Position numbers and translations under genes: made by a program. From positions 1 to 64,000 of the forward strand of contig CADAWR010000002.1 in NCBI GenBank assembly GCA_902791695.1: a stretch of 64,000 nt of DNA. Direction: 5' to 3'. The notes beneath the pieces were generated by a model. It did not search any database and was not told the origin of the DNA. It saw nothing but the letters and a program-made list of their open reading frames with translations. Source of the stretch: an uncultured Bacteroidota bacterium (lineage in GTDB: Bacteria > Bacteroidota > Bacteroidia > Bacteroidales > P3). Positions 1-64,000 of the stretch are shown here, piece by piece (positions within the stretch are counted from its first letter, which is position 1; every line of letters begins with the position of its first letter).

Positions 1-1263
1 ATAATGCAGCATGAGGTGGTGCCTGCCACGGGCTGTACCGAGCCGGGCGCTGTGGCGCTCTGCGTGGCAAAGGCGGTGGAAACCTTGGGCGCCGAGCCTG
101 AGCGTATCACGCTGCGCCTGAGCAAGAATGTGTTCAAGAACGCCATGGGGGTCGGCATCCCCGGCACCGGCATGATAGGCCTGCCCATAGCTGTGGCAAT
201 GGCCGTCTCGCACGGCGACTCGAAACGCGGACTCGAAGTGCTGACGATGGACAAGAATGAGGTGGAGGATGCCAAGCAATGGCTGGCGAACAATGTCGAC
301 AGGATTGACATCAGTGTCAAAGAGACTTCCGACAAACTATACATAGAGTGCATCGCGGAAGCCGGCGGCCATACCGCGACGGCCGTCATTGCCAAGCGGC
401 ACACTAACTTCATATTCCTGAAGAAGGACGACCAGCTGCTGCTCGACCACAAGCAGGGTCTGTTCCAAGAGCAAGACAATGACGACGACCCCAAGGAGGA
501 CAACCGTCAGCGGCTGGAGCTAACGGCCCGCATGGTCTACGACTATGCCACCACAGCTCCGCTGGAGGAGCTCGACTGGCTGCGAGAGACCGTCGAGTAC
601 AACAATGCCGCCTCGGAGTGCGGCCTGGTGGGCATGGGCTTGCATACCGGCGAGATACTGATGGAGCAGGCTCGTGGCGACATGGTGCACACCGTTGTGG
701 CACGTACCGTCGCTGCCAGCGACGCCCGTATGGACGGCTGCACGAAGCCCGTCTACAGCAACTCGGGCAGCGGCAACCAAGGCATCTGCTGCACGCTGCC
801 CACCTACTACTACGGCAAACTCAAAGGCAACAGCGACGAACAGATATTGCGCGCGCTGACCATGAGCCACCTGATGAGCATCTATATCAAGCGCGGCATC
901 GGGCGTCTGAGCGCCCTCTGCGGCATCGTCAACGCCACCATGGGCGTGAGCGCAGGCCTTACATACCTCGAAGGAGGCAACTTCGAACAGATAGGCTATG
1001 CCCTCAAGAATATGATAAACACAATCGCCGGCATGGTATGCGACGGCGCCAAACCCAGCTGTGCACTGAAGATGAGCGTGGGTCTCTACAGCGCCTTCGT
1101 TTGCGCCGAACTGGCGGTCCACGGTCGTGTGGTAGACTGCACCGACGGCCTCAGCGAGAGCGACCTTGACTGCAGCATCCGCAACCTTGGCCGACTTGGC
1201 AAAGATGGTATGAACCAGACCGACGACATGATACTCGACATAATGACCCATAAACGCAATTAA
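1..1263 (+). CDS. L-cysteine desulfidase / CyuA-like (UPF0597), 5' end outside window
   Basis: The protein matches the UPF0597 family (E. coli YhaM/CyuA; archaeal L-cysteine desulfidase), which breaks cysteine down to pyruvate, ammonia and sulfide using an iron-sulfur cluster. Family landmarks are visible: VVPATGCTEPGAVAL at the start, IPGTGMIGLPIAVAM near residue 53, SDARMDGCTKPVYSNSGSGN near 240, and CDGAKPSCALK near 350. These hold the conserved cysteines expected to bind the cluster. The family is usually about 430 residues with some 15-20 residues before the GCTEP motif. Only three precede the first Met here (base 4), and the frame stays open to base 1, so the true start is probably left of the window. 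The alternative name, serine dehydratase alpha-like protein, reflects the shared fold. Confidence 0.85.
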   Translation: MMQHEVVPATGCTEPGAVALCVAKAVETLGAEPERITLRLSKNVFKNAMGVGIPGTGMIGLPIAVAMAVSHGDSKRGLEVLTMDKNEVEDAKQWLANNVDRIDISVKETSDKLYIECIAEAGGHTATAVIAKRHTNFIFLKKDDQLLLDHKQGLFQEQDNDDDPKEDNRQRLELTARMVYDYATTAPLEELDWLRETVEYNNAASECGLVGMGLHTGEILMEQARGDMVHTVVARTVAASDARMDGCTKPVYSNSGSGNQGICCTLPTYYYGKLKGNSDEQILRALTMSHLMSIYIKRGIGRLSALCGIVNATMGVSAGLTYLEGGNFEQIGYALKNMINTIAGMVCDGAKPSCALKMSVGLYSAFVCAELAVHGRVVDCTDGLSESDLDCSIRNLGRLGKDGMNQTDDMILDIMTHKRN

Positions 1264-1318
1264 ATAAGTGCTGTTGATAACTTTAGAAAAACGACACCTG
1301 CCGTAAAAAAAATAATGG

Positions 1319-1326
1319 GTAATTTT
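1319..1326 (+). promoter_or_regulatory. Bacteroidota -7 box (TAATTTTG) before the DUF3276 gene
   Basis: TAATTTTG fits the phylum consensus TAnnTTTG and lies 36 bases before the ATG at 1362. No clear TTTG -33 box sits at the proper spacing, so this is a partial match. Confidence 0.45.
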
Positions 1327-1361
1327 GCAATTTGAAAACAACTGACAAACAAATCATAGAA

Positions 1362-1700
1362 ATGGAAAATCAAGAGACCAGAAAAGAAGAACTCTACAGT
1401 CAGGCCATCCCTGCCGGTAAACGTAGATATTTCTTCGATGTGAAAGAGACCCGTGGAGGTGACAAGTTCATCACCATCACCGAGAGCCGCAAGCTGTTCA
1501 ACAACAATACAGGTGACTTCTATTTCGAGAAGAACAAGATGTTCCTCTACAAGGAGGATTTTGACAAGTTCCGTCAGGGTCTCGAGAATGCATTTTCGTT
1601 CATTGAGACAGGTATTGTGCCGCCACCTGTTGTCGTCGAAGACAACTACCGCACTGACGATACCGACAGCAAGTTGGAAGAAATTGACTTTAAATTCTAA
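1362..1700 (+). CDS. DUF3276 family PUR-alpha-like nucleic-acid-binding protein
   Basis: A 112-residue protein of the DUF3276 family, a Bacteroidota relative of eukaryotic PUR-alpha. Such proteins form PUR-repeat dimers that bind single-stranded nucleic acid; their cellular role is not settled. The core runs from KRRYFFDVKETRGGDKFITI to FEKNKMFLYKEDFDKFRQGL, the typical beta-beta-beta-beta-alpha block, and ends in an acidic tail. I chose the ATG at 1362 over an upstream in-frame TTG at 1332, because the TTG is almost on top of the -7 box and would add residues the family lacks. It sits two bases ahead of parA. Confidence 0.8.
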   Translation: MENQETRKEELYSQAIPAGKRRYFFDVKETRGGDKFITITESRKLFNNNTGDFYFEKNKMFLYKEDFDKFRQGLENAFSFIETGIVPPPVVVEDNYRTDDTDSKLEEIDFKF

Positions 1701-1702
1701 CG

Positions 1703-2423
1703 ATGGGAAAGATTATATCCATAGCCAACCAGAAGGGTGGGGTGGGGAAGACGACAACGGCTGTCAACCTCTCCGCTGCGTTGGCTGTACTGGAAAAGAA
1801 GGTGCTGTTGGTCGACTGCGACCCGCAGGCCAACGCCACCTCGGGGCTCGGCATAGACCCCGACGGCTTGGAGAAGAGTGTCTATGAATGCATACTCGGT
1901 CAAGTCGATGCGAAAGATATCATTACTGAAACTACCACGCCCAACCTGTATATCCTCCCCACCCGTATTGACCTTGTGGGTGCCGAGGTGGAGCTCATTA
2001 ACGAGAAAGGTCGTGAGCAGTTTCTCAGCCGTGCATTGGCGGACGTGAAAGACGACTACGATTATATCATCATCGACTGCTCACCCTCCTTGGGCCTTAT
2101 CACCATCAACGCCCCTCGAAGGACTCGGCAAACTCCTCAATACCGTTCGCATAGTGCAGACTCGCCTCAACCCGCAGCTAGCCATAGAAGGTCTGCTGAT
2201 AACCATGTATGACAACCGTCTACGTCTGGCCCGTCAGGTGGTGGAGGATGTGCGCAGCCACTTCAAACAGCTGGTGTTCGACACCCTCATCTTCCGCAAC
2301 ACCAAGCTCGCCGAAGCTCCCAGCTATGGACAGAGCATCATCATGCACGACGCCGCCTCGTCGGGTGCCGTCAACTATCTCAACCTGGCAATGGAGATAC
2401 TCCGCAGGAATAAAAAACAATAG
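1703..2423 (+). pseudogene. parA: ParA/Soj chromosome-partitioning ATPase, disrupted by a ~50-base deletion with frameshift
   Basis: The first part (to about 2113) is a normal ParA: deviant Walker A KGGVGKTTTAVNLS near residue 10, then DCDPQANATSGLG, then Walker B YDYIIIDCSPSLGLITINA. Intact ParA continues with LTAADSVIIPVQCEYFA before LEGLGKLLNT. Here GCC of the last Ala is followed by one base and then the codons for LEGLGKLLNTVRIVQTRLNPQ in the +1 frame, which run to the stop at 2423. So about 17 codons less one base, roughly 50 bases, are missing and the reading frame is broken. In an intact gene the missing block would probably be bounded by GCCCTC-like sequence, suggesting slippage or an assembly error. 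The downstream parB is intact. ParA with ParB at parS segregates the chromosome, so loss in a core gene is surprising. Confidence 0.85.
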
Positions 2424-2437
2424 AAAGAAAAAAAACA

Positions 2438-3268
2438 ATGGCAATAAAGAAGAGTGGAGGCTTGGGGCGCGGTCTGGGATCGATACTGCCCGATATTGCA
2501 GACCTTGAACCCGTAGCGAAGAAAGGCAATGAGGCTGTAAACATGGTGCAAGTCGGTCTTATAGACCCCAACCCATTCCAGCCCCGCAAAGAGTTTAGCG
2601 ACAGTGATCTTGAAGAACTGGCACAGAGCATCAAACAACAGGGCGTCATAACGCCAGTCACATTACGCCAGATGCCCGACGGCCGCTACCAGCTTGTAGC
2701 CGGTGAGCGCCGCCTGCGTGCAAGCAAACTCGCTGGCCTCAAAGAAATACCAGCCTATGTGCGTACCGCCACCGACATACAGATGATGGAGATGGCGCTG
2801 GTCGAGAACATTCAGCGTTCCGACCTCAACGCCATAGAGGTAGCACAGGCTTACCGTCAGCTCATCGAAGAATGTCGCCTCACCCAGGACCAGCTCAGCG
2901 AACGCGTTGGCAAAGACCGCTCCACCATCAGCAACTACCTTCGTCTACTCGGCCTTCCGGCAGAGACGCAGGAAGCCTTGGCGTCGGGTCGCATCAGTAT
3001 GGCTCACGCCCGCGTGTTGGCCGGTGTGGACGATATCGAGCGCCACAAAGAGATATTGCAAGCCATTGAGGAACGCCACATCTCCGTCCACCAGACCGAG
3101 GAAATGGCTAAGCAGGCCAAGCCGGTCCCTAAGGTGCAGCCCAAGCGTCGAGACCGTCTACAGTCCACTGTGGAGATTAAGCGTTCGCAACGCGGCAAGG
3201 GCACGCTCACCATTTGTTTCAATTCCGACAGCGACTTTGAGCGCATTATTGCGCTGCTTGAGAAATGA
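2438..3268 (+). CDS. parB: ParB/Spo0J chromosome-partitioning protein
   Basis: ParB loads at parS sites as a CTP-dependent clamp and works with ParA in chromosome segregation. The 276-residue protein has the usual order: basic N-terminus GGLGRGLGSILP, ParB/Srx nuclease-like domain with NPFQPRKEF and the CTP-binding GERRLRASKLAGL near residue 90, the ENIQRSDLNAIE box, and a helix-turn-helix around LTQDQLSERVGKDRSTISNYLRLL (starting near 148). A dimerisation region lies at the C-terminus. It begins 14 bases after parA and its stop overlaps the start of the DUF5683 gene, so the genes are probably one transcript. Confidence 0.95.
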   Translation: MAIKKSGGLGRGLGSILPDIADLEPVAKKGNEAVNMVQVGLIDPNPFQPRKEFSDSDLEELAQSIKQQGVITPVTLRQMPDGRYQLVAGERRLRASKLAGLKEIPAYVRTATDIQMMEMALVENIQRSDLNAIEVAQAYRQLIEECRLTQDQLSERVGKDRSTISNYLRLLGLPAETQEALASGRISMAHARVLAGVDDIERHKEILQAIEERHISVHQTEEMAKQAKPVPKVQPKRRDRLQSTVEIKRSQRGKGTLTICFNSDSDFERIIALLEK

Positions 3269-3752
3269 AACGCCTGCTGTTACTGACGCTGCTGGTGCTG
3301 ACATTCGGCGCAAAGGCGCAGACGTCGGTAGTAGGGGAACACTCCCCGGACGTTGCGTTGCGCTGGTCGCTCATCCCCGGAGCTGGACAGATTTACAACC
3401 ATCAGGCTTGGAAAGCTCCGATCATATATGGCGCCTTTGCCGGTGTCGGCTACTTTATCTACGACAACTACAAGGCTATGCGTCTCTTCAAGAACGAGTA
3501 TCTGTACCGTGTCAATAACGATGACCAGCCACAAAACGCCGACTATGCCGGTTACACTCCTACAACCATAACTTCCAACTCATGGTGGTCATCGCTGTCG
3601 GCATCTATGGACTCAACCTACTCGACGCCTATGTCTTTGGGCACCTCTTCGACTTCTCCATCGACGATGATATAAGCCTCAACCTCATCCCATCAATGCA
3701 GCCCACCCTTGCAGGATGGTATCCGACCATCGGTGTCGGACTGACATTTTAG
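3265..3752 (+). pseudogene. DUF5683 domain protein, frameshifted
   Basis: The N-terminus is a signal peptide (MKRLLLLTLLVLTFGAKAQ), followed by the DUF5683 core RWSLIPGAGQIYNHQAWKAPIIYGAFAGVGYFIYDNYK. After about 3555 the frame becomes meaningless, while the +2 frame continues the family pattern (NHNFQLMVVIAVGIYGLNLL, then a DAY and HLFDF block, and GWYPTIGVGLTF) to a stop at 3752. A short indel near 3555-3565 therefore separates two halves of one gene. DUF5683 proteins commonly follow parB in Bacteroidales and are envelope proteins of unknown function. The break may be a real mutation or a sequence error, as with the nearby parA break. Confidence 0.7.
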
Positions 3753-3822
3753 GCTTGCGCCAACAATAAAACACTTTCATAAACGTTAAAGTAAAGACAA
3801 AACAAATAACACATTAAAAGAT

Positions 3823-4530
3823 ATGATAAGCAAACTCATCTTTATTCAGACCGATGCCGCCTCGGTTATAGACACCGCCGAAAATGCCGTCGCCGCAGCT
3901 CCCGAGCGTATCACCCTTTGGGATATGGCCCTCAACGGCGGCTGGATTATGCTAGTGCTGGCACTCCTCCTCGTGCTCGCCATCTACATTTTTGTCGAGC
4001 GTTACCTCACCCTCAGCACTGCCCTTAAGGGCGAAGCCGACAGCCAGTTCATGGACGACATCCGCGAGCATGTCCATAATGGCCAAATCGACGCAGCCCG
4101 CAATCTTGCTCGCGACACCCAGACCCCTCTGGGCCGTATGATCAACAAAGGCTTCTCCCGTCTCGGTCGCCCTCTGCCCGATATCCAGGCAGCCATCGAG
4201 AACGAAGGACAGCTCGAAGTAGCTCGCCTCGAAAAGCACGTCTCACTCGTCGCCACCGTCGCCTCCCTTGGCCCCATGATAGGTTTCCTCGGCACAGTAA
4301 CAGGCATGATCACTGCCTTCCAGGAAATGGCCTATGCCGGCAACAACATCGACATATCGCTTCTCTCCACAGGAATCTATCAGGCAATGGTCACCACCGT
4401 AGGCGGTCTCATCGTCGGCATAATCTGCTATTTCCTCCACAACCTTCTCGTTAACCGCATCAGCAAAGTAGTCTTCGAACTCGAAGTCCGTGCTAACGAA
4501 TTCATGGACCTCCTCCACGAACCCGCTTGA
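3823..4530 (+). CDS. exbB: ExbB/TolQ/MotA-family proton channel subunit
   Basis: ExbB assembles with ExbD as the inner-membrane motor that uses proton flow to energise TonB-dependent outer-membrane transporters. The protein of 235 residues has a first membrane segment near residues 40-60 (WIMLVLALLLVLAIYIFVERY), a cytoplasmic helical stretch, then two membrane segments with the family motif VATVASLGPMIGFLGTVTGMI near 140-165 and the final TTVGGLIVGIICYFLHNLLVNRI. Genes for ExbD and a TonB-like protein follow in the same direction, the usual Bacteroidota arrangement. Confidence 0.92.
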   Translation: MISKLIFIQTDAASVIDTAENAVAAAPERITLWDMALNGGWIMLVLALLLVLAIYIFVERYLTLSTALKGEADSQFMDDIREHVHNGQIDAARNLARDTQTPLGRMINKGFSRLGRPLPDIQAAIENEGQLEVARLEKHVSLVATVASLGPMIGFLGTVTGMITAFQEMAYAGNNIDISLLSTGIYQAMVTTVGGLIVGIICYFLHNLLVNRISKVVFELEVRANEFMDLLHEPA

Positions 4531-4603
4531 TAATGTTTAAAGTTTGTGGCTTAAGGATTGTCGCTCCCTAAACCGTATACCGTGAACCGTAAACCTTGAA
4601 CCA
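4531..4603 (+). repeat. Short degenerate AACC(N)-type direct repeats between exbB and exbD
   Basis: The gap holds repeated variants of CCGTATACCGTGAACCGTAA and AACCTTGAACC, a 7-9 base degenerate tandem pattern also found near 9980, 18545, 23590 and 34545. No gene is visible in it. Confidence 0.5.
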
Positions 4604-5020
4604 ATGATCAAGAGTCAGAACCAAATTAAGATAGAAACGTCCTCGTCGAGTATGAGCGACTTGGTCTTCCTGTTACTAATATTCTTCATGATTACCTCCA
4701 CCCTCATCAGCCCCAACGCCGTCAAGCTCCTCCTCCCAGAAAGCAACAGCAAGACTATGGCCAAGGAGTCCGTCACCGTCTACATCGACGAGAACCACAA
4801 CTTCTATGTCGAAAACGACATCCCCATTGTCCCTTCCGAGCTCGAGTCCTATCTCCGCACCAGTATCTCCGCTGGCGACACTAGCGCCTGCGTCGTCCTT
4901 CGTGCCGACAAGACAGTCCCCGTCCAGGATGTCGTCCTCGTCATCGATGCCGTCAACAGCATCAACGCCACCACCAACACCAAACACAAAGTCATCCTCG
5001 CCACCTCCCCTAAAAAATAA
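4604..5020 (+). CDS. exbD: ExbD/TolR biopolymer transport protein
   Basis: Partner of ExbB in the TonB motor. The 138-residue chain has one N-terminal membrane segment (MSDLVFLLLIFFMITSTLI), where the aspartate of MSDLVF matches the conserved proton-carrying Asp of ExbD/TolR. A periplasmic domain follows, with LLLPESNSKT and VVLRADKTVPVQDVVLVIDA. Length and topology are normal for the family. It is spaced only 9 bases from the TonB-like gene. Confidence 0.92.
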   Translation: MIKSQNQIKIETSSSSMSDLVFLLLIFFMITSTLISPNAVKLLLPESNSKTMAKESVTVYIDENHNFYVENDIPIVPSELESYLRTSISAGDTSACVVLRADKTVPVQDVVLVIDAVNSINATTNTKHKVILATSPKK

Positions 5021-5029
5021 GCCATTAGT

Positions 5030-5764
5030 ATGAACAACAAAATCATATCCGGCATCGTCACCGCCGTCATCATGGCTGTGGTTGTGGCAGTGTTGTTGGC
5101 CTTCGGTTATGACCCTCCCGACCCACCGATACCAGAAGAAGGGGTGGAGGTGAACCTTGGCGACAGCGACTACGGCATGGGTTACGACGCCCAGCCGGCA
5201 AGTACGGCGGCAGCCACACAGGCGCCGATGGCGCCCAACCAAGTGGCTACGCAGCAAGCCGAGCCGACACCAAATGTTGGCGCCAACACCAGCGAGGGCA
5301 ATACCGTCAAGCCTGTCGCCGAGCAGCCGAAAGAGGTGGTGAAAGAGCCGGAGATTAACAAGAACGCCCTCTTTACGGGCCGTCGCAACCAGCAAAGTGG
5401 CAGCGGCAGCCAAGGTGTTGCCGGCGGCACCGGCGACCAAGGCAAGCCCAACGGTAACCCCAACAGCAGCAACTACACGGGCAACGGCGGTGGCAACGGG
5501 GACTTTTCGCTTGCCGGTCGCAGCAATGTGACGCTGCCCAAGCCACAGTACAACTCCAACCAGCAAGGCCGCGTGGTCGTGCGCATTTGGGTTGACCAGC
5601 AGGGGCGTGTGACGCGTGCCGAGTATGAGCCCAAAGGCTCAAGTACTTCGGACGGCGATCTTGTGACAAAGGCAATATCTGCTGCCCGCAAGGCCCGCTT
5701 CAACGCCGACCCCAGTGCTCCCGAAGAACAGAAGGGTACCATAACGTATATCTTCAAGATATGA
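5030..5764 (+). CDS. tonB: TonB-like energy transducer
   Basis: TonB carries the ExbB/ExbD motor force to outer-membrane transporters. The 244-residue protein has an N-terminal membrane anchor (IISGIVTAVIMAVVVAVLLA), then a long low-complexity periplasmic spacer rich in Pro, Gln, Asn and Gly (about 35-160). The C-terminal TonB-like domain starts near 165: LPKPQYNSNQQGRVVVRIWV, then GRVTRAEY and AARKARFNADP. The spacer is more Gly/Asn-rich than the classical Pro-Lys spacer. The last codons overlap the next gene start by four bases, so translation of the two is probably coupled. Confidence 0.88.
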   Translation: MNNKIISGIVTAVIMAVVVAVLLAFGYDPPDPPIPEEGVEVNLGDSDYGMGYDAQPASTAAATQAPMAPNQVATQQAEPTPNVGANTSEGNTVKPVAEQPKEVVKEPEINKNALFTGRRNQQSGSGSQGVAGGTGDQGKPNGNPNSSNYTGNGGGNGDFSLAGRSNVTLPKPQYNSNQQGRVVVRIWVDQQGRVTRAEYEPKGSSTSDGDLVTKAISAARKARFNADPSAPEEQKGTITYIFKI

Positions 5765-6132
5765 GGCTCGACAAATACCTTTGGGCCGTCCGCCTTTACA
5801 AGACTCGCTCCATTGCCGCCGACGCCTGTCAGTGCGGCAAAGTCCTTCTATCCGCAGACGGTCGCCCCCTCAAGCCCTCTCATGAAGTCAAAATCGGCGA
5901 GCGCTACTCCCTCAACATAGACCAACTGCACAAGGAAATTGAAGTCCTTGCTCTGCCCCCTAACCGCGTAGGTGCACCGCTTGTCCAGGGTTTCATCATC
6001 GACCGCACTCCGCAGGAAGAATACGAGCGCATTCAGATGGCTCGCCAGTACGCCTTCGAAAAACGCGATCGCGGCTTAGGCCGCCCCACTAAGCGCGAAC
6101 GTCGCGAGATAGAGGAGTTTAAATATAAATAG
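5761..6132 (+). CDS. S4-domain RNA-binding protein, Hsp15/HslR-like
   Basis: The 123-residue protein begins with the S4 fold MRLDKYLWAVRLYKTRSIAA and the following CQCGKVLLSADGRPLKPSHEVKIGE, which fits Hsp15, a heat-shock protein that rescues stalled 50S subunits carrying peptidyl-tRNA. A basic tail (FEKRDRGLGRPTKRERREIE) matches the family. The start overlaps the stop of the TonB-like gene (ATGA arrangement). Confidence 0.87.
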   Translation: MRLDKYLWAVRLYKTRSIAADACQCGKVLLSADGRPLKPSHEVKIGERYSLNIDQLHKEIEVLALPPNRVGAPLVQGFIIDRTPQEEYERIQMARQYAFEKRDRGLGRPTKRERREIEEFKYK

Positions 6133-6204
6133 GAAAATTCCTAAAAAAATATGGAATTTTATGCAAGCAGGTGCAAGAAATGTCATCAATGTCGTACTTA
6201 ACTA

Positions 6205-6750
6205 ATGATTGAACCGGTGGAAGACAAGCAGATAGTCGAGGCTGTGCTCGCGGGCGACACCAATAAATACGCCCTCATCGTCGAGCGCTACCAACAGAAT
6301 GTCGCCAATCTTACCTACAAGCTCTGCGGCTCCCGCTTGGAGATTGAAGAGGTTACACAGCAGGTCTTTGTAGAGCTCTACTCTGCTCTGCCTCGCTTCC
6401 GGTTCGACTCGAAACTGAGTTCTTTCATCTATCGCATCACTGTCAACGTCGTCTGCAAGATGATGAACAAGGCCCGCCGCCTAGTCTCATCTGACGCCAG
6501 AGAAGACCTCCCTGAGCAACGCTCCGAGGATCGCAACGCTCAGCAGCAGATTATATACGACGAGCAGATGGAACAGTTGCGCACCGCCATCGGCCACCTC
6601 AAGGACGAGCAGCGCACAGCTCTCATCCTCTACACTTTCGAGGACTTCAGCTACCAGCAGATCGCTGACGTGATGCAGTGCACACTGAGCAAAGTCGAGA
6701 GCCTTATCTTCAGAGCAAAGAAAAACCTGTCAAAAGAGATAAAACGATGA
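6205..6750 (+). CDS. ECF-type RNA polymerase sigma factor (sigma-70 family)
   Basis: Residues 15-85 form region 2 (NKYALIVERYQQNVANLTYK, then LSSFIYRITVNVVCKMMNKA) and residues 120-180 region 4 (GHLKDEQRTALILYTFEDFS, then YQQIADVMQCTLSKVESLIF with the helix-turn-helix). The size of 181 residues is standard for ECF sigma factors, which direct transcription of stress or envelope genes when released by an anti-sigma factor. The stop overlaps the start of the next gene, a likely anti-sigma factor. Confidence 0.93.
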   Translation: MIEPVEDKQIVEAVLAGDTNKYALIVERYQQNVANLTYKLCGSRLEIEEVTQQVFVELYSALPRFRFDSKLSSFIYRITVNVVCKMMNKARRLVSSDAREDLPEQRSEDRNAQQQIIYDEQMEQLRTAIGHLKDEQRTALILYTFEDFSYQQIADVMQCTLSKVESLIFRAKKNLSKEIKR

Positions 6751-7067
6751 CATTAGAACAACAACTGGACAAACTGGCACAACTGCAATATCCCCACAAG
6801 GTGGATGTCGTGGACAGCGTGATGGCACAGGTCACACAGCGTCCTTATCTGCGACCCGTACGCCGCAGCGTCACGTGGCGTTATATAAGCATCGCTGCCG
6901 CTGCCGCCGTTGTTGCACTTTTTATAGTCAACATCACCATTTTCCGTCCCGCGGCATACAGTAACGAGGATATGGGCTTTGCTATCGCCCAGTTTAACGA
7001 CTACTCCTCTTGGAGCACAGTCGAAGAAGCCGCCGTCAACCCCTTTGATTACATTTACGAAGAATAA
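6747..7067 (+). CDS. Putative anti-sigma factor, single-pass membrane protein
   Basis: This 106-residue protein overlaps the sigma factor gene (ATGA). It has a short cytoplasmic N-terminus (about 45 residues), one membrane segment (YISIAAAAAVVALFIVNITI) and a short acidic periplasmic tail. That layout and position are typical of ECF anti-sigma factors, but I see no conserved zinc-binding HxxxCxxC motif. The role rests on context. The true start is the ATG at 6747; a longer in-frame reading inside the sigma gene is unlikely. Confidence 0.6.
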   Translation: MTLEQQLDKLAQLQYPHKVDVVDSVMAQVTQRPYLRPVRRSVTWRYISIAAAAAVVALFIVNITIFRPAAYSNEDMGFAIAQFNDYSSWSTVEEAAVNPFDYIYEE

Positions 7068-7081
7068 ACAGCATTTATTAT

Positions 7082-7501
7082 ATGAAGAAAGCTTTACTAC
7101 TGTCGCTCTTGGCCGTTTTTACGTTCCCTCTCGCAGCACAGCCTGGCGGAAAGCATCATGATGCCAAGCGTAAAGATATCACTGAACTGGTGAGTGATCT
7201 TTCCAATGCGCAGAAACGCAAGATTGAGAGCATAAGCAAAGAGTCCAAAGAGCGGGTCTCCACTCTTCGTGCCCAGCAGAAGGCTGTGCTCGACAGCATC
7301 AACATGTACATGGAACGCGAGGGAGACCAAAGAGCCGTCCTCTATCCGCTCTTCGACCGCGAGGCCGCCCTGCATGCAGCCATCGACCGTGAGATGTACT
7401 CCGGCAAGCTCCGCATCGACGAGGTGCTCACCAAGGAGCAGCGTGCGGAACTGCGTAAGGCCTGCACCAAAGATAGGCACCCCCACCGTAAAGGTAAATA
7501 A
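7082..7501 (+). CDS. Spy/CpxP-like periplasmic protein
   Basis: A signal peptide (MKKALLLSLLAVFTFPLAAQ) leads to a helical, highly charged chain of about 120 residues. The pattern LSNAQKRKIESISKESKE and DEVLTKEQRAELRKA resembles the LTxxQ repeats of Spy/CpxP/Zra periplasmic chaperone or metal-sensor proteins. It follows the sigma/anti-sigma pair by 14 bases and may be a member of an envelope-stress operon; that link is inference. Confidence 0.6.
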   Translation: MKKALLLSLLAVFTFPLAAQPGGKHHDAKRKDITELVSDLSNAQKRKIESISKESKERVSTLRAQQKAVLDSINMYMEREGDQRAVLYPLFDREAALHAAIDREMYSGKLRIDEVLTKEQRAELRKACTKDRHPHRKGK

Positions 7502-7502
7502 T

Positions 7503-7536
7503 AAAAAAAAGCCCTGCATCTGCAGGGCTTTTTTTA
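7503..7536. terminator. Rho-independent terminator, usable from both sides
   Basis: A stem GCCCTGCA / TGCAGGGC with a two-base loop is flanked by an A tract on the left and a T tract on the right, between two convergent genes. It could end the sigma operon (plus) and the chorismate synthase operon (minus). Confidence 0.9.
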
Positions 7537-8283
7537 TTGCTCTCTGCTCAGCGCACTGCGCAGGTGTTCGGTGGTGTTCTTGAAGTGCAGCGTGTGCGGA
7601 TTGTCAGGGTACCGTTCCTGTAAACCTTCCAGCACCATATCGTACCACTCGATGCTCTGCGGGTTGCGCGTGTCTATCAGCAGCCGGTTGTTGAATGGTT
7701 TGTACAATGCTATCAGTGTCGAGAGCGACCCACGGTTTTCCTCTATGAAGCGGCACACATATTCTTGCTGCTCGCTGAAGATCGTACGGTATATTGAGTC
7801 GGTCTCCTGCTTCTTGGCAGTTACAGTGTTGTCGTCTGCAAGTCCGCGCTCGCGCAGCATTGCGTAGTATTCCGACGTGTCCACCAACTCGTTGAGCATT
7901 TTGCCTCCGTCGTTGGTATACTGCTGCAACTGCCACAGCAGAGCGCTCTCCGGCGAGCCGCTGACGTCGTATGTCATCGACAGGTTATTCCAGTCGCCGC
8001 TCACCTCCAGCTTCTCGCCATAGTCAGGCAGTGTCACTATGTAGTTGTTCTCCGTCGTGTGCAGATTGTAAAGGCTGCGATAAGGCATCTTGTATGTATA
8101 TTTGAAGTGCCCTTTGCTGTCCACTGGTATGCTGTCAATGAACAGTGGACCTTCCGGCGCAATCTCTTCGAGCCACAATGTCTTTCCAGCCCCGTTCTCG
8201 ATGGTGCCGCTGATTGTAAATGTGTCGTGTTTGCAGCCCACAGCCAGCAAAGCCACGCAGGCTATAAGTATTATCTTTTTCAT
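7534..8283 (-). CDS. DUF4369 domain lipoprotein
   Basis: The N-terminus MKKIILIACVALLAVGC is a lipoprotein signal with a lipobox (AVGC). The following FTISGTIENGAGKTLWLEEI and PEGPLFIDSIPVDSKGHFKY is the DUF4369 pattern, usually the N-terminal half of Bacteroidota thiol-disulfide exchange proteins. Here about 250 residues are present and no thioredoxin-like CxxC domain follows, so it may be a reduced form. The start at 8283 is chosen for the signal peptide; it overlaps the chorismate synthase stop (ATGA). Confidence 0.72.
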   Translation of the reverse strand: MKKIILIACVALLAVGCKHDTFTISGTIENGAGKTLWLEEIAPEGPLFIDSIPVDSKGHFKYTYKMPYRSLYNLHTTENNYIVTLPDYGEKLEVSGDWNNLSMTYDVSGSPESALLWQLQQYTNDGGKMLNELVDTSEYYAMLRERGLADDNTVTAKKQETDSIYRTIFSEQQEYVCRFIEENRGSLSTLIALYKPFNNRLLIDTRNPQSIEWYDMVLEGLQERYPDNPHTLHFKNTTEHLRSALSREQ

Positions 8284-9188
8284 AACATATAGTTTATTAG
8301 GCATATGGCTGCCATGGCCTCAACCACTGCTGCAGCACGCTCCACGTGGTGCCGGTCATGTCTGCCGCCTATTGTCATTGTCTCCAGATGGCCGTCCTCG
8401 TGCAGGCACTCCACTGGTTGCGGTATGGTCACAACAGGGTGGAATGCCACGCTGAACTCTATCGGCATTCCGTTGCTTATGCCACCCTGTATACCGCCAC
8501 AGTGGTTGGTCTTTGTGCTTCCGTCGCTGTTCCAGCGGTCGATGTATTCGCTGCCTTTCATCTTCGCTGCTGCGAAGCCGGCCCCCATTTCGAAGCCTAT
8601 GGCCGATGGAATGCTTATCATGGCTGCCGCCAATGCTGCCCCCAGCTTGCCAAAGAGTGGTTCACCCACTCCGGCAGGCACTCCGGTGATGCTGCATCGC
8701 ACCACACCGCCTATCGTGTCATTCTCCACATCGCACATTGGGCTGGACACTTCACATTTTATGCTCACTTCCGGCATCAGCTGTCGTGCAATGGCTCCGG
8801 CCACCACACGCGCCACCGTCTCGCGTGCCGATGCGCGTCCGCCACCACGGTGATCTCGCACACCATACTTCATGTAGTAGGTGTAGTCGGCGTGTCCCGG
8901 ACGGAAGAAGTGCTCCAGCTGGGTGTAGTCTTCGGACCGCGAGTCCTTGTTGTGTATGGTGAATGCTATAGGTGTGCCCAGCGTGATGCCCTCATTCAGC
9001 CCCGAAAGCCACTCTATCCGGTCTTCCTCCTGGCGCGGTGCGCCGGTGCGGCGACGAGCCAAAGCGTCGGATATGGCTTCCATATCTATCGCCACTCCCG
9101 CCGGACAGCCGTCTATTACTGCACCTACGGCGAGTCCGTGGGACTCGCCGTAGGTTGTCAGTCGGAACTTGTCTCCGTATGTGTTCAT
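8280..9188 (-). CDS. aroC: Chorismate synthase, compact form
   Basis: Chorismate synthase converts EPSP to chorismate with reduced FMN, the last step of the shikimate pathway. Signatures are clear: FRLTTYGESHGLAVG at residues 8-22, FFRPGHADYTYYMKYGVRD, RGGGRASARETVARVVAGA, NDTIGGVVRCSITGVP and THCGG-like NHCGGIQGGISNG. The chain is 302 residues, whereas the family is usually 350 or more; about 35-40 residues are absent between VAGAIARQLMPEVS and NDTIGG, where typical proteins have an extra segment. The reading frame is intact. It overlaps both the FKBP gene upstream and the DUF4369 gene downstream by four bases. Confidence 0.93.
   Translation of the reverse strand: MNTYGDKFRLTTYGESHGLAVGAVIDGCPAGVAIDMEAISDALARRRTGAPRQEEDRIEWLSGLNEGITLGTPIAFTIHNKDSRSEDYTQLEHFFRPGHADYTYYMKYGVRDHRGGGRASARETVARVVAGAIARQLMPEVSIKCEVSSPMCDVENDTIGGVVRCSITGVPAGVGEPLFGKLGAALAAAMISIPSAIGFEMGAGFAAAKMKGSEYIDRWNSDGSTKTNHCGGIQGGISNGMPIEFSVAFHPVVTIPQPVECLHEDGHLETMTIGGRHDRHHVERAAAVVEAMAAICLINYML
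9123..9155 (-). other. Perfect 15-base palindrome inside aroC at the GESHG codons
   Basis: Arms at 9123-9137 and 9141-9155 are exactly complementary with a three-base loop, 33 bases after the aroC start. In the mRNA this would form a strong hairpin near the start of translation. Confidence 0.6.
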
Positions 9189-9979
9189 TTTGGATTGATC
9201 TCAAGCAGTTCGACCTCGAATACCAATGTCGAGCCCGCTGGAATGTTGCCCATGTCGCGCTCCCCGTACCCAAGGTTGTAAGGGATGTAGAGCAGGTACT
9301 TCGAGCCTTCGTCCATCAGCTGCAGGCCTTCCGTCCAGCCCGGTATCACCTGGTTGAGTGCAAATGTTATGGGCTCGCCGCGATCCACACTGCTGTCGAA
9401 TGTGGTGCCGTCGATCAATTTGCCGGTGTAATGTACCTTCACGCGGTCGGTGGCCTTGGGCATCTTGCCGTTGCCGGCGCGCAGCTTGCGGTATTTCAGG
9501 CCGCTCTTAGTGGTGTAGACCGACTTGTTGTTGCTCACCTCTTTCAGGAACTGCTCACCGGCCTTGATGTTTGCCTGCACACCTTCGCGCTGGCGGCGCT
9601 CAAACTCCTGCTGGAAGCGCTGCAACAGCGGGCGGGCCATCTGGTCGGTCCAGCTGTTCTGTCCTTTGGCACAGTCAATCATAGCCTGGCCGGCCATTGC
9701 GCCGTTGATGCCGAGGTTCTGCTGGGCCCACTGGTTGTAGATGTCGCGTCCGATGGCGTATGAAGCCGAGTCGTTGAAACTCTTGGGCCAGACCTTGGCG
9801 TTTTGCTTGCGCAGGGTCGTCAGCTCGGCCTGAGCCTTGTCGTAGGCGTCGGCCTTGGCCTTGAGGGCGTTGTACTGTTCCTCGGTCATCGTCGCCTTGC
9901 CGCGTTTAATCTTCACCTCCTGGGCGCTTGCTGCTGTGACCATGAGACACACGGCAAGAATTAAGAAGACTTTTTTCAT
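9185..9979 (-). CDS. FKBP-type peptidyl-prolyl isomerase, exported
   Basis: A 264-residue protein with signal peptide MKKVFLILAVCLMVTAASAQ, an N-terminal helical dimerisation-type region (about 40-140, SYAIGRDIYNQWAQQNLGIN), and a C-terminal FKBP domain from about 155: KVHYTGKLIDGTTFDSSVDR, FALNQVIPGWTEGLQLM, YLLYIPYNLGYGERDMG. This is the Mip/FkpA architecture of periplasmic prolyl isomerases that help fold envelope proteins. Its stop overlaps the aroC start. Confidence 0.92.
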   Translation of the reverse strand: MKKVFLILAVCLMVTAASAQEVKIKRGKATMTEEQYNALKAKADAYDKAQAELTTLRKQNAKVWPKSFNDSASYAIGRDIYNQWAQQNLGINGAMAGQAMIDCAKGQNSWTDQMARPLLQRFQQEFERRQREGVQANIKAGEQFLKEVSNNKSVYTTKSGLKYRKLRAGNGKMPKATDRVKVHYTGKLIDGTTFDSSVDRGEPITFALNQVIPGWTEGLQLMDEGSKYLLYIPYNLGYGERDMGNIPAGSTLVFEVELLEINPK

Positions 9980-9980
9980 T

Positions 9981-10012
9981 TGTAACCTGTAAACTGTAAC
10001 CTGTAACCTTTA
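9981..10012. repeat. GTAACCT-type short direct repeats
   Basis: Three tandem variants of TGTAACC/TGTAAAC lie between buk and the FKBP gene. They belong to the degenerate intergenic repeat class also seen at 4531, 18545, 23590 and 34545. Confidence 0.5.
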
Positions 10013-11101
10013 CTTGTATTCTTTGACTTCCACACCGTCGAGCACTTCCTTGCCGCAGATGGCGAGGGCCAGCATCTCGTTCTCACCCTTGTAGATCTTC
10101 ACGGGGGCAATCCAGCCCACGCGCTCCTCAATCATGGCCATCCAGGGTTTGCTGTAGGCAATGCCGCCAGTGAGGATGATGGCGTCCACCTTGCCGTTGA
10201 CGACAGCGGCCAGACGGCTGATCTCCATAGACACCTGGTAGGTGAAAGCTTCCACCAGCATCTGGCACTTCTCGTCGCCTGCCAGTGCGCGCTTCTCAAC
10301 GTCGTAGGCATCGTTGGTGCCAAGATAGGCCACAAAGCCGCCCTCGGCAGTGACCATCTTCTTCAGCTTGGCCTCGTCGTACTTGCCGCTGCAGGCTACC
10401 TCGATGAGCTTCGAGGCATTGATGGAACCGCAACGGGTGGGCGAGAAGGCGCCGAGGCCGCAGAGAGCGCGGTTCACCTCGACGCAACGGCCGTGGTTGT
10501 GCACGCCGACGCTCACGCCGCCGCCCATGTGGGCGATGATGAGGTTGAGGTCTTCATAGTGCTTGCCAAGTTCGCGGGCATAGAGCTTGCCGGTCATCTT
10601 CTGGTTCAGGCAGTGCCAGATGACGCCTTCGCGCGAGGGGTCGAGGTCGAACACAGGGTGGCCGCTGATCTTGGCAAAGTCGGGACGCTCGTCCACGATG
10701 CCCGGGTCGGCGATATACGCGCAAGGCAGGCCAATCTCGGTAGCGATGGCGTCGCTGATAAGGGCGCCGAGGTTGCAGGCATGTTTGCCCTGGATACCGG
10801 CGTGGCACTCCTCCTTCATCAGTTCATTCACTCGGTAGCAGCCGCTCTCGCAGGGGCGGGTCAGACCGCCGCGGCCCATGACAACGGCAATCTCGTCGGT
10901 GCCCACGCCGTGGCGCTTCACCATGTCGAGGATGGCGGTCTTGCGGTACTCGAACTGGTCGGCTACTTCGTGGAACTTCTGTATCTCCTCGATGGGGTGG
11001 GAGAGGTTCTCGGTGAAAACTTCAGTCTCGCCGTCGTAGATGGCGGCTTTCGTCGATGTGGCACCAGGGTTGATTACCAACGTGTATTTTCTTGTACTCA
11101 T
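10010..11101 (-). CDS. buk: Butyrate kinase
   Basis: Acetokinase-family enzyme of 363 residues that interconverts butyryl-phosphate and butyrate with ATP formation, the final step of one butyrate pathway; branched-chain acyl kinases are close relatives. Visible motifs: VINPGATSTKAAIYDGE at the N-terminus, GRGGLTRPCESGCYRVN near 75, GHPVFDLDPSREGVIWHCLNQ, IIAHMGGGVSVGVHNHGRCVEVNR near 190, and ILTGGIAYS near 310. Its usual partner, phosphate butyryltransferase, is not next to it. A TATCTTTG -7 box lies just upstream on the minus strand (11153-11160). Confidence 0.9.
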   Translation of the reverse strand: MSTRKYTLVINPGATSTKAAIYDGETEVFTENLSHPIEEIQKFHEVADQFEYRKTAILDMVKRHGVGTDEIAVVMGRGGLTRPCESGCYRVNELMKEECHAGIQGKHACNLGALISDAIATEIGLPCAYIADPGIVDERPDFAKISGHPVFDLDPSREGVIWHCLNQKMTGKLYARELGKHYEDLNLIIAHMGGGVSVGVHNHGRCVEVNRALCGLGAFSPTRCGSINASKLIEVACSGKYDEAKLKKMVTAEGGFVAYLGTNDAYDVEKRALAGDEKCQMLVEAFTYQVSMEISRLAAVVNGKVDAIILTGGIAYSKPWMAMIEERVGWIAPVKIYKGENEMLALAICGKEVLDGVEVKEYK

Positions 11102-11152
11102 TGTTGTATGGTTTATTTATTATTACTATTATTCAAACTTGAAATCACGGTG

Positions 11153-11160
11153 CAAAGATA
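11153..11160 (-). promoter_or_regulatory. -7 box (TATCTTTG) for buk
   Basis: On the minus strand the sequence TATCTTTGCACCG matches the Bacteroidota -7 consensus, about 50 bases before the buk start. No convincing TTTG -33 box is at the standard distance. Confidence 0.55.
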
Positions 11161-11277
11161 TGAAAAAAAAACGACACTATATCTTTTTTTTATCTTTTTT
11201 TATCAACTTTCCCTTTTGTGCCAGTCGTAGCCACCCCGTGTGATGGGTATGGCAGGTACGCATCCTCTCCGTACCCT

Positions 11278-11350
11278 CTCCGACTGTTCTACGGTTGTTC
11301 ACCGGTTTAAACCGTTAAACAATCGGTAAACAACCGTAGAACAGTCGGAG
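11278..11350. repeat. Interspersed palindromic repeat, copy 1
   Basis: Two perfectly complementary 22-base arms (11278-11299 and 11329-11350, containing TTCTACGGTTGTT) enclose a 29-base loop with TTTAAACCGTTAAAC. Related copies occur at about 20282-20350 and 28956-29040. The rest of the 300-base gap between buk and the DUF58 gene holds only short direct repeats of GTCGGA type. Confidence 0.85.
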
Positions 11351-11399
11351 GGGAGTCGGACTGGAGTGGGGGCAGCGAGGTAGAGGCGAGGGGGTGCCG

Positions 11400-12377
11400 C
11401 TACTGTTTGCTGCGCTTGAGAAGGAAGGGGAGGAGGATTTGGTGGAATCCTTGTGCGATGTCGACGGGGATGTAGTCGATGCGGTACTGTAGAGCACGTT
11501 GCTGGAGTTCGGCTTGTTGGTGCTCCATCTGTTGGCGGTAAGTTGCGGCGATTTCTGACGGGTTGATATTGAGGGTGTCGCCTGATTCGAGGTCTATGAA
11601 GCGGTAGGGGCGTGCATCGTAGCCGAGCTGTAGTTCGAGGGCGCGGTGGAAAGTGTGGAAGAGGATGACTTCGTGCTTGTTGTGGCGGAGATGGCGTAGG
11701 GCATCGAAGAGTTCTTCCTGCGGCTCTTCGGTGAAAGCGTCGGTGAAGATGACGACGAGAGAGCGGCGGTGCAGCTGCTCGGCGAGGAGGTGTAGTGATT
11801 GCTTGATTGTTTGAGTGCTTGCTTGATTGATTGCTTGATTGCTTGATTGCTTGATTGCTTGATTGCTTGAGTGCTTGATTGCATGAGTTGTCGAGGGTTG
11901 GAGTAGTTTTTCGAGCTCGGTGTAGAGGTATTGCTGGTGAGCGGTGTTGGAACGACAGGGGGTGTTGGTGTCGATACGGTCGGAGATGAGGGTGAGGCCG
12001 AAGGCGTCGCGCTGGCGGTGGAGCAGCTCTATGAGTACTGCAGCAGCATATACACTGAATGTTAGTTTGTTGGGGTGCTCTATCTCGCCCTGCCCTTCAA
12101 GTGGGAAGAGCATGGATCCGCTATGGTCGATGACGAGCTGGCAACGGAGGTTGGTCTCCTCCTCGAACTGTTTGATGTAGAGACGGTCGGTGCGGCCGAA
12201 AAGGCGCCAGTCGATGTTGCGGGTGCTTTCACCGGTGTTGTACTGGCGGTAGTCGGAGAATTCGACGGAGAAGCCGTGGAAGGGGCTCCGGTGGCGGCCA
12301 GTAATAAATCCCTCGACTACTTGGCGTGCAAAGAAGTCGAGGGATTTATAGCGGGAGATTGTGTCAGAGGAGAGCAT
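11400..12377 (-). CDS. DUF58 (vWA-like) protein with an in-frame 8-base tandem repeat
   Basis: DUF58 proteins carry a von Willebrand A-like domain and usually act with MoxR AAA ATPases. Core motifs: VEFSDYRQYNTGESTRNIDW and LFGRTDRLYIKQFEEETNL, followed by the MIDAS-like LVIDHSGSM near residue 85. Between about residues 160 and 200 an unusual polar insertion appears, SSNQAIKQ repeated with variants, encoded by an 8-base DNA repeat (11797-11888), before the domain resumes with RRSLVVIFTDAFTEEPQEEL. Length is 325 residues, longer than usual by about the size of this insert. It overlaps the thioredoxin stop by 14 bases. Confidence 0.85.
   Translation of the reverse strand: MLSSDTISRYKSLDFFARQVVEGFITGRHRSPFHGFSVEFSDYRQYNTGESTRNIDWRLFGRTDRLYIKQFEEETNLRCQLVIDHSGSMLFPLEGQGEIEHPNKLTFSVYAAAVLIELLHRQRDAFGLTLISDRIDTNTPCRSNTAHQQYLYTELEKLLQPSTTHAIKHSSNQAIKQSSNQAINQASTQTIKQSLHLLAEQLHRRSLVVIFTDAFTEEPQEELFDALRHLRHNKHEVILFHTFHRALELQLGYDARPYRFIDLESGDTLNINPSEIAATYRQQMEHQQAELQQRALQYRIDYIPVDIAQGFHQILLPFLLKRSKQ
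11797..11888. repeat. 8-base tandem repeat (GCTTGATT) inside the DUF58 gene
   Basis: About eleven imperfect units of GCTTGATT lie head to tail. Because 8 is not a multiple of 3, three units encode one 8-residue period, and gain or loss of one unit would shift the frame. Confidence 0.85.
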
Positions 12378-12672
12378 TGAGTTTCTCGATGAGGGACTCT
12401 TTGGCTACAAGTCCGACAGATTTGTCGACAGGCTGTCCGCCCTTGAAGAAGAGGACGGTAGGGACGTTGCGGATGCGGAACTGAGCGGCGAGGTCGGAGC
12501 ACTCGTCGACGTCGGCAGTGGCGACGATGGCGCGTCCTTCATATTCGGCGGCGATTTCCTCGATACGGGGGGCGAGGGCTTTGCAGGGGCCGCACCAGGT
12601 GGCGCCGAAGTCAATCATTACGGGCAGCGGCTGCTGCATGATGCTGTTGAAGTTTTCTTCTGTGACTTTCAT
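12364..12672 (-). CDS. trxA: Thioredoxin
   Basis: A 102-residue classical thioredoxin without signal peptide, so cytoplasmic. The redox motif WCGPCK lies near residues 27-32 (VMIDFGATWCGPCKALAPRI), followed by VDECSDLAAQFRIRNVPTVL with the cis-proline and FFKGGQPVDKSVGLV. It reduces protein disulfides with thioredoxin reductase. It sits between Der and the DUF58 gene on the same strand. Confidence 0.95.
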   Translation of the reverse strand: MKVTEENFNSIMQQPLPVMIDFGATWCGPCKALAPRIEEIAAEYEGRAIVATADVDECSDLAAQFRIRNVPTVLFFKGGQPVDKSVGLVAKESLIEKLNALL

Positions 12673-12695
12673 GATGTTATTCTTTTATTTTGTTG

Positions 12696-14000
12696 TTATT
12701 TTGCTCTGAAAAAGATGGAGATGGGTACGCCGTGGAAGTCCCAGAGTTCGCGGAGGCGGTTCTCTACAAAGCGTTTGTAAGGGTCGCGCACATACTGCGG
12801 CAGGTTGCAGAAGAAGACGAACTGGGGGTAGGGCGTGGGCAGCTGGGTGATATACTTAATCTTGACCCACTTGCCTTTGACCGAGGGTGGCGGGTTCTGC
12901 TCCTTGACGATGGGCAGGAGCGTGTCGTTGAGCTCGGCGGTGGAGATACGGCGGCTGCGGGCTTCGTAGACCTGTTTGGCGGTCTCGAGAACTTTGAAAA
13001 TGCGCTGCTTGTTGATGACAGAAGTGAAGATGATGGGGACGTCGGTGAAGGGAGCAATGCGTTCGCGGATGAGGTTCTCGTAGTCGCGGTGGGTGTTGGT
13101 GTCCTTTTCGACGAGATCCCACTTGTTGACAACGATGACCACGCCCTTGTGGTTGCGCTGGATGAGCGAGAAGATATTGAGGTCCTGTTGCTCGAGACCC
13201 TGGCTGGCGTCGAGCATGAGGATGCATACGTCGGAGGCCTCGATGGCACGCACGGAGCGCATAACGGAGTAGAACTCTAGGTCTTCGCTGACCTTGCTCT
13301 TGCGGCGTAGACCTGCGGTATCGACGAAGTTGAAGTCGAAACCGAAGAGGTTGTAGTGCGAGTAGATGGAGTCGCGAGTGGTGCCTGCTATGGGGGTTAC
13401 CACGGAGCGGTGCTCGCCGGTGATCATGTTGATGAAAGACGACTTGCCAACGTTTGGGCGGCCGACGACGGCTATGCGTGGCAGGCCGTCGGTGGGGTCG
13501 TCGGTGCCTTCGGAGAAATCCTTAACGAGGGCGTCGAGGAGGTCGCCTGTGCCGCCGCCGGTGATGCCGGCGATGGGGAAGGGGTCACCCAGACCGAGAG
13601 CGTAGAACTCGGCGAGACCGTCCATCTGGGCGCTGTTGTCGACTTTGTTGGCAGCCAGTACCACTGGTTTGGGACATTTGCGCAGCATCTCGGCCACATC
13701 TTCGTCCATTGGGGTGAGCCCTTCGCGTGCATCGACAAGGAAGAGGATGACGTCAGCCTCGTCGACAGCGAGGGCGACCTGCTTGCGAATCTCGACCTCG
13801 AACTCGTCGTCGCCGCCCATGACGTAGCCGCCGGTGTCGATGACGGAAAAGTGTTTACCATTCCAGTCTGAGTGGCCGTACTGGCGGTCTCGGGTGACAC
13901 CGCTGACGGAGTCGACGATAGCGTCGCGACTCTCGGTGAGGCGGTTGAAGAGGGTTGACTTGCCCACGTTGGGGCGACCTACGATAGCTATTATATTCAT
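12696..14000 (-). CDS. der: Ribosome-assembly GTPase Der (EngA)
   Basis: Der has two tandem GTPase domains and assists 50S subunit assembly. Both are visible in the 434-residue chain: domain 1 with [15 protein letters not shown] and DTGGYVMGG, then NKVD near residue 117; domain 2 with [20 protein letters not shown] near 180, [11 protein letters not shown] and [12 protein letters not shown]-like C-terminal domain ends it ([20 protein letters not shown], typical). Its stop and the DUF5723 gene are directly adjacent. Confidence 0.97.
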
Positions 14001-15455
14001 TTAGTTCTGAAGGATGCGGTTGCCACCGCCATTGCCGAAGAGGAGGTTGATGCCGAACTTGAGGCTGAAGGACTCAGCTTTAACGAGGTAAAGGCTGCTG
14101 ACGTAGTCGCCTATGAGGTAAATTTGGAGAACGGTGGCGGGGGTGAAAACGAGACCCACACCGGGGTTGATGGCGTCGAAGTGGCTGCCGTCGTAGACGA
14201 ACGAGTTGCCGGCGGTGACCTCGAGCCAGTTGAAGAGATTGGCGCCGAAGGAGAGTGTGGTGTTGAAGCGGAAGGTATTGGTGATGTTGTTGCCGAGGTC
14301 GTGCTTGAAGACGTTGCCCTTGCTGAGGAGGCCGCGGTCGAACTGGCCGTGGAAGAGGAGGCCGGCGCGGAACATCTTGGCGAAGTTGTAGGAGGCACCG
14401 AGGTTAATTTTTGTGGGGATGCTGTACCAATAGCCCTCGGTGGCGTTGGTCGACGGACGGATGCCGGCGAAGAGGCTCTTGTAGTAAGCCACCAGCGAGT
14501 CGGTGTTCAGCTTGCCTCCGTGGAGCATCGCCGACGCATCCTCGCCGCTGAAGGTAAGGGTCATGTGGCCGTCGCGCGGGGTGATATCGTTGACGTTCTT
14601 GTTCCAATGGATACCAGCCGAGAGGTCGTTGATGGCGAACGAGAAGGTGAAGGGGCCCATATCGTAGCGTGCGCCGAGGTCGAATGCGAAGCCGCCGTTG
14701 CCGCCGAAGATGTCGAGCATCTCGCCGACGGAGGAGGTCATCTTGCCGGTGGTGTCGAAACGGGCAATGGAGGAGGCCTGGAACTGGTAGTAGAGGTCTA
14801 CGTTGATGTTCTCGAAGTTGTCACTGGTGTTAATCACGGCGCGGGTGTTGTCAGACTGGATGTTGAGGATGCCCCATAGATATTTGGCGCGAGCACCGAC
14901 TGTGAGGCCGATGGGCTCGAAGTAGTGGCCGCCACCGATGGCTAGCTCGCCGTACATGGTGGTGTTGAGCAGGTCGCCGTTGAGGATGTTGACCTCGCTG
15001 ACGGCGTTGCCGGCGGCATCGACGTTACCTTTGCTTAAAGCGTCAATGACGGAAACGGGAATACCGAGGTTGAAGATGGTGACCAACCGCGAGTTGAAGG
15101 TGAAGAAGGTGTTGTGGGCCTTGAAGCCGAAGCCAAACAGGTTGATGTCGGCGTCGAAGTGGATGCGGTTGTCGCCGCGCAGTGCCTCGAATGCTTTGTT
15201 GATGTCTATCACCGTCAGCGTGTCGCCCTGGTTGCGCACTATGTCGCTCAGCGACACCGGCGAGCCGAACTGCAGGCCGACACTCGGCAGCCGCAGGTAG
15301 ACGGTGTTCTTGTTGGGGAAGAAGGCCGCGTTCAGGTCACCGCTCTGCGGAGTGCGGAAGGTGTGGTAGAACAGGTTGTTGGTCTCACTGTGCTGGGCCG
15401 TTGCGGCACCGCCGATGAGGAGCATGAGGGCTGCTATGATGAATCTCTTTTTCAT
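14001..15455 (-). CDS. DUF5723 family outer-membrane beta-barrel protein
   Basis: The 484-residue protein has a signal peptide (MKKRFIIAALMLLIGGAATAQ) and long alternating hydrophobic strands with glycine and aromatic residues (FGFGFKAHNTFFTFNSR, LGASYNFAKMFRAGLLFHGQ), ending in strands consistent with an outer-membrane barrel. This fits the Bacteroidota DUF5723 family (a PorV/FadL-like fold is suspected). The function is unknown. It follows the lipoprotein gene by 21 bases and was probably co-transcribed with it. Confidence 0.7.
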   Translation of the reverse strand: MKKRFIIAALMLLIGGAATAQHSETNNLFYHTFRTPQSGDLNAAFFPNKNTVYLRLPSVGLQFGSPVSLSDIVRNQGDTLTVIDINKAFEALRGDNRIHFDADINLFGFGFKAHNTFFTFNSRLVTIFNLGIPVSVIDALSKGNVDAAGNAVSEVNILNGDLLNTTMYGELAIGGGHYFEPIGLTVGARAKYLWGILNIQSDNTRAVINTSDNFENINVDLYYQFQASSIARFDTTGKMTSSVGEMLDIFGGNGGFAFDLGARYDMGPFTFSFAINDLSAGIHWNKNVNDITPRDGHMTLTFSGEDASAMLHGGKLNTDSLVAYYKSLFAGIRPSTNATEGYWYSIPTKINLGASYNFAKMFRAGLLFHGQFDRGLLSKGNVFKHDLGNNITNTFRFNTTLSFGANLFNWLEVTAGNSFVYDGSHFDAINPGVGLVFTPATVLQIYLIGDYVSSLYLVKAESFSLKFGINLLFGNGGGNRILQN

Positions 15456-15476
15456 GGTGTGTTCCTCCTAGAATCG

Positions 15477-16811
15477 TTATTTAATGAGACCTTGGTTTGT
15501 GAGCGGTATGTCGGCATTGGCTGTCGCGTGCACCATTACATACGCTTTGACGTACAGGTAGTCGTCTCTCCTTATGGCCACAGTGCCCGTGCCGGCGGTG
15601 GCTAGCGACAGGTTGAAGCCTATCTTCCTCGTCTTCTTCATGTCTCTCAGCCGCTGCTCGTCAATCTGCGCCACAAGGTTGGTGCGCGTCGAACCCACCG
15701 ATATTATGTCACCGTTGGGGTCGGTGCCCAGCGGTGCCGCCGCCAAGCGTGTTTTGTGTATCAGCGTGTCGCCTATGATGGCGTCGTTCTCGTCAATCAG
15801 GTAGGTAGTGATGCACAGATCCACCGGCAGATGGTTGTCGAACGCCAGACTCAGCTTGGCCTCGCTCAGGTCCACACTCAGTCCGTTGGCTATGCTGTCC
15901 AGCGTCTCCTGAATGTCGAAGCGTGCCAGACTGTCGCCGTTGAGCTTCAGCTTGAAGTTGTACGGCAGCTCGTTGATTTTCACGTCGAGCGGGAAATCAG
16001 CGTGCAACGTGGCGTCATAGGCTATCCTCAGCTTGTTGATGCTGTCTCTAAGCTCCATCATCTGTGTCGTCGACATTCCACCAAACAGTGTCGCCAGCGA
16101 TACCTTGAAGTCGTAGTGGAATCTGATTCGTATGCTCTTGGGCATCTTGTTGATGACGCTAGCCATGTTGACGACGCTCTCAACCGTGTCGCCGTCAATC
16201 AGGTGCTTCAGCGTCTCGTCCGGCAGTAAGCTCTCCGTGAACTTTATCTCGCTGCCGCCGCTATGCGGTGTGTACCATATCTCAAACTGATCCAGATGCG
16301 ACCTCACGTTGTCGTCGTTGTTAACAAAGGCTTCCACATTGTCAGGCACCAAAGCTTTCAGTATCATGTGCAGGTTCAGCCAGAGCTCGTCGATCTGGAT
16401 GTTCTCGTTGCCCACCAGCTCGTTCTCCGCCACCTTGTCGAACAGCGTTATCGGCACGCTGTATTCCATTATGGTGTCCACCATGGTGAAGAACTCCGGG
16501 TCGGTCTTCATTCCCTTACTGCTGGGCGTTGTCGCCGGTATGATGTTTTTGATGGTATCCACTGCGTTGGTGTCGAAGTAGATGGTTATCACATCACTGT
16601 TGGCGTCTATGCGGCCCGTGTACGACTCGTCCAGCATTCCAAGTATGTCGTGCAGCGTCATCTGGCCGTAAGCCACCGGCACTCCGTAGCTCGGGTCCAC
16701 ATGCCCTTGCAGGTGTATCGGATTCTTCAACAGCTTCCAGTCTTCGTCGCGCATGCAGCTGCTCATCGCCAGCACCGCCACTGTGGCTATTAGTAGTAGT
16801 TTTCCTTTCAT
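15477..16811 (-). CDS. Hypothetical lipoprotein
   Basis: The N-terminus MKGKLLLIATVAVLAMSSC is a lipoprotein signal peptide with lipobox MSSC. The remaining 425 residues (for example HVDPSYGVPVAYGQMTLHDI, and a repeated beta-rich pattern) match no family I can name, but the beginning resembles Bacteroidota surface lipoproteins found next to DUF5723 barrels. A TACCTTTG -7 box lies on the minus strand at 16888-16895, leaving a leader of roughly 70 bases. Confidence 0.6.
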   Translation of the reverse strand: MKGKLLLIATVAVLAMSSCMRDEDWKLLKNPIHLQGHVDPSYGVPVAYGQMTLHDILGMLDESYTGRIDANSDVITIYFDTNAVDTIKNIIPATTPSSKGMKTDPEFFTMVDTIMEYSVPITLFDKVAENELVGNENIQIDELWLNLHMILKALVPDNVEAFVNNDDNVRSHLDQFEIWYTPHSGGSEIKFTESLLPDETLKHLIDGDTVESVVNMASVINKMPKSIRIRFHYDFKVSLATLFGGMSTTQMMELRDSINKLRIAYDATLHADFPLDVKINELPYNFKLKLNGDSLARFDIQETLDSIANGLSVDLSEAKLSLAFDNHLPVDLCITTYLIDENDAIIGDTLIHKTRLAAAPLGTDPNGDIISVGSTRTNLVAQIDEQRLRDMKKTRKIGFNLSLATAGTGTVAIRRDDYLYVKAYVMVHATANADIPLTNQGLIK

Positions 16812-16887
16812 GGTCTTTTGTTTTGTTTGTTATTATCTATTTGCTAACCATAGCATTATGTGCCATTTGCCCGCATAATGCATTTTA

Positions 16888-16895
16888 CAAAGGTA
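16888..16895 (-). promoter_or_regulatory. -7 box (TACCTTTG) for the lipoprotein-DUF5723 pair
   Basis: The minus strand reads TACCTTTG about 75 bases before the lipoprotein start, matching TAnnTTTG. Confidence 0.5.
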
Positions 16896-16906
16896 TAATA
16901 TATTTT

Positions 16907-18511
16907 TTAATTGTGCAACTTTTTTTTCACCCTCCTCAGGTCCAGCGTGTTCATAGCGTCGCTCCTCAACCCCGTCACACCCTTGTGCGTGAAGTGCAGC
17001 ACCTGGTCGTAGTACAGTACCACCACCGGCGCCTCCTCCATCACCGCTCTGTCCATCTCCCTCATCAGCTCTTCGCGCCGCTCGCCGTCGGTTTCACGTC
17101 TCAGCTTCTCGTACAGCTTATCTATCTTCTTGTTGTCTAACCTCGTATAGTTCGGTCCCGCAGGTGTCCGGTTCGGTCCGTAGAACAGCATCAGGTAGTT
17201 CTCCGCGTCCGGATAGTCGGCTACCCACGACTTGCGGAACCACCCCGTCTTCCCCTGCGCCACCTGCTCGCTCAACGCCGCCGGCGGGTTCACGTCTACC
17301 TCAATCTCCAACCCCAGCAGCCCAAGTTGCTGCTGTATGTATTTGCACAGATCCACGTAGTTGGCTGTCGTCGACAGCTTCAGCTTCGGCAGCTCGCCGC
17401 CGTTCTCCTTCTTCACCTCCGCCAGCAGTTTCCGCGCGCGCTCCGCGTCGTACTCGTAGCCGCACTCGCTGTAACCAGGCAGCCCCTTGGGTATGAACCC
17501 ACCGGTACCCGGAGCCCCTATGTTGTTCCTCAGGTACTGCATCATCTTCCTCCTGTCGAACCCACAGCTCACTGCCTGCCGCAACTTTCTGAAACTTGTA
17601 GCCTTCAGCCCGTAACCGTCGCTCTCCATATTGAATCCCAGATACTCTGTGTTCAAAAACGGCGTCGACACCAGGTCTATCGTCCCCGCATACTTCTCTT
17701 TCAGCGTCCCGTCGCGGTTCAGTATCTCGTCCTTGTAGCTCGCGTCCAGCGAGTTCATGAAGTCAAGGTTGCCTTTCATAAACTCCAGGAACGCCGTCTG
17801 CTTGTCTATTATGAACGTCACAGCCACCGCGTCCAGATAGGGCAGGGGGCTCCCGTCGTCGTCTCGCTCAAAGTAATGGGCATTCTTGCGTAGCACCAGT
17901 TTTACGCCCTCCTTCCAGTATTGGAACTGGAACGGACCTGTGCCGCACGGGTGGCTGCGAAAGTCCTTGCCCCACTTCTCCACCACCTCCCTCGGCACCA
18001 CCGAGCAGTACACCATCCCCAGCTGGCTCAGGAACGGCGCAAAAGGCTCCTTAAGCCTTATCGTCAGCGTCGTGTCGTCCTCAGCCTCCATACCCTCCAC
18101 CTCGCGCATTATCCACGCTCCCGGCGACGCTACCGCCGGGTCCGTCAGCCGCCCCAGGCTATACACAAAGTCCTCAGCCGTAACCCTCCGCGTGCTGTCG
18201 CTCCCCAGCAGCGCGTCCTTGTGGAACCACACGTCGTCCCTCAGCGTGAACCGGTACTCCATGCCCCCGTTGCTTATCTCCCACCTCTTCGCTATGCACG
18301 GCCGTACCTCCAGCCCTGTGTCAAGCTGCACCAGACCGTTGTATAACTGCCGGCACGCCCACGTCATGCTCTGATTCTTAGCAAACGCAGGGTCCAGCGT
18401 CGTGATGCCGGCGCTCTCGTTGTAGCGGAATATCATCTTGTCGTCATTCCGCCGGTGCCCGCATCCCGCCAGCACCGCCACTCCAATGGCTATCATCACC
18501 AGTCGTCTCAT
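16907..18511 (-). CDS. Peptide ABC transporter substrate-binding lipoprotein (SBP family 5)
   Basis: A 534-residue DppA/OppA-like protein. It starts with MRRLVMIAIGVAVLAGC (lipobox LAGC). The family pattern follows: FRYNESAGITTLDPAFAKNQ, LYNGLVQLDTGLEVRPCIAK, WEISNGGMEYRFTLRDDVWF, and RKSWVADYPDAENYLMLFYG toward the end. Such proteins capture oligopeptides for import. No permease or ATPase genes are next to it, so it acts as an orphan subunit or with genes elsewhere. Confidence 0.88.
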   Translation of the reverse strand: MRRLVMIAIGVAVLAGCGHRRNDDKMIFRYNESAGITTLDPAFAKNQSMTWACRQLYNGLVQLDTGLEVRPCIAKRWEISNGGMEYRFTLRDDVWFHKDALLGSDSTRRVTAEDFVYSLGRLTDPAVASPGAWIMREVEGMEAEDDTTLTIRLKEPFAPFLSQLGMVYCSVVPREVVEKWGKDFRSHPCGTGPFQFQYWKEGVKLVLRKNAHYFERDDDGSPLPYLDAVAVTFIIDKQTAFLEFMKGNLDFMNSLDASYKDEILNRDGTLKEKYAGTIDLVSTPFLNTEYLGFNMESDGYGLKATSFRKLRQAVSCGFDRRKMMQYLRNNIGAPGTGGFIPKGLPGYSECGYEYDAERARKLLAEVKKENGGELPKLKLSTTANYVDLCKYIQQQLGLLGLEIEVDVNPPAALSEQVAQGKTGWFRKSWVADYPDAENYLMLFYGPNRTPAGPNYTRLDNKKIDKLYEKLRRETDGERREELMREMDRAVMEEAPVVVLYYDQVLHFTHKGVTGLRSDAMNTLDLRRVKKKLHN

Positions 18512-18563
18512 ATTCTTCTCTGTTCTTTTTATTCTTACTCTTGTAACCAGAAACCTTTAACCT

Positions 18564-20138
18564 TCACCTCTCATACACATTCCCGTCCTCCAGCCGCCGC
18601 TCGCGCCCAGCGTTGTAGTGGGCGTTTACCACACTCCTCGAACTGTCGAAACTCGGCGTCGCCACACCTGCCAGGTCCAGCAGCGTGTGGTACAGGTCGT
18701 CTATCATGTACGGTGTCGCCACATGCCCACGCTGCATCTCCTCCCACTGCGGCCGCCACACTATGAACGGTATCTCAACGTTCACTCTCGGTATGCTGCC
18801 CGACCAGTCGTGTCCCGCATACTCGCCCTCGTCGTACACATTCTCCCCGTGGTCCGAAAAGTACAGCGCCGTCAGCCGCACCCCTCTATGCTCCATCCCG
18901 TAGGCCTCCAACATCCTCAGCATACTGTCAACCACATAGTCGTTGTACAACACAGCGTTGTCGTAGGCGTTCACCGTCCGACTCCGCTTATCGCCACTCG
19001 TCTCGTAGCGCTCAAACCCTCGTGGGTACCGTTTGGCGTAGTCCGTGTGGCACCCCATCAGGTGCACAAACACCATCCGGTACTTCGCCCCATCCTCCAA
19101 CGCCGCCTGCAGCGGCACCATCAGCCGCTCGTCGTACGACGCCATCTTCGTGCTCTCCATCGACGAGTTCGCCGTCAGGTTCACGTACGTCGTCACATCC
19201 GCATTCTGCGCCAGGCTCGTCACCCCGTTGTCCCACAACCCCACCGGCGACTGGTTCGACAGCCACCATGTCCGGTACGGTGTCGCTCCCAGCACATCGA
19301 ACACATGCACACAGCTGTCCATCGGCAGCGCATGCTCCATATTGTTCTCCGTCAGGAAATTCATCACCGACCCCAACGTGTTCGAATTGGCACTCACCAC
19401 ATCGTCGTACACCGCTATGTCATCCCTCGCCGACAACCTCGGCGTCGTCTCCCTCCCGTATCCGTACAGCGACATGTGGCCGCGGGCGGTCGACTCACCG
19501 ATGATCACCACCACCAGCGTCGAATCCTCCGTCCTCATCTGCGCCTCCACCTCCATCAACCCTCGTGTCCGCAGGTTGCGGAATTCACGCGACTCGCGCG
19601 CAAACGACACCACCGCACGCCCCACGTCGGGCATCGCCAGTCGCACGAAGCGTCCATTCACAGCATTCTCAGCGAAAAACACTCCCGCCGTCAACCACAA
19701 CGCACCCCACACCATCACCTCGCACCTCCTCCTCAAGCCCAGCGCCGGCACGCGCATCAACGCCATCACGTACAACCCCGTGTAGGGCACCAGCAACAGC
19801 AGCGCCGGCGTCATCTTCACAGTCATGAACTCCGTCGCCTCGTCCCAGTTCGTATTCATAAACACAAACATCGACGACGCATTCAGCGGGCACCTCAGCA
19901 GCGCCCAATGGAACAAATTGATGAAGCCCTCGGCAAACAGCAGCGTCGCCGCCGTCACGTAAAGCCACCTCCGCCCCGTAGCCACATATGGCGCCAGCAA
20001 CGTCACTGTCCACGCAAGCACAATCGCCACACTCCTCCATGTGAACACGTCATAGTTCAGCACTGCCCCCGCCAACGGCGTGAACAGCACCATCGCTATG
20101 AGCCATAATATCCTGACAGCCATCGCTAGCCCCTTCAT
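18564..20138 (-). CDS. Phosphoethanolamine transferase-like membrane enzyme (sulfatase fold)
   Basis: The 524-residue protein has five predicted N-terminal membrane segments (residues about 5-150) and then an alkaline-phosphatase/sulfatase-type catalytic domain. VVIIGESTARGHMSLYGYGR near 210 holds the catalytic threonine after GES, and later MVFVHLMGCHTDYAKRYP and TALYFSDHGENVYDEGEY (near 430) provide metal ligands Asp-His. This is the EptA/CptA/OpgE family that adds phosphoethanolamine to lipid A, core sugars or glycans. The exact acceptor cannot be read from sequence. Confidence 0.85.
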   Translation of the reverse strand: MKGLAMAVRILWLIAMVLFTPLAGAVLNYDVFTWRSVAIVLAWTVTLLAPYVATGRRWLYVTAATLLFAEGFINLFHWALLRCPLNASSMFVFMNTNWDEATEFMTVKMTPALLLLVPYTGLYVMALMRVPALGLRRRCEVMVWGALWLTAGVFFAENAVNGRFVRLAMPDVGRAVVSFARESREFRNLRTRGLMEVEAQMRTEDSTLVVVIIGESTARGHMSLYGYGRETTPRLSARDDIAVYDDVVSANSNTLGSVMNFLTENNMEHALPMDSCVHVFDVLGATPYRTWWLSNQSPVGLWDNGVTSLAQNADVTTYVNLTANSSMESTKMASYDERLMVPLQAALEDGAKYRMVFVHLMGCHTDYAKRYPRGFERYETSGDKRSRTVNAYDNAVLYNDYVVDSMLRMLEAYGMEHRGVRLTALYFSDHGENVYDEGEYAGHDWSGSIPRVNVEIPFIVWRPQWEEMQRGHVATPYMIDDLYHTLLDLAGVATPSFDSSRSVVNAHYNAGRERRLEDGNVYER

Positions 20139-20281
20139 TAAACATCTACAGTAACGCCACTTCCACCTTTTTATTATCTCACCTCCGCCATTTCCCCCAT
20201 CGCCGTCCCCACATCACCCTTCACCGGCACCCAGTCACCCCTGCAACCCCTCTCCGTACCCACTCCGTCTCTTCTCCGTCT

Positions 20282-20350
20282 GTTCTACGGTTGTTCACTG
20301 GTTGTTCTACGATTAAAACCGTTAAACAACCGGTGAACAACCGTAGAACA
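20282..20350. repeat. Interspersed palindromic repeat, copy 2
   Basis: Arms of 25 bases at 20282-20306 and 20326-20350 (GTTCTACGGTTGTTCAC and its complement) pair with one mismatch around a GATTAAAACCGTTAA loop. It lies between two divergent genes. It shares modules with the copies at 11278 and 28956. The remainder of the 330-base gap is C-rich and has no gene. Confidence 0.85.
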
Positions 20351-20430
20351 GTCGGGGCAGATACGGTGTGGTGCCGGCCGAAGTATGGCGGCGGTGGTTT
20401 TTTTGTCTGCCGGATTTCTGAAAAAATGTG

Positions 20431-20438
20431 TATCTTTG
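20431..20438 (+). promoter_or_regulatory. -7 box (TATCTTTG) for the HEAT-repeat gene
   Basis: TATCTTTGCAG lies 31 bases before the ATG at 20469 and is the commonest form of the phylum -7 box. This also favours 20469 as the start over an in-frame ATG at 20385, which is upstream of the box. Confidence 0.65.
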
Positions 20439-20468
20439 CAGCCGTTTTCAGCAACGACGGCAAGGCTT

Positions 20469-21089
20469 ATGACCGAAAAAGAACTGTATAGGGAACTGGG
20501 GGCTCTGACAAAGGACAGGGGCCGCTGGGAGGAGAGCATACCATCAGTGGCGTCGCTGCTCGGCACGGAATCCGTTAAAATAAAGGCCAAAGCGCTCTGG
20601 CTGCTGGGAGAGATGGGGTTGGCGTTTCCGGAGGCCGTCGTGGACAGCGTGAAGGCTGTTGCAGCGTTCCTCGACAACCGTGAGCCGCTGCTGCGCGAAC
20701 GCGCCCTGAACGCCATGGGCAGGATAGGCAGGGGCTGCTACCGTTCCGTGGAGCCGTACTGGCCCAGGTTGTTCCGCTTCGCACACGACAGCGAGGCGAG
20801 CGTCAGGCTGGCGTTCATCTGGGCGTCGGAGAATATCGCCACCAATACTCCGGACGTATACCGCGACCACATGCCGGTTTTTGCCGTGTTGCTGGGCGAC
20901 GGCGACGAGCGTGTACGCATGGAGGCGCCGGAGATGTTCCGGGTCGTCGGCAGGCGCAGACCGGAGTTCGTGGTGCCATACGTCGAACAGCTACGCAATA
21001 CCGCCGAAACCGACAGCAACAGCGTGGTCAGAATCCACTGCCAGGGGGCTGTAAGAGCAACAATGTTGTCAGACAAACCAAAGAAATGA
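20469..21089 (+). CDS. HEAT-repeat protein
   Basis: A soluble 206-residue alpha-helical repeat protein. Helix pairs recur about every 35-40 residues: VKIKAKALWLLGEMGLAFPE, PLLRERALNAMGRIGRGCYR, ASVRLAFIWASENIATNTPD, ERVRMEAPEMFRVVGRRRPE. This is a HEAT-like solenoid for protein or nucleic-acid contact; partner unknown. The ATG of the next gene overlaps the stop (ATGA), so the two are probably co-expressed. Confidence 0.75.
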   Translation: MTEKELYRELGALTKDRGRWEESIPSVASLLGTESVKIKAKALWLLGEMGLAFPEAVVDSVKAVAAFLDNREPLLRERALNAMGRIGRGCYRSVEPYWPRLFRFAHDSEASVRLAFIWASENIATNTPDVYRDHMPVFAVLLGDGDERVRMEAPEMFRVVGRRRPEFVVPYVEQLRNTAETDSNSVVRIHCQGAVRATMLSDKPKK

Positions 21090-21625
21090 TGGAAACAGAA
21101 CGTATAATGCTGCGCCCGTGGCGCGAGAGCGACGCTGAGGCGCTGTACAAATATGCTAGCGACCCCGAGGTGGGGCCGCGTGCAGGGTGGCCGCCGCACA
21201 AGAGCGTGGAGGAAAGCCGTGAGATTATCCGCACCATTTTCAATAGCGACCACATGTGGGCCATGGAGCTCAAGGCTACCGGCGAGCCCATAGGCTGCAT
21301 GGGCTACATGGTCCACGGCGAGAGCAACATAGATATCGGCGAGAACGATGCGGAGGTGGGCTACTGGGTGGCGCGTCCCTATTGGAACCGCGGACTCTGC
21401 ACCGAGGCGTTGCGGGTGCTGATAGACCACTGTTTCAGTGTGAAGGGCTTCCGTACCCTATGGGCCGACTATTTTCCGGAGAACCCGGCAAGCGGCCGCG
21501 TGATGGAGAAGTGCGGCTTCTGTGACACCGGCGAGGTGAACCGTTGCAGCAAGCTCCAGCTCGGAGCCGACATACCGGTGCGAATTATGCGTTTAGACAA
21601 TCAAACGAGGATGGCTATTTGTTGA
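21086..21625 (+). CDS. GNAT family N-acetyltransferase (RimJ/RimL-like)
   Basis: The 179-residue chain begins METERIMLRPWRESDAEALY, the usual RimJ/RimL start. The acetyl-CoA loop region is around EVGYWVARPYWNRGLCTEAL (near 90-110), followed by FRTLWADYFPENPASGRVMEKCGF. The substrate is not evident; family members acetylate ribosomal proteins or small amines. The end overlaps the convergent downstream gene by about 11 bases. Confidence 0.9.
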   Translation: MMETERIMLRPWRESDAEALYKYASDPEVGPRAGWPPHKSVEESREIIRTIFNSDHMWAMELKATGEPIGCMGYMVHGESNIDIGENDAEVGYWVARPYWNRGLCTEALRVLIDHCFSVKGFRTLWADYFPENPASGRVMEKCGFCDTGEVNRCSKLQLGADIPVRIMRLDNQTRMAIC

Positions 21626-22247
21626 CGACTACCGCTTTGGGGTATTTGCTCATGTCGAGCTTGAAGTAGTTGTCGCTGAGGCCTTTCTTAACCTTCTTGA
21701 TGATTATCGTGACTTTGGCGCCCTTGACACTCATCTTCATCTCTTTGATTTGGTAGTTGCTTTTTGAGACTTTGACGTTGACGCTCTTGGCCTCGCTTTT
21801 CTTGTCGATGGGGTCGGAGAAGTCTATGTCATAGTAGTCGCTCTTGACCTTCATCTTTGCTTTCTTGTAGTTTTTGTAGATGCCGAGGTCGGCGCCATTG
21901 TCGTCGTGGTCGGGGGTGGTCGTTTGGGTTATATATACTGTGTCTTTTGTGGCCACCCATTCCTGGGTTCCGTCGAAGCCGGACTCCATCTTAATGTCGG
22001 TACCGAGGAGAGAGAAGGACATAAGGGCCTTGAATCTATCGTCTTTGCTGCCCATGACAATGTTTATGTTAGTCAACGTGACAAAGGCGAGCGACGTCTT
22101 CATATCCATCGTTATCTCCACGCCGTTGGTGCTGCTCATTGCTGCGTCGCTTTTCTTCATGATCTCAGCCACTTCTGCAGGGATCTGTGCCTGTGCGCTC
22201 ACGAGGGCCATCATGGCGGTCAGAATGATGATAAAGTATTTCTTCAT
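21615..22247 (-). CDS. Exported LolA-like / outer-membrane lipoprotein-sorting-like protein
   Basis: A signal peptide (MKKYFIIILTAMMALVSAQAQ) precedes about 190 residues with many beta strands: FVTLTNINIVMGSKDDRFKA, GFDGTQEWVATKDTVYIT, and VNVKVSKSNYQIKEMKMSVK. The pattern suggests the LolA/LolB-like convex beta-sheet fold; family assignment is tentative. The start is set at the signal peptide Met rather than an in-frame Met 15 codons upstream. Confidence 0.55.
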   Translation of the reverse strand: MKKYFIIILTAMMALVSAQAQIPAEVAEIMKKSDAAMSSTNGVEITMDMKTSLAFVTLTNINIVMGSKDDRFKALMSFSLLGTDIKMESGFDGTQEWVATKDTVYITQTTTPDHDDNGADLGIYKNYKKAKMKVKSDYYDIDFSDPIDKKSEAKSVNVKVSKSNYQIKEMKMSVKGAKVTIIIKKVKKGLSDNYFKLDMSKYPKAVVVNK

Positions 22248-22260
22248 TGTTGGTTGTATT

Positions 22261-23355
22261 CTATTTACTATACACTTGTTTTCCATCAACAATTGTGATG
22301 GCCACGCAGTCGCCGTGCGAGGCGTAGACGAGGTCGGAAAGACTCTTGACGTCGGCCAGGAAGAGGCAGGCGGGCTGCCCCGGAGCTATGGTGTGGCCGA
22401 GTGAGGCGATGCTGAGTATCTGCGTGGCAGGCACTGCGGTGGGGTCTCCTCGCCAGCCTTTCTGCAGCAGTGCTGCAGTCTTCATCACCTCAATCATGTC
22501 CAGGTTGTTGCTGCTGGCGCTGCCGTCGGTGCCAAGGGTGACCCGTGCTCCGGCTTCGAGCAGTTCGAGCATCGGGAAGCGGTAGCCGCTGCCAAGCTTG
22601 AGGTTGCTGTTGGGGCAGTGCACACAGGTGATGTGGTGATTGCCGATAAGCCTGATTTCGTTGTCCGACAGATGCAGACAGTGGGCGGCGATGATGTTGT
22701 CACCCATCATGTCGAGTATGCCGAGCCGGTCTAGGTATTCCCACGGGCGGCAACCGTGTTCCCGCAGGCAATCGGTTACCTCTTTATGCGTCTCGCTCAT
22801 GTGGATATGCATCGGCAGCCCGAGTTCCTTACAGGCATCGGCGCAGCGCCGTAGACCTTTCTCGCTGACGGTGTATATCGAATGGGGCGCTATGGAAACG
22901 GGCACACCCATGTTTAACAAATCGTCCAGCGTGTTGAGCTCATCCCCGTCGCCGAAGACGTTCAGGCCAAGTCTGGCGCGTATGCCGCTGTCCTTTACCG
23001 CCTTCGCCATCGATGGAAGGCGGAAGTACATGTCGTTGAATGCTGTGGTGCCGCTGGCGAGCATCTCGCGGCAGGCCTGTAGGGTCCCCTCATAGACCAG
23101 CTCGTCCGTAAGCTTTTGTTCGGCGGGCCAGATGTATTCCTTTAGCCACACGTCCAGCGGCTGGTCGTCACCCAAGCCGCGGAAGAGCGTCATCGGTGCA
23201 TGCGAGTGCATATTGCACAACCCCGGGAAAACAGCAAGCCCATGCGCGTCGATGTCCGATGCACATGGGCTATGTGGTGTAACGCTCTCTATCAGGGAGC
23301 CGTTTATGGCAATGTCAACAGCTTTGCCGTCGAGGATGGCGCCGCCGATGGTCAT
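22261..23355 (-). CDS. Amidohydrolase, SAH/MTA deaminase-like
   Basis: A metal-dependent hydrolase of 364 residues. Metal-site motifs: VFPGLCNMHSHAPMTLFRGL near residue 45, HIHMSETHKEVTDC near 180, HCLHLSDNE near 210, and LGTDGSASSNNLDM near 275. This matches the S-adenosylhomocysteine / methylthioadenosine deaminase (MtaD) branch of the amidohydrolase superfamily rather than guanine deaminase. The chain is somewhat shorter than the usual 420-430. Its start overlaps the stop of the ATP synthase epsilon gene, so it may be co-transcribed with atpDC. Confidence 0.83.
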   Translation of the reverse strand: MTIGGAILDGKAVDIAINGSLIESVTPHSPCASDIDAHGLAVFPGLCNMHSHAPMTLFRGLGDDQPLDVWLKEYIWPAEQKLTDELVYEGTLQACREMLASGTTAFNDMYFRLPSMAKAVKDSGIRARLGLNVFGDGDELNTLDDLLNMGVPVSIAPHSIYTVSEKGLRRCADACKELGLPMHIHMSETHKEVTDCLREHGCRPWEYLDRLGILDMMGDNIIAAHCLHLSDNEIRLIGNHHITCVHCPNSNLKLGSGYRFPMLELLEAGARVTLGTDGSASSNNLDMIEVMKTAALLQKGWRGDPTAVPATQILSIASLGHTIAPGQPACLFLADVKSLSDLVYASHGDCVAITIVDGKQVYSK

Positions 23356-23585
23356 TGCACCAGTATCATCAGGTCGTTCTGCTGCCCTTTCACTACGCCG
23401 CCACGTATCTCGAAGGTCTTTTCGCCCTCGTTGTTGACCAGACGAATGGTGCCTTTGCTGAGCGACGAGATTATAGGGGCGTGGTTGTCCAGCATCTCGA
23501 ACAATCCACCTGTACCCGGCAACTGGACCAGCTTGGCGTCACCGTCGTACAGCGTTGTATCAGGCTTGCTAATTATAACTTTCAT
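23352..23585 (-). CDS. atpC: F1F0 ATP synthase epsilon subunit
   Basis: Only the beta-sandwich domain is present: MKVIISKPDTTLYDGDAKLV, GGLFEMLDNHAPIISSLSKG, and EKTFEIRGGVVKGQQNDLMI. At 77 residues the C-terminal helical (inhibitory) domain found in many bacteria is missing, as is common in Bacteroidota. It follows atpD by 18 bases. Confidence 0.92.
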   Translation of the reverse strand: MKVIISKPDTTLYDGDAKLVQLPGTGGLFEMLDNHAPIISSLSKGTIRLVNNEGEKTFEIRGGVVKGQQNDLMILVQ

Positions 23586-23603
23586 ATCAGTAACCTGTAA
23601 CCT
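23586..23603. repeat. GTAACCTTTAC-type short repeat between atpD and atpC
   Basis: The spacer contains TAACCTGTAACCTTTACTTC, one more instance of the AACC-type intergenic repeat. Confidence 0.4.
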
Positions 23604-25115
<1,512 letters not shown>

Positions 25116-25120
25116 TTACA

Positions 25121-25162
25121 TAAATTGCGGTGCAAAGATACGCATTTTTTTCTTTGCACCGC
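25121..25162. promoter_or_regulatory. 14-base inverted repeat overlapping the atpD promoter
   Basis: TTGCGGTGCAAAGA (25121-25134) and TCTTTGCACCGCAA on the right arm (near 25149-25162) are perfect complements. The left arm includes, on the minus strand, a TATCTTTG -7 box (25131-25138) about 25 bases before the atpD start. The hairpin could also end transcription of the gene entering from the right. Confidence 0.6.
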
Positions 25163-25208
25163 AAAAAAAGTTTGCTATTGGCACCCAATTATAATATAAT
25201 AGTCATTG

Positions 25209-26051
25209 TTACAGAAGAATAGTAATAGCGATAGGGTAGTGGTCGGAGATGTAGGGCGCGCCGTAGTCGGTGGTGAGAGTGTTGTATGTCGATACCTTGG
25301 CGTTGCGCACAAAGAAGTGGTCGATTGCTGAACCCTCGCCTTTGCCGAAGGCGTTGTAGGTTATGTCGTTGCTTTCACTGCCAGACAGCTCTTTTGCCGA
25401 CTGTAGGCCGTTGGCGTAGAATGTGTTGAAGATTGTATCGTCTATGGTGGAGTTCATATCGCCGCCAAGTATCACCGGCAGGTCAGTGGGGAAATCCTTG
25501 ATGGTGGAGGCGATGAACTTGGCGCTCTCGGCGCGTGCTACCATCCCTACGTGGTCGAGGTGTGTGTTTAGGTAGACGAACTCTTTGCCGCTATGGCGGT
25601 CACGCAGTTTCAGCGTCGTCACCGTCCGGCGGCATGCGGCATCCCATCCTAGCGATGGGACTTCGGGCGTCTCGCTGAGCCAATAGGTATTGTATCCTAG
25701 ATTCTCCAGTCTCGTGGTATCATAATAGATTGCCATGAACTCGCCGCCTTCATTGCCGTCGTCGCGCCCCACTCCGACGCGGCGGTAGGTCGGCAGGCTG
25801 CTGTCGAGATACAGCAGTTGGTCTACCAGAGCTTCCTGCAGGCCAATGGCGTCGGGGTGCTCCTGCAAGATCATGTTGACCACTGCCTCCTTACGTAAGG
25901 GCCAGCCGTTGGCGTCGTCAATGTTGTTCCACGAGTTGTAGCGGATGTTGAATGAGATAATCTTTAGGTCGGGCTCTGCATTGCTGCATGAAGAGAGCAG
26001 CAGCGTTGCTGTAGCTGCAAGCATGATGAATATCAACCGTCTTAAAGGCAT
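25209..26051 (-). CDS. Endonuclease/exonuclease/phosphatase family lipoprotein
   Basis: N-terminus MPLRRLIFIMLAATATLLLSSC is a lipoprotein signal (LSSC). Motifs of the EEP superfamily follow: LKIISFNIRYNSWNN, LQEALVDQLLYLDS, YLNTHLDHVGMVAR near 170, VILGGDMNSTIDD near 200, and SDHYPIAITILL at the end. The exported location is typical of Bacteroidota EEP proteins thought to act on phospholipid or sugar-phosphate; nuclease activity is not established. A TATTTTTG -7 box on the minus strand (26223-26230) would give a 5' leader of about 165 bases. Confidence 0.85.
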   Translation of the reverse strand: MPLRRLIFIMLAATATLLLSSCSNAEPDLKIISFNIRYNSWNNIDDANGWPLRKEAVVNMILQEHPDAIGLQEALVDQLLYLDSSLPTYRRVGVGRDDGNEGGEFMAIYYDTTRLENLGYNTYWLSETPEVPSLGWDAACRRTVTTLKLRDRHSGKEFVYLNTHLDHVGMVARAESAKFIASTIKDFPTDLPVILGGDMNSTIDDTIFNTFYANGLQSAKELSGSESNDITYNAFGKGEGSAIDHFFVRNAKVSTYNTLTTDYGAPYISDHYPIAITILL

Positions 26052-26157
26052 ACTTGTCCTTTTTTTACATTTCTTCTAACGACAGAATATTGAAAATATT
26101 GCCCCCGTTCCAGACAAAAAAGTAATAATCTGAGGAAAACGGTCAATTACATAAATG

Positions 26158-26217
26158 AATCAGCTGGGAACAGGCGGCCACGGGCTAAAGCTTGCGTGGG
26201 TTGTTCCCAGCTGATTC
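26158..26217 (-). promoter_or_regulatory. Large hairpin in the predicted leader of the EEP gene
   Basis: Arms containing AATCAGCTGGGAAC and its exact complement flank about 30 bases that can form a second CCACG / CGTGG stem. The structure lies just downstream of a minus-strand TATTTTTG box (26223-26230), so it would form the first bases of the transcript. Confidence 0.6.
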
Positions 26218-26276
26218 GGCTGCAAAAATACAACTATTTTTTAAACTGACAAAAAAACTTGAAATATTTTCAAAAA

Positions 26277-26349
26277 CTATCAATCTCTATCCCTTCTATC
26301 AAATCTATCAAATCTATCATCTCTATCCCCTCTATCAAATCTATCAAAA
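26277..26349. repeat. TCTATCAAA-type tandem repeat
   Basis: Six to eight degenerate copies of TCTATCAAA / TCTATCCCT run head to tail. No reading frame is visible. With the hairpin and terminator this fills the 353-base gap between the EEP and hppA genes. Confidence 0.75.
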
Positions 26350-26385
26350 AAACAGGCGCGTCACCTTGATGCGACGCGCCTGTTT
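26350..26385 (-). terminator. Terminator of hppA
   Basis: A 13-base stem (AAACAGGCGCGTC / GACGCGCCTGTTT) lies just after the hppA stop. On the minus strand it is followed by TTTTTTGATAG. Confidence 0.88.
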
Positions 26386-26404
26386 CATTTATTGTTTCGC
26401 TACC

Positions 26405-28810
26405 TTACTTGATTCTCATCTTGTAGAATGAGCGGTAGACGAAGATGAGGGCGATCACCAGGAACACCACGCCGAACCACGGGGCTATGCCGCGGAAGCC
26501 TTCGCTGATGGCTATCTCCATAGCCAGCACGCCGAAGAGGGTTGTGAACTTGATGATGGGGTTCAGCGCCACGCTGCTCGTGTCCTTGAAGGGGTCGCCC
26601 ACCGTGTCACCCACCACGCTGGCGTCGTGCAGCGGGGTGCCCTTGGCCTGCATGTCTACCTCAACAACTTTCTTCGCATTGTCCCATGCGCCACCCGCGT
26701 TGGCCATAAACACAGCCTGGAACAGTCCGAAGACGGCTATCGAGATAAGGTATGCGATGAACAGGCACACGGCGTTTTGGCCGCCGATGCTCTCGGGGCT
26801 CGACAGGCAGGCAAAGGCCAGCGCGAAGCAGAAGATGGCGATGAAGATATTGATCATCCCCTTCTGTGCGTAGTTGGTGCATATCTTCACCACCTCCTGG
26901 CTCTTCTCTATGTCGGCCTTCTTCGGCGCGTTCGGGTCGAGCTTGATGTTGTCCTTGATGTACTCCACAGCGCGGTTGGCACCCGTGGTCACAGCCTGCA
27001 TACTTGCTCCCGTGAACCAGTAGATGACGCAGCCGCCGAGGATGAATCCGAGGATGCTGTAGGGGTTCAGCATGTTCAGAATGGCCGCGGGCTCGATGCC
27101 GAGGGTCTTCTGTATCATCAGTATCAGGCTGAAAATCATCGTCGTGGCACCCACAACGGCAGTGCCTATAAGCACCGGCTTGGCAGTGGCCTTGAAGGTG
27201 TTGCCCGCGCCGTCGTTGGCCTCCAGGTAGTATTTGGCTTTCTCAAAGTCGGGCTTGAAGCCGAACTCGCTCTCCACCTCCTTGGTGGTCTTCTCAATGT
27301 CGTCTTCGATGAGGCTCAGCTCATACACGCTCTGGGCGTTGTCGGTCACAGGGCCGTAGCTGTCAACGGCGATGGTCACGGGGCCCATGCCAAGCATACC
27401 GAAGGCCACGAGGCCGAAGGCGAAGATGCTGTAGTAGGGGCCGAAGACCGGCTCAATATTGAAGAACGAGGAGGCGAAGTAGGCGATGACCATCAGCACA
27501 AAGAACACCATGCCGGTCCAGAAGCCGCCCATGTTGCCGGCCACCAGGCCGCTGAGGATGTTCAGCGAAGCGCCGCCCTGCTCAGAGGCTTTGACGACCT
27601 CTTTGACGTGCTTCGAGGTGGGGGAGGTGAAGAGCTTGGTGAACTCCGGTATAAGCGCAGCGCCCAGCGTGCCGCAGCTGATGATGATGCTCAGTGCCAG
27701 CCACAGGTTAGGCATTCCCTCCACGTCGCCGAGGATGAAATAACTTGCGCAGAAAGTGCCCACGATGCTCATGATGGAGGTAATCCACACCAAGCTCGTC
27801 AGCGGCTGCTCGAAGTTGATGTCGTCGGCCTTGCTGTAGCGTGCCTTCGCGATGGCACCGTTAATATAATAAGAAAGGACAGAAGCAATGATACCGAGTA
27901 TGCGCATCACGAAAATCCACACCAGCAGCTTCACCTGCATGCTGGGGTCCGGCACAGCAAGGAGTATGAACGACACAAGCGCCACGCCGGTGACGCCGTA
28001 GGTTTCGAAGCCGTCGGCCGTGGGTCCTATCGAGTCGCCCGCATTGTCGCCCGTGCAGTCGGCAATGACGCCCGGGTTGCGGGGGTCGTCCTCACCGATC
28101 TTGAAGACAACCTTCATCAGGTCGCTTCCTATGTCGGCAATCTTCGTGAAAATACCGCCGGCAATACGCAGCGCACTGGCACCAAGGCTCTCACCGATGG
28201 CAAAGCCGATGAAGCAGCTGCCAGCCAGATTCTCAGGCATGAACAGAAGGATGGTCAGCATCAACACCAGCTCCACGCAGATAAGCACAATACCGATGCT
28301 CATACCCGCGCGCAGCGGGATGTTCAGCAGGTCCAGCGGCTTGCGGCGCAAGCTCGCGAAAGCCATGCGGGCATTGGCGTAAGTGTTCATCCTCACACCG
28401 AACCAAGCGACACCGTAGCTGCCCAGAATGCCGATCACAGTCCAGGCCAGGATCAGCACCACGGCGCCGCCGCTCATGTGGCTCAGCACACCGAAGTACA
28501 GTGCAATGGCAGCACCGATGAAAAGGAACAGCAGCAACAGGAACTTGCCCTGCTGCTTCAGGTAAGTGGAACAAGTCTTAAAGATGACGTTGCCAATCTC
28601 CAGCATCGACTTGTGCGCCTTCAGCCTGCGCACCTTGCTGAACTGCCAGAAGCCGAACAGCAGACCCAGCACCACAACGGCAAAACCCCAATAGAGGATG
28701 CCTGCGTCTGATGTCGTAGCGAAGCCCTGCGGCATTTCGAGGTCAGCTTCGCTGGCAAAGGCCAAAATTGGCGCCGCCAGCGCAATGAGTGTAGTTGCTA
28801 ATTTCTTCAT
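26405..28810 (-). CDS. hppA: Membrane-bound proton/sodium-translocating pyrophosphatase
   Basis: The 801-residue enzyme couples pyrophosphate hydrolysis to ion pumping. Many membrane segments are visible. Catalytic motifs: EDDPRNPGVIADCTGDNAGD near residue 240, then SIGPTADGFETYG, and in the second half KKADIEKSQEVVKICTNYAQ and WDNAKKVVEVDMQAKGTPLHDASVVGDTVGDPFKDTS (start near 710). The GNT motif reads AGNTFKATAK, with Lys at a position linked in the literature to potassium dependence; the ion specificity is not decided here. It is preceded by a TATATTTG -7 box on the minus strand (28853-28860). The N-terminus looks like a signal segment plus an added membrane helix, typical of the Bacteroidota form. 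Confidence 0.95.
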   Translation of the reverse strand: MKKLATTLIALAAPILAFASEADLEMPQGFATTSDAGILYWGFAVVVLGLLFGFWQFSKVRRLKAHKSMLEIGNVIFKTCSTYLKQQGKFLLLLFLFIGAAIALYFGVLSHMSGGAVVLILAWTVIGILGSYGVAWFGVRMNTYANARMAFASLRRKPLDLLNIPLRAGMSIGIVLICVELVLMLTILLFMPENLAGSCFIGFAIGESLGASALRIAGGIFTKIADIGSDLMKVVFKIGEDDPRNPGVIADCTGDNAGDSIGPTADGFETYGVTGVALVSFILLAVPDPSMQVKLLVWIFVMRILGIIASVLSYYINGAIAKARYSKADDINFEQPLTSLVWITSIMSIVGTFCASYFILGDVEGMPNLWLALSIIISCGTLGAALIPEFTKLFTSPTSKHVKEVVKASEQGGASLNILSGLVAGNMGGFWTGMVFFVLMVIAYFASSFFNIEPVFGPYYSIFAFGLVAFGMLGMGPVTIAVDSYGPVTDNAQSVYELSLIEDDIEKTTKEVESEFGFKPDFEKAKYYLEANDGAGNTFKATAKPVLIGTAVVGATTMIFSLILMIQKTLGIEPAAILNMLNPYSILGFILGGCVIYWFTGASMQAVTTGANRAVEYIKDNIKLDPNAPKKADIEKSQEVVKICTNYAQKGMINIFIAIFCFALAFACLSSPESIGGQNAVCLFIAYLISIAVFGLFQAVFMANAGGAWDNAKKVVEVDMQAKGTPLHDASVVGDTVGDPFKDTSSVALNPIIKFTTLFGVLAMEIAISEGFRGIAPWFGVVFLVIALIFVYRSFYKMRIK

Positions 28811-28852
28811 ATATAGTTTTTTTTGTTAATTTCACATTCGCAAAACGACGTA

Positions 28853-28860
28853 CAAATATA
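28853..28860 (-). promoter_or_regulatory. -7 box (TATATTTG) for hppA
   Basis: The minus strand reads TATATTTG about 43 bases before the hppA start, matching TAnnTTTG. Confidence 0.5.
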
Positions 28861-28890
28861 AATAATTTTTGAAACTCCAATAAAAAAAAT

Positions 28891-28918
28891 GTACAGCCGT
28901 TTCATGAAACGGCTCTAC
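28891..28918. repeat. GCCGTTTCATGAAACGGC palindrome (REP-like)
   Basis: AGCCGTTTCATGAAACGGCT is a perfect palindrome flanked by GTAC/CTAC ends. The same motif family recurs inside the APH-RapZ gene at 41358-41430, which indicates an interspersed element. Confidence 0.8.
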
Positions 28919-28955
28919 CGTCACACCTCCACCTCTCCGACACCCCTCCGCACCT

Positions 28956-29040
28956 GCTCCGACTCTTCACCGGTTGTTCACCGGTTGTTCTACGATTTAA
29001 ACCGTTAAACAACCGTAGAACAACCGGTAAACAGTCGGAG
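28956..29040. repeat. Interspersed palindromic repeat, copy 3
   Basis: CTCCGACTCTTCACCGGTTG at the left and the related AACCGGTAAACAGTCGGAG at the right frame an inner perfect stem (GGTTGTTCTACG at 28983-28994 with CGTAGAACAACC at 29013-29024) and the loop TTTAAACCGTTAAAC. It lies between the divergent hppA and pyrE genes. Confidence 0.85.
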
Positions 29041-29124
29041 AAGAGTCGGAGAGGGTACGGCTTTGTTGCAATGGGGTTAAGAAAAGGAATTTTAAATTAT
29101 TTCTATAAATATAAAAAAAAGTTG

Positions 29125-29132
29125 TATTTTTG
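29125..29132 (+). promoter_or_regulatory. -7 box (TATTTTTG) for pyrE
   Basis: TATTTTTGCAGC matches the consensus and lies only 5 bases before the ATG at 29137. If it is used, the transcript start would be near 29138, which favours the second ATG at 29155 as the real start. Confidence 0.55.
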
Positions 29133-29136
29133 CAGC

Positions 29137-29782
29137 ATGATTACTAACAACGATATGGCTGCACAGACAGCCGAATTCTTACTGACAGTGAAAGCGGTAA
29201 AGCTCAACAATGAGCACCCGTTTACGTGGGCGTCGGGCCGCAAATCGCCCATTTATTGCGACAACAGGGTCACTCTTTCGTACCCCGAGATACGCACTTT
29301 TATCCGCCAACGCTTCTCGGAAATTGTCTCCGAGATGTGGGGCGACGTGAATGTCATCGCCGGTGTGGCGACGGGCGGCATTGCCCAGGGCGCCCTGGTG
29401 GCCCAGGAGCTCGGCAAGCCCTTCGTGTACGTGCGCTCCGAGCAGAAGAGCCACGGCCTTACCAACCAGATTGAGGGCGAGATTCACGCCGGACAGTCGG
29501 TGGTGGTGATTGAGGACCTCGTGTCGACCGGCAAGAGCTCGCTGATTGCTGTGAAGGCACTGCGCGAGAAAGGTTGCGTGGTGAAAGGTATGGCCGCAAT
29601 CTTCACCTACGGCCTGCAGGTCGCTGCCGACAACTTCAAGGAGCAGGATGTCGAGCTGGTGACGCTGACCGACTACGACACCCTCATCGGTGTGGCCAAG
29701 GACAAGGCGTTCATACAGCCCGACGCCCTGGAGAGCCTCTCGGCCTGGCGTGTCAATCCTGAGCAATGGAGCAAGGATCACG

Positions 29783-29790
<8 letters not shown>
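29137..29790 (+). CDS. pyrE: Orotate phosphoribosyltransferase
   Basis: Forms OMP from orotate and PRPP in pyrimidine synthesis. Residues include HPFTWASGRKSPIYCDNRVT near 30, GVATGGIAQGALVAQELGKP near 85, and the PRPP loop VVVIEDLVSTGKSS near 125. Length is about 210 residues, as expected. Two starts are possible, 29137 and 29155 (MAAQTAEF); the promoter position supports the second, the longer form supports the first. An open frame extends further left to 29071, but those residues do not match the family. Confidence 0.93.
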
Positions 29791-30580
<790 letters not shown>

Positions 30581-30602
30581 ACGATGAGAGTTGCTTCTTA
30601 GA

Positions 30603-31130
30603 ATGAAGATAAAAGACAAAGAGTTTGTGCCGTATATAGATGAGGCTGAGCTTGCTTCAATAGTGGGCAGACTTGCAGCCGAGGTGAGTCGCGACTATGT
30701 GGGGCGCGACCTTGTGGCCTGTCCGGTGCTGACAGGTGCCTACATGTTCGCCGCCGACCTGGTGCGCCGCCTGACTGTGCCTTGCGAAGTAAGCTTCATC
30801 AAATACACTTCGTACAGCGGCATGAGCAGCACCGGCGAGGTGAAATGCGCCTTGCCGTTCCTGCCAACCATAGAAGGCCGCGACGTACTGATAGTGGAGG
30901 ACGTGATAGACAGCGGCCTCTCGATGCGCCACGTTATCGACGCAGCGCAAGCGCTGAAGCCACGCAGTCTCCGCATCTGCACGCTCTTCTACAAACCGGA
31001 GGCCTTCAAGGGCGACTACAACGTGGATTATGTGGGGCGAGAGATAGGCAACGAGTTCATTGTCGGCTACGGCATGGACTACGACGAGCAGGGGAGGACC
31101 CTGCCCGAGATAATGGTGGTGAAAGATTAA
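30603..31130 (+). CDS. hpt: Hypoxanthine phosphoribosyltransferase
   Basis: Salvage enzyme that makes IMP/GMP from hypoxanthine/guanine and PRPP. Motifs: PVLTGAYMFAADLVRRLTVP near residue 45, IKYTSYSGMSSTGEVK, and the PRPP loop VLIVEDVIDSGLSMRHVID near 97-115. About 175 residues, the normal size. The start ATG at 30603 begins MKIKDKEFVPYID; an upstream TTG would add four residues. Confidence 0.93.
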   Translation: MKIKDKEFVPYIDEAELASIVGRLAAEVSRDYVGRDLVACPVLTGAYMFAADLVRRLTVPCEVSFIKYTSYSGMSSTGEVKCALPFLPTIEGRDVLIVEDVIDSGLSMRHVIDAAQALKPRSLRICTLFYKPEAFKGDYNVDYVGREIGNEFIVGYGMDYDEQGRTLPEIMVVKD

Positions 31131-31157
31131 ATGTTACTGGTTATTACTGGTTACGAA

Positions 31158-31523
31158 ATGAATAAAGCAAAAATATTTATAGTGGCCGCGCTGGCGGTGA
31201 TGCTGCTGGCTGGATGCAAGAAGGACAAGGTGTCGTTGAACCTCAGCGACAGCGACGTGACGGGCACCTGGAAGAAAGACGGCACAAGCGAGTACTGGCT
31301 CTACCGTAGCGACCATACCGGCTGCAAGTACAACACCGACGAAGGCTTCTCGGAGGACTTCCCCAGCTACGACTACGAATGGAGCGTCAGCGGCGACCAG
31401 CTACGCCACGTGACCTACGAGCAGGGGGCGCCGATAACGAGGACATATACCGTGACGGAGATAAGTTCTACAAGCATGGAGCGTGAGGAAGAGGTGGCCA
31501 CATATAAACTGACGAAGATATGA
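31158..31523 (+). CDS. Small lipoprotein, lipocalin-like
   Basis: Lipoprotein signal MNKAKIFIVAALAVMLLAGC followed by about 100 residues with DSDVTGTWKKDGTSEYWLYR and YDYEWSVSGDQLRH, a pattern of the lipocalin-like domain common in small Bacteroidota lipoproteins (GTW motif near the N-terminus). The specific role is unknown. The stop overlaps the start of the AsmA-like gene. Confidence 0.7.
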   Translation: MNKAKIFIVAALAVMLLAGCKKDKVSLNLSDSDVTGTWKKDGTSEYWLYRSDHTGCKYNTDEGFSEDFPSYDYEWSVSGDQLRHVTYEQGAPITRTYTVTEISSTSMEREEEVATYKLTKI

Positions 31524-34500
31524 AAAAGGGCTGGAAGATAGCGCTGATAAGCTTGGGCTCGCTGCTGGGACTGGTGATAGTCGTGGTGGCGGTGGCCCTG
31601 TGGCTGGTGTTCACGCCTGCCCAGCTGACGAAGATAGTGAACCGAGTGGCCGCCAACTACGTGAATGCGGAAACGCACTTCGACCGCGTCGACCTGACGC
31701 TCTTCAAAACGTTCCCCGACGCGGGACTGACGATAGACAACGTATACCTTGTCAACCCTGTGGAGGGTGCGCCGAGCGACACCGTGGCGCATATAGGCAG
31801 CCTGACTCTGGGCGTCGACGTGAAGTCTTATCTCAAGGAGAAGAAGGTTATAGTGCACCAAGTGTTGCTGGACGATGTGGACGCCGACCTGTATATCGAC
31901 AAAGAGGGGCGCAGCAACTACGATGTGTTCCCCAAGAGTACCGACACCACCAAGAGCACGTTCAGCCTCGACAGCCTTCCGCTGATTGACCTGCGCAAGA
32001 TAGCCGTCAGCGACCTCGGTGCGCGACTGCTCGACGAGAAAGACGGTCTTGATACCGGCGTCGAAGGTTTGGACCTCGACATCGTTGGCTCGCTCAAAGA
32101 GGGCCTTGTGGATGCCGACGTGACAATAGACGCCCAGGCAGTGGCATTGAACAGGTTCACCTCGCTGGACTCTACAAGCTCGACGCTTGAGGTGGCCTTG
32201 CAAAACCTGACGCTGGCGCTGAAAGGCGAGGGTAACATGGACAACGTGGAGGGCAAGCTGAAACTTGGTGTCGAGAGCGGAGAACTGGTGTTGGGTGACA
32301 AACAAATGATAAACGAGACGCTGCAGAACTCCAAGAAGGACCTGCTGCGCATGCAGGTGCCCTTCAAGGCCGACCTGCAGAAGATGCACATAGAGCTCGC
32401 CGAGAGCGAGTTGCAGCTCGACGACTATGCTCTGGGTCTTGAGGGTGACGTCCAGTTGAAGACCGCCGAGGAGCCGATGGCTGTGGATGTGGCGCTGAAG
32501 ACCGACGGCAAGTGGCAGGTGGCACCGCTGCTGGAGCTTTTGCCAGCACAGTATGTTGCATTCAAGAAAGATATGAAAGAGCTGGACGGCAAGGTCGAGC
32601 TTGCCGCCACCGCCAAGGGCACAGTGACCGACAGCACTATGCCGCTGATAGATGCAAAGGTGAAGCTCGCCGACGGGCGCTTCTACATGCCCAAGAGCCT
32701 GCCGTACAGAATCAACAGGATAAACGGCGACGTTGCGGCACGCCTCGACCTCGGCAAAAGCGGTGTGAGCAGCGCCAAGATAAACAGCCTGAAGGCCCAC
32801 ACCCGCAATACCGACGTGAGCGTGAAGGGTAGGGTGGACGACCTGACTGGCGACATGCGTGTAGATGCCGACATCAAGGCCCTTCTGCCCCTTGTGGACG
32901 CAATGCCCATGGTGCCCGACAGCCTCAAGCTCACCGCCGACGGCGATGCAGACCTTGATATAAAGGCCAACTTCCGCATGAGCGACATCAAGGCAAAGGC
33001 CTTCGAGAGGATAAAGGCCGACGCCGACATAACGCTGAAGAGCCTCGATGTAGTGTTCGACACCATACATGCAAAAGCACCCGACCTTCATCTCAAGATG
33101 CATATGCCTACCGCGGTGCAGGCTGGTAAGATGGCCGACGCCACCATTGTGAGCAAAGAGCTGAATGTGGAGATGGGCAAGCATATGAAAGCTGTGCTCG
33201 AGCGGGCCAACATCGCCGCCGTGATAAACAACCCGATGAAAGAGCAGATTGCCGCCTCGTTTGACATCAAGGTAGGCGAAGGTGAAGCCAACATCGACTC
33301 CATGATGGTGTCGCTCGAGGCACTGGCGCTGAAGGGCTCGGTGCGGCTCGACTCGACGCAGACAAACATTATAAGACAATATAACCCCAATGTGAACCTC
33401 GACCTGCACGGCGCAGTGCTGTATATGCCAGATCTGCCCGACGCTGTGCGCCTGTCGCAACTGGGAGTGGCGTACACCCCCAAGGGCGCCGATTTGCGCA
33501 AGGTGGAGGTGAAGCTGGGTCACAGCGACTTCCAGCTGTACGGCAGGGTGGAGAACATCGAGCAATGGCTGGATCACAAAGCACTGCTCAAGGGTGACCT
33601 GAACTTCACGTCGGGCTATGCCGACGTAGACCAACTGATGAACCTCGTCAGCGGCATCGGCAGCAATAAGGACACAATAGAGAAGATGCGCGAAGAGGAC
33701 AATGTGCCCAAAGAGGCCAACCCCTTCATAGTGCCACTGGATGTCGACGTGACGCTGCACACGCACATAAAACGCTGCATAGCTTTCGACAACGACCTCG
33801 ACGACGTGGCCGGTGCAGTGACGGTGAAGGACGGAGTGGCAGTGCTGGACCAGATAGGCTTCGTGTGCAAAGCAGCGACGATGCAGCTGACGGCCATGTA
33901 CAAGTCGCCAAGGCCGAGTCACCTGAATGTGGCGCTGGACTTCCACCTGCTGGACATACAGATAGACGAGCTGATAGAGATGATACCCACCATCGACACG
34001 CTGGTGCCTATGCTGAAAGACTTCAACGGCGAGGCCGACTTCCACCTGGTGGCGAGCACGTACCTGAACGCCCGCTACGAGCCGCTGATGAGCTCGCTGC
34101 GGGGAGCCGCCGCCATCACCGGCAAAGAACTGACGGTGATGGACAACAAGTCGGTGGGACAGATAGCCAAGCTGATGGGCTTCAAGAGCTGGAAAGAGAA
34201 GGACAACAAACTGACAATCGACAGTCTCGACGTAGAGCTCACCGCCCTGAACAGCATCATCGAAGTGTATCCATTCCTGCTCAACGTAGGCAAGTATCAG
34301 ATATGCGCTTCGGGTATGCACTCGCTCGACAACAAGTGCGGATACCATGTGGAGCTGTTGAAGAACCCATTGATGGCGAAGATAGGTGTCGATATAAAAG
34401 GAGAGCTCACCAACCCCAAGATAACGCTCGGCACGGTGCGCTATGCCGACTACTACCGTCCGGAGAAACAAGGAGTGGTGGAGAAACAGACACTGGAGCT

Positions 34501-34543
34501 GAAGCGACAGTTGAAAGAAGCGCTGGAGGCGAAGGTGAGGTAA
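31520..34543 (+). CDS. AsmA-like membrane protein
   Basis: A 1007-residue protein with one N-terminal membrane helix (ISLGSLLGLVIVVVAVALWLVF) and then a very long repetitive beta-rich region exposed in the periplasm. The pattern RVDLTLFKTFPDAGLTIDNV near residue 55 and repeated 'DADIDIKA'-type strands match the AsmA/YdbH/TamB-like family, which may bridge the membranes and move lipids. Function here is inferred from the family. A C-terminal AsmA-like end (PKITLGTVRYADYYRPEKQG) is intact. Confidence 0.82.
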   Translation: MKKGWKIALISLGSLLGLVIVVVAVALWLVFTPAQLTKIVNRVAANYVNAETHFDRVDLTLFKTFPDAGLTIDNVYLVNPVEGAPSDTVAHIGSLTLGVDVKSYLKEKKVIVHQVLLDDVDADLYIDKEGRSNYDVFPKSTDTTKSTFSLDSLPLIDLRKIAVSDLGARLLDEKDGLDTGVEGLDLDIVGSLKEGLVDADVTIDAQAVALNRFTSLDSTSSTLEVALQNLTLALKGEGNMDNVEGKLKLGVESGELVLGDKQMINETLQNSKKDLLRMQVPFKADLQKMHIELAESELQLDDYALGLEGDVQLKTAEEPMAVDVALKTDGKWQVAPLLELLPAQYVAFKKDMKELDGKVELAATAKGTVTDSTMPLIDAKVKLADGRFYMPKSLPYRINRINGDVAARLDLGKSGVSSAKINSLKAHTRNTDVSVKGRVDDLTGDMRVDADIKALLPLVDAMPMVPDSLKLTADGDADLDIKANFRMSDIKAKAFERIKADADITLKSLDVVFDTIHAKAPDLHLKMHMPTAVQAGKMADATIVSKELNVEMGKHMKAVLERANIAAVINNPMKEQIAASFDIKVGEGEANIDSMMVSLEALALKGSVRLDSTQTNIIRQYNPNVNLDLHGAVLYMPDLPDAVRLSQLGVAYTPKGADLRKVEVKLGHSDFQLYGRVENIEQWLDHKALLKGDLNFTSGYADVDQLMNLVSGIGSNKDTIEKMREEDNVPKEANPFIVPLDVDVTLHTHIKRCIAFDNDLDDVAGAVTVKDGVAVLDQIGFVCKAATMQLTAMYKSPRPSHLNVALDFHLLDIQIDELIEMIPTIDTLVPMLKDFNGEADFHLVASTYLNARYEPLMSSLRGAAAITGKELTVMDNKSVGQIAKLMGFKSWKEKDNKLTIDSLDVELTALNSIIEVYPFLLNVGKYQICASGMHSLDNKCGYHVELLKNPLMAKIGVDIKGELTNPKITLGTVRYADYYRPEKQGVVEKQTLELKRQLKEALEAKVR

Positions 34544-34544
34544 T

Positions 34545-34640
34545 AAAGGTTAAAGGTTCAAGGTTCAAGGTTAAAGGTTCAAGGTTAAAGGTTAAAGTTC
34601 AAGGTTAATGGTTAGAGGTTAATGGTTAAAGGTTAATGAG
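34545..34640. repeat. Tandem GGTTAAA/GGTTCAA repeat
   Basis: About twelve units of the 7-base word GGTTAAA and its variant GGTTCAA (plus GGTTAAT/GGTTAGA) run head to tail between the AsmA-like and DUF4199 genes. It is the longest example of a repeat class seen at several intergenic places in the window. Confidence 0.9.
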
Positions 34641-35159
34641 ATGAAAGTATTTCATAGATACAACAGCACTATACACGGGAACTACCGCAAGGCCTATCTG
34701 CGATGCGGCCTGATTACCGGTGTGCTGCTGGCGGCATACGTGCTGGTGAGGCTGCTGATGGGGACGCCGCTGGAGAGCCCGACGTCATACGTCAGCGACG
34801 CCGTGATACTGGTGGCAGTGGTGCTCTTCACGGCCTTCTACCGCAACACGTTGCCCGAGAAGAAAATCACCCTCAAGGAGGCCATGCTCTTCGGCATAGG
34901 ACTGTCGGTGACGGCGTCGTTCATCTACGGCGTCGCGCTGTGGGCCATAGGCTTTGCCCATCCGCAGCAGGCGGTGCTCTTCACCAACACGGTGACGGCG
35001 CAGGAGATTACCATGCAAGAGCCACAGCTGCACTACTGGGCGGCCTGGTGGGGCATCTACTCGTTCATGCTAATGGCGCTATTGGGAAGCTTCGGTGCTT
35101 TCGTGGCGGCCATCTTCCTCCGCAACGAGAAGGCAGAAATAAAGACAAGAAACAAATAA
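34641..35159 (+). CDS. DUF4199 domain membrane protein
   Basis: A 172-residue protein with four predicted membrane segments, including LITGVLLAAYVLVRLLMG, AVILVAVVLFTAFYRNT, MLFGIGLSVTASFIYGVALW and IYSFMLMALLGSFGAFVAAI. Its topology and sequence are those of Bacteroidota DUF4199 proteins, typically encoded beside a GT2 glycosyltransferase, as here. Role unknown. Confidence 0.72.
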   Translation: MKVFHRYNSTIHGNYRKAYLRCGLITGVLLAAYVLVRLLMGTPLESPTSYVSDAVILVAVVLFTAFYRNTLPEKKITLKEAMLFGIGLSVTASFIYGVALWAIGFAHPQQAVLFTNTVTAQEITMQEPQLHYWAAWWGIYSFMLMALLGSFGAFVAAIFLRNEKAEIKTRNK

Positions 35160-35171
35160 AGCATAAAGAAA

Positions 35172-36140
35172 ATGGATATTTCAATAGTAGTACCATCGTA
35201 CAACGAAGCAGAGTCGCTGCCGCACCTGGCAGGATGGATAGACCGAGTGATGAAAGAGCGCGTCGCCGACTTCGGAGGCAACGTGTCCCCGGAACGGGGT
35301 GTCAGCTATGAGGTTATCATAGTCGACGACGGCTCGAACGACGGCACCTGGCAGGCAGCAGAGAAACTGCACGCAGAGAACCACGCCTATCGTGGCATTA
35401 AGTTCCGCCGCAACTACGGCAAGAGCGCCGCCCTTAACACCGGATTCGCCGCCGCACAGGGCGATGTGGTCATCACCATGGATGCCGACCTGCAAGACAG
35501 CCCCGACGAGGTGCCGGAGCTCTACCGCATGATAAAAGAAGATGGCTACGACCTCGTAAGCGGATGGAAGAAGAAGCGTTACGACAGCAAGATAGCCAAG
35601 AACATACCCTCCAAACTCTTCAACTGGACGACCCGCAAGATGAGCGGTATCTACCTGCATGACTTCAACTGCGGCCTCAAGGCCTACCGCCACGATGTGG
35701 TGAAGAGCATAGAGGTCTATGGCGAGATGCACCGATACATACCGGTGATAGCCAAATGGGCAGGATTCAGCAAGATAGGGGAGAAGGTGGTGCAGCACCG
35801 CAAGCGCGAGTTCGGTGTCACCAAATTCGGCATGAACCGTTTCATAAATGGCTACCTTGACCTTATGAGCATTATGTTCATGAGCAAGTTCGGCAAGCAA
35901 CCTATGCACTTCTTCGGTGCTGTGGGCAGCATTTCGGGCCTCTTCGGCCTCATATCGCTCATAGTGGTTATCATCATGCGCCTCAGCGGCCGCATAGCGC
36001 TCACCAACAGCGTATGGTTCTACCTCTCCATGTTGTTCCTCGTGCTGGGCGTGATGCTCTTCCTAGCCGGATTCATCGGAGAGCTCGTATGCCGCAACTC
36101 CACCACACGTAACCAATACTTAATAGAGAAAGAGATATGA
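35172..36140 (+). CDS. Family 2 glycosyltransferase, DPM1/GtrB-like
   Basis: A 322-residue enzyme that transfers a sugar from a nucleotide donor to a lipid carrier. GT-A fold motifs: MDISIVVPSYNEAESLP at the N-terminus, IIVDDGSNDGTW, and the DxD-type metal site VVITMDADLQDSPDEVPELY near residue 100. Two membrane helices end the chain (FGAVGSISGLFGLISLIVVI, YLSMLFLVLGVMLFLAGFIG). The end overlaps the ychF start by four bases. The acceptor is not known. Confidence 0.9.
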   Translation: MDISIVVPSYNEAESLPHLAGWIDRVMKERVADFGGNVSPERGVSYEVIIVDDGSNDGTWQAAEKLHAENHAYRGIKFRRNYGKSAALNTGFAAAQGDVVITMDADLQDSPDEVPELYRMIKEDGYDLVSGWKKKRYDSKIAKNIPSKLFNWTTRKMSGIYLHDFNCGLKAYRHDVVKSIEVYGEMHRYIPVIAKWAGFSKIGEKVVQHRKREFGVTKFGMNRFINGYLDLMSIMFMSKFGKQPMHFFGAVGSISGLFGLISLIVVIIMRLSGRIALTNSVWFYLSMLFLVLGVMLFLAGFIGELVCRNSTTRNQYLIEKEI

Positions 36141-37237
36141 GCCTGCAATGTGGTATAGTGGGACTTCCCAACGTGGGCAAGTCGACCCTCTTCAACTGCC
36201 TGAGCAACGCCAAAGCGCAGGCGGCCAACTTTCCCTTCTGCACCATAGAGCCCAATGTTGGCGTTATCACGGTGCCAGACGAGCGCCTGGCCAAACTTGT
36301 CGAAATTGAGCGACCGGCAAGTGTGGTGCCTGCCACCGTGGAGATAGTAGACATCGCAGGCCTCGTCAAGGGTGCCTCGAAAGGAGAAGGCCTCGGCAAC
36401 AAGTTCTTGGCCGACATACGCAACTGCGATGCCATCATCCATGTGCTGCGCTGCTTCGACGACGACAACATCACCCATGTCGACGGCACTGTTGACCCGG
36501 TGCGCGACAAACTAACAATAGATACCGAGCTGCAGTTCAAAGACCTCGAGACTATTGAGAACCGCTACGACAAGGAGGTCAAGAAAGGCAAAGCCGGTGG
36601 CGACGCACGCGCCAAGAAGCTGGTGGAGGTGATGGACCTCTACCGCGACGCCCTGCTGGCGGGCAAGAGTGCACGTACCGTGCAGCTCGACGACAACCAA
36701 GCCGAAGTGGCCAAGGACCTGATGCTCCTCACCACGAAGCCCGTCATCTATGTCTGCAACGTCGACGAGAGCGCCGTTGTCAACGGTAACAAATACTCCG
36801 AGGCCGTACGTGAGGCTGTGAAAGACGAGAATGCCGAGGTGCTGCTCATCGGTGCCGGTATCGAAGCCGACATAGCCGAACTTGAGACCTATGAGGAAAA
36901 ACAGATGTTCCTCGAAGACCTAGGCCTCAAGGAGAGCGGCGTCAACCGCCTCATCAAGGCCGCATATCGCCTGCTCGGCCTCCAGACCTTCCTCACCGCA
37001 GGTCCCAAGGAGTGCCGTGCATGGACATTCAAGAAAGGAATGAAAGCTCCTCAGACAGCGGGCATTATCCACTCTGACTTCGAGCGCGGCTTTATACGTG
37101 CCGAAGTCATCAAGTACGATGATTATGTCACTCTCGGTTCTGAAGCCAAGTGTCGCGAGGCAGGCAAGATAGCCGTCGAGGGTAAGGACTATGTCGTGCA
37201 GGACGGAGACATCATGCACTTCCGCTTCAACGTATAA
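36137..37237 (+). CDS. ychF: YchF/OLA1 ribosome-associated ATPase
   Basis: Conserved ATPase of the Obg-related family with an ATP- rather than GTP-selective NxxE-type motif. Walker [16 protein letters not shown] at residues 7-21, DIAGLVKGASKGEGLGNKFL near 72, VCNVDES (in place of NKxD) near 210, and the C-terminal TGS domain (AWTFKKGMKAPQTAGIIHSD). 366 residues, the normal length. Translation probably follows the GT2 gene through the four-base overlap. Confidence 0.96.
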   Translation: MSLQCGIVGLPNVGKSTLFNCLSNAKAQAANFPFCTIEPNVGVITVPDERLAKLVEIERPASVVPATVEIVDIAGLVKGASKGEGLGNKFLADIRNCDAIIHVLRCFDDDNITHVDGTVDPVRDKLTIDTELQFKDLETIENRYDKEVKKGKAGGDARAKKLVEVMDLYRDALLAGKSARTVQLDDNQAEVAKDLMLLTTKPVIYVCNVDESAVVNGNKYSEAVREAVKDENAEVLLIGAGIEADIAELETYEEKQMFLEDLGLKESGVNRLIKAAYRLLGLQTFLTAGPKECRAWTFKKGMKAPQTAGIIHSDFERGFIRAEVIKYDDYVTLGSEAKCREAGKIAVEGKDYVVQDGDIMHFRFNV

Positions 37238-39984
37238 TATTAAAGCCCATCAAAACCATCAAGCTCATATTGCCCATCATAGCCTTGGCGCTGTTAGCCT
37301 CCTGCTCCACGCAGAAGGCCAAGTGGGCCAATGTGCAGTACCACAACGTCACCTGTCACTACAACGTGTGGTGGAACGGCAATGAGAGCCTCAAGGAGGG
37401 CCGCGAGAAGCTCTTCAAGGCAGCAGTAGACGACTACACGATGCTGCTGCAGCCCGAGAACCTCGGTACCGAGGACAACGCCCGCAGTGTCAACCCTGAG
37501 ATGGACCGTGCCATAGAGAAAGGCGTCAAAGGTATCAAGAAACACAGCATCTTCGTCAAGGGCGAGGAGCACGTGCCCTACATCAAAGAGTGCTATCTGC
37601 TTACCGCCTACGCCACCTTCTACAAGCAGGACTATGTCTCCACCGCCAACACCTGCAACATACTCATCTCCCAGTTCCCCGGCACCCGAGCCGGCGACGA
37701 GGGCGCAGTGCTTCTGGCGCGTTGTTACATAAGAGAGAAGCGCTATGCCGAAGCCGAAGCGGCTCTCGACCAGCTGGTCATGAACCTCGGCAAGGGCAAC
37801 TTCTCACGCTCACAGCGCGACAAGCTCTACACCGCCATGGTGGAGGCCACCGTGCCGCAGGAGAAATACAAGAAGGCTGTCGAATACATTCGCCTCGCCA
37901 TCGAGAGCTCTTCCGGCAACCGCGCCAAAGCCCGCCTCACGTTCCTCATGGCGCAGATTTACCAGATGCTTGACAAGCGCCCCGTGGCCGCCAAGTACTA
38001 CCACAAAGTCCTGTCCTACAGCCCAGAGTACGTGATGGAGTTCAACGCACGCCTCGGTGAGGCCTCCTGTGCCGACCTCGAACACAGCGACATCGCCAAG
38101 CTCGAGAAGCAGCTCGACGCCATGCTGCGCGACAAGAAGAACGAAGAATACCGCGACCAGATATACTATGCCAAAGGCGAGATGTTCCTCGGCGTAAAGG
38201 ACGCCCAGCGCGCCTGCGACAACTACCGCCTCTCGGTGGCTGTCTCCAAGAACAACCCATCCTGCAAGGCTCGTTCGGCCATACGCCTCGGCGAGGTGCT
38301 CTACGAGCAGTACGAGAACTACGATATGGCGCAGCTGTACTACGACACCGCCATGCAGATCATCAAACCAGACTACCCACGCTACAACGCCGTCAAAAAC
38401 CGCCACTCCATCCTCACCGAGCTCGTATCCTTTACGCGCGTCTATGAGCACAATGACAGCATCGTGGCTGTGGCTTCAATGCCCGAGGCCGAACGGATGG
38501 CTCTGATACAAGCCACCATAGACACCCTCAAGAAGCGTGAGGAAGAGGCCAAGGAGCGCGAGCTGCTGGCCGAGATGATGGCCGAAGCCAAAACGCAGCA
38601 AAACACCCTCAACGGCGACTGGTACTTCTACAACTCCAACACCGTGCAGAAGGGCAAGGAGACCTTCCGCCAGCGCTGGGGTGTGCGTGCTCTCGAAGAC
38701 ATGTGGTTCCTCTCCAACAAGACGCTCCTCACCATGCAGGTGCCCGATGAGGAGTTGGAGGAGGACGACAGCGACACCACCGATGTGGCCGACGCCGACT
38801 CAAGCAATCTGGCAACCAAGCAATCAGGCAATAAATACGGCAACCCCGACAACCCCCACGACATAGCCTACTACCTCAAGGACCTCCCAACCAGCCAGCA
38901 ACAGCTCGACTCCATCGACTCGCTGACCTCTGCTGCCCTGCTCGGCGCTGCCTACATATATTATGACGGCATCCACAACACGCCGCGAGCCCTCGAATGT
39001 TACCTGCGCCTCGCCAAAGACTACACCTCCTACGACGACATCGTGCAGGCTTTCTTCATGCTCTACCGCATATACGACAGGCAAGGCAACACTCCGCAGG
39101 CCAACTACTACCGCGACATGGTGCTGCGTGGCTTCCCCGACTCCGACTTCGCCAACCTCATTCGCGACAACGAATACTACCGCGAGCTGATAGCACGCGA
39201 CCAGCGCATCGAGGACGACTATGCGCGCCTCTACGACCTCTACCAGTCGCGCCGCTACTCGTCCGTCATCACCCTCGCTGACCAGGCCGAGGAACTGTAC
39301 CCCGCCAACGCCATGCTGCCGCGCTTCCGCTTCTGGCGCGCCCTTGCTGTGGCGGCACGCGGCGACACCAAGGAAGCCGTCAGCCAGCTGCAGGCCATCG
39401 TTAACGCCGCCGCCTCAAGCGACAGCATCGGCCCCATAGCGCAGGCACAGATAGAGCTGCTCCTCAACGACAGCACACGTCTCGCTTCCGCCGACAGCGA
39501 AGAGATAACACCCGCCGACGAGCGCCGCGCCAAGCAGCCGGTGGCCGCCATGCAACCCAGCAAGCCTGTTGCCGAAGAAGAGGAGCTGCCCGAGGAGGCA
39601 CGCGTCTACCGCTACCGTGAGCGCCAGCAGTACTACGCCGTCATCATTGTAGACGACCGCCGCGTTAAGGCCACTGAACTGCAATACAAGCTGTCCGACT
39701 TCAACACCCAGTACTACAGCAACTCCGGCTACAAGGTCAACGCCCTCCTCTTCACCGACACCACGCAGCTCATCACCATTCACCGTTTCGTCGACGACCA
39801 GGAGGCCATGGCCTACTACCGCCACCTCACCAGCGACGAAAGCCCCCTGCGCCAGCTCGCCGACACCGACCACACCGAATTCATCATCTCGACCCAGAAC
39901 TACGCCACCTTCTACAACCGCAAGAACATAGAAGCCTACATGGCCTTTTTCCGCAAATACTATCTTAACAAGAAAAGTCAATAA
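37237..39984 (+). CDS. SprE/PorW-like TPR lipoprotein (type IX secretion associated)
   Basis: A protein of about 900 residues whose first part reads NVTCHYNVWWNGNESLKEGR and NPEMDRAIEKGVKGIKKHSI, the pattern of SprE (Flavobacterium) and PorW (Porphyromonas), lipoproteins needed for type IX secretion. TPR-like helix pairs follow and a C-terminal domain with YYAVIIVDDRRVKATELQ. The start is odd: an in-frame TTG at 37270 would give a signal peptide without its positive end, while the frame stays open upstream and reads ILKPIKTIKLILPIIALALL before the lipobox LASC. No ATG is available there, so a non-ATG start (for example ATA at 37237) or a lost start codon is possible; I give the outer limit. 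Confidence 0.72.
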   Translation: MLKPIKTIKLILPIIALALLASCSTQKAKWANVQYHNVTCHYNVWWNGNESLKEGREKLFKAAVDDYTMLLQPENLGTEDNARSVNPEMDRAIEKGVKGIKKHSIFVKGEEHVPYIKECYLLTAYATFYKQDYVSTANTCNILISQFPGTRAGDEGAVLLARCYIREKRYAEAEAALDQLVMNLGKGNFSRSQRDKLYTAMVEATVPQEKYKKAVEYIRLAIESSSGNRAKARLTFLMAQIYQMLDKRPVAAKYYHKVLSYSPEYVMEFNARLGEASCADLEHSDIAKLEKQLDAMLRDKKNEEYRDQIYYAKGEMFLGVKDAQRACDNYRLSVAVSKNNPSCKARSAIRLGEVLYEQYENYDMAQLYYDTAMQIIKPDYPRYNAVKNRHSILTELVSFTRVYEHNDSIVAVASMPEAERMALIQATIDTLKKREEEAKERELLAEMMAEAKTQQNTLNGDWYFYNSNTVQKGKETFRQRWGVRALEDMWFLSNKTLLTMQVPDEELEEDDSDTTDVADADSSNLATKQSGNKYGNPDNPHDIAYYLKDLPTSQQQLDSIDSLTSAALLGAAYIYYDGIHNTPRALECYLRLAKDYTSYDDIVQAFFMLYRIYDRQGNTPQANYYRDMVLRGFPDSDFANLIRDNEYYRELIARDQRIEDDYARLYDLYQSRRYSSVITLADQAEELYPANAMLPRFRFWRALAVAARGDTKEAVSQLQAIVNAAASSDSIGPIAQAQIELLLNDSTRLASADSEEITPADERRAKQPVAAMQPSKPVAEEEELPEEARVYRYRERQQYYAVIIVDDRRVKATELQYKLSDFNTQYYSNSGYKVNALLFTDTTQLITIHRFVDDQEAMAYYRHLTSDESPLRQLADTDHTEFIISTQNYATFYNRKNIEAYMAFFRKYYLNKKSQ

Positions 39985-39996
39985 ATAATAAATATT

Positions 39997-40389
39997 ATGG
40001 CAAAGACAATGGAAATGGAAAGCACCGCCATCAACATCATCACCGATGGCACATTGGTAAAGGGCGACATCACCGCAACCGGTGACTTCCGCCTCGACGG
40101 CACCCTCGAAGGCAACATTCAGCTCAACGGCAAGCTCGTCGTCGGCGACTCCGGTGTCGTCAACGGCAACGTCCTCTGCCAGAACGCCAACATCATAGGC
40201 ACCGTCAACGGCAACCTCTCCGTCAAAGAGCTCCTCTCGCTCCATGCCTCCGCCCGCGTCCGTGGCGACATCCTCATCAACAAGCTCTCCATCGAGCCCG
40301 GCGCCGTCTTCTCCGGCAAATGCCGCATGATTGACGAGGTCAAGGCCCAGCACGAGCAGGCTCCCGAAGAAGCACCCGCCGAAGCTTGA
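39997..40389 (+). CDS. Bactofilin
   Basis: Polymer-forming cytoskeletal protein of 130 residues. The DUF583 beta-helix repeats are clear: GTLVKGDITATGDFRLDGTL, EGNIQLNGKLVVGDSGVVNG, and ARVRGDILINKLSIEPGAVF. Flexible acidic Ala/Glu tail. Bactofilins build static filaments that shape the cell wall. It overlaps the next gene (TGATG). Confidence 0.92.
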   Translation: MAKTMEMESTAINIITDGTLVKGDITATGDFRLDGTLEGNIQLNGKLVVGDSGVVNGNVLCQNANIIGTVNGNLSVKELLSLHASARVRGDILINKLSIEPGAVFSGKCRMIDEVKAQHEQAPEEAPAEA

Positions 40390-41813
40390 TGGAACGCCTC
40401 AAAGAACTCTTCGCCGCCTGGGCCTCCGAACCCTGTGCGGAATGTCTCGCCATTGGTGCCAGCAGCGGCTCGTCGCGCCGCTACTATCGCCTCGTGGGCA
40501 CTGCGCACCAGTGTGTCGGCGCCGTGGCCGACAATGTCCCAGAGAACCGCGCCTTCTTCGCCTACACGCGTCATCTGTATGCAAAGGGGATGCCCGTCCC
40601 CGAGCTCTACATTGTCGACAGCGACGAGCGCCACTATCTGCAGCAGGACCTCGGCGACCAGACGCTCTACGGTCTCCTCTACGAGAAGAAGCAGAAGGGT
40701 GGGGGCTTCGACGCCGAGATGCTGGCCCTCTACCGGCAGGCCCTTGCCGACCTTGCCGCCATCCAGCAGGCAGGCGCCGACCTTGACTTCAGCGTCGCCT
40801 ATCCGCGTGCCGCCTTCGACCGCCGCTCCATACTCTGGGACCTCAACTACTTCAAGTACCACTTCCTCAAACTCCTCGACATACCCTTCGACGAAGAGCC
40901 CCTCGAGAACGACTTCAACACCCTCGCCGACTACCTCCTCTCCGCCGACACCGGCTACTTCCTCTACCGCGACTTCAACCCACGCAACATCATGCTGGCC
41001 GACGGTAAATTGTTCTACATCGACTACCAAGGCGGACGTCAGGGAGCCGCGCAGTACGACGTCGCCTCCCTCCTCTACAGCGCCAAGAGCGACCTGCCCG
41101 ACCCCATACGCCGCGAGCTCCTTGGCCACTACCTCGACGTGCGCGGCCTCAGAGGTGACGCCCGGCGCCAGTGGACCGACCTCTACTACGCCTACGTCCT
41201 CATCCGCATACTGCAGACCCTCGGCGCCTACGGCTATCGCGGCCTCTTCCAGCGCAAACCCTACTTCCTCCAGAGCATCCCGCTGGCCATCAACAATCTG
41301 CGCACCCTCATCAATGACCACCCGCTGCCGATAGCGCTACCGGAGATAGCTCGTATTGTAGAGACGTTTCATGAAACGTCTCCTGATAATAGAACCACCC
41401 TCAATGAACCGTCTAATGAAACGGCTCTACAGGTTTCGGTGAGCAGCTTCAGCTACAAGCAGGGGTTGCCGGAGGACCGCTCCGGCAACGGTGGCGGCCA
41501 TATATTCGACTGCCGCGCGCTGCCTAACCCCGGGCGTTACCCCGAGTACAAGACCTATACCGGCAAAGACCGTCCCGTAATAGAATTCCTGCAGCGCGAG
41601 GATGCTGTGTCCACATTCCTCGACCACGCCGAAGCCATAGTCAGCCAAAGCGTCGACAAATACTTAGAGCGCCACTTCACCCACCTCAGCGTAGCCTTCG
41701 GCTGCACCGGTGGCCAGCACCGCTCCGTCTACTGCGCCGAGCAGCTCGCCGCCCGCCTCCGTCGGCGCTACCCCATGGTCAACGTCGTCGTCACACACCG
41801 CGAACAGGACTGA
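40389..41813 (+). CDS. Fusion of aminoglycoside-phosphotransferase-like kinase and RapZ C-terminal domain
   Basis: Residues 1-310 are an APH/choline-kinase-like domain (catalytic loop YRDFNPRNIMLADGKLFYID near residue 196, RYYRLV nucleotide loop near the N-terminus). Residues about 350-475 are the RapZ C-terminal domain (FSYKQGLPE, HIFDCRALPNPGRY, VAFGCTGGQHRSVYCAEQLA). In E. coli RapZ this domain binds the small RNA GlmZ and GlcN6P; the Bacteroidota fusion is common but its role is not fixed. The linker (IVETFHETSPDNRTTLNEPS) is encoded by palindromic repeat DNA at 41358-41430. The ATG at 40389 is chosen over a TTG three bases earlier. Confidence 0.88.
   Translation: MERLKELFAAWASEPCAECLAIGASSGSSRRYYRLVGTAHQCVGAVADNVPENRAFFAYTRHLYAKGMPVPELYIVDSDERHYLQQDLGDQTLYGLLYEKKQKGGGFDAEMLALYRQALADLAAIQQAGADLDFSVAYPRAAFDRRSILWDLNYFKYHFLKLLDIPFDEEPLENDFNTLADYLLSADTGYFLYRDFNPRNIMLADGKLFYIDYQGGRQGAAQYDVASLLYSAKSDLPDPIRRELLGHYLDVRGLRGDARRQWTDLYYAYVLIRILQTLGAYGYRGLFQRKPYFLQSIPLAINNLRTLINDHPLPIALPEIARIVETFHETSPDNRTTLNEPSNETALQVSVSSFSYKQGLPEDRSGNGGGHIFDCRALPNPGRYPEYKTYTGKDRPVIEFLQREDAVSTFLDHAEAIVSQSVDKYLERHFTHLSVAFGCTGGQHRSVYCAEQLAARLRRRYPMVNVVVTHREQD
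41358..41430. repeat. REP-like palindromes inside the APH-RapZ gene linker
   Basis: GAGACGTTTCATGAAACGTCTC at 41360-41381 is a perfect palindrome, and ACCGTCTAATGAAACGG at 41408-41424 is a related decayed copy. The same motif family occurs in intergenic DNA at 28891-28918. A further perfect hairpin, TTGCCGGAG / CTCCGGCAA, is at 41464-41486. Confidence 0.8.
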
Positions 41814-42390
41814 CCTTCTCCTACCCATCTCTCGTCCTTCTCCTACCCATCTCATACCCCCACAGGTGGCACATATTTGAATTGGTTTCTCAGTATGTCA
41901 AAGAACTCTCTCTTGGAATTCCGATGCAAAGATACGACCATTTTTCTTGGGGTTCGGTGTTTAGCGGTGTTTAGCGGCGGATTTCGTGCGATTATGGTGT
42001 TTAACGGCGAATTAAACGAATTACACGAAGGCTACGTTGGTTATTATTTAACGGCGAATTGAACGAATCTGGCGAAATGGTGCGGGCGCCGGTCAAGTGC
42101 TGGCGAATTACTCGAATTTTGGTCGGCGAACCGGATGAGCCAAGTGCCATTTTGACATAAAAAGACCCTTCAAATGTGGAGAAAGGGCGATTTTCTGCGA
42201 CGATGATATGTGCGCCAAGTAGGGAGGAATGTGTCGGAAAGAAGTGTTTCTTGTCAGTTTTGGGGGCTTGGAGAGGGGAATTTTGATGTAAACTGTCCCG
42301 CAATGAGGGTTGGCAAAGGTGGTGACGGATGTTAAGCGGCCTGGTAATGTATTGTTTATTTGCTAATTAAGTGAAATTGACTGGAGCATT
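41814..42390. other. Gene-free stretch with relict promoter and AATTCG-type direct repeats
   Basis: No protein-coding frame is convincing. A leftward TATCTTTG box (minus strand, 41930-41937) has no gene to serve. Between 41960 and 42130 short related words recur (GGCGAATTAAACGAATTAC, GGCGAATTGAACGAATC, GGCGAATTACTCGAATTTT), as in decayed intergenic repeats. Confidence 0.55.
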
Positions 42391-42541
42391 CATGACAATA
42401 TGACAATATGACAATTGATTTTTGAGGGGTGACAATTCCTCTTATTCTTATCTATATATCTATATATTAATTAGTTATATATTATATAAAAGGGATATTG
42501 CCATTCATTTTTTTTTATTGTCATATTGTCATATTGTCATG
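42391..42541. repeat. Inverted-repeat unit A
   Basis: Perfect 25-base arms at 42391-42415 (repeats of ATGACAAT) and 42517-42541 flank an AT-rich loop of 101 bases with a TATATATTAATTAG core. First of three consecutive units of the same design. Confidence 0.9.
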
Positions 42542-42587
42542 GTGTTTCTCACACATCTTTGAGTCTTAACTGGTTAAGTTGATTTAG

Positions 42588-42733
42588 CGTTCCAGTTCCA
42601 GTTGTTCCAATTGTTTTTTGATGGGTGCCATTTCCTTCATTCTTTATATATATTATTAATTATTAATAAGTTATATAGTATAAGAAAGGAACGGGTATCC
42701 CTTTTTTTAATTGGAACAACTGGAACTGGAACG
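42588..42733. repeat. Inverted-repeat unit B
   Basis: Perfect 25-base arms at 42588-42612 (CGTTCCAGTTCCAGTTGTTC...) and 42709-42733 flank a 96-base loop containing TTAATTATTAATAAG. Arms are alignable with unit C but differ at four positions, each compensated on the other arm. Confidence 0.9.
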
Positions 42734-42792
42734 GATATTGGTACATCATTCCCCTACAAGGCATTGGTTTTTAGCTTTATAAGTTGACCGAG

Positions 42793-42957
42793 CGTTACAG
42801 TTACAGTTGTTACAGTTGTTTTTAAGGTGTATCTAACTTTCATAATCATCATCCTTTATTATATATATATTTAATTATTAATATATTATAAGATTATAAG
42901 GAATTAACGAGTAAAATGGTATCCCATTTTTTAACTGTAACAACTGTAACTGTAACG
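42793..42957. repeat. Inverted-repeat unit C
   Basis: Perfect 25-base arms at 42793-42817 (CGTTACAGTTACAGTTGTTA...) and 42933-42957 flank a 115-base loop with TTAATTATTAATAT. The spacing between unit starts A, B and C is about 200 bases. Confidence 0.9.
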
Positions 42958-43002
42958 GAACAAAAACCAAACATTCTCTCTATCAAGCCCTCCCCGTCGA
43001 GT

Positions 43003-43020
43003 GTTGCAGTTGTTGCAGTT
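43003..43020. repeat. Half-unit D
   Basis: GTTGCAGTTGTTGCAGTT resembles the left arm of units B and C about 210 bases further on, but a matching right arm is not present. The flanking 43021-43270 has no gene. Confidence 0.6.
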
Positions 43021-43275
43021 CTTAATAGAGCGACAGGACCGCCCATCCGTAATGGCAACGGTGTAACAAGGCCATCCATTCGCCATTTCGACCATCCTTC
43101 AACTATCGTTCGACCATCCTTTAACCATTATATATGGTAAAACTATGGTTAAGTTATTTTAGAAATATGTTTGAAATACCCGATGAATGACGAGTTAACT
43201 ACGACCATAGCATAAAGACACTCTTCTGCGAGGTGAACGACAAATAACAAATGTCCACAAATTTTCATGAATTAT

Positions 43276-43306
43276 TTTGCCGGTTCGTAATTATTTTGTA
43301 CTTTTG
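43276..43306 (+). promoter_or_regulatory. Full Bacteroidota promoter TTTG-N19-TACTTTTG
   Basis: TTTG at 43276-43279 and TACTTTTG at 43299-43306 are separated by exactly 19 bases, the phylum consensus. It would start a transcript near 43312, just before the structured leader. Confidence 0.85.
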
Positions 43307-43344
43307 CAGTCGCAAACGGGGAGAAAAACGTTTGCTATAATAGA

Positions 43345-43507
43345 TAGAAGCGTTATGCTTCCTTGTACTTGAGAACGTCGGAACTTTTCAAGTGGAATTA
43401 TCAAGGTTGTATAATGGCTTCACGCTGATAGCGTGGGCTGTTATTACATTCGATAATTCAGGTTTCCGACGACCTTCAAGTACGATGTGAGACATACAGG
43501 CCCACGC
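43345..43507 (+). ncRNA. Predicted structured RNA element, copy 1 (leader of the accessory gene trio)
   Basis: After a small hairpin (AAGCGTTATGCTT) the RNA folds into an interrupted long stem: GTACTTGA (43365-43372) with TCAAGTAC (43476-43483), GTCGGAA (43377-43383) with TTCCGAC (43464-43470), GAATTATC (43395-43402) with GATAATTC (43452-43459), and an apical CACGC-TGATA-GCGTG hairpin (43421-43435). GCGTGGGC can also pair with GCCCACGC at 43500-43507. A second copy with the same layout and different bases is at 53005-53153. No match to a known RNA class was recognised. Confidence 0.7.
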
Positions 43508-43581
43508 TTCTTTTGTGTACCCGCCATCATGGGCTGGATGGCGAAGTGGTTGCGCCCGACACAAACAAGGGAATTTAAAAT

Positions 43582-43941
43582 ATGAATATAATACTTGCTG
43601 TCACCGCAATTATTCTGTGTACCATTGGTTTGTCATTAGGTAGTGCGGCATCTATTGCAGAAGTCAATCGTCCAAGAACAGGGATTGCATTAATAATATC
43701 AATTGTGGCATTTATTATAGCAATCATCTCCATGGGATTAGCTTGGTATTGGGCAGTAATTATTGCAATTCCTATCGCGATATTTATTCCGATGCTGATT
43801 GCGGCTGCAATAAGCGGAACACATACACAATGGGCTCTTGACAATATGTGTAGATTTGGTTCCCAGGGATATTCTGAGATAAAAATAATGGCTTGGGTAT
43901 TTGCCGGATTGATAATATCTATCATTGCAATAGTGTTATAA
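43582..43941 (+). CDS. Hypothetical four-helix membrane protein
   Basis: A 119-residue protein made almost wholly of hydrophobic segments (IILAVTAIILCTIGLSLG, TGIALIISIVAFIIAIISMG, YWAVIIAIPIAIFIPMLIAA, MAWVFAGLIISIIAIVL). It resembles small DUF4190-like membrane proteins in layout but I cannot name the family. The codons are AT-rich compared with the core genes. Its TAA overlaps the next ATG, so the two are translated together. It is the first gene after the structured leader. Confidence 0.7.
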   Translation: MNIILAVTAIILCTIGLSLGSAASIAEVNRPRTGIALIISIVAFIIAIISMGLAWYWAVIIAIPIAIFIPMLIAAAISGTHTQWALDNMCRFGSQGYSEIKIMAWVFAGLIISIIAIVL

Positions 43942-44507
43942 TGAACTATCACGAAAAAGAAATAGCGCAAAAGGAATCTTTTCTTATGCATATTACTGGC
44001 GATTTCTATGATTTCGTCTCGGATTTTGCAATACCAATAGTTCGCATTGGCACTCCTGTATTCTTTGTATTGCTGGGGCTTACTTTTGTCTGTCATTGGA
44101 GTATCGTCTGCGACTTGTTCTCTATTGCAAGCGGGTTTTCCATTTTGTTTATTGCATACATTATTTCGCTAATATTCATCATTGACAGATTGCTGCTATA
44201 TCGTGTTTTCAAGTCAAAATCTCCCCAATATTCGCTAACTGCAATATGGGGGATTGTTTTGATAGTAGTAGGTATTGCTGCATGCATACTAACGAACAAC
44301 CACAAAAAACAATACAGGTTTGAATGTACCGAATGGTATGTGGACGAACCCAACGGCATTTATCATTGGAACGATAAATGTAAGAGAATGAGTACGTCCA
44401 CCTATACGGCAAAAGGCTACGAGTTTTGCGACAAAGGTTTGGCATTATGTGACTACTGCAAAGAAGAAATGGATGAATATGAGCCAGAGCCTATACGTAA
44501 AACATAA
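43941..44507 (+). CDS. Membrane protein with a C-terminal Cys/His metal-binding motif
   Basis: Three membrane segments lie at about residues 35-60, 65-85 and 98-116. The soluble tail ends YHWNDKCKRMSTSTYTAKG followed by YEFCDKGLALCDYCKEEM. The spacing Y-H-x3-C ... C-x2-C resembles the small zinc-binding module of Ada-like proteins found in many Bacteroidota proteins (YHxxxCxx...PCxxC). No enzymatic domain is present. The start ATG at 43941 overlaps the stop of the previous gene (TAATG). Confidence 0.68.
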   Translation: MNYHEKEIAQKESFLMHITGDFYDFVSDFAIPIVRIGTPVFFVLLGLTFVCHWSIVCDLFSIASGFSILFIAYIISLIFIIDRLLLYRVFKSKSPQYSLTAIWGIVLIVVGIAACILTNNHKKQYRFECTEWYVDEPNGIYHWNDKCKRMSTSTYTAKGYEFCDKGLALCDYCKEEMDEYEPEPIRKT

Positions 44508-44534
44508 TTATTAACATAATTTCATGTTGAAACA

Positions 44535-46292
44535 ATGAGTACTCTTGGCATTATCTTAATTGTATATTTTGTTGTGGCGATTGCCATAATGTCTGTTGTC
44601 ATATACCGTAGGCAACATAATACTCGGCCCTGGGGTGATATGGTAGAGAAGAAACCTCTTTGGAAAATAATCTTACCGCTACCCATATATCCTATTGCCG
44701 GCATATTTTATGTGTTGATACAGGCTTTTGACCCCAAAGAGCGTCGCAAAAGAGAAGCCAAAAAACATCTAAAGACAAAAGATGATTTTGAAAAGGAATA
44801 TGCGGAGCTGAAAGTTGACGAAGTGGATATAGAGGAAGGTCTTGATGACACTTTACAGAAAAATGCGTCTTTATGTATGGCAAATGGTTTGCTCAATAGA
44901 GACCTATTATCTTTCTTTTCCTTGTTGGACGAAAACGTATGTCAAGTATTGTATGACGAAAAACTATTTGATAAAACCACGGGTAAATCTAATGTTGAAC
45001 AATATTGGAGCAATTGGTTAAAGCGACAAGCTGAAAAGGGATTAACCCACAAATACAAGATTGTTAAAGCCAAATATTTTTCAATTGAGGCATTAGAAAT
45101 ATTGTTCTACAATGGAGAAAAGCGTTACTGTGGTGCAATGATTGTGGTGTTCTGGATTAATACTCAAAACAAAATACAGAATATCCTTTTTTCTTCGGAA
45201 CCGGTCCATTATACCCATTTTTTAGAGAATAAACCAAAACTGTTGTCTACTTTGGAATCATTGAGTTCAGATCCTGTGACGTCAGATTTTGAAAGAGGTA
45301 GGCATCTTCCATGCTGCGAATGCGGTACAGATTCTGCTAAGTTGATTTGGTATGGATTTAGAGATATCGCATATGGTGGACAAGTATCATTTTGTCCTAA
45401 ATGCAAAGATATTGTTGAACACTATTGCCATACACACTTTTATGTCGACTATTGGACAGAACATTTTCCAATGGGCGACAATATTGATTACATCGAGAAT
45501 GTATTGAATACAAAAGATATTCTTGATGAGCCAGAAGAACCTGCTGTGTTACGTGCGCCTGGCAGGGTCTTTCTGGAACCAATCAGGGATGTGTTGTCAC
45601 AATGTGATAGAATTGTAGATGGAACAGAAGAGGACCAACTACTATATGCTGCAAATAATGGGGTATATGAAGCATATAATAACCTAGCAATAAAACTGCT
45701 TAGCAAGGATACCGAAAAAGCTATTGAATATTTTAAACTGGCTGCGGATCATGGTGTTGCAAACAGTATGCTAAACCTCTCCCTATGGTACTATTCAGGA
45801 CACGAGATGTCTCAATTCATTAACTATACACATCTGGCCGCAAAGGCTGGAAATATTATTGGATTATATAATGATGCAGTAACATGGCATTCTGCAGTCT
45901 TTGGAGGTGCTCCTCAAATTGATAGAGCCGAGAAACGGTATCGGGAAGCAATAGAAGAGTGTCTGAATCAGATATATGAAGAGGATGAGAATCAGAAACC
46001 AAAAGATGCCTTTTGTGATTATGTTTTGCAATATGCATACTATGGTTTAGGATTATTATACTACCGAGACTTCGGGGAATACAAAAAGTACAATCTTAAT
46101 TTATACTTTGGTAAAGAGGAAGAATTTGCCGTCATGCTAAAGGCTTATGCATATCTTAACGATTGTCCGAAACAAGATAACAAAGTAAGATACTTGAAGG
46201 CGTGTATCTACAAAAAAATACTGGATATACAAAAGGGAGTGGATACTGACGAGAACAAAAAAAAGCAAAACAACGATGACCTGCCGTTTTAA
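44535..46292 (+). CDS. Membrane-anchored protein with zinc-ribbon and Sel1-like repeats
   Basis: 585 residues: one N-terminal membrane helix (LGIILIVYFVVAIAIMSVVI), a basic patch, an unassigned domain (about 90-240), a Cys-rich ribbon near 255-295 (LPCCECGTDSAKLIWYG ... SFCPKCKDIVEHYC), and Sel1/TPR-like helix pairs near 370-440 (AYNNLAIKLLSKDTEKAIEY, FKLAADHGVANSMLNLSLWY). Such repeats bind proteins. The family is not known to me. It is AT-rich like the two genes before it, with 27 bases between them, suggesting one imported operon. Confidence 0.7.
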   Translation: MSTLGIILIVYFVVAIAIMSVVIYRRQHNTRPWGDMVEKKPLWKIILPLPIYPIAGIFYVLIQAFDPKERRKREAKKHLKTKDDFEKEYAELKVDEVDIEEGLDDTLQKNASLCMANGLLNRDLLSFFSLLDENVCQVLYDEKLFDKTTGKSNVEQYWSNWLKRQAEKGLTHKYKIVKAKYFSIEALEILFYNGEKRYCGAMIVVFWINTQNKIQNILFSSEPVHYTHFLENKPKLLSTLESLSSDPVTSDFERGRHLPCCECGTDSAKLIWYGFRDIAYGGQVSFCPKCKDIVEHYCHTHFYVDYWTEHFPMGDNIDYIENVLNTKDILDEPEEPAVLRAPGRVFLEPIRDVLSQCDRIVDGTEEDQLLYAANNGVYEAYNNLAIKLLSKDTEKAIEYFKLAADHGVANSMLNLSLWYYSGHEMSQFINYTHLAAKAGNIIGLYNDAVTWHSAVFGGAPQIDRAEKRYREAIEECLNQIYEEDENQKPKDAFCDYVLQYAYYGLGLLYYRDFGEYKKYNLNLYFGKEEEFAVMLKAYAYLNDCPKQDNKVRYLKACIYKKILDIQKGVDTDENKKKQNNDDLPF

Positions 46293-46458
46293 ATGTTCTC
46301 AAATAAGGAACATATAAGGCATGGGAAATAATTCATGATAATTCGCGGCCATTAACGGTAATTCGCGTTGAAAATAGTATTACGGCAATTCGACTCAGGT
46401 GAGGGCGTTGTCGAAGGGGTTCTATTCTCAAATTTTATTCTATATGTAAAAAAATGTG

Positions 46459-46466
46459 TATATTTG
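46459..46466 (+). promoter_or_regulatory. -7 box (TATATTTG) for the propionate operon
   Basis: TATATTTGCATTT fits TAnnTTTG and lies about 86 bases upstream of the epimerase start; no clean -33 box. The gap 46293-46551 has otherwise only AATTCGCG-type short repeats. Confidence 0.5.
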
Positions 46467-46551
46467 CATTTTAAAACCAAGTCTTGGATATGGGCAAGGT
46501 TTTGATTGTTTGGTAATTGTAAAGAAATATAAATATAAATATAATAAAAAT

Positions 46552-46959
46552 ATGACACCTTCACACATTGAACACATCGGCATCGCCGTGACGAACCTCG
46601 ACGAAGCCATCCGCTATTGGGAGGACGTGATGGGCCTCAAGTGCTACGCCATCGAGGAAGTCAAGGACCAGAAAGTAAAGACGGCCTTCTTCCGCTGCGG
46701 CGACGTTAAGATAGAGCTCCTCGAGCCCACGTGCCCCGAAAGCACCATAGCCGCATTCATTGAGAAGAACGGCGGCAAGGGCGGCATGCACCACATCGCC
46801 TTCGCCATGGAGAACACCGACCAGGCTCTCAACGACGCCAAGGACAAGGGTGTCCGCCTCATCGACCAGCAGAGCCGTCCGGGTGCTGAAGGCTTGAAGA
46901 TTGGCTTCCTGCATCCGAAGAGCACGCTGGGTGTATTAACTGAATTTTGCTGCAAATAA
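46552..46959 (+). CDS. mce: Methylmalonyl-CoA epimerase
   Basis: A 135-residue vicinal-oxygen-chelate protein that interconverts (S)- and (R)-methylmalonyl-CoA. It shows the family start SHIEHIGIAVTNLDEAIRYW, ELLEPTCPESTIAAFIEKNG and MHHIAFAMENTDQALND, where His and Glu residues bind the metal. ATG 46552 follows an A-rich region; an in-frame upstream reading lacks family support. It feeds the next gene, the decarboxylase carboxyltransferase. Confidence 0.93.
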   Translation: MTPSHIEHIGIAVTNLDEAIRYWEDVMGLKCYAIEEVKDQKVKTAFFRCGDVKIELLEPTCPESTIAAFIEKNGGKGGMHHIAFAMENTDQALNDAKDKGVRLIDQQSRPGAEGLKIGFLHPKSTLGVLTEFCCK

Positions 46960-46975
46960 ATAAAACACAATAATT

Positions 46976-48535
46976 ATGGCTTTTGAACAGAAGATAAAGG
47001 AGCTGCTTGACAAGCGTGGTGAAGCCCGCATGGGTGGAGGCCAGAAAGGCATTGACAAGCAGCACGAACAGGGCAAACTGACCGCCCGTGAGCGTATCGC
47101 CCTCCTGCTCGACGAGGGTTCTTTTGAGGAATTCGACATGTTTGTCACTCATCGCTGCACCAACTTCGACATGCAGAAGAAGTCGTACCTCGGCGACGGC
47201 GTGGTGACGGGCTACGGCACCATCAACGGCCGCATGGTGTATGTCTTCGCACAGGACTTCACCGTCCTCGGTGGTTCGCTCAGCGAGACCATGGCTCTCA
47301 AGATCTGCAAGGTTATGGATCAGGCCATGAAAGTCGGCGCCCCCGTCATCGGCATCAACGACTCAGGCGGAGCACGTATCCAGGAAGGTATCAACGCTCT
47401 GGCCGGCTATGCCGAAATCTTCGAGCGCAATATTCTGGCCAGCGGTGTGGTGCCGCAGATCAGCGCCATCTTCGGCCCCTGCGCCGGTGGCTCGGTCTAC
47501 AGCCCGGCCCTGACCGACTTCATCCTCATGAGTAAGGAGAACAGCTATATGTTCCTCACAGGCCCGAAGGTGGTGAAGACCGTCACGGGCGAGGACGTCA
47601 CCGTCGACAAGCTCGGCGGCGCCATGGTGCACGCCAGCAAGAGCGGTGTGGCCCATTTCGTCGGTGAGACCGAGGAGAGCACCCTGCAGCTCATCCGCGA
47701 GCTGGTGGGTTACATCCCCAGCAACAACTTCGAGGAGGCCCCGATGGTTGCCACCGGCGACCCCATAGACCGCTTGGAGGACAGCCTCAACACCATCATC
47801 CCCGAGAACCCCAACGAGGCCTACGATGTCAAGGATGTCATCCATGCTATCGTCGACGACGGCAAGTTCCTCGAGGTGCATGAGAACTTCGCCAAGAACC
47901 TCGTCGTCGGTTTCGCCCACATGGGTGGCGTGAGCGTCGGCGTGGTTGCCAACCAGCCCAAAGCTATGGCCGGTGTGCTCGACTGCAACGCCAGCCGCAA
48001 GGGCGCCCGCTTCGTGCGCTTCTGCGACGCCTTCAATATCCCGCTGGTGACCCTAGTCGACGTGCCCGGCTTCCTGCCCGGTACCGGCCAGGAATACAAC
48101 GGCGTCATCAACCACGGTGCCAAGATGCTCTTCGCCTATGGCGAGGCCACGGTGCCCAAGGTGACCGTCACCCTGCGTAAGAGCTACGGCGGTGCCCACA
48201 TCGTCATGAGCTGCAAGCAGCTGCGTTCGGACATCAACTACGCATGGCCCACGGCCCAGATTGCCGTCATGGGAGCCAGCGGTGCCACCGAGGTGTTGCA
48301 TGGCCGCGCTCTCAAGGAGATCACCGACCCCGAGGAGAAAGCCAAGTTCATCGCCGAGAAAGAAAAGGAGTACAACGACCTCTTCGCCAACCCCTACAAT
48401 GCCGCCAAATACGGCTACATCGACGATGTCATAGAGCCGCGTAACACCCGCTTCCGCGTCATCCGTGCCCTCCAGGCCCTGCAGACCAAGAAGGACTCGC
48501 TGCCCATGAAGAAGCACTGTAACTTACCCTTGTAA
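46976..48535 (+). CDS. mmdA: Methylmalonyl-CoA decarboxylase carboxyltransferase subunit (propionyl-CoA carboxylase beta-like)
   Basis: 519 residues of the acyl-CoA carboxyltransferase family. Motifs: [60 protein letters not shown] near 125, and [20 protein letters not shown] near 365. It moves the carboxyl group from methylmalonyl-CoA to biotin on the carrier protein, producing propionyl-CoA; the membrane subunit then uses it to export sodium. The neighbours support this over a propionyl-CoA carboxylase role. Confidence 0.93.
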
Positions 48536-48583
48536 ACAATTCATTCAAATCAATAATTTTATTAACCAAAAAACATCAAAACA

Positions 48584-48922
48584 ATGAAGAAAGTTCTGTT
48601 TACCGCTATGGCCGCCGTCGCTATGTTCGCTATGGTTGCCTGCAACAACAACAAGGCCGCCGAGGCTACCGAGGACACCTGCGCCATCGAGCAGACCGAG
48701 CAGACCTGCGACATGACCTGCGCCGACACCTGCATGTGCGGTGAGGAGTGCGCCGCCGCCAAGTGCGAAGGCTGCCCCAACCACGGCACCGAGAACTGCT
48801 GCAAGGCTAAAGCCGCTGTCGAAGGCCAGGCCTGCGAGCAGACTTGCGAGCACAAATGCCAGAAAGCCGAAGGCCAGGAGTGCCAGAAAGCTTGCGAGAA
48901 AAAGTGCGAGAAAGCCCAGTAA
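48584..48922 (+). CDS. Cys-rich small lipoprotein
   Basis: Signal peptide MKKVLFTAMAAVAMFAMVAC with lipobox, then 92 residues with about 18 cysteines in spaced pairs or triplets (CDMTCADTCMCGEECAAAKC, CEQTCEHKCQKAEGQECQKA). The pattern suggests metal binding or heavy disulfide bonding. It is odd to find it inside the methylmalonyl-CoA decarboxylase operon, between mmdA and the OadG-like gene. Codon usage resembles the neighbours, so a recent arrival is not evident. Confidence 0.78.
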   Translation: MKKVLFTAMAAVAMFAMVACNNNKAAEATEDTCAIEQTEQTCDMTCADTCMCGEECAAAKCEGCPNHGTENCCKAKAAVEGQACEQTCEHKCQKAEGQECQKACEKKCEKAQ

Positions 48923-48930
48923 TCATTCGA

Positions 48931-48960
48931 GTGCGGCGGCACTGCCGCCGCACTTGTTGA
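48931..48960 (+). terminator. Strong GC hairpin after the Cys-rich gene
   Basis: GTGCGGCGGC / GCCGCCGCAC (48931-48953) with a three-base loop is followed by a T-rich tail ending TTCTTTTTT. It could weaken transcription into the rest of the operon or stabilise the upstream mRNA. Confidence 0.6.
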
Positions 48961-49000
48961 TACTTCTTTTTTGATGTTTGAGTAAAATGTATTAAAAAGA

Positions 49001-49978
49001 ATGAATACAATTTATAAAATAACCCTGGCAGTTCTCTTCAGCATCTCGCTGATGACGGCCACAGCGCAGCCGCCCATGCATGAAGGCGCCTGTGCCGGTG
49101 GTCCTGCAGCCGAGGAGCAGCCCCACGAGGGTTGCATGATGCACGGCATGATGCCCACGGTGGACTTCCAGAGCGTGAAGATATGCTTCGCCCCCCAGAT
49201 GGGCGCTTTTGTCGCTGTCGACAGCGTGGAGTGCTCGGTGCACCTTGTCGCAATGACCGAGAATGGTCTTGACACCATCAGCAGCTACAAGACTGACAAT
49301 ACCCACAAGCGTCACGACCTTAAGAACATCCTGCGCCCCGTGAGCGTCGGCTTCCTCGGCAAGTATGTTGTTGTGCTGGCTTCGGCCGTCAACGACAGCG
49401 CCTATGTGGCCCTGCTTGACGAGAACATGAACGTGGTGGCCCGTCGCGACTTCCGCAGCCCCATGTATGCCTTCCATCTCGAGCACGGTTTCATGTTCGT
49501 CGTCGGACGCAACCCCTACGGATACGACATCAATATCCTGCCCCTCCACGGTGGTCTTGACAACTTCTCCAACGGCGAGATCATGACCCACCACTACCGT
49601 GTTGCAAAGCAGTCGGAGAAGATCAAGCAGAGCGACCCCATCGGCATCGGCCTTGCTGCTGTCGCCGTCGCCGTGGTGTTCCTGGCTCTGGTGTGCATCT
49701 TCCTGCTCATCAGCGGCACCGGCAAGCTCCTGGCTGGCATGGACGACAAGAAGAAAGCTCCCAAGGCTGGCAAAGGCATCAAGCCCGTCTCCGAGGGCAG
49801 CTCGGCCGCTAATGACCAGGAGGTCTTCGCCGCCATCGCCGCCGCCATCCACCTCTACAACGACGAACTCCACGACGAGGAGGACGCCGTCATCACCATC
49901 CAGAAGGTGGAGCGCGAATGGACACCGTGGAACGCCAAGTTCTATAATATGAATCAATACTTTAACAACAGAAGATAG
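49001..49978 (+). CDS. OadG-family (decarboxylase gamma) protein with a large periplasmic domain
   Basis: Residues 1-24 are a signal peptide (ITLAVLFSISLMTATAQ), followed by about 190 residues outside the membrane (including HEGACAGGPAAEEQPHEGCM). A membrane helix lies near 215-245 (GIGLAAVAVAVVFLALVCIF) and then an alanine-rich charged cytoplasmic tail with the OadG pattern (AAIAAAIHLYNDELHDEEDA). Usual OadG subunits are about 80-100 residues. The gamma subunit holds the decarboxylase complex together at the membrane. The role of the extra domain is unknown. Confidence 0.8.
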   Translation: MNTIYKITLAVLFSISLMTATAQPPMHEGACAGGPAAEEQPHEGCMMHGMMPTVDFQSVKICFAPQMGAFVAVDSVECSVHLVAMTENGLDTISSYKTDNTHKRHDLKNILRPVSVGFLGKYVVVLASAVNDSAYVALLDENMNVVARRDFRSPMYAFHLEHGFMFVVGRNPYGYDINILPLHGGLDNFSNGEIMTHHYRVAKQSEKIKQSDPIGIGLAAVAVAVVFLALVCIFLLISGTGKLLAGMDDKKKAPKAGKGIKPVSEGSSAANDQEVFAAIAAAIHLYNDELHDEEDAVITIQKVEREWTPWNAKFYNMNQYFNNRR

Positions 49979-49980
49979 TC

Positions 49981-50415
49981 ATGAAAAACTACAAACTCAA
50001 GATAAACGGCAACGAATACAACGTTGACATCAACGAAGTCGAGGGCCAGGAAATAAAGCTCAACGTCAACGGCACCGACTATGTGGTCACTGTCGACCAG
50101 GAGATCAAGCAGCAGAAGAAAGCCGTCGTGCGTCCCGCCACTCCGGCAGCCCAGGTGGCTCCCGCCAACGGTGGTGTGCAGAAGGGCAACGCCCCCGCCG
50201 CAGGCAGCAAGGTGACCACGCCGCTTCCCGGCACCATCCTCGACGTGTTCGTCAATGTTGGCGACAGCGTCAAGCAGGGTCAGACCGTCGTGCTCCTCGA
50301 GGCCATGAAGATGGAGAACAACATCGAGGCCGACGTCGCCGGCACCGTCAAGGAAGTCAAAGTCCGCAAGGGCGACAGCGTCCTCGAAGGCGATGTACTC
50401 GTAGTAATCGGATAG
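49981..50415 (+). CDS. mmdC: Biotin carrier subunit of methylmalonyl-CoA decarboxylase
   Basis: A 144-residue biotinyl-domain protein. The C-terminal half has the biotin attachment site EAMKMENNIEADVAGT (Lys near residue 110) with the preceding TPLPGTILDVFVNVGDSVKQ. An N-terminal part (LKINGNEYNVDI) and a Pro/Ala linker match the gamma-decarboxylase carriers. It swings carboxybiotin from the carboxyltransferase to the membrane subunit. Confidence 0.92.
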   Translation: MKNYKLKINGNEYNVDINEVEGQEIKLNVNGTDYVVTVDQEIKQQKKAVVRPATPAAQVAPANGGVQKGNAPAAGSKVTTPLPGTILDVFVNVGDSVKQGQTVVLLEAMKMENNIEADVAGTVKEVKVRKGDSVLEGDVLVVIG

Positions 50416-50468
50416 TTTTGAATTAACGTTTTAACGTTATAGCGTAATAACGAATAAAACAATAAGAA

Positions 50469-51638
50469 ATGATTAGTTTAGCAACAGGTGGCTTCATGGA
50501 GTTCATGTCGACCCAGCTGGTACAGTTCCTCGAATATACCGGCTTTGCCAACGTGACCTGGGGCCATATAGCAATGATTGTTATTGGCTTGGTGTTCATC
50601 TTCCTGGGCATCAAGTATGAGTTCGAGCCGCTGCTCCTTGTCCCCATCGGATTTGGTATGCTCATCGGCAACATTCCCTTCTATCCGGGACTCAAGATTG
50701 GTATCTATGAACAAGGCTCCGTGCTCAACATCCTTTACCACGGTGTGCAGAACGGCTGGTATCCGCCGCTAATCTTCCTGGGCATAGGAGCAATGACCGA
50801 CTTCTCGGCGTTGCTCTCCAACCCCAAGCTGATGCTCATCGGTGCTGCTGCCCAAGTCGGTATCTTCGCCGCCTATATGGGTGCTCTGGCCCTCGGTTTC
50901 ATGCCCAATGAGGCCGGTGCTATCGGTATCATCGGTGGTGCCGACGGTCCAACGGCTATCTTCATCTCCTCGCAGCTGGCTCCCGACCTGATGGGTGCCA
51001 TAGCCGTGTCGGCCTATAGCTACATGGCTCTCGTGCCCGTCATACAGCCTCCCATCATGCGACTGATGACCACTCCAAAGGAGCGCACCATCCGCATGAA
51101 GCCGCCGCGTCAGGTCTCCAAGCTGGAGAAGATCACTTTCCCCATCATCGGTCTTCTGTTCTGCGCCTTCATCGTGCCGAGCGGCCTGCCACTGCTGGGT
51201 ATGCTCTTCTTCGGCAACCTCCTCAAGGAGTGCGGTGTCACCAAACGCCTGAGCGATGTAGCCTCCAATGCCGTTGTCAACATCTGCACCTTGCTCATCG
51301 GCATCACCGTCGGCGCCTCCACCCAGGCCTCGGTGTTCCTCAGCGGTAAGTCGGTGATGATCTTCGGCCTCGGTGCCGGCAGCTTCATCGTGGCCACCTT
51401 CTGTGGTGTCCTCTTCGTGAAGATCATGAACCTCTTCCTCAAGGAAGGCAACAAGATCAATCCCCTTATTGGCAACTCCGGCGTCAGCGCTGTGCCCGAC
51501 GCCGCCCGCGTGTCGAACAATGTGGGTCTGGAGTACGACAAGACCAACTACCTGCTGCAGCACGCCATGGGCCCCAACGTGGCCGGTGTCGTAGGCTCGG
51601 CAGTGGCCGCCGGTATCCTGCTGGCCTTCCTCCACTAA
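50469..51638 (+). CDS. mmdB: Sodium-translocating decarboxylase beta subunit (OadB/MmdB family)
   Basis: A 389-residue membrane protein with about ten predicted helices. Family signatures: GIGAMTDFSALLSNPKLMLI near 100, GIIGGADGPTAIFISSQLAP near 155 (substrate and sodium pocket), and NSGVSAVPDAARVSNNVGLE near 335. It decarboxylates carboxybiotin and drives sodium out, storing energy during propionate production. Confidence 0.95.
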   Translation: MISLATGGFMEFMSTQLVQFLEYTGFANVTWGHIAMIVIGLVFIFLGIKYEFEPLLLVPIGFGMLIGNIPFYPGLKIGIYEQGSVLNILYHGVQNGWYPPLIFLGIGAMTDFSALLSNPKLMLIGAAAQVGIFAAYMGALALGFMPNEAGAIGIIGGADGPTAIFISSQLAPDLMGAIAVSAYSYMALVPVIQPPIMRLMTTPKERTIRMKPPRQVSKLEKITFPIIGLLFCAFIVPSGLPLLGMLFFGNLLKECGVTKRLSDVASNAVVNICTLLIGITVGASTQASVFLSGKSVMIFGLGAGSFIVATFCGVLFVKIMNLFLKEGNKINPLIGNSGVSAVPDAARVSNNVGLEYDKTNYLLQHAMGPNVAGVVGSAVAAGILLAFLH

Positions 51639-51668
51639 ATAGGGAAGACTATACAACACCAACAAATA

Positions 51669-51701
51669 GAGGATGCTCCCCGCGAGCGTCCTCTTTTTTT
51701 T
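51669..51701 (+). terminator. Terminator after the methylmalonyl-CoA decarboxylase operon
   Basis: GAGGATGCTC / GAGCGTCCTC (one G-T pair) with a CCCGC loop and a T8 run; it closes the operon 30 bases after mmdB. Confidence 0.88.
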
Positions 51702-51708
51702 ACATACC

Positions 51709-51755
51709 GCGCTAAAGAATATTTTGCCAAACAAGAAAAGATATGTATCCTTGCA
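51709..51755 (+). promoter_or_regulatory. Promoter repeat 1, upstream of the DUF1016 nuclease
   Basis: A Bacteroidota promoter with TTTG (51723-51726), exact 19-base spacer and TATCCTTG (51746-51753). The 47-base segment is repeated with 5 differences at 52838-52884, just after the nuclease gene. Confidence 0.85.
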
Positions 51756-51781
51756 AATAAAAATCAGATAACAATTACCTG

Positions 51782-52837
51782 ATGGCAGACAGCATGACCA
51801 TACAGAATAACAAAATTATGCCGTTGGTTGACGACCTGCGGCAGATAATCAACCAGACGCGCAACCGTGTCGCCGTCAATGTCAATGCTGAACTCACCTT
51901 GATGTATTGGCATATCGGCAAGCGTATCAATCGTGAAGTACTTGGAAATGAGCGCGCTGAATATGGAAAACGAATTGTTGCGACAGTGTCGCAACAATTA
52001 CAATCGGAATATGGTGACAAAGGATTTGAGAAAAGTTCCATCACAAGAATGATGAAGTTCGCACGGCTATTCCCAAATTATCAAATTGTTGCGACACTGT
52101 CGCGACAATTACAATGGTCTCATTTTGTAGAGGTTATTCCCTTAAAGAACGACCTTCAACGGGAATTCTACCTAACGTTGGCTGTTTCCGAAAGATGGTC
52201 TATTCGGCAGCTGCGCAAGGAGATTGACGGCATGTTGTATGAGCGCACCGCCATTGCGACGAAGCCTGACGAGCTGATCAAGCAGGAGCTGACGGAATTG
52301 CGGGACAACAACGTCCTCACACCCGACTTGGTCTTCAAGAGCCCTTATTTCTTGGAGTTCACAGGGCTGAAGGGAATGTACAGCGAGAAGAGCCTCGAGG
52401 ACAGCTTGGTGGCGCATCTGGAGCAGTTCATATTGGAGTTGGGTAATGGATTCACCTTTGTCGAGCGGCAGAAGCGGATGATAATCGACGGCGAGGACTT
52501 CTACCTCGACCTGCTTTTCTACCATCGCAGGTTGCACCGATTGATAGCCATTGATTTGAAACTCGGCAAATTCAAGGCGCAGTACAAAGGCCAGATGGAG
52601 TTGTATCTGCGATGGCTCGAAGCCCACGAGATGGAGGCTGGCGAGGAGCAGCCCCTCGGTCTGTTGCTCTGTACCGAAGGCGGCGACGAACAGATAGAGC
52701 TCCTGCAACTCGACAAATCCGGTATCAAAGTAGCGCAGTACATGACCGAGCTGCCCTCCAAAGAACTGCTGCAACGCCAGCTGCACAAAGGTCTGGAGGC
52801 CGCCCGCCAGCGCTGGGAGAATTGCCAAGAGGACTAA
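51782..52837 (+). CDS. DUF1016 / YhcG-like PD-(D/E)xK nuclease
   Basis: A 351-residue protein in two parts: the DUF1016 N-terminal helical domain (LVDDLRQIINQTRNRVAVNV, FEKSSITRMMKFARLFPNYQ) and the PDDEXK nuclease domain with GEDFYLDLLFYHRRLHRLIA and IDLKLGKFKAQYKGQMELYL near 240-275, whose Asp and Lys residues fit the catalytic core. Such proteins occur often beside restriction-modification genes in defence islands; I infer a defence role. The gene is enclosed by two nearly identical promoters. Confidence 0.9.
   Translation: MADSMTIQNNKIMPLVDDLRQIINQTRNRVAVNVNAELTLMYWHIGKRINREVLGNERAEYGKRIVATVSQQLQSEYGDKGFEKSSITRMMKFARLFPNYQIVATLSRQLQWSHFVEVIPLKNDLQREFYLTLAVSERWSIRQLRKEIDGMLYERTAIATKPDELIKQELTELRDNNVLTPDLVFKSPYFLEFTGLKGMYSEKSLEDSLVAHLEQFILELGNGFTFVERQKRMIIDGEDFYLDLLFYHRRLHRLIAIDLKLGKFKAQYKGQMELYLRWLEAHEMEAGEEQPLGLLLCTEGGDEQIELLQLDKSGIKVAQYMTELPSKELLQRQLHKGLEAARQRWENCQED
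51973..51999. repeat. 27-base near-palindrome in the nuclease gene, copy 1
   Basis: AATTGTTGCGACA and TGTCGCAACAATT form perfect 13-base arms around one G. A second copy with one mismatch lies at 52084-52110. Confidence 0.85.
52084..52110. repeat. 27-base near-palindrome in the nuclease gene, copy 2
   Basis: AATTGTTGCGACA C TGTCGCGACAATT, one mismatch from perfect, encoding VATLSRQL where copy 1 encodes VATVSQQL. Confidence 0.8.
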
Positions 52838-52884
52838 GCGCCAAAGATTATTTTGCCAAATAAGAAAAGATTTGTATCTTTGCA
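52838..52884 (+). promoter_or_regulatory. Promoter repeat 2, upstream of the RNA element and helicase
   Basis: TTTG (52852-52855), 19 bases, TATCTTTG (52875-52882). It begins immediately after the nuclease stop and matches repeat 1 at 42 of 47 positions. Confidence 0.85.
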
Positions 52885-53004
52885 GTCGAAATAACATAAA
52901 AGAATGCGTTAATGTGTAAATGCGTTAATGCGTTAGTTTTAATAAATGAACAACTAAAACAGAATAGAAACAGAGAAATAAAATAATAGAATAAATACAT
53001 AAAT

Positions 53005-53153
53005 TAGAAGCGTTTTTGCTTTTCAAGTGAATGGAAATCTGGACAATTTCTAATCCCAACGAGAAGGCAAGAAACGCTCACGGTGTTATCCGTGGGCTTT
53101 CTCGTTTTGGGATATAGGCAGTCCAGAGCCTCCATTCAGACAGAAGTTCACGG
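53005..53153 (+). ncRNA. Predicted structured RNA element, copy 2 (helicase leader)
   Basis: The same order as copy 1: TAGAAGCGTTTTTGCTT hairpin, then GAATGGA (53029-53035) with TCCATTC (53131-53137), CTGGAC (53039-53044) with GTCCAG (53121-53126), ATCCCAACGAGAA (53053-53065) with TTCTCGTTTTGGGAT (53099-53113), apical CACGG-TGTTAT-CCGTG (53079-53094), and a downstream CACGG (53149-53153). The stem bases differ from copy 1 while pairing is kept. With the promoter this fills the 52838-53199 gap. Confidence 0.7.
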
Positions 53154-53199
53154 ATTTTTCATTGTTCTGAAAGGCGAAGCGCCAATAACGCCAAGCCTT

Positions 53200-56100
53200 A
53201 TGAGCACCAAGTTTTTCAACAATATCGAGTCGACGCTGATGGACAAGTTCCACGGCATCGCCTCTGCAATGGCCAACTTCGACATATTCCATGCTGTAGT
53301 TGGCTATTTTCGTTCTTCGGGATATTTCAAACTGCGACAGGAATTGGATGCCACACAGGAAATCAAGATTCTTGTCGGCATCAATATCGACAATCTCTTC
53401 CGTCAGTCGCAAGCGGCTGGTAAGCTCTTCTTTGGAGACAAAGAGATGAGTCTGGAACAATACTGTGAGGATTTCCTTCGTGATGTCTATCAATCCGAAT
53501 ACTCATCCGAGGTGGATGAGGGCATCCGCCAGTTCTGTGAAGATGTTTCGAGTGGTCGCCTGCAACTGCGCATCCACCCCACCAAAGACCTGCATGCCAA
53601 GTTCTACCTCTGCCTGCCCAAGAACCACAGCGAACACAGCGACGGCTGGGTCATCATGGGTAGCAGCAACCTTAGCGCCCAAGGACTTGGCACCACCGAG
53701 CCGCCTCGCTACGAGCTCAATGTGGCCATGAAGGACTATGACGATGTGCAATATTGCGAGGAGCAGTTCCAGCAACTTTGGGATGATGCCATTCCGGTGA
53801 CATTGGACGATGTGAACCATATCGTCGGGAAGACCCATCTTGCGCCAGAAGAACATCAGCCCACTCCATACGAGCTATACATGCGTATGCTCATCGACCA
53901 CTTCGGCAATCAGGTCGAGGATGATTTCATTCCTCAACTGCCCGACAACTACGACAACCTTACCTACCAGCGTGACGCTGTGGTGCAAGGCTATGACATT
54001 ATGATGCAGCACGGCGGCTGCTTTATCGCCGATGTGGTGGGATTGGGCAAAACCGTGGTGGCCGCTATGATTGCGCAGCGCTTCATCGCCGCCAATGGCG
54101 ACAACACCCGCATCCTTGTCATCTTCCCACCAGCTGTTAAAAGCAACTGGGAAGACACTTTTGCTGACTTCCATATCAAAAACAAATTCAGTCACTTTAT
54201 CACCAATGGCAGTTTGGATAAAGTGATTGAGGGATCTGACAACTTCAGTCAACCAGGCTATTACGACCTTATCATTGTCGATGAGGCCCATAACTTCCGG
54301 CACGACAGCAACGACAACTATGACCTTCTGCAACGTATCTGCAAGTCGGCCCGCCTCAACAAGGGCAATGTCAAGGGTGCAAGCGCGTCCTCCTGCTCTC
54401 GGCCACACCGCTCAACAATACGCCCGAGGACATCAAGAACCAGCTGCTGCTGTTCCAGGATACCGCCCGCTGCACCCTCGACGGTGTGGGTAACATCGCC
54501 GACACTTTCGCCCCTTGGATTAAGGCGTTCAAGAGCCTCATGTCGCAACGTCGCGTCCTGAGTGCCGATTACCTTACCAGTCATATAGACGACATCAACC
54601 AGCAGATGCGCCACATTGTGTTGGAGAAGGTGATGGTGCGTCGCACCCGCAGCAATATCCAGCACGAACCCCGTTATGCCGGCGAGATTCATTTCCCGCA
54701 GTTGCTCGACCCCACCGACCGCACTTATCAGATGTCGCCCGAGGTGTTGATGCTTTTTGTGGACACCTACAAGAAATTGGTGGACACTCCCACCGCCAAC
54801 TTGAAAGAAGACAATCCCGATATGTTCGACGGCAGCGGCTTGCGCTATGCCCGATATAGAGCCATAGAATATTGCCCGTCTTACAAGATTACGTCTGGCA
54901 AAACAGCGAAACACATGGCCGACTCGCTGGCCGGAATCTACCAAACCCACATGGTCAAACGTCTGGAGAGCAGCTTCGACGCCTTTAGAAAATCGCTCCA
55001 TACGCTCCTCGATGCCACCAACGGTATGATTAAGATGTTCAAAGAGGACAAGGTGATCATCGCCCCCGAACTGAATGTAAAGAAACTGCAAGCCGACGGC
55101 ATGGAGTTGGACGAGATAATCGAGCTGGCCATCGGCAAGGGCTTTGAACAGAACGAGATTGTGTTCCGTGCTGCCGACTTCAAGCCCGACTTCTTGCCGA
55201 TGCTGGAATACGATGCCGAAGTGTTGGACAAACTCTGCAAACGGTGGGACAAGGTGAAATCCGACCCCAAGTTGGACCTCTTTGTCAGAATGCTGGAGGA
55301 TGAGCTCTTTGACAAGAGCAAGAACCTCGAAGGCAAGCTGGTGGTGTTCAGCGAGAGTGTTGATACCGTCAACTATCTGGAGAAAGAACTGAAAGAACGT
55401 CTGCATCGCAACGATATCCTTGCCGTCTGTGCCAAGAATCGCAACCGTCTGCGTGAGACCATTCAGGCGAACTTCGATGCCAAATACAAGAAGGAATGGC
55501 GTAACGACTATAACATCATCATCACCTCCGACGTGCTGGCCGAAGGTGTCAACCTGCACCGCGCCAATGTCATTGTCAACTACGACAGTCCTTGGAATGC
55601 CACCCGTCTGATGCAGCGCATTGGTCGTGTGAACCGTATCGGCTCCACCGCCGACGCCATCTACAACTATATGTTCTATCCCTCCGACCCGGGCGATGCC
55701 ATCATCAGCCTGAAGAAGAACTCGCTCATCAAGTTGCAGAGTTTCCATTCCGCCCTCGGCGAGGACACCAGAATCTACTCGCACGAGGAGATGGTACACG
55801 AATTCAAGCTCTTCAACGCCGACGTGCGCGACGAGACCGACCGCAACTTCGAGTTAATCCGCGATGTGCGCCACCTCCACGATACCAATCCCACACTCTA
55901 CCGCAAAATAAAACAGTTACCACCCAAGAGCAGATGCTGCAGAATTGAAAATTCAAAATTGAAAATTGAAAATTCAACAGTAACGTATCTTTCTTCTGAC
56001 TTTAAGAAGGCTTTCTATCTTGTCGGAGAATCCATCCGCGAACTTTCCTTCCTCGAGGCTGCGGACATATTCTATGCTGAGCCCGACGAGAAGGCCGTGC

Positions 56101-56513
56101 CTTTCGGCGACAGCGAGTCCCTACACTATGAGCAAGTGCAGACGTCTTTGAAGCAATATACCCTCGACCAGCAGCGCGAGCATCAAGACGACAAGCCCAA
56201 GATTGGCAGCAAAGACAACGACGCCAAGAAGGCCGCCGCCTTCCTGCGCGAGGTGCGCCCTCTGCTTGACGATGAAGGCCGCCACACCGTCGACCAACTG
56301 AAGCATCTGGTGGAACGCGGCACCTACAACCAGTTGGCCGACGCACTTATCCGCATGTCAAAGAAACAAAAGAAAGAGCCAGCTCCCATCATCAAGATCT
56401 TGGAACAGCTCGAAGATTTGGACAGCCGTTATGGACAGCCGCAAACCGAGACGACTACCAAACAGGTTGCACTCACCACAGCAGATATCATCCTTTCTGA
56501 AACATTCAAATAA
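53200..56513 (+). pseudogene. PLD-like nuclease plus SNF2-type helicase, frameshifted
   Basis: Start ATG 53200 (MSTKFFNNIESTLMDKFHGI). Residues about 1-170 are a phospholipase-D-like domain (LHAKFYLCLPKNHSEHSDGW ... GSSN near 130). The helicase core has FIADVVGLGKTVVAAMIAQR near residue 275 (Walker A), DEAHNF near 362, and, after a break at about 54378, LLLSATPLNNTPEDI and later RIGRVNRIGSTADAIYNYM. One base (probably C in GGTGCCAAG) seems missing at 54378-54380, so the two halves lie in different frames. A longer in-frame start at 53083 would read through the structured RNA. The helicase is paired with a DNA methyltransferase. It contains an AATTGAAA-type repeat (55943-55978) in the C-terminal part. 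Confidence 0.85.
55943..55978. repeat. AATTGAAA/AATTCAAA simple repeat inside the helicase gene
   Basis: Tandem AATTGAAA and AATTCAAA-like words, encoding RIENSKLKIENS in frame. Such words are typical of intergenic DNA in Bacteroidota. Confidence 0.8.
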
Positions 56514-56521
56514 ACAATACC

Positions 56522-59485
56522 ATGAACCCCGAGGCCCTACGCAAGATATTCAAATCCCCGTTCGACTATATGACCTACAGCAACGAGATTGTCCACCGCC
56601 TTTTCGGCTGCAACGATGTAGCCACAAGTCCTGAAATGCTCGACACCAATGCCGAAGGCGACAAGAGCTATTTCATCGGCCAGATGGAAGATGTCGATGG
56701 TCGTCTGCTCGGTTTCTTCTACACACGTGTGGCTGAAGGAGGCGATGTGCGCCGCAAGCGGGTGGGGCTGCGCAAGCTGATTCAGCCTTACCTGAAATAT
56801 GATGTCGATGGAGCCATTGCCATCTTCGACGACGGAAATCATTGGCGACTCTCCTACATCTGCGACCTCAAGGAGGGGAGCACTTCGGCCAAGCGTTTCT
56901 CCTATATCTTGGGTGATGAGCAGGGACAATACAAAACCCCGATAGAGCGATTAGGAAAGGTGGCGGAGAAGAATGGCCGTTTCAAGTTGTCCGACCTCAA
57001 GGATGCCTTCTCCGTCGATGCCCTCAGCAAGGAGTTCTTCGATGAGTACCATCGCCACTACGACATTATCATCAATGAATTGAATCGGCAAGGGTTTGAA
57101 GGTGCCACCATTCACGACTATGTCAAGAAAATGATGGGACGCATCGTCTTCCTGCATTTCCTGCAGAAGAAGGGCTGGCTGAACGGCAATCTAGCTTTTC
57201 TGCGCGACCTATTCTTCTTTAGCCCGCATCAAGGCGACTTCCTTGAGCAGGTGCTGGAGCCACTTTTCTTTGGAATCTTCAATACAGAGAAAGCCAACCG
57301 AGAGCAACTGTTCAAGGCAAAAGGTTGGGATATGGGGTTGTTGGAAGACTGGAAGGAGTTACCGTATCTGAATGGCGGACTTTTTGAACGTGATGCTGTC
57401 GATGAGCAGAATATCACCTTGCCGACCTCACTCTTTGAGGACTTGTTCACCTTTATGGCCTCTTACAACTTCACCGTCGATGAAAACGATCCCGACGATG
57501 CCGAGGTGGGTGTCGACCCCGAGATGCTGGGCAAAATCTTCGAGAGCCTATTGGAGGACAACAAAGCCAAAGGCGCGTTCTATACCCCCAAGGAGATTGT
57601 CCGTTACATGTGCAAAGAGTCGCTCATTGCCTATCTCGCCACACAGATAGACAAATCTCCATCAGAACGAAAAGAGCAAAAAGAAAAATCAGATAGTCCT
57701 GATTGCGATAAATACATTCGTGCTTTCGTCGAGACTCACGAGATGCAACCCGAGTTGGAGCCTTACCGCGACACCCTCAACATCGCCCTCCGCGAAGTAA
57801 AGATATGTGACCCCGCTATTGGCAGCGGTGCTTTTCCCATGGGCCTGCTTAATGAGCTTTGGCGTTGCCGCGAAGCAATAGAAGAGACCTCTTCCCGCGT
57901 AGAGTTGAAGAAAGAAATCATCGAGAACAACATCTATGGTGTCGACATCGAGAAAGGTGCCATTGACATCGCCCGCCTGCGCTTTTGGCTATCCATAGTT
58001 GTCGATGCCGAGGAGCCGGAGCCACTGCCCAACTTCGACTACAAGTTTATGCAGGGCAACAGCCTTATCGAGAGTTTCGAGGGCTTCGACCTCAGTCGTA
58101 TCTCGAGCCGTCTGCGTGGCGGACAATCTAAATCGATGCAGTTGGTGTTGGGTATTGATAGCCATACCAGCCGACAGAATCTCCAACGCCTGTTGCGCGA
58201 GTATTTCTCTGTCACCGACCACAAGCAGAAATCCAGTATGCGCCAAGCCATCAACGAAGAGGTAAAGACCCTTATCCGCGATAGCATTGGCGGCACACCC
58301 GCATCCCTCGCCAAGTTAGAGAAGATGGACTGCTCCGCCAACCAAGATTTCTTCCTCTGGCACACCTGGTTCAAAGACATCTTCGACAACGGCGGGTTTG
58401 ATATCGTCATTGGTAATCCGCCGTATGGGGCAACGATAACTGAACAAAAAGAAGAATATAAGAAACGTTATTTATGTACTGAAGGCAAGTATGAAATTTA
58501 TAAATACTTCTTTGAACAAGCAACGAATATCGCAAATTTTAAGGGCATAATTGCTCTAATAACACCTAATACTTGGCAAACATTAGGATATTTTAAGAAA
58601 ATGCGACAGCTCCTCTTTGACAGATGCGAAATAATATCCATTACAGATTCTCTATATAATATATTTGCAAGTGCAACCGTTGACACAATGATAACTTTAC
58701 TTCGGGTTAATAAAGGTAATAAATCAACAAAATATAAATTTGTAGAGGAGAACTTAAACACATTTTATTATCTGGATGTTAACATTGGTAATGATAAAAT
58801 ACTCTATGTGAAAACCAATCCGATTATTCAGAAAATTGAAAAAAGTGGAACAACACTTGGATCTATTGCCGAAATCTGGCAAGGATTAATTGCATATGCA
58901 GGAAAGAGCCAACCAAGAGTATGGTCTTCTACAGAAAAGGAAACGGAGTTTCACAGAAAACTATTATACGGAAGAGACATTTCCAAATACGCAATAACAT
59001 GGAGTGGGGAATATCTTAAATATGGAGAATGGTTACATCGGTCAAGGCCTTCCTATATTTTTGAAAAAGAGAAAATTCTTGTTCAACGCATTCGCAATCC
59101 CAAGTTAAAAACACGATTGGTTTGTGCATATGATATTAATGGATATATTAATGGCACAGGTTTGTCAAATATTGTATTGTCAGGTCAAAATGAAGATTTA
59201 TATTCACTCAAATTCATAGTAGGATTACTTAATTCAAAACTATTAAATTATTGGTTTTCTTTTTATTTTGTCGACGTAAATATAAAACCAGAACAACTGA
59301 GAAAAATCCCACTCCCTATTAAAATGACAAACAATGAAATTATTCGTCTCGTAGATAGAATTATGTCTGCTAAACAAAATAGTCCTAATGCAAATACAAA
59401 TGATTTAGAGCAAGAAATCGACCGACAAGTCTACGCCCTCTACAACCTCACCCTTGAAGAAATCGGTATTATTGAGAATTCTTAA
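56522..59485 (+). CDS. Eco57I-like / Type IIG adenine-specific DNA methyltransferase
   Basis: 987 residues. N-terminal domain (about 1-200) includes GAIAIFDDGNHWRLSYICDL, possibly a nuclease-like fold. SAM-binding motif VKICDPAIGSGAFPMGLLNE near 425, and catalytic DIVIGNPPYGATITEQKEEY near 630, the (D/N)PPY adenine methyltransferase motif. A TaqI-like C-terminal target-recognition part follows. Bases 58430-59410 are markedly AT-rich against the GC-rich rest, and normal composition returns in the last 25 codons. It follows the helicase by eight bases. Function: DNA modification, probably with the helicase in restriction or related phage defence. Confidence 0.9.
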   Translation: MNPEALRKIFKSPFDYMTYSNEIVHRLFGCNDVATSPEMLDTNAEGDKSYFIGQMEDVDGRLLGFFYTRVAEGGDVRRKRVGLRKLIQPYLKYDVDGAIAIFDDGNHWRLSYICDLKEGSTSAKRFSYILGDEQGQYKTPIERLGKVAEKNGRFKLSDLKDAFSVDALSKEFFDEYHRHYDIIINELNRQGFEGATIHDYVKKMMGRIVFLHFLQKKGWLNGNLAFLRDLFFFSPHQGDFLEQVLEPLFFGIFNTEKANREQLFKAKGWDMGLLEDWKELPYLNGGLFERDAVDEQNITLPTSLFEDLFTFMASYNFTVDENDPDDAEVGVDPEMLGKIFESLLEDNKAKGAFYTPKEIVRYMCKESLIAYLATQIDKSPSERKEQKEKSDSPDCDKYIRAFVETHEMQPELEPYRDTLNIALREVKICDPAIGSGAFPMGLLNELWRCREAIEETSSRVELKKEIIENNIYGVDIEKGAIDIARLRFWLSIVVDAEEPEPLPNFDYKFMQGNSLIESFEGFDLSRISSRLRGGQSKSMQLVLGIDSHTSRQNLQRLLREYFSVTDHKQKSSMRQAINEEVKTLIRDSIGGTPASLAKLEKMDCSANQDFFLWHTWFKDIFDNGGFDIVIGNPPYGATITEQKEEYKKRYLCTEGKYEIYKYFFEQATNIANFKGIIALITPNTWQTLGYFKKMRQLLFDRCEIISITDSLYNIFASATVDTMITLLRVNKGNKSTKYKFVEENLNTFYYLDVNIGNDKILYVKTNPIIQKIEKSGTTLGSIAEIWQGLIAYAGKSQPRVWSSTEKETEFHRKLLYGRDISKYAITWSGEYLKYGEWLHRSRPSYIFEKEKILVQRIRNPKLKTRLVCAYDINGYINGTGLSNIVLSGQNEDLYSLKFIVGLLNSKLLNYWFSFYFVDVNIKPEQLRKIPLPIKMTNNEIIRLVDRIMSAKQNSPNANTNDLEQEIDRQVYALYNLTLEEIGIIENS

Positions 59486-60426
59486 TGCTTTTTGTTTAGC
59501 TTTTTTAAAATGTTTTCAATATATGTTGGGCTAACATACGATAAATGCTCCCTGCCATAATCTGTTTTAAAGAAGTTGTTTTGTAAGATTTCTTTTGATA
59601 TACCAAAATCCTCTTGAACAAATTCGTGAATCTTCCCTAAAAAGGTTATGCCGATATGTATCATAGGGTAAAATGTTTCTGGCTTGGTATTATCAATGGA
59701 AAGATTGCTCGAACTCAGTCCATGAACATATTGAGAGAGGTAAGATAGAAAGAAAGTGCTAGATTCTTTTCCGTTGATTAAAGGATATATTTTCTGCCAA
59801 GAAAATTTTTGCTTAAAATTTTTTAGTGATTTAAATCTCCAGTTATCATAATCAAGACTGATCAGATACTCTATCTCTGTTTTATATTGTTTGTATAAAA
59901 CGTTTCCCCTTATTTCCTTTAATGAATAATCTATAGCATTTAAGGTGTCTCCAATCGCAACTCTTACACCCTGTTGAGTTTGTTTTTTTTCAGATTCTGA
60001 AATTGTAACGTCATCAGTGGGTTTGATTGATTGTATGGCTTTCAATCTTGTATTTAGACCATCATACAAGAACAGATAATGTCTTAATGCGATTTCATCA
60101 GCATTTTGATTCCGATAGATTAAAATATATGAGGCAAGATTATCTGCAATAGAACGAAGAATCGTGGCAGCAGATGAGTAATCATGATTGTTTTCTATAA
60201 CGGTCATAAATGAACATGATGCAAACATGAGTTTTGTTAAAATACCCACTTTGTATCCATTAATATCATTAACAGCCCCTTCTGGAAACATCGACCTGAG
60301 TTGTGTGACTTCATGAGCCACCAAACTATAAAGTCCTTTATAGGCATTAAAGTATGATCCGTTAAACATATCAAGTTCAGAAACTTTCATTATATTTATT
60401 GTTTTAATTATATTATTGTTAATCAA
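59482..60426 (-). CDS. Hypothetical protein next to the KAP ATPase
   Basis: A 314-residue helical, soluble protein with YKGLYSLVAHEVTQLRSMFP and SSAATILRSIADNLASYILI and a C-terminal stretch ISKEILQNNFFKTDYGREHL. The N-terminal part resembles DUF5677-like proteins, but I am not sure. The first Met overlaps the KAP gene stop; a later Met 12 codons in (60390) could also be the start. It is strongly AT-rich. The stop overlaps the convergent methyltransferase stop by four bases. Confidence 0.6.
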   Translation of the reverse strand: MINNNIIKTINIMKVSELDMFNGSYFNAYKGLYSLVAHEVTQLRSMFPEGAVNDINGYKVGILTKLMFASCSFMTVIENNHDYSSAATILRSIADNLASYILIYRNQNADEIALRHYLFLYDGLNTRLKAIQSIKPTDDVTISESEKKQTQQGVRVAIGDTLNAIDYSLKEIRGNVLYKQYKTEIEYLISLDYDNWRFKSLKNFKQKFSWQKIYPLINGKESSTFFLSYLSQYVHGLSSSNLSIDNTKPETFYPMIHIGITFLGKIHEFVQEDFGISKEILQNNFFKTDYGREHLSYVSPTYIENILKKLNKKH

Positions 60427-62977
60427 AACATTTATCTATGAATTTTATGTAGTTTTCTCGATTCGTGAACATCATGTTTAAAGTTCTTTCTTTTGCAGTC
60501 TGTCTATCATTTAGTTCATCATCTGTAGGCGAATCGGTCACATCAACTTCGAAGAACATTTCCGCTTTATGTTTGTTTTTACCCTTATGTTTTGAAAAAT
60601 AGTTCAACAAAAAATCAAAAAACGGAGATTGGTAGATATTCCCAACACCAGTTTCTCTATTTAATGCTGATGCAGTAATAATGTTACAAAGAACGTCTTT
60701 TCTATCAAATAAATTATCTGTAGTACATTTGTTTATTGATAAAAATCGACTTACATTTTCAACTAGTAGAGATTGTGCATTTTTATAACTTCCAATCAAA
60801 GTATGGCCTTCATCACCTGTTCTTTCAAATGAGTTTGCCTCAAATTCACATAACCTTGCCAATGACATTGCAAAAAGTTCATACTCCTGTCCGTGGTTGG
60901 CGTTTTGTATGTATCTTTGGAATTCCGATATTGTGAATGTTTGTAGCTCCTTAAATAAAGTATCTTGAAAATGATTTGAGCGTAATGTCCAGGGAAACAA
61001 TTTATCAATTATTTTAGAATTCATACTTGGAAAGTGTGCGACCATCGATAAAACCGTTGAGATATACCGTCTGCAATTATATGAATCTGTAGCTGGTGTA
61101 TAAGACATTACGATACGTAATAATGAATTATGTTTCCTGTCTGAACACCATTTCTCAACCTGACTGTCAATATTATTTTGGCCTGCGATGAGACTATGAA
61201 CTTCGGATATTGACAATTGATCAAAACTGAGTCCAAAGGAAAAATATTTATGGTAGGACTCCGTAAATGCAAGTTGTGTTATGCTTTTGAAATTACGTTT
61301 AGGATTAAACAATTTCCAAAGTATAGTGAGGCTTTCGGCCTTTAGGGGTTTGCCTGTATAGTTACCCTCATCAACAATACTTGTTTTGCGAGTTCCATCT
61401 ATCCCAGGAAGAAGAGTGAATCTGTTGATATGTAATTTCTCATCTACAACTACCATTAAAATACTTGTGGGTTTATCCCTAAGTTTGTTATATAGTTCGG
61501 AATCATGGTAATATAAAAGCTCCAGCAAGAAAAAATCCTCTGTATTAATTTCCATAGATTCATTTGTGCTACCGTTTTTAAGAATATTTTGAACGGATTC
61601 AAAATCAAGAACAAATTGTCTTGCGAAACGTTTTACTTGCCTATATGATACTAGTACTTGGTTTATGATATTTTCATTTGAATTTATTATGTATGTGATT
61701 GCCCTTTTTAGATTAGAGTTGTTTGACATTTCTGGTATTATTTCGGCCAAACATCTGGCCTGATAATGAGGTTCGGGGCGCTGCAATTTGATTTCAAGAG
61801 GAAATATTTTCTCAATATACAAATTTGATGATTCGATACCCAAAGCTGTCAATTGCTCACAGACATATCCTTTATCATATGAAACAATATAAACAACATT
61901 AGCAAAGTCTGCTGTATTTCGGATTAGCTTAAATGTTTCATATATTTCTTGTTCATTTAATCGGTCGATATCATCAATGAGGACAAAAATCCTTCCACCC
62001 AATTCGGAAAGAAGAACAGAAATTCTTTCTTTCAGCTTGCTAATGGTTGGATGTTTTTTCTTTTCCATTATTTCTGATACTGAAACCAGCCAATTAGGTG
62101 CATCCACCATTGTGAGTAATTCGGCATATTTCAATATTGGCTTTTTCACTGCCGAATAATGCGGAGCAACCTTTTCGCATAATGTGTTAAAAAAATCCAC
62201 AATTATTTGCCTGCTATCAGAACTCTCCCATGGACAGAAATTGACTATCAAAATATTGCTATTGTTCTTCTGTTGTTGTACTATGGAGTTTTCTATATGC
62301 TTAAGGAAAAGCGTTTTTCCAGACCCCCAATCTCCGGAAATGCCAATTGCCAAGGAGTCTTTTTGTTTGGTCGCAAGGACTTTCTTAATTATTAAATCTG
62401 CATACGGTTGTCGAATATGCGGGTCTGTTGTATTTTCTTCGACATTATCTATGCAGAATCCCGAAATATCATCTTCCTCAATAGAGTCCATATTAGATTT
62501 CTCAAAGTTTTTATTTATTATGCCTTTTGCTTTTGATTGAATATTCCGAATGCCTTGCTCGGACCATTTTATAAAACGTCCTTTGCTTTTCTTTGAGAAA
62601 ATCAACGAGACAACGACAGGAACTGTAATTGACAACAACAATAAAAGCCACCATTTTATTCCAAATAAGGACCTGTTCCATACCCAATATTTAGTTGAAA
62701 ACAATAATATGCAATCTAAAACTAATACAATATATAGGCCAAAATACTTTTTAGAATAATCAGTAAGGTTTATGTAGGAGAAATAAAACATTATAAATAT
62801 GGTTGCTAATGATAGTAATGTGTTCACATCACCATTTTCATTTAGATAGTTGCTAATATTAGATATAGTTTTCCCCCAATGCACAAACACCCATTCGTTT
62901 TGCATATCGGATGTAAAACATAGTAACAGCAATAAAAAAATGTATACAAATATTTTTGTTATTTGATTTGTTTTCAT
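60419..62977 (-). CDS. KAP family P-loop NTPase, membrane-bound
   Basis: 852 residues. Four membrane helices at the start (about residues 8-28, 50-70, 75-95, 105-127). Walker A GISGDWGSGKTLFLKHIE near 212 and Walker B GGRIFVLIDDIDRLNEQEIY near 330 mark the KAP branch of STAND/AAA-like NTPases. A long helical C-terminal region may sense a partner. KAP proteins are often in phage-defence clusters, and this one shares the low-GC base composition of the island. Overlap with the next gene suggests that both work together. A TATCTTTG box lies at 63005-63012 on the minus strand. Confidence 0.85.
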   Translation of the reverse strand: MKTNQITKIFVYIFLLLLLCFTSDMQNEWVFVHWGKTISNISNYLNENGDVNTLLSLATIFIMFYFSYINLTDYSKKYFGLYIVLVLDCILLFSTKYWVWNRSLFGIKWWLLLLLSITVPVVVSLIFSKKSKGRFIKWSEQGIRNIQSKAKGIINKNFEKSNMDSIEEDDISGFCIDNVEENTTDPHIRQPYADLIIKKVLATKQKDSLAIGISGDWGSGKTLFLKHIENSIVQQQKNNSNILIVNFCPWESSDSRQIIVDFFNTLCEKVAPHYSAVKKPILKYAELLTMVDAPNWLVSVSEIMEKKKHPTISKLKERISVLLSELGGRIFVLIDDIDRLNEQEIYETFKLIRNTADFANVVYIVSYDKGYVCEQLTALGIESSNLYIEKIFPLEIKLQRPEPHYQARCLAEIIPEMSNNSNLKRAITYIINSNENIINQVLVSYRQVKRFARQFVLDFESVQNILKNGSTNESMEINTEDFFLLELLYYHDSELYNKLRDKPTSILMVVVDEKLHINRFTLLPGIDGTRKTSIVDEGNYTGKPLKAESLTILWKLFNPKRNFKSITQLAFTESYHKYFSFGLSFDQLSISEVHSLIAGQNNIDSQVEKWCSDRKHNSLLRIVMSYTPATDSYNCRRYISTVLSMVAHFPSMNSKIIDKLFPWTLRSNHFQDTLFKELQTFTISEFQRYIQNANHGQEYELFAMSLARLCEFEANSFERTGDEGHTLIGSYKNAQSLLVENVSRFLSINKCTTDNLFDRKDVLCNIITASALNRETGVGNIYQSPFFDFLLNYFSKHKGKNKHKAEMFFEVDVTDSPTDDELNDRQTAKERTLNMMFTNRENYIKFIDKCFD

Positions 62978-63556
62978 TTTGATACTTGTTTAAGTTTATT
63001 TTTGCAAAGATACAAAAAAGTAGTGAAACAAATACACCATATTTATCAACACATTTGTTAATTCTAAAGAAGGCACAAAGAAGGATCGTATAACCCACAA
63101 AGAAGGGGCTGCGAGCCAACATCGCTGAGAGATCGCCGAAGGATCACCGATGGATCACCGAAGGAATAATAAGCTTGAATGTTTGAATGTGTTAATGCGT
63201 TTGCTCCAGTCCCCTGCACGTTGCCGTGCTTACGTGTCTCGCTGCATTAATTCTTATTTCAACGGTGCTGATTCGCTGCATTAACTTTGATTCATTGGTG
63301 CTCGCGACCTATGGTTCGCAGGCATACCACGCAAGCCGGCAAAACGGCCACAGGCAGTTTCGCTCATATGGAGCCAGACAGAATGTATTAGTGATATACT
63401 TTGTATATGTTTTCTGTATGTTTTCTGTATGTTTTGTATATGCTTTGTATATGTTTTGTATATCCTTTCTATATGTTTTCTATATGCTAAGTATATGGTA
63501 AGTATATGGTAAGTATATGGTGGGTATAAGGAATCAATAATCCTGCTGAAGAAATA
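62978..63556. repeat. Gene-free repeat-rich stretch
   Basis: It holds a minus-strand TATCTTTG box for the KAP gene, a GATCACCGA/AGGATCACCG direct repeat (63127-63165) and a 12-base-like tandem repeat of TATATGTTTTG / TATGTTTTC units from about 63403 to 63533. No convincing gene is visible. Confidence 0.75.
63005..63012 (-). promoter_or_regulatory. -7 box (TATCTTTG) for the KAP ATPase
   Basis: TATCTTTGCAAAAATAAAC on the minus strand lies about 30 bases before the KAP start. Confidence 0.55.
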
Positions 63557-63600
63557 AATCCCCTGCTGGCGGTACCGGCAGGGGATTCTTTTGTTTTTTT
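63557..63600. terminator. Terminator hairpin next to the nitroreductase gene
   Basis: AATCCCCTGC (63557-63566) pairs with GCAGGGGATT (63578-63587), followed on the plus strand by TCTTTTGTTTTTTT. On the minus strand it follows the nitroreductase stop. Confidence 0.75.
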
Positions 63601-63611
63601 AGTATTCTATC

Positions 63612-64000
63612 TTACTCCGCCCAGCGGACGTAGTCGGCTTTGCGGGGCAGGGGAGCGGGAATCGGTTTGGCGGGGAGGCCGAGGACGAGGTGGTCGATGC
63701 CTTCGTAGTCGCCCTCAATGCCGAGGTCGCGCAGTATCTTCTTGCCTTTGTCGCTGTCGAACTCCTCCTTGGCACGGTGTATCCAGCAGGAGGCGAGGCC
63801 CACGGCTTCGGCGGCATTGGCAAGGTTGGTCATCACGGCGCAGCCGTCGTAGAGGTAGGTCGGCACCTTGCGGTCGGCGAGCACCACGAGCACCACGGGC
63901 GCCCCATAGAAGGGGTCGAAGCCCTCCAGCGGTTTCTCGCCACGCTGCACCTTGAGCTCGTTCCAAATGCGAGCGTTCATTGCCGACAGGCGGTCGCGCA
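63612..64000 (-). CDS. Nitroreductase family protein, N-terminus outside window
   Basis: The final ~129 residues of a flavin-dependent nitroreductase-like protein. Visible: GFDPFYGAPVVLVVLADRKV, YLYDGCAVMTNLANAAEAVG, LASCWIHRAKEEF and HLVLGLPAKP, the C-terminal half of the fold. The frame is open to the last base, so the start and the FMN-binding N-terminal arginine region are beyond the right edge. Confidence 0.87.
   Translation of the reverse strand, partial: RDRLSAMNARIWNELKVQRGEKPLEGFDPFYGAPVVLVVLADRKVPTYLYDGCAVMTNLANAAEAVGLASCWIHRAKEEFDSDKGKKILRDLGIEGDYEGIDHLVLGLPAKPIPAPLPRKADYVRWAE

Follow-up and report, generated by a model that had tools for sequence, protein, structure and literature searches.

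Copies 1 and 2 of the window—the whole 64-kb stretch of DNA analysed—belong to one family of structured RNAs with cores of ~150–165 nt, apparently undescribed and very common in Bacteroidota. We put at about 70% the probability that its members are cis-acting 5' leader RNAs working as three-strand attenuators; judged from sequence, the leader is best read as a transcription attenuator or riboswitch-like element. Two mutually exclusive predicted folds are supported by covariation. In the long-range fold, helix P2 would close a junction from which two hairpins with complementary loops, H1 (loop X') and H2 (loop X), project alongside a central arm that ends in a hairpin of strands 1 and 2 (1:2). 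In the two-halves fold, H1 would stand alone on the 5' side, and in the 3' half strands 2 and 3 would pair (2:3) around the inner hairpin H2, with U's coming next in many members. Each fold would need bases that the other uses. A leader RNA able to adopt either of two folds had been proposed in a first-pass annotation of this DNA, and homologs and covariation now support it.

The copies were united by covariance-model searches (cmsearch), which also bear out the positions first assigned to them (Table 1). Model R1, with a seed of type A sequences only, copy 1 included, recovers copy 2 at 45.5 bits (E 1.5e-9); copy 2 is in the seed of a second model, R2. Three sequence types can be recognised: A (copy 1), B (copy 2) and C. 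The covariance-model check suggested by the first-pass annotation yields further homologs across genus, order and phylum: the host genome has 12 copies at E<1e-4, at least one copy is present in 70 of 75 genomes of the genus, and carriers number 107 of 295 genomes in the order and 34 of 394 in the phylum. Because the multi-genome scans score only 7 to 39 candidates in each genome, they give minimum copy numbers. The range takes in gut and environmental Bacteroidota. Among the matches listed (80 of at least 120 loci), cultured carriers include Bacteroides gallinarum, Parabacteroides faecis and Butyricimonas synergistica, and because members occur in such named species the proposed switch is directly testable.

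Rfam 15 (4227 models) has no match in the 64-kb window at the gathering score. A permissive Rfam 15 search of copy 1, copy 2 and the secA-side copy finds nothing over the element, nor does Rfam 15 in 12 loci outside the order and 8 Bacteroidales loci. For the members tested these searches rule out a known RNA class, in keeping with the initial failure to recognise one. The window also contains no tRNA or tmRNA.

Table 1. Features of the two leaders and their downstream genes (positions in the window)
Feature	Positions	Strand	Detail
Copy 1 (type A)
Promoter	43276–43306	+	TTTG 43276–43279, 19 nt, TACTTTTG 43299–43306
5' hairpin	43312–43335	+	GCAAACG/CGTTTGC, just past expected transcription start; from sequence
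RNA core	43347–43509	+	cmsearch R1, 134.7 bits (copy 1 in seed)
P2 5' strand	43365–43372	+	GTACTTGA; partner TCAAGTAC 43476–43483
X'	43376–43383	+	CGTCGGAA; loop of local hairpin H1, complementary to X
Strand 1	43421–43425	+	CACGC; 1:2 hairpin in minimum-energy fold
Strand 2	43431–43440	+	GCGTGGGCTG; pairs with strand 1 or strand 3
H2	43461–43474	+	GGT 43461–43463, X TTCCGACG 43464–43471, ACC 43472–43474
Strand 3 tail and T-rich stretch	43496–43515	+	ACAGGCCCACGC; tail/strand 2 pairing, T enrichment
3' hairpin	43523–43542	+	GCCATC/GATGGC; loop GGGC 43531–43534 can pair with tail GCCC 43500–43503
First downstream gene	43582–43941	+	119 aa, no Pfam match
Copy 2 (type B)
Promoter	52852–52882	+	TTTG 52852–52855, 19 nt, TATCTTTG 52875–52882
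RNA core	53007–53157	+	cmsearch R1 45.5 bits; R2 178.3 bits (copy 2 in R2 seed)
P2 5' strand	53028–53035	+	TGAATGGA; partner TCCATTCA 53131–53138; pairs 27-148 to 35-140 of alignment A4
X'	53038–53044	+	TCTGGAC; partner X 53121–53127
Strand 1	53077–53083	+	CTCACGG
Strand 2	53090–53101	+	CCGTGGGCTTTC
H2	53117–53130	+	GGC, A, X GTCCAGA, GCC
Strand 3 and T run	53143–53159	+	GAAGTTCACGG
PLD/SNF2-type helicase gene	53200–56513	+	two overlapping frames: 53200–54561, 54486–56513
Eco57I-like type IIG restriction-methyltransferase	56522–59485	+	987 aa

The setting is that of a cis-regulatory 5' leader, with a promoter at a steady distance and a same-strand ORF just after. The TTTG-N19-TAnnTTTG promoters reported ahead of both copies are confirmed, and a TAnnTTTG box is found in the 120 nt ahead of 91 of 101 type A elements versus 5 of 93 in a reversed control (the elements with enough upstream sequence); 51 of these 91 boxes start 48–55 nt before the core. 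At 34/40 R1 loci and 54/59 R2 loci sampled, the longest ORF runs in the direction of the leader (at the other 6 and 5 an antisense ORF is longer), and the median start of the co-directional ORF is 58 nt (R1) or 48 nt (R2) past the core. From expected transcription start to AUG, the whole leader measures ~270 nt in copy 1 and ~310 nt in copy 2. Where copy 1 has its 5' hairpin, relatives have hairpins of other sequence (by eye). Within the element, most type A members have an AUG in P1b (AUA in L016, L018, L028 and L030), and type B has none there; as regards a leader peptide, an in-frame stop follows within 10 codons in 90 of 99 AUG-bearing type A loci, most of them selected for that AUG by the search pattern, while the two other frames give 59 and 34. 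As a separate observation on relatives, G091 has a different gene directly after the same promoter, and G068 has only 287 bp there.

An own promoter and a terminator-like end would also suit a source of trans-acting small RNA, with transcription normally ending after strand 3 and releasing an RNA of ~200 nt; paralogous sRNA families are known in Bacteroides (FopS, Rfam). This seems improbable, however: most sampled loci have a co-directional ORF ~50–60 nt further on, and the leader recurs ahead of unrelated genes, both of which point to a role in cis.

By comparison with dinucleotide shuffles, both copies are far more stably folded (z -5.88 for copy 1 and -5.33 for copy 2, 0/200 in each case). 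Over 66 type A sequences the long-range fold has 91.2% of cells paired and a covariation score of 0.377, versus 0.190 ± 0.006 after shuffling and no more than 0.092 after sliding. P2 has two-sided changes at 8/8 pairs and is 86.2% paired as a helix, its outermost pair being mostly unpaired; X'/X consists of 99.4% standard pairs, with two-sided changes in 5/8. In the alignment that holds copy 2 (A4), X'/X pairs 38-136 to 44-130 are kept in 25/25 sequences. H1, H2 and X'/X each covary, and X'/X may be either kissing loops or a plain long stem. The minimum-energy fold of the full core contains the 1:2 hairpin in 109/110 type A, 29/29 type B and 20/26 type C sequences. The observation first made is confirmed for both copies; a further conserved helix, that of the complementary loops X'/X, had been overlooked. 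The small 5' hairpin (AAGCGTTATGCTT) noted at the same time is plausible as a local structure in type B. In type A it gives way to P1, a pairing of the 5' AAGCGU with the 3'-tail ACGCUU, since only 33 of 66 sequences have the GCTT that closes a local hairpin there, the other 33 being unable to close its outer pair; five of the six P1 pairs are standard in 66/66 sequences and the sixth in 65/66.

The two-halves fold also covaries. H1, whose formation is incompatible with the inner P2 pairs, scores 0.415, versus 0.235 ± 0.017 shuffled and at most 0.224 when slid; pairs with two-sided changes were equally numerous in 70 of 500 shuffles. Tests of the 3' half comprised an anchor-based count of H2 over the three types and a column test on type B alone. 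The third base of GGY and the first of RCC in H2 form a Watson–Crick pair in 138 of 143 members, against 97.7 expected if independent (in type B, 13 C-G and 13 T-A of 26). Strand 2:3 is nearly invariant within type A; in type B the column test gives 0.230 versus 0.164 ± 0.015, with 8 further pair types versus 8.7 in shuffles and one pair broken in 7/15. The energies of a member's own 2:3 pairs lie below permuted ones (0/2000 permutations in each of types A, B and C), in tests that, like the shuffles, take no account of kinship among sequences; mean energies for own, cross and shuffled tails are -18.6/-17.9/-8.7 (A), -16.8/-15.9/-5.9 (B) and -19.3/-17.1/-8.5 (C). The isolated 3' half forms 2:3 in every sequence folded (110/110 A, 29/29 B, 26/26 C), and the full core prefers it in 1 A, 0 B and 5 C, by programs that ignore pseudoknots. 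That the apical strand and the downstream copy vary together, which first suggested an alternative pairing, is confirmed and holds in all three types, and covariation backs both folds.

The 12 nt after the tail hold on average 7.5, 8.5 and 8.0 T's in types A, B and C (n = 112, 29 and 28), and 3.1, 2.2 and 3.8 of 12 further on. Type B tails have a run of at least four T's within 14 nt in 29/29 and of at least five in 26/29; five or more consecutive T's within 14 nt occur in only 23 of 112 type A tails. Like a transcription attenuator, the family has two mutually exclusive predicted helices, one with a U-tract; the U-tract is good in types B and C and weak in many type A members, and termination may therefore not be the universal output.

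The switch might work as follows. RNA polymerase would pass while the RNA holds the long-range fold (ON); once strand 3 takes the place of strand 1 as partner of strand 2, the resulting terminator-like hairpin would stop transcription before the gene (OFF). The trigger would be a common cellular signal, be it a metabolite, an ion, a protein or an RNA, that acts on the junction and loop–loop core. Such a leader would be independent of the gene behind it and hence reusable before very different genes. In type A the tail can find two further partners, the 5' end (P1) and the loop of the final hairpin ahead of the start codon, which may allow control of translation as well. Translation could even be the whole output, the folds hiding or exposing the start-codon region, with the pseudoknot of tail and 3' hairpin beside the AUG as the working part. 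We regard this as a possibility to be taken seriously, if short of an even chance. The type A tail covaries with the loop of that last hairpin (97 sequences; columns 159-193, z 10.5; 158-194, z 4.9), U-tracts are weak in many type A members and start-codon spacing is fairly steady; yet types B and C have good U-tracts right after strand 3, and the pseudoknot is not seen in type B (by eye).

The genes behind the leader differ between types. Type A precedes diverse, mostly uncharacterised genes that share no common function, which is unusual for a metabolite sensor. Type B often precedes restriction-modification genes: motifs for these or for PLD, which are crude, mark the next ORF at 23 of 59 sampled type B loci versus 0 of 40 of type A, and PADLOC has many matches among 58 type B proteins and none among 40 of type A (a smaller set than the 100 type A proteins otherwise considered). 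The suggestion that the RNA controls defence genes thus holds in part, for type B and not for the varied genes of type A. Type B might be a separate device that times restriction-modification, for example by keeping nuclease expression low until the host is methylated, as the motif and PADLOC counts would suggest. We doubt it: the motif is absent from 36 of the 59 loci, and core and predicted switch are the same as in type A.

Cores 100% identical stand before unrelated genes (L020/L021 and L036/L111, for example), and so the leader appears to be a modular part. Pairs with dissimilar proteins, 90 of 144, are an upper figure, since the choice of the longest ORF gives artefacts (L045 versus L046–L048, for example). 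Family members occur on plasmids. A phage element was considered and set aside: an exact-match scan finds the strict type A pattern in 10 stretches of viral_contigs, and distant BLAST returns two phage records with a type A query and none with copy 2. Identical cores before unrelated genes, plasmids and viral contigs are also what a DNA hairpin that moves or recombines, and carries a promoter by chance, might leave behind, a role raised in the first-pass annotation. As a primary function it is very improbable: strand, promoter distance and start-codon spacing are steady, the G-U conserved at one P5 pair (62/66 sequences) suits RNA better than DNA, flanking hairpins vary yet stay paired (by eye), and inspection by eye of groups of near-identical loci showed no terminal repeats, target duplications or precise empty sites.

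A wider form of the attenuator reading, which we advance tentatively and would not bet on at even odds, is that one ancestral, phylum-wide bistable leader answers a single general signal and, copied ahead of unrelated accessory genes by the dozen (from restriction systems and lipoproteins to SusC-like receptors and a plasmid beta-lactamase), joins them into one RNA-controlled regulon.

Related RNAs have been sought in similar bacteria by a similar approach: the main-text parts of a human-microbiome survey give 508 structured-RNA candidates immediately ahead of genes (Fremin and Bhatt 2021, PMC8040213). Those parts do not name the leader, a fragment of which may be among the supplementary candidates. 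From the same phylum, sections of Weinberg et al. 2010 (PMC2864571) describe Flavo-1, Bacteroidales-1 and Bacteroid-trp; those of its motifs that have an Rfam entry (Bacteroides-2 and GUCCY-hairpin, for example, have none) should be covered by the Rfam search, in which none matches the members tested. Nor is the leader described in the portions of open-access text covered, which include PMC9723704, PMC7366714, PMC2864571 and PMC8040213.

Although no Rfam 15 family matches it, the leader appears to rank among the commoner structured leader RNAs of Bacteroidota. Should the switch prove real, one RNA mechanism governs a sizeable share of the accessory genome, including restriction systems and plasmid cargo. 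A regulatory RNA shared between genes as a module is also an unusual case. Classical attenuators, the leaders of amino-acid operons, exchange strands 1:2 and 2:3. The family resembles them in having one strand with two exclusive partners, the second followed by U's, and in lying between promoter and gene; it differs in having no universally conserved leader peptide, a large junction with complementary loops and no single pathway. Purine and cobalamin riboswitches have kissing loops or junctions. Unlike them, the family has no Rfam match over the members tested, and its type A genes are functionally unrelated; its core is aptamer-like and, like them, it would combine a closing helix, a junction and complementary hairpin loops with a downstream expression platform.

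Both stretches of the window contain the elements described for them in the first-pass annotation, including the two TTTG-N19-TAnnTTTG promoters, when the sequence is read directly. Their folds are far more stable than those of dinucleotide shuffles: z is -5.88 for copy 1 and -5.33 for copy 2, with 0 of 200 shuffles as stable in either case. Direct alignment of the two copies shows no informative similarity, and their relatedness was therefore a question to settle. A covariance model, R1, is seeded with a diverse set of 66 type A cores (alignment A5), of which only copy 1 and a third copy come from the host genome. Although copy 2 is not among the seed sequences, R1 matches it with 45.5 bits and an E-value of 1.5e-9 for the window, and so copies 1 and 2 are homologous. 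The reverse strand of copy 1 also scores 19.7 bits (E 0.003) in this search, as expected for a near-palindrome. A second model, R2, comprises 24 type B sequences, copy 2 among them.

The family extends well beyond the window. DNA searches of the host genome find the third copy, which shares 72% identity with copy 1 and follows a gene that reads by eye as secA, as well as one weak relative of copy 2 (E 0.05; the element is on the reverse strand of locus L005); R1 finds 12 matches at E<1e-4 and one more at 0.02. BLAST matches (E<=0.001) occur in 72 of 120 genus genomes with the third copy as query and in 84 of 120 with copy 2. Among genus genomes at least 85% complete, R1 and R2 each match 65 of 75 (E<=1e-8), and comparison of the two match lists gives at least one of them in 70. 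R1 matches 107 of 295 genomes of the order (E<=1e-5) and, the host's own included, 34 of 394 of the phylum (E<=1e-3); copies per genome in these large searches are lower bounds. The 28 loci taken from the phylum search (without the host's own and L199) are treated here as a third variant, type C, 27 of them from outside the order and one, L214, from inside it. An exact degenerate pattern finds at least 120 stretches in a collection of 84,980 species. Bacteroidales taxa are named in all but three of the 80 matches listed—Bacteroides, Prevotella, Parabacteroides, Alistipes, Butyricimonas, Muribaculaceae, Rikenellaceae and others—and those three are called only Bacteroidia.

Of 101 type A loci, 91 have a TAnnTTTG box no more than 120 nt upstream, against 5 of 93 when the sequence is reversed, and in 51 of those 91 it starts 48–55 nt ahead of the core. 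On the other side, the co-directional ORF exceeds any antisense ORF in length at 34 of 40 sampled R1 loci and 54 of 59 sampled R2 loci (one further locus was too short), starting at a median of 58 nt (R1) and 48 nt (R2) past the core. With a promoter box upstream and a co-directional ORF shortly downstream, the element is, from its sequence context, most likely a 5' leader. Most type A cores also have an AUG inside P1b, at core positions 9–11, with an in-frame stop soon after; the short frame often reads MLIL or similar, partly a product of the search pattern. Past the 3' hairpin and ahead of the start codon, many Prevotella-type leaders also have in common the motif GTTGYRCCCGACAC...AGGG, which may form another small hairpin.

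Positions in the window, and loci of relatives, for the features discussed
Feature	Position or loci	Remark
Copy 1, type A core	43347-43509	
Copy 2, type B core	53007-53157	
GTTGYRCCCGACAC...AGGG motif	43549-43571; L014, L016, L018, L030-L034, L036	
PLD/SNF2-type helicase, first frame	53200-54561	N-terminal PLD and ATPase part
PLD/SNF2-type helicase, second frame	54486-56513	C-terminal helicase part
KFLGIPVDG-type protein family	L067, L071, L087, L092, L123, L139, L308, L309, L345	

In the long-range fold, the helix P2 has two-sided changes at 8 of 8 pairs in A5, with 86.2% of cells paired, and in the helix between the complementary loops X' and X pairing reaches 99.4%, 5 of its 8 pairs having changes on both sides. 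The covariation score of the whole fold is 0.377, against 0.190 +/- 0.006 shuffled and at most 0.092 slid. An unsupervised scan of 97 type A sequences ranks the X'/X and P2 pairs first, and reveals an extra pairing of the tail with the 3' hairpin. Since X' lies in the loop of a local hairpin, H1, and X in that of another, H2, closed by GGY/RCC, a kissing interaction between these loops within a four-way junction is possible.

The competing fold divides the element into two halves. H1 draws on bases that belong to P2 as well, and both covary. Strand 2, which supplies the 3' arm of apical hairpin 1:2, pairs with the tail, strand 3. Own 2:3 pairs beat permuted ones in all three types (0 of 2000 permutations in 95 A, 23 B and 24 C sequences, kinship ignored; 6, 1 and 3 were unparsed and left out). 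Energies for own versus cross pairs are -18.6 versus -17.9 kcal/mol (A), -16.8 versus -15.9 (B) and -19.3 versus -17.1 (C), a small gain because strands 2 and 3 vary little; with shuffled tails they are -8.7, -5.9 and -8.5. Folded alone, the 3' half forms 2:3 in every case (110/110 A, 29/29 B, 26/26 C), whereas the full core favors 1:2 in 109, 29 and 20 cases and 2:3 in 1, 0 and 5. The 5' half alone places X' in a hairpin loop in 109/112 (A), 24/30 (B) and 25/28 (C), compared with 45/117 shuffled. H2 then sits as a hairpin inside the 2:3 stem, and this accounts for the covariation of H2 itself: its closing bases are Watson-Crick in 138 of 143 sequences versus 97.7 expected, kinship ignored (18 type A and 1 type C were not parsed). 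For type B, the combination of 2:3 and H2 reaches a score of 0.230 (shuffled 0.164 +/- 0.015), although the number of further pair types is not above shuffles. T's are enriched past the tail, with runs of at least five in 23/112 (A), 26/29 (B) and 17/28 (C).

Covariation of P2 and X'/X, and of H1 and H2, together with the 2:3 permutations, supports the original proposal of a leader with two alternative folds. The accord of three diverged types is a stronger argument than the single tests, which treat sequences as unrelated. Comparative data support a mechanism of two mutually exclusive folds with a terminator-like end; a main point against it is that the U-tract is weak in many type A members. 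Which way control runs, what signal acts and which output, termination or translation, would dominate are matters that we infer.

The genes behind the leaders differ with type. In type A, 100 downstream proteins match 47 Pfam families, none with more than three members, and this diversity speaks for a general signal rather than a pathway-specific one. One recurrent type A family has the motif KFLGIPVDG or a close variant; its first member, L067, matches nothing in Pfam. Among 58 sampled type B proteins, PLDc_2 occurs in 6, MmeI_Mtase in 6 and N6_Mtase in 4, and many match PADLOC R-M models; a crude count finds R-M/PLD motifs at 23 of 59 type B loci versus 0 of 40 for type A, where no PADLOC model matched the 40 sampled proteins. 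The suggested link to defense genes is thus partly upheld: restriction-modification genes often follow type B, while the genes after type A are diverse. Behind copy 2 come a PLD/SNF2 helicase, read here in two frames that overlap, and then a restriction-methyltransferase of type IIG-like character; several relatives start with the same N-terminus as this helicase. SusC-like receptors follow type C members L209, L212, L216, L220 and L221, their ORFs starting 381–468 nt from the core start, and the two scanned (L216 and L221) have TonB plug domains; L223 precedes, by eye, an ECF-sigma-like gene. On the Bacteroides uniformis plasmid pBUN1 (L244), the leader ends ~50 nt ahead of the annotated beta-lactamase gene blaMUN-1. 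Other plasmid-borne leaders in Bacteroides and Parabacteroides are L245, L246 and L247; the plasmid leaders precede blaMUN-1, a DUF4433 gene and hypothetical genes, and one lies upstream of a DUF6088/AbiEii-type pair.

The leader appears to be reused as a module. Core identity is at least 88%, with coverage of at least 90%, in 144 locus pairs; downstream proteins are similar in 54 of these and dissimilar in 90, the latter an upper figure since some dissimilar pairs are artefacts of taking the longest ORF. Even 100% identical cores precede unrelated genes, and outer hairpins differ yet, by eye, stay paired. A relative, G091, shares the region upstream of copy 1 at 92% identity as far as the promoter (43311), and from there up to 46441 it carries other genes; another, G068, has merely 287 bp between 41807 and 46525. 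An intergenic sequence of ~300 bp (about 43001–43311) that ends at the copy 1 promoter recurs elsewhere in relatives, at two places in G091 (90–92% identity), and the portion around 43079–43152 is repeated many times in several genomes.

As to known classes, Rfam 15 gives no match in the window at gathering scores, and at permissive settings nothing over the element in copies 1, 2 and 3, 12 type C and 8 Bacteroidales loci. We found no description of such an element in the literature searched, which included parts of four papers; one, PMC8040213, predicts thousands of candidates from human microbiomes, and our comparison is with its text. A recognized RNA does occur beside one member: the FopS sRNA (Rfam RF04319) lies at 4662–4728 of L091, a Bacteroides muris locus with a type A element, in a stretch distinct from the leader.
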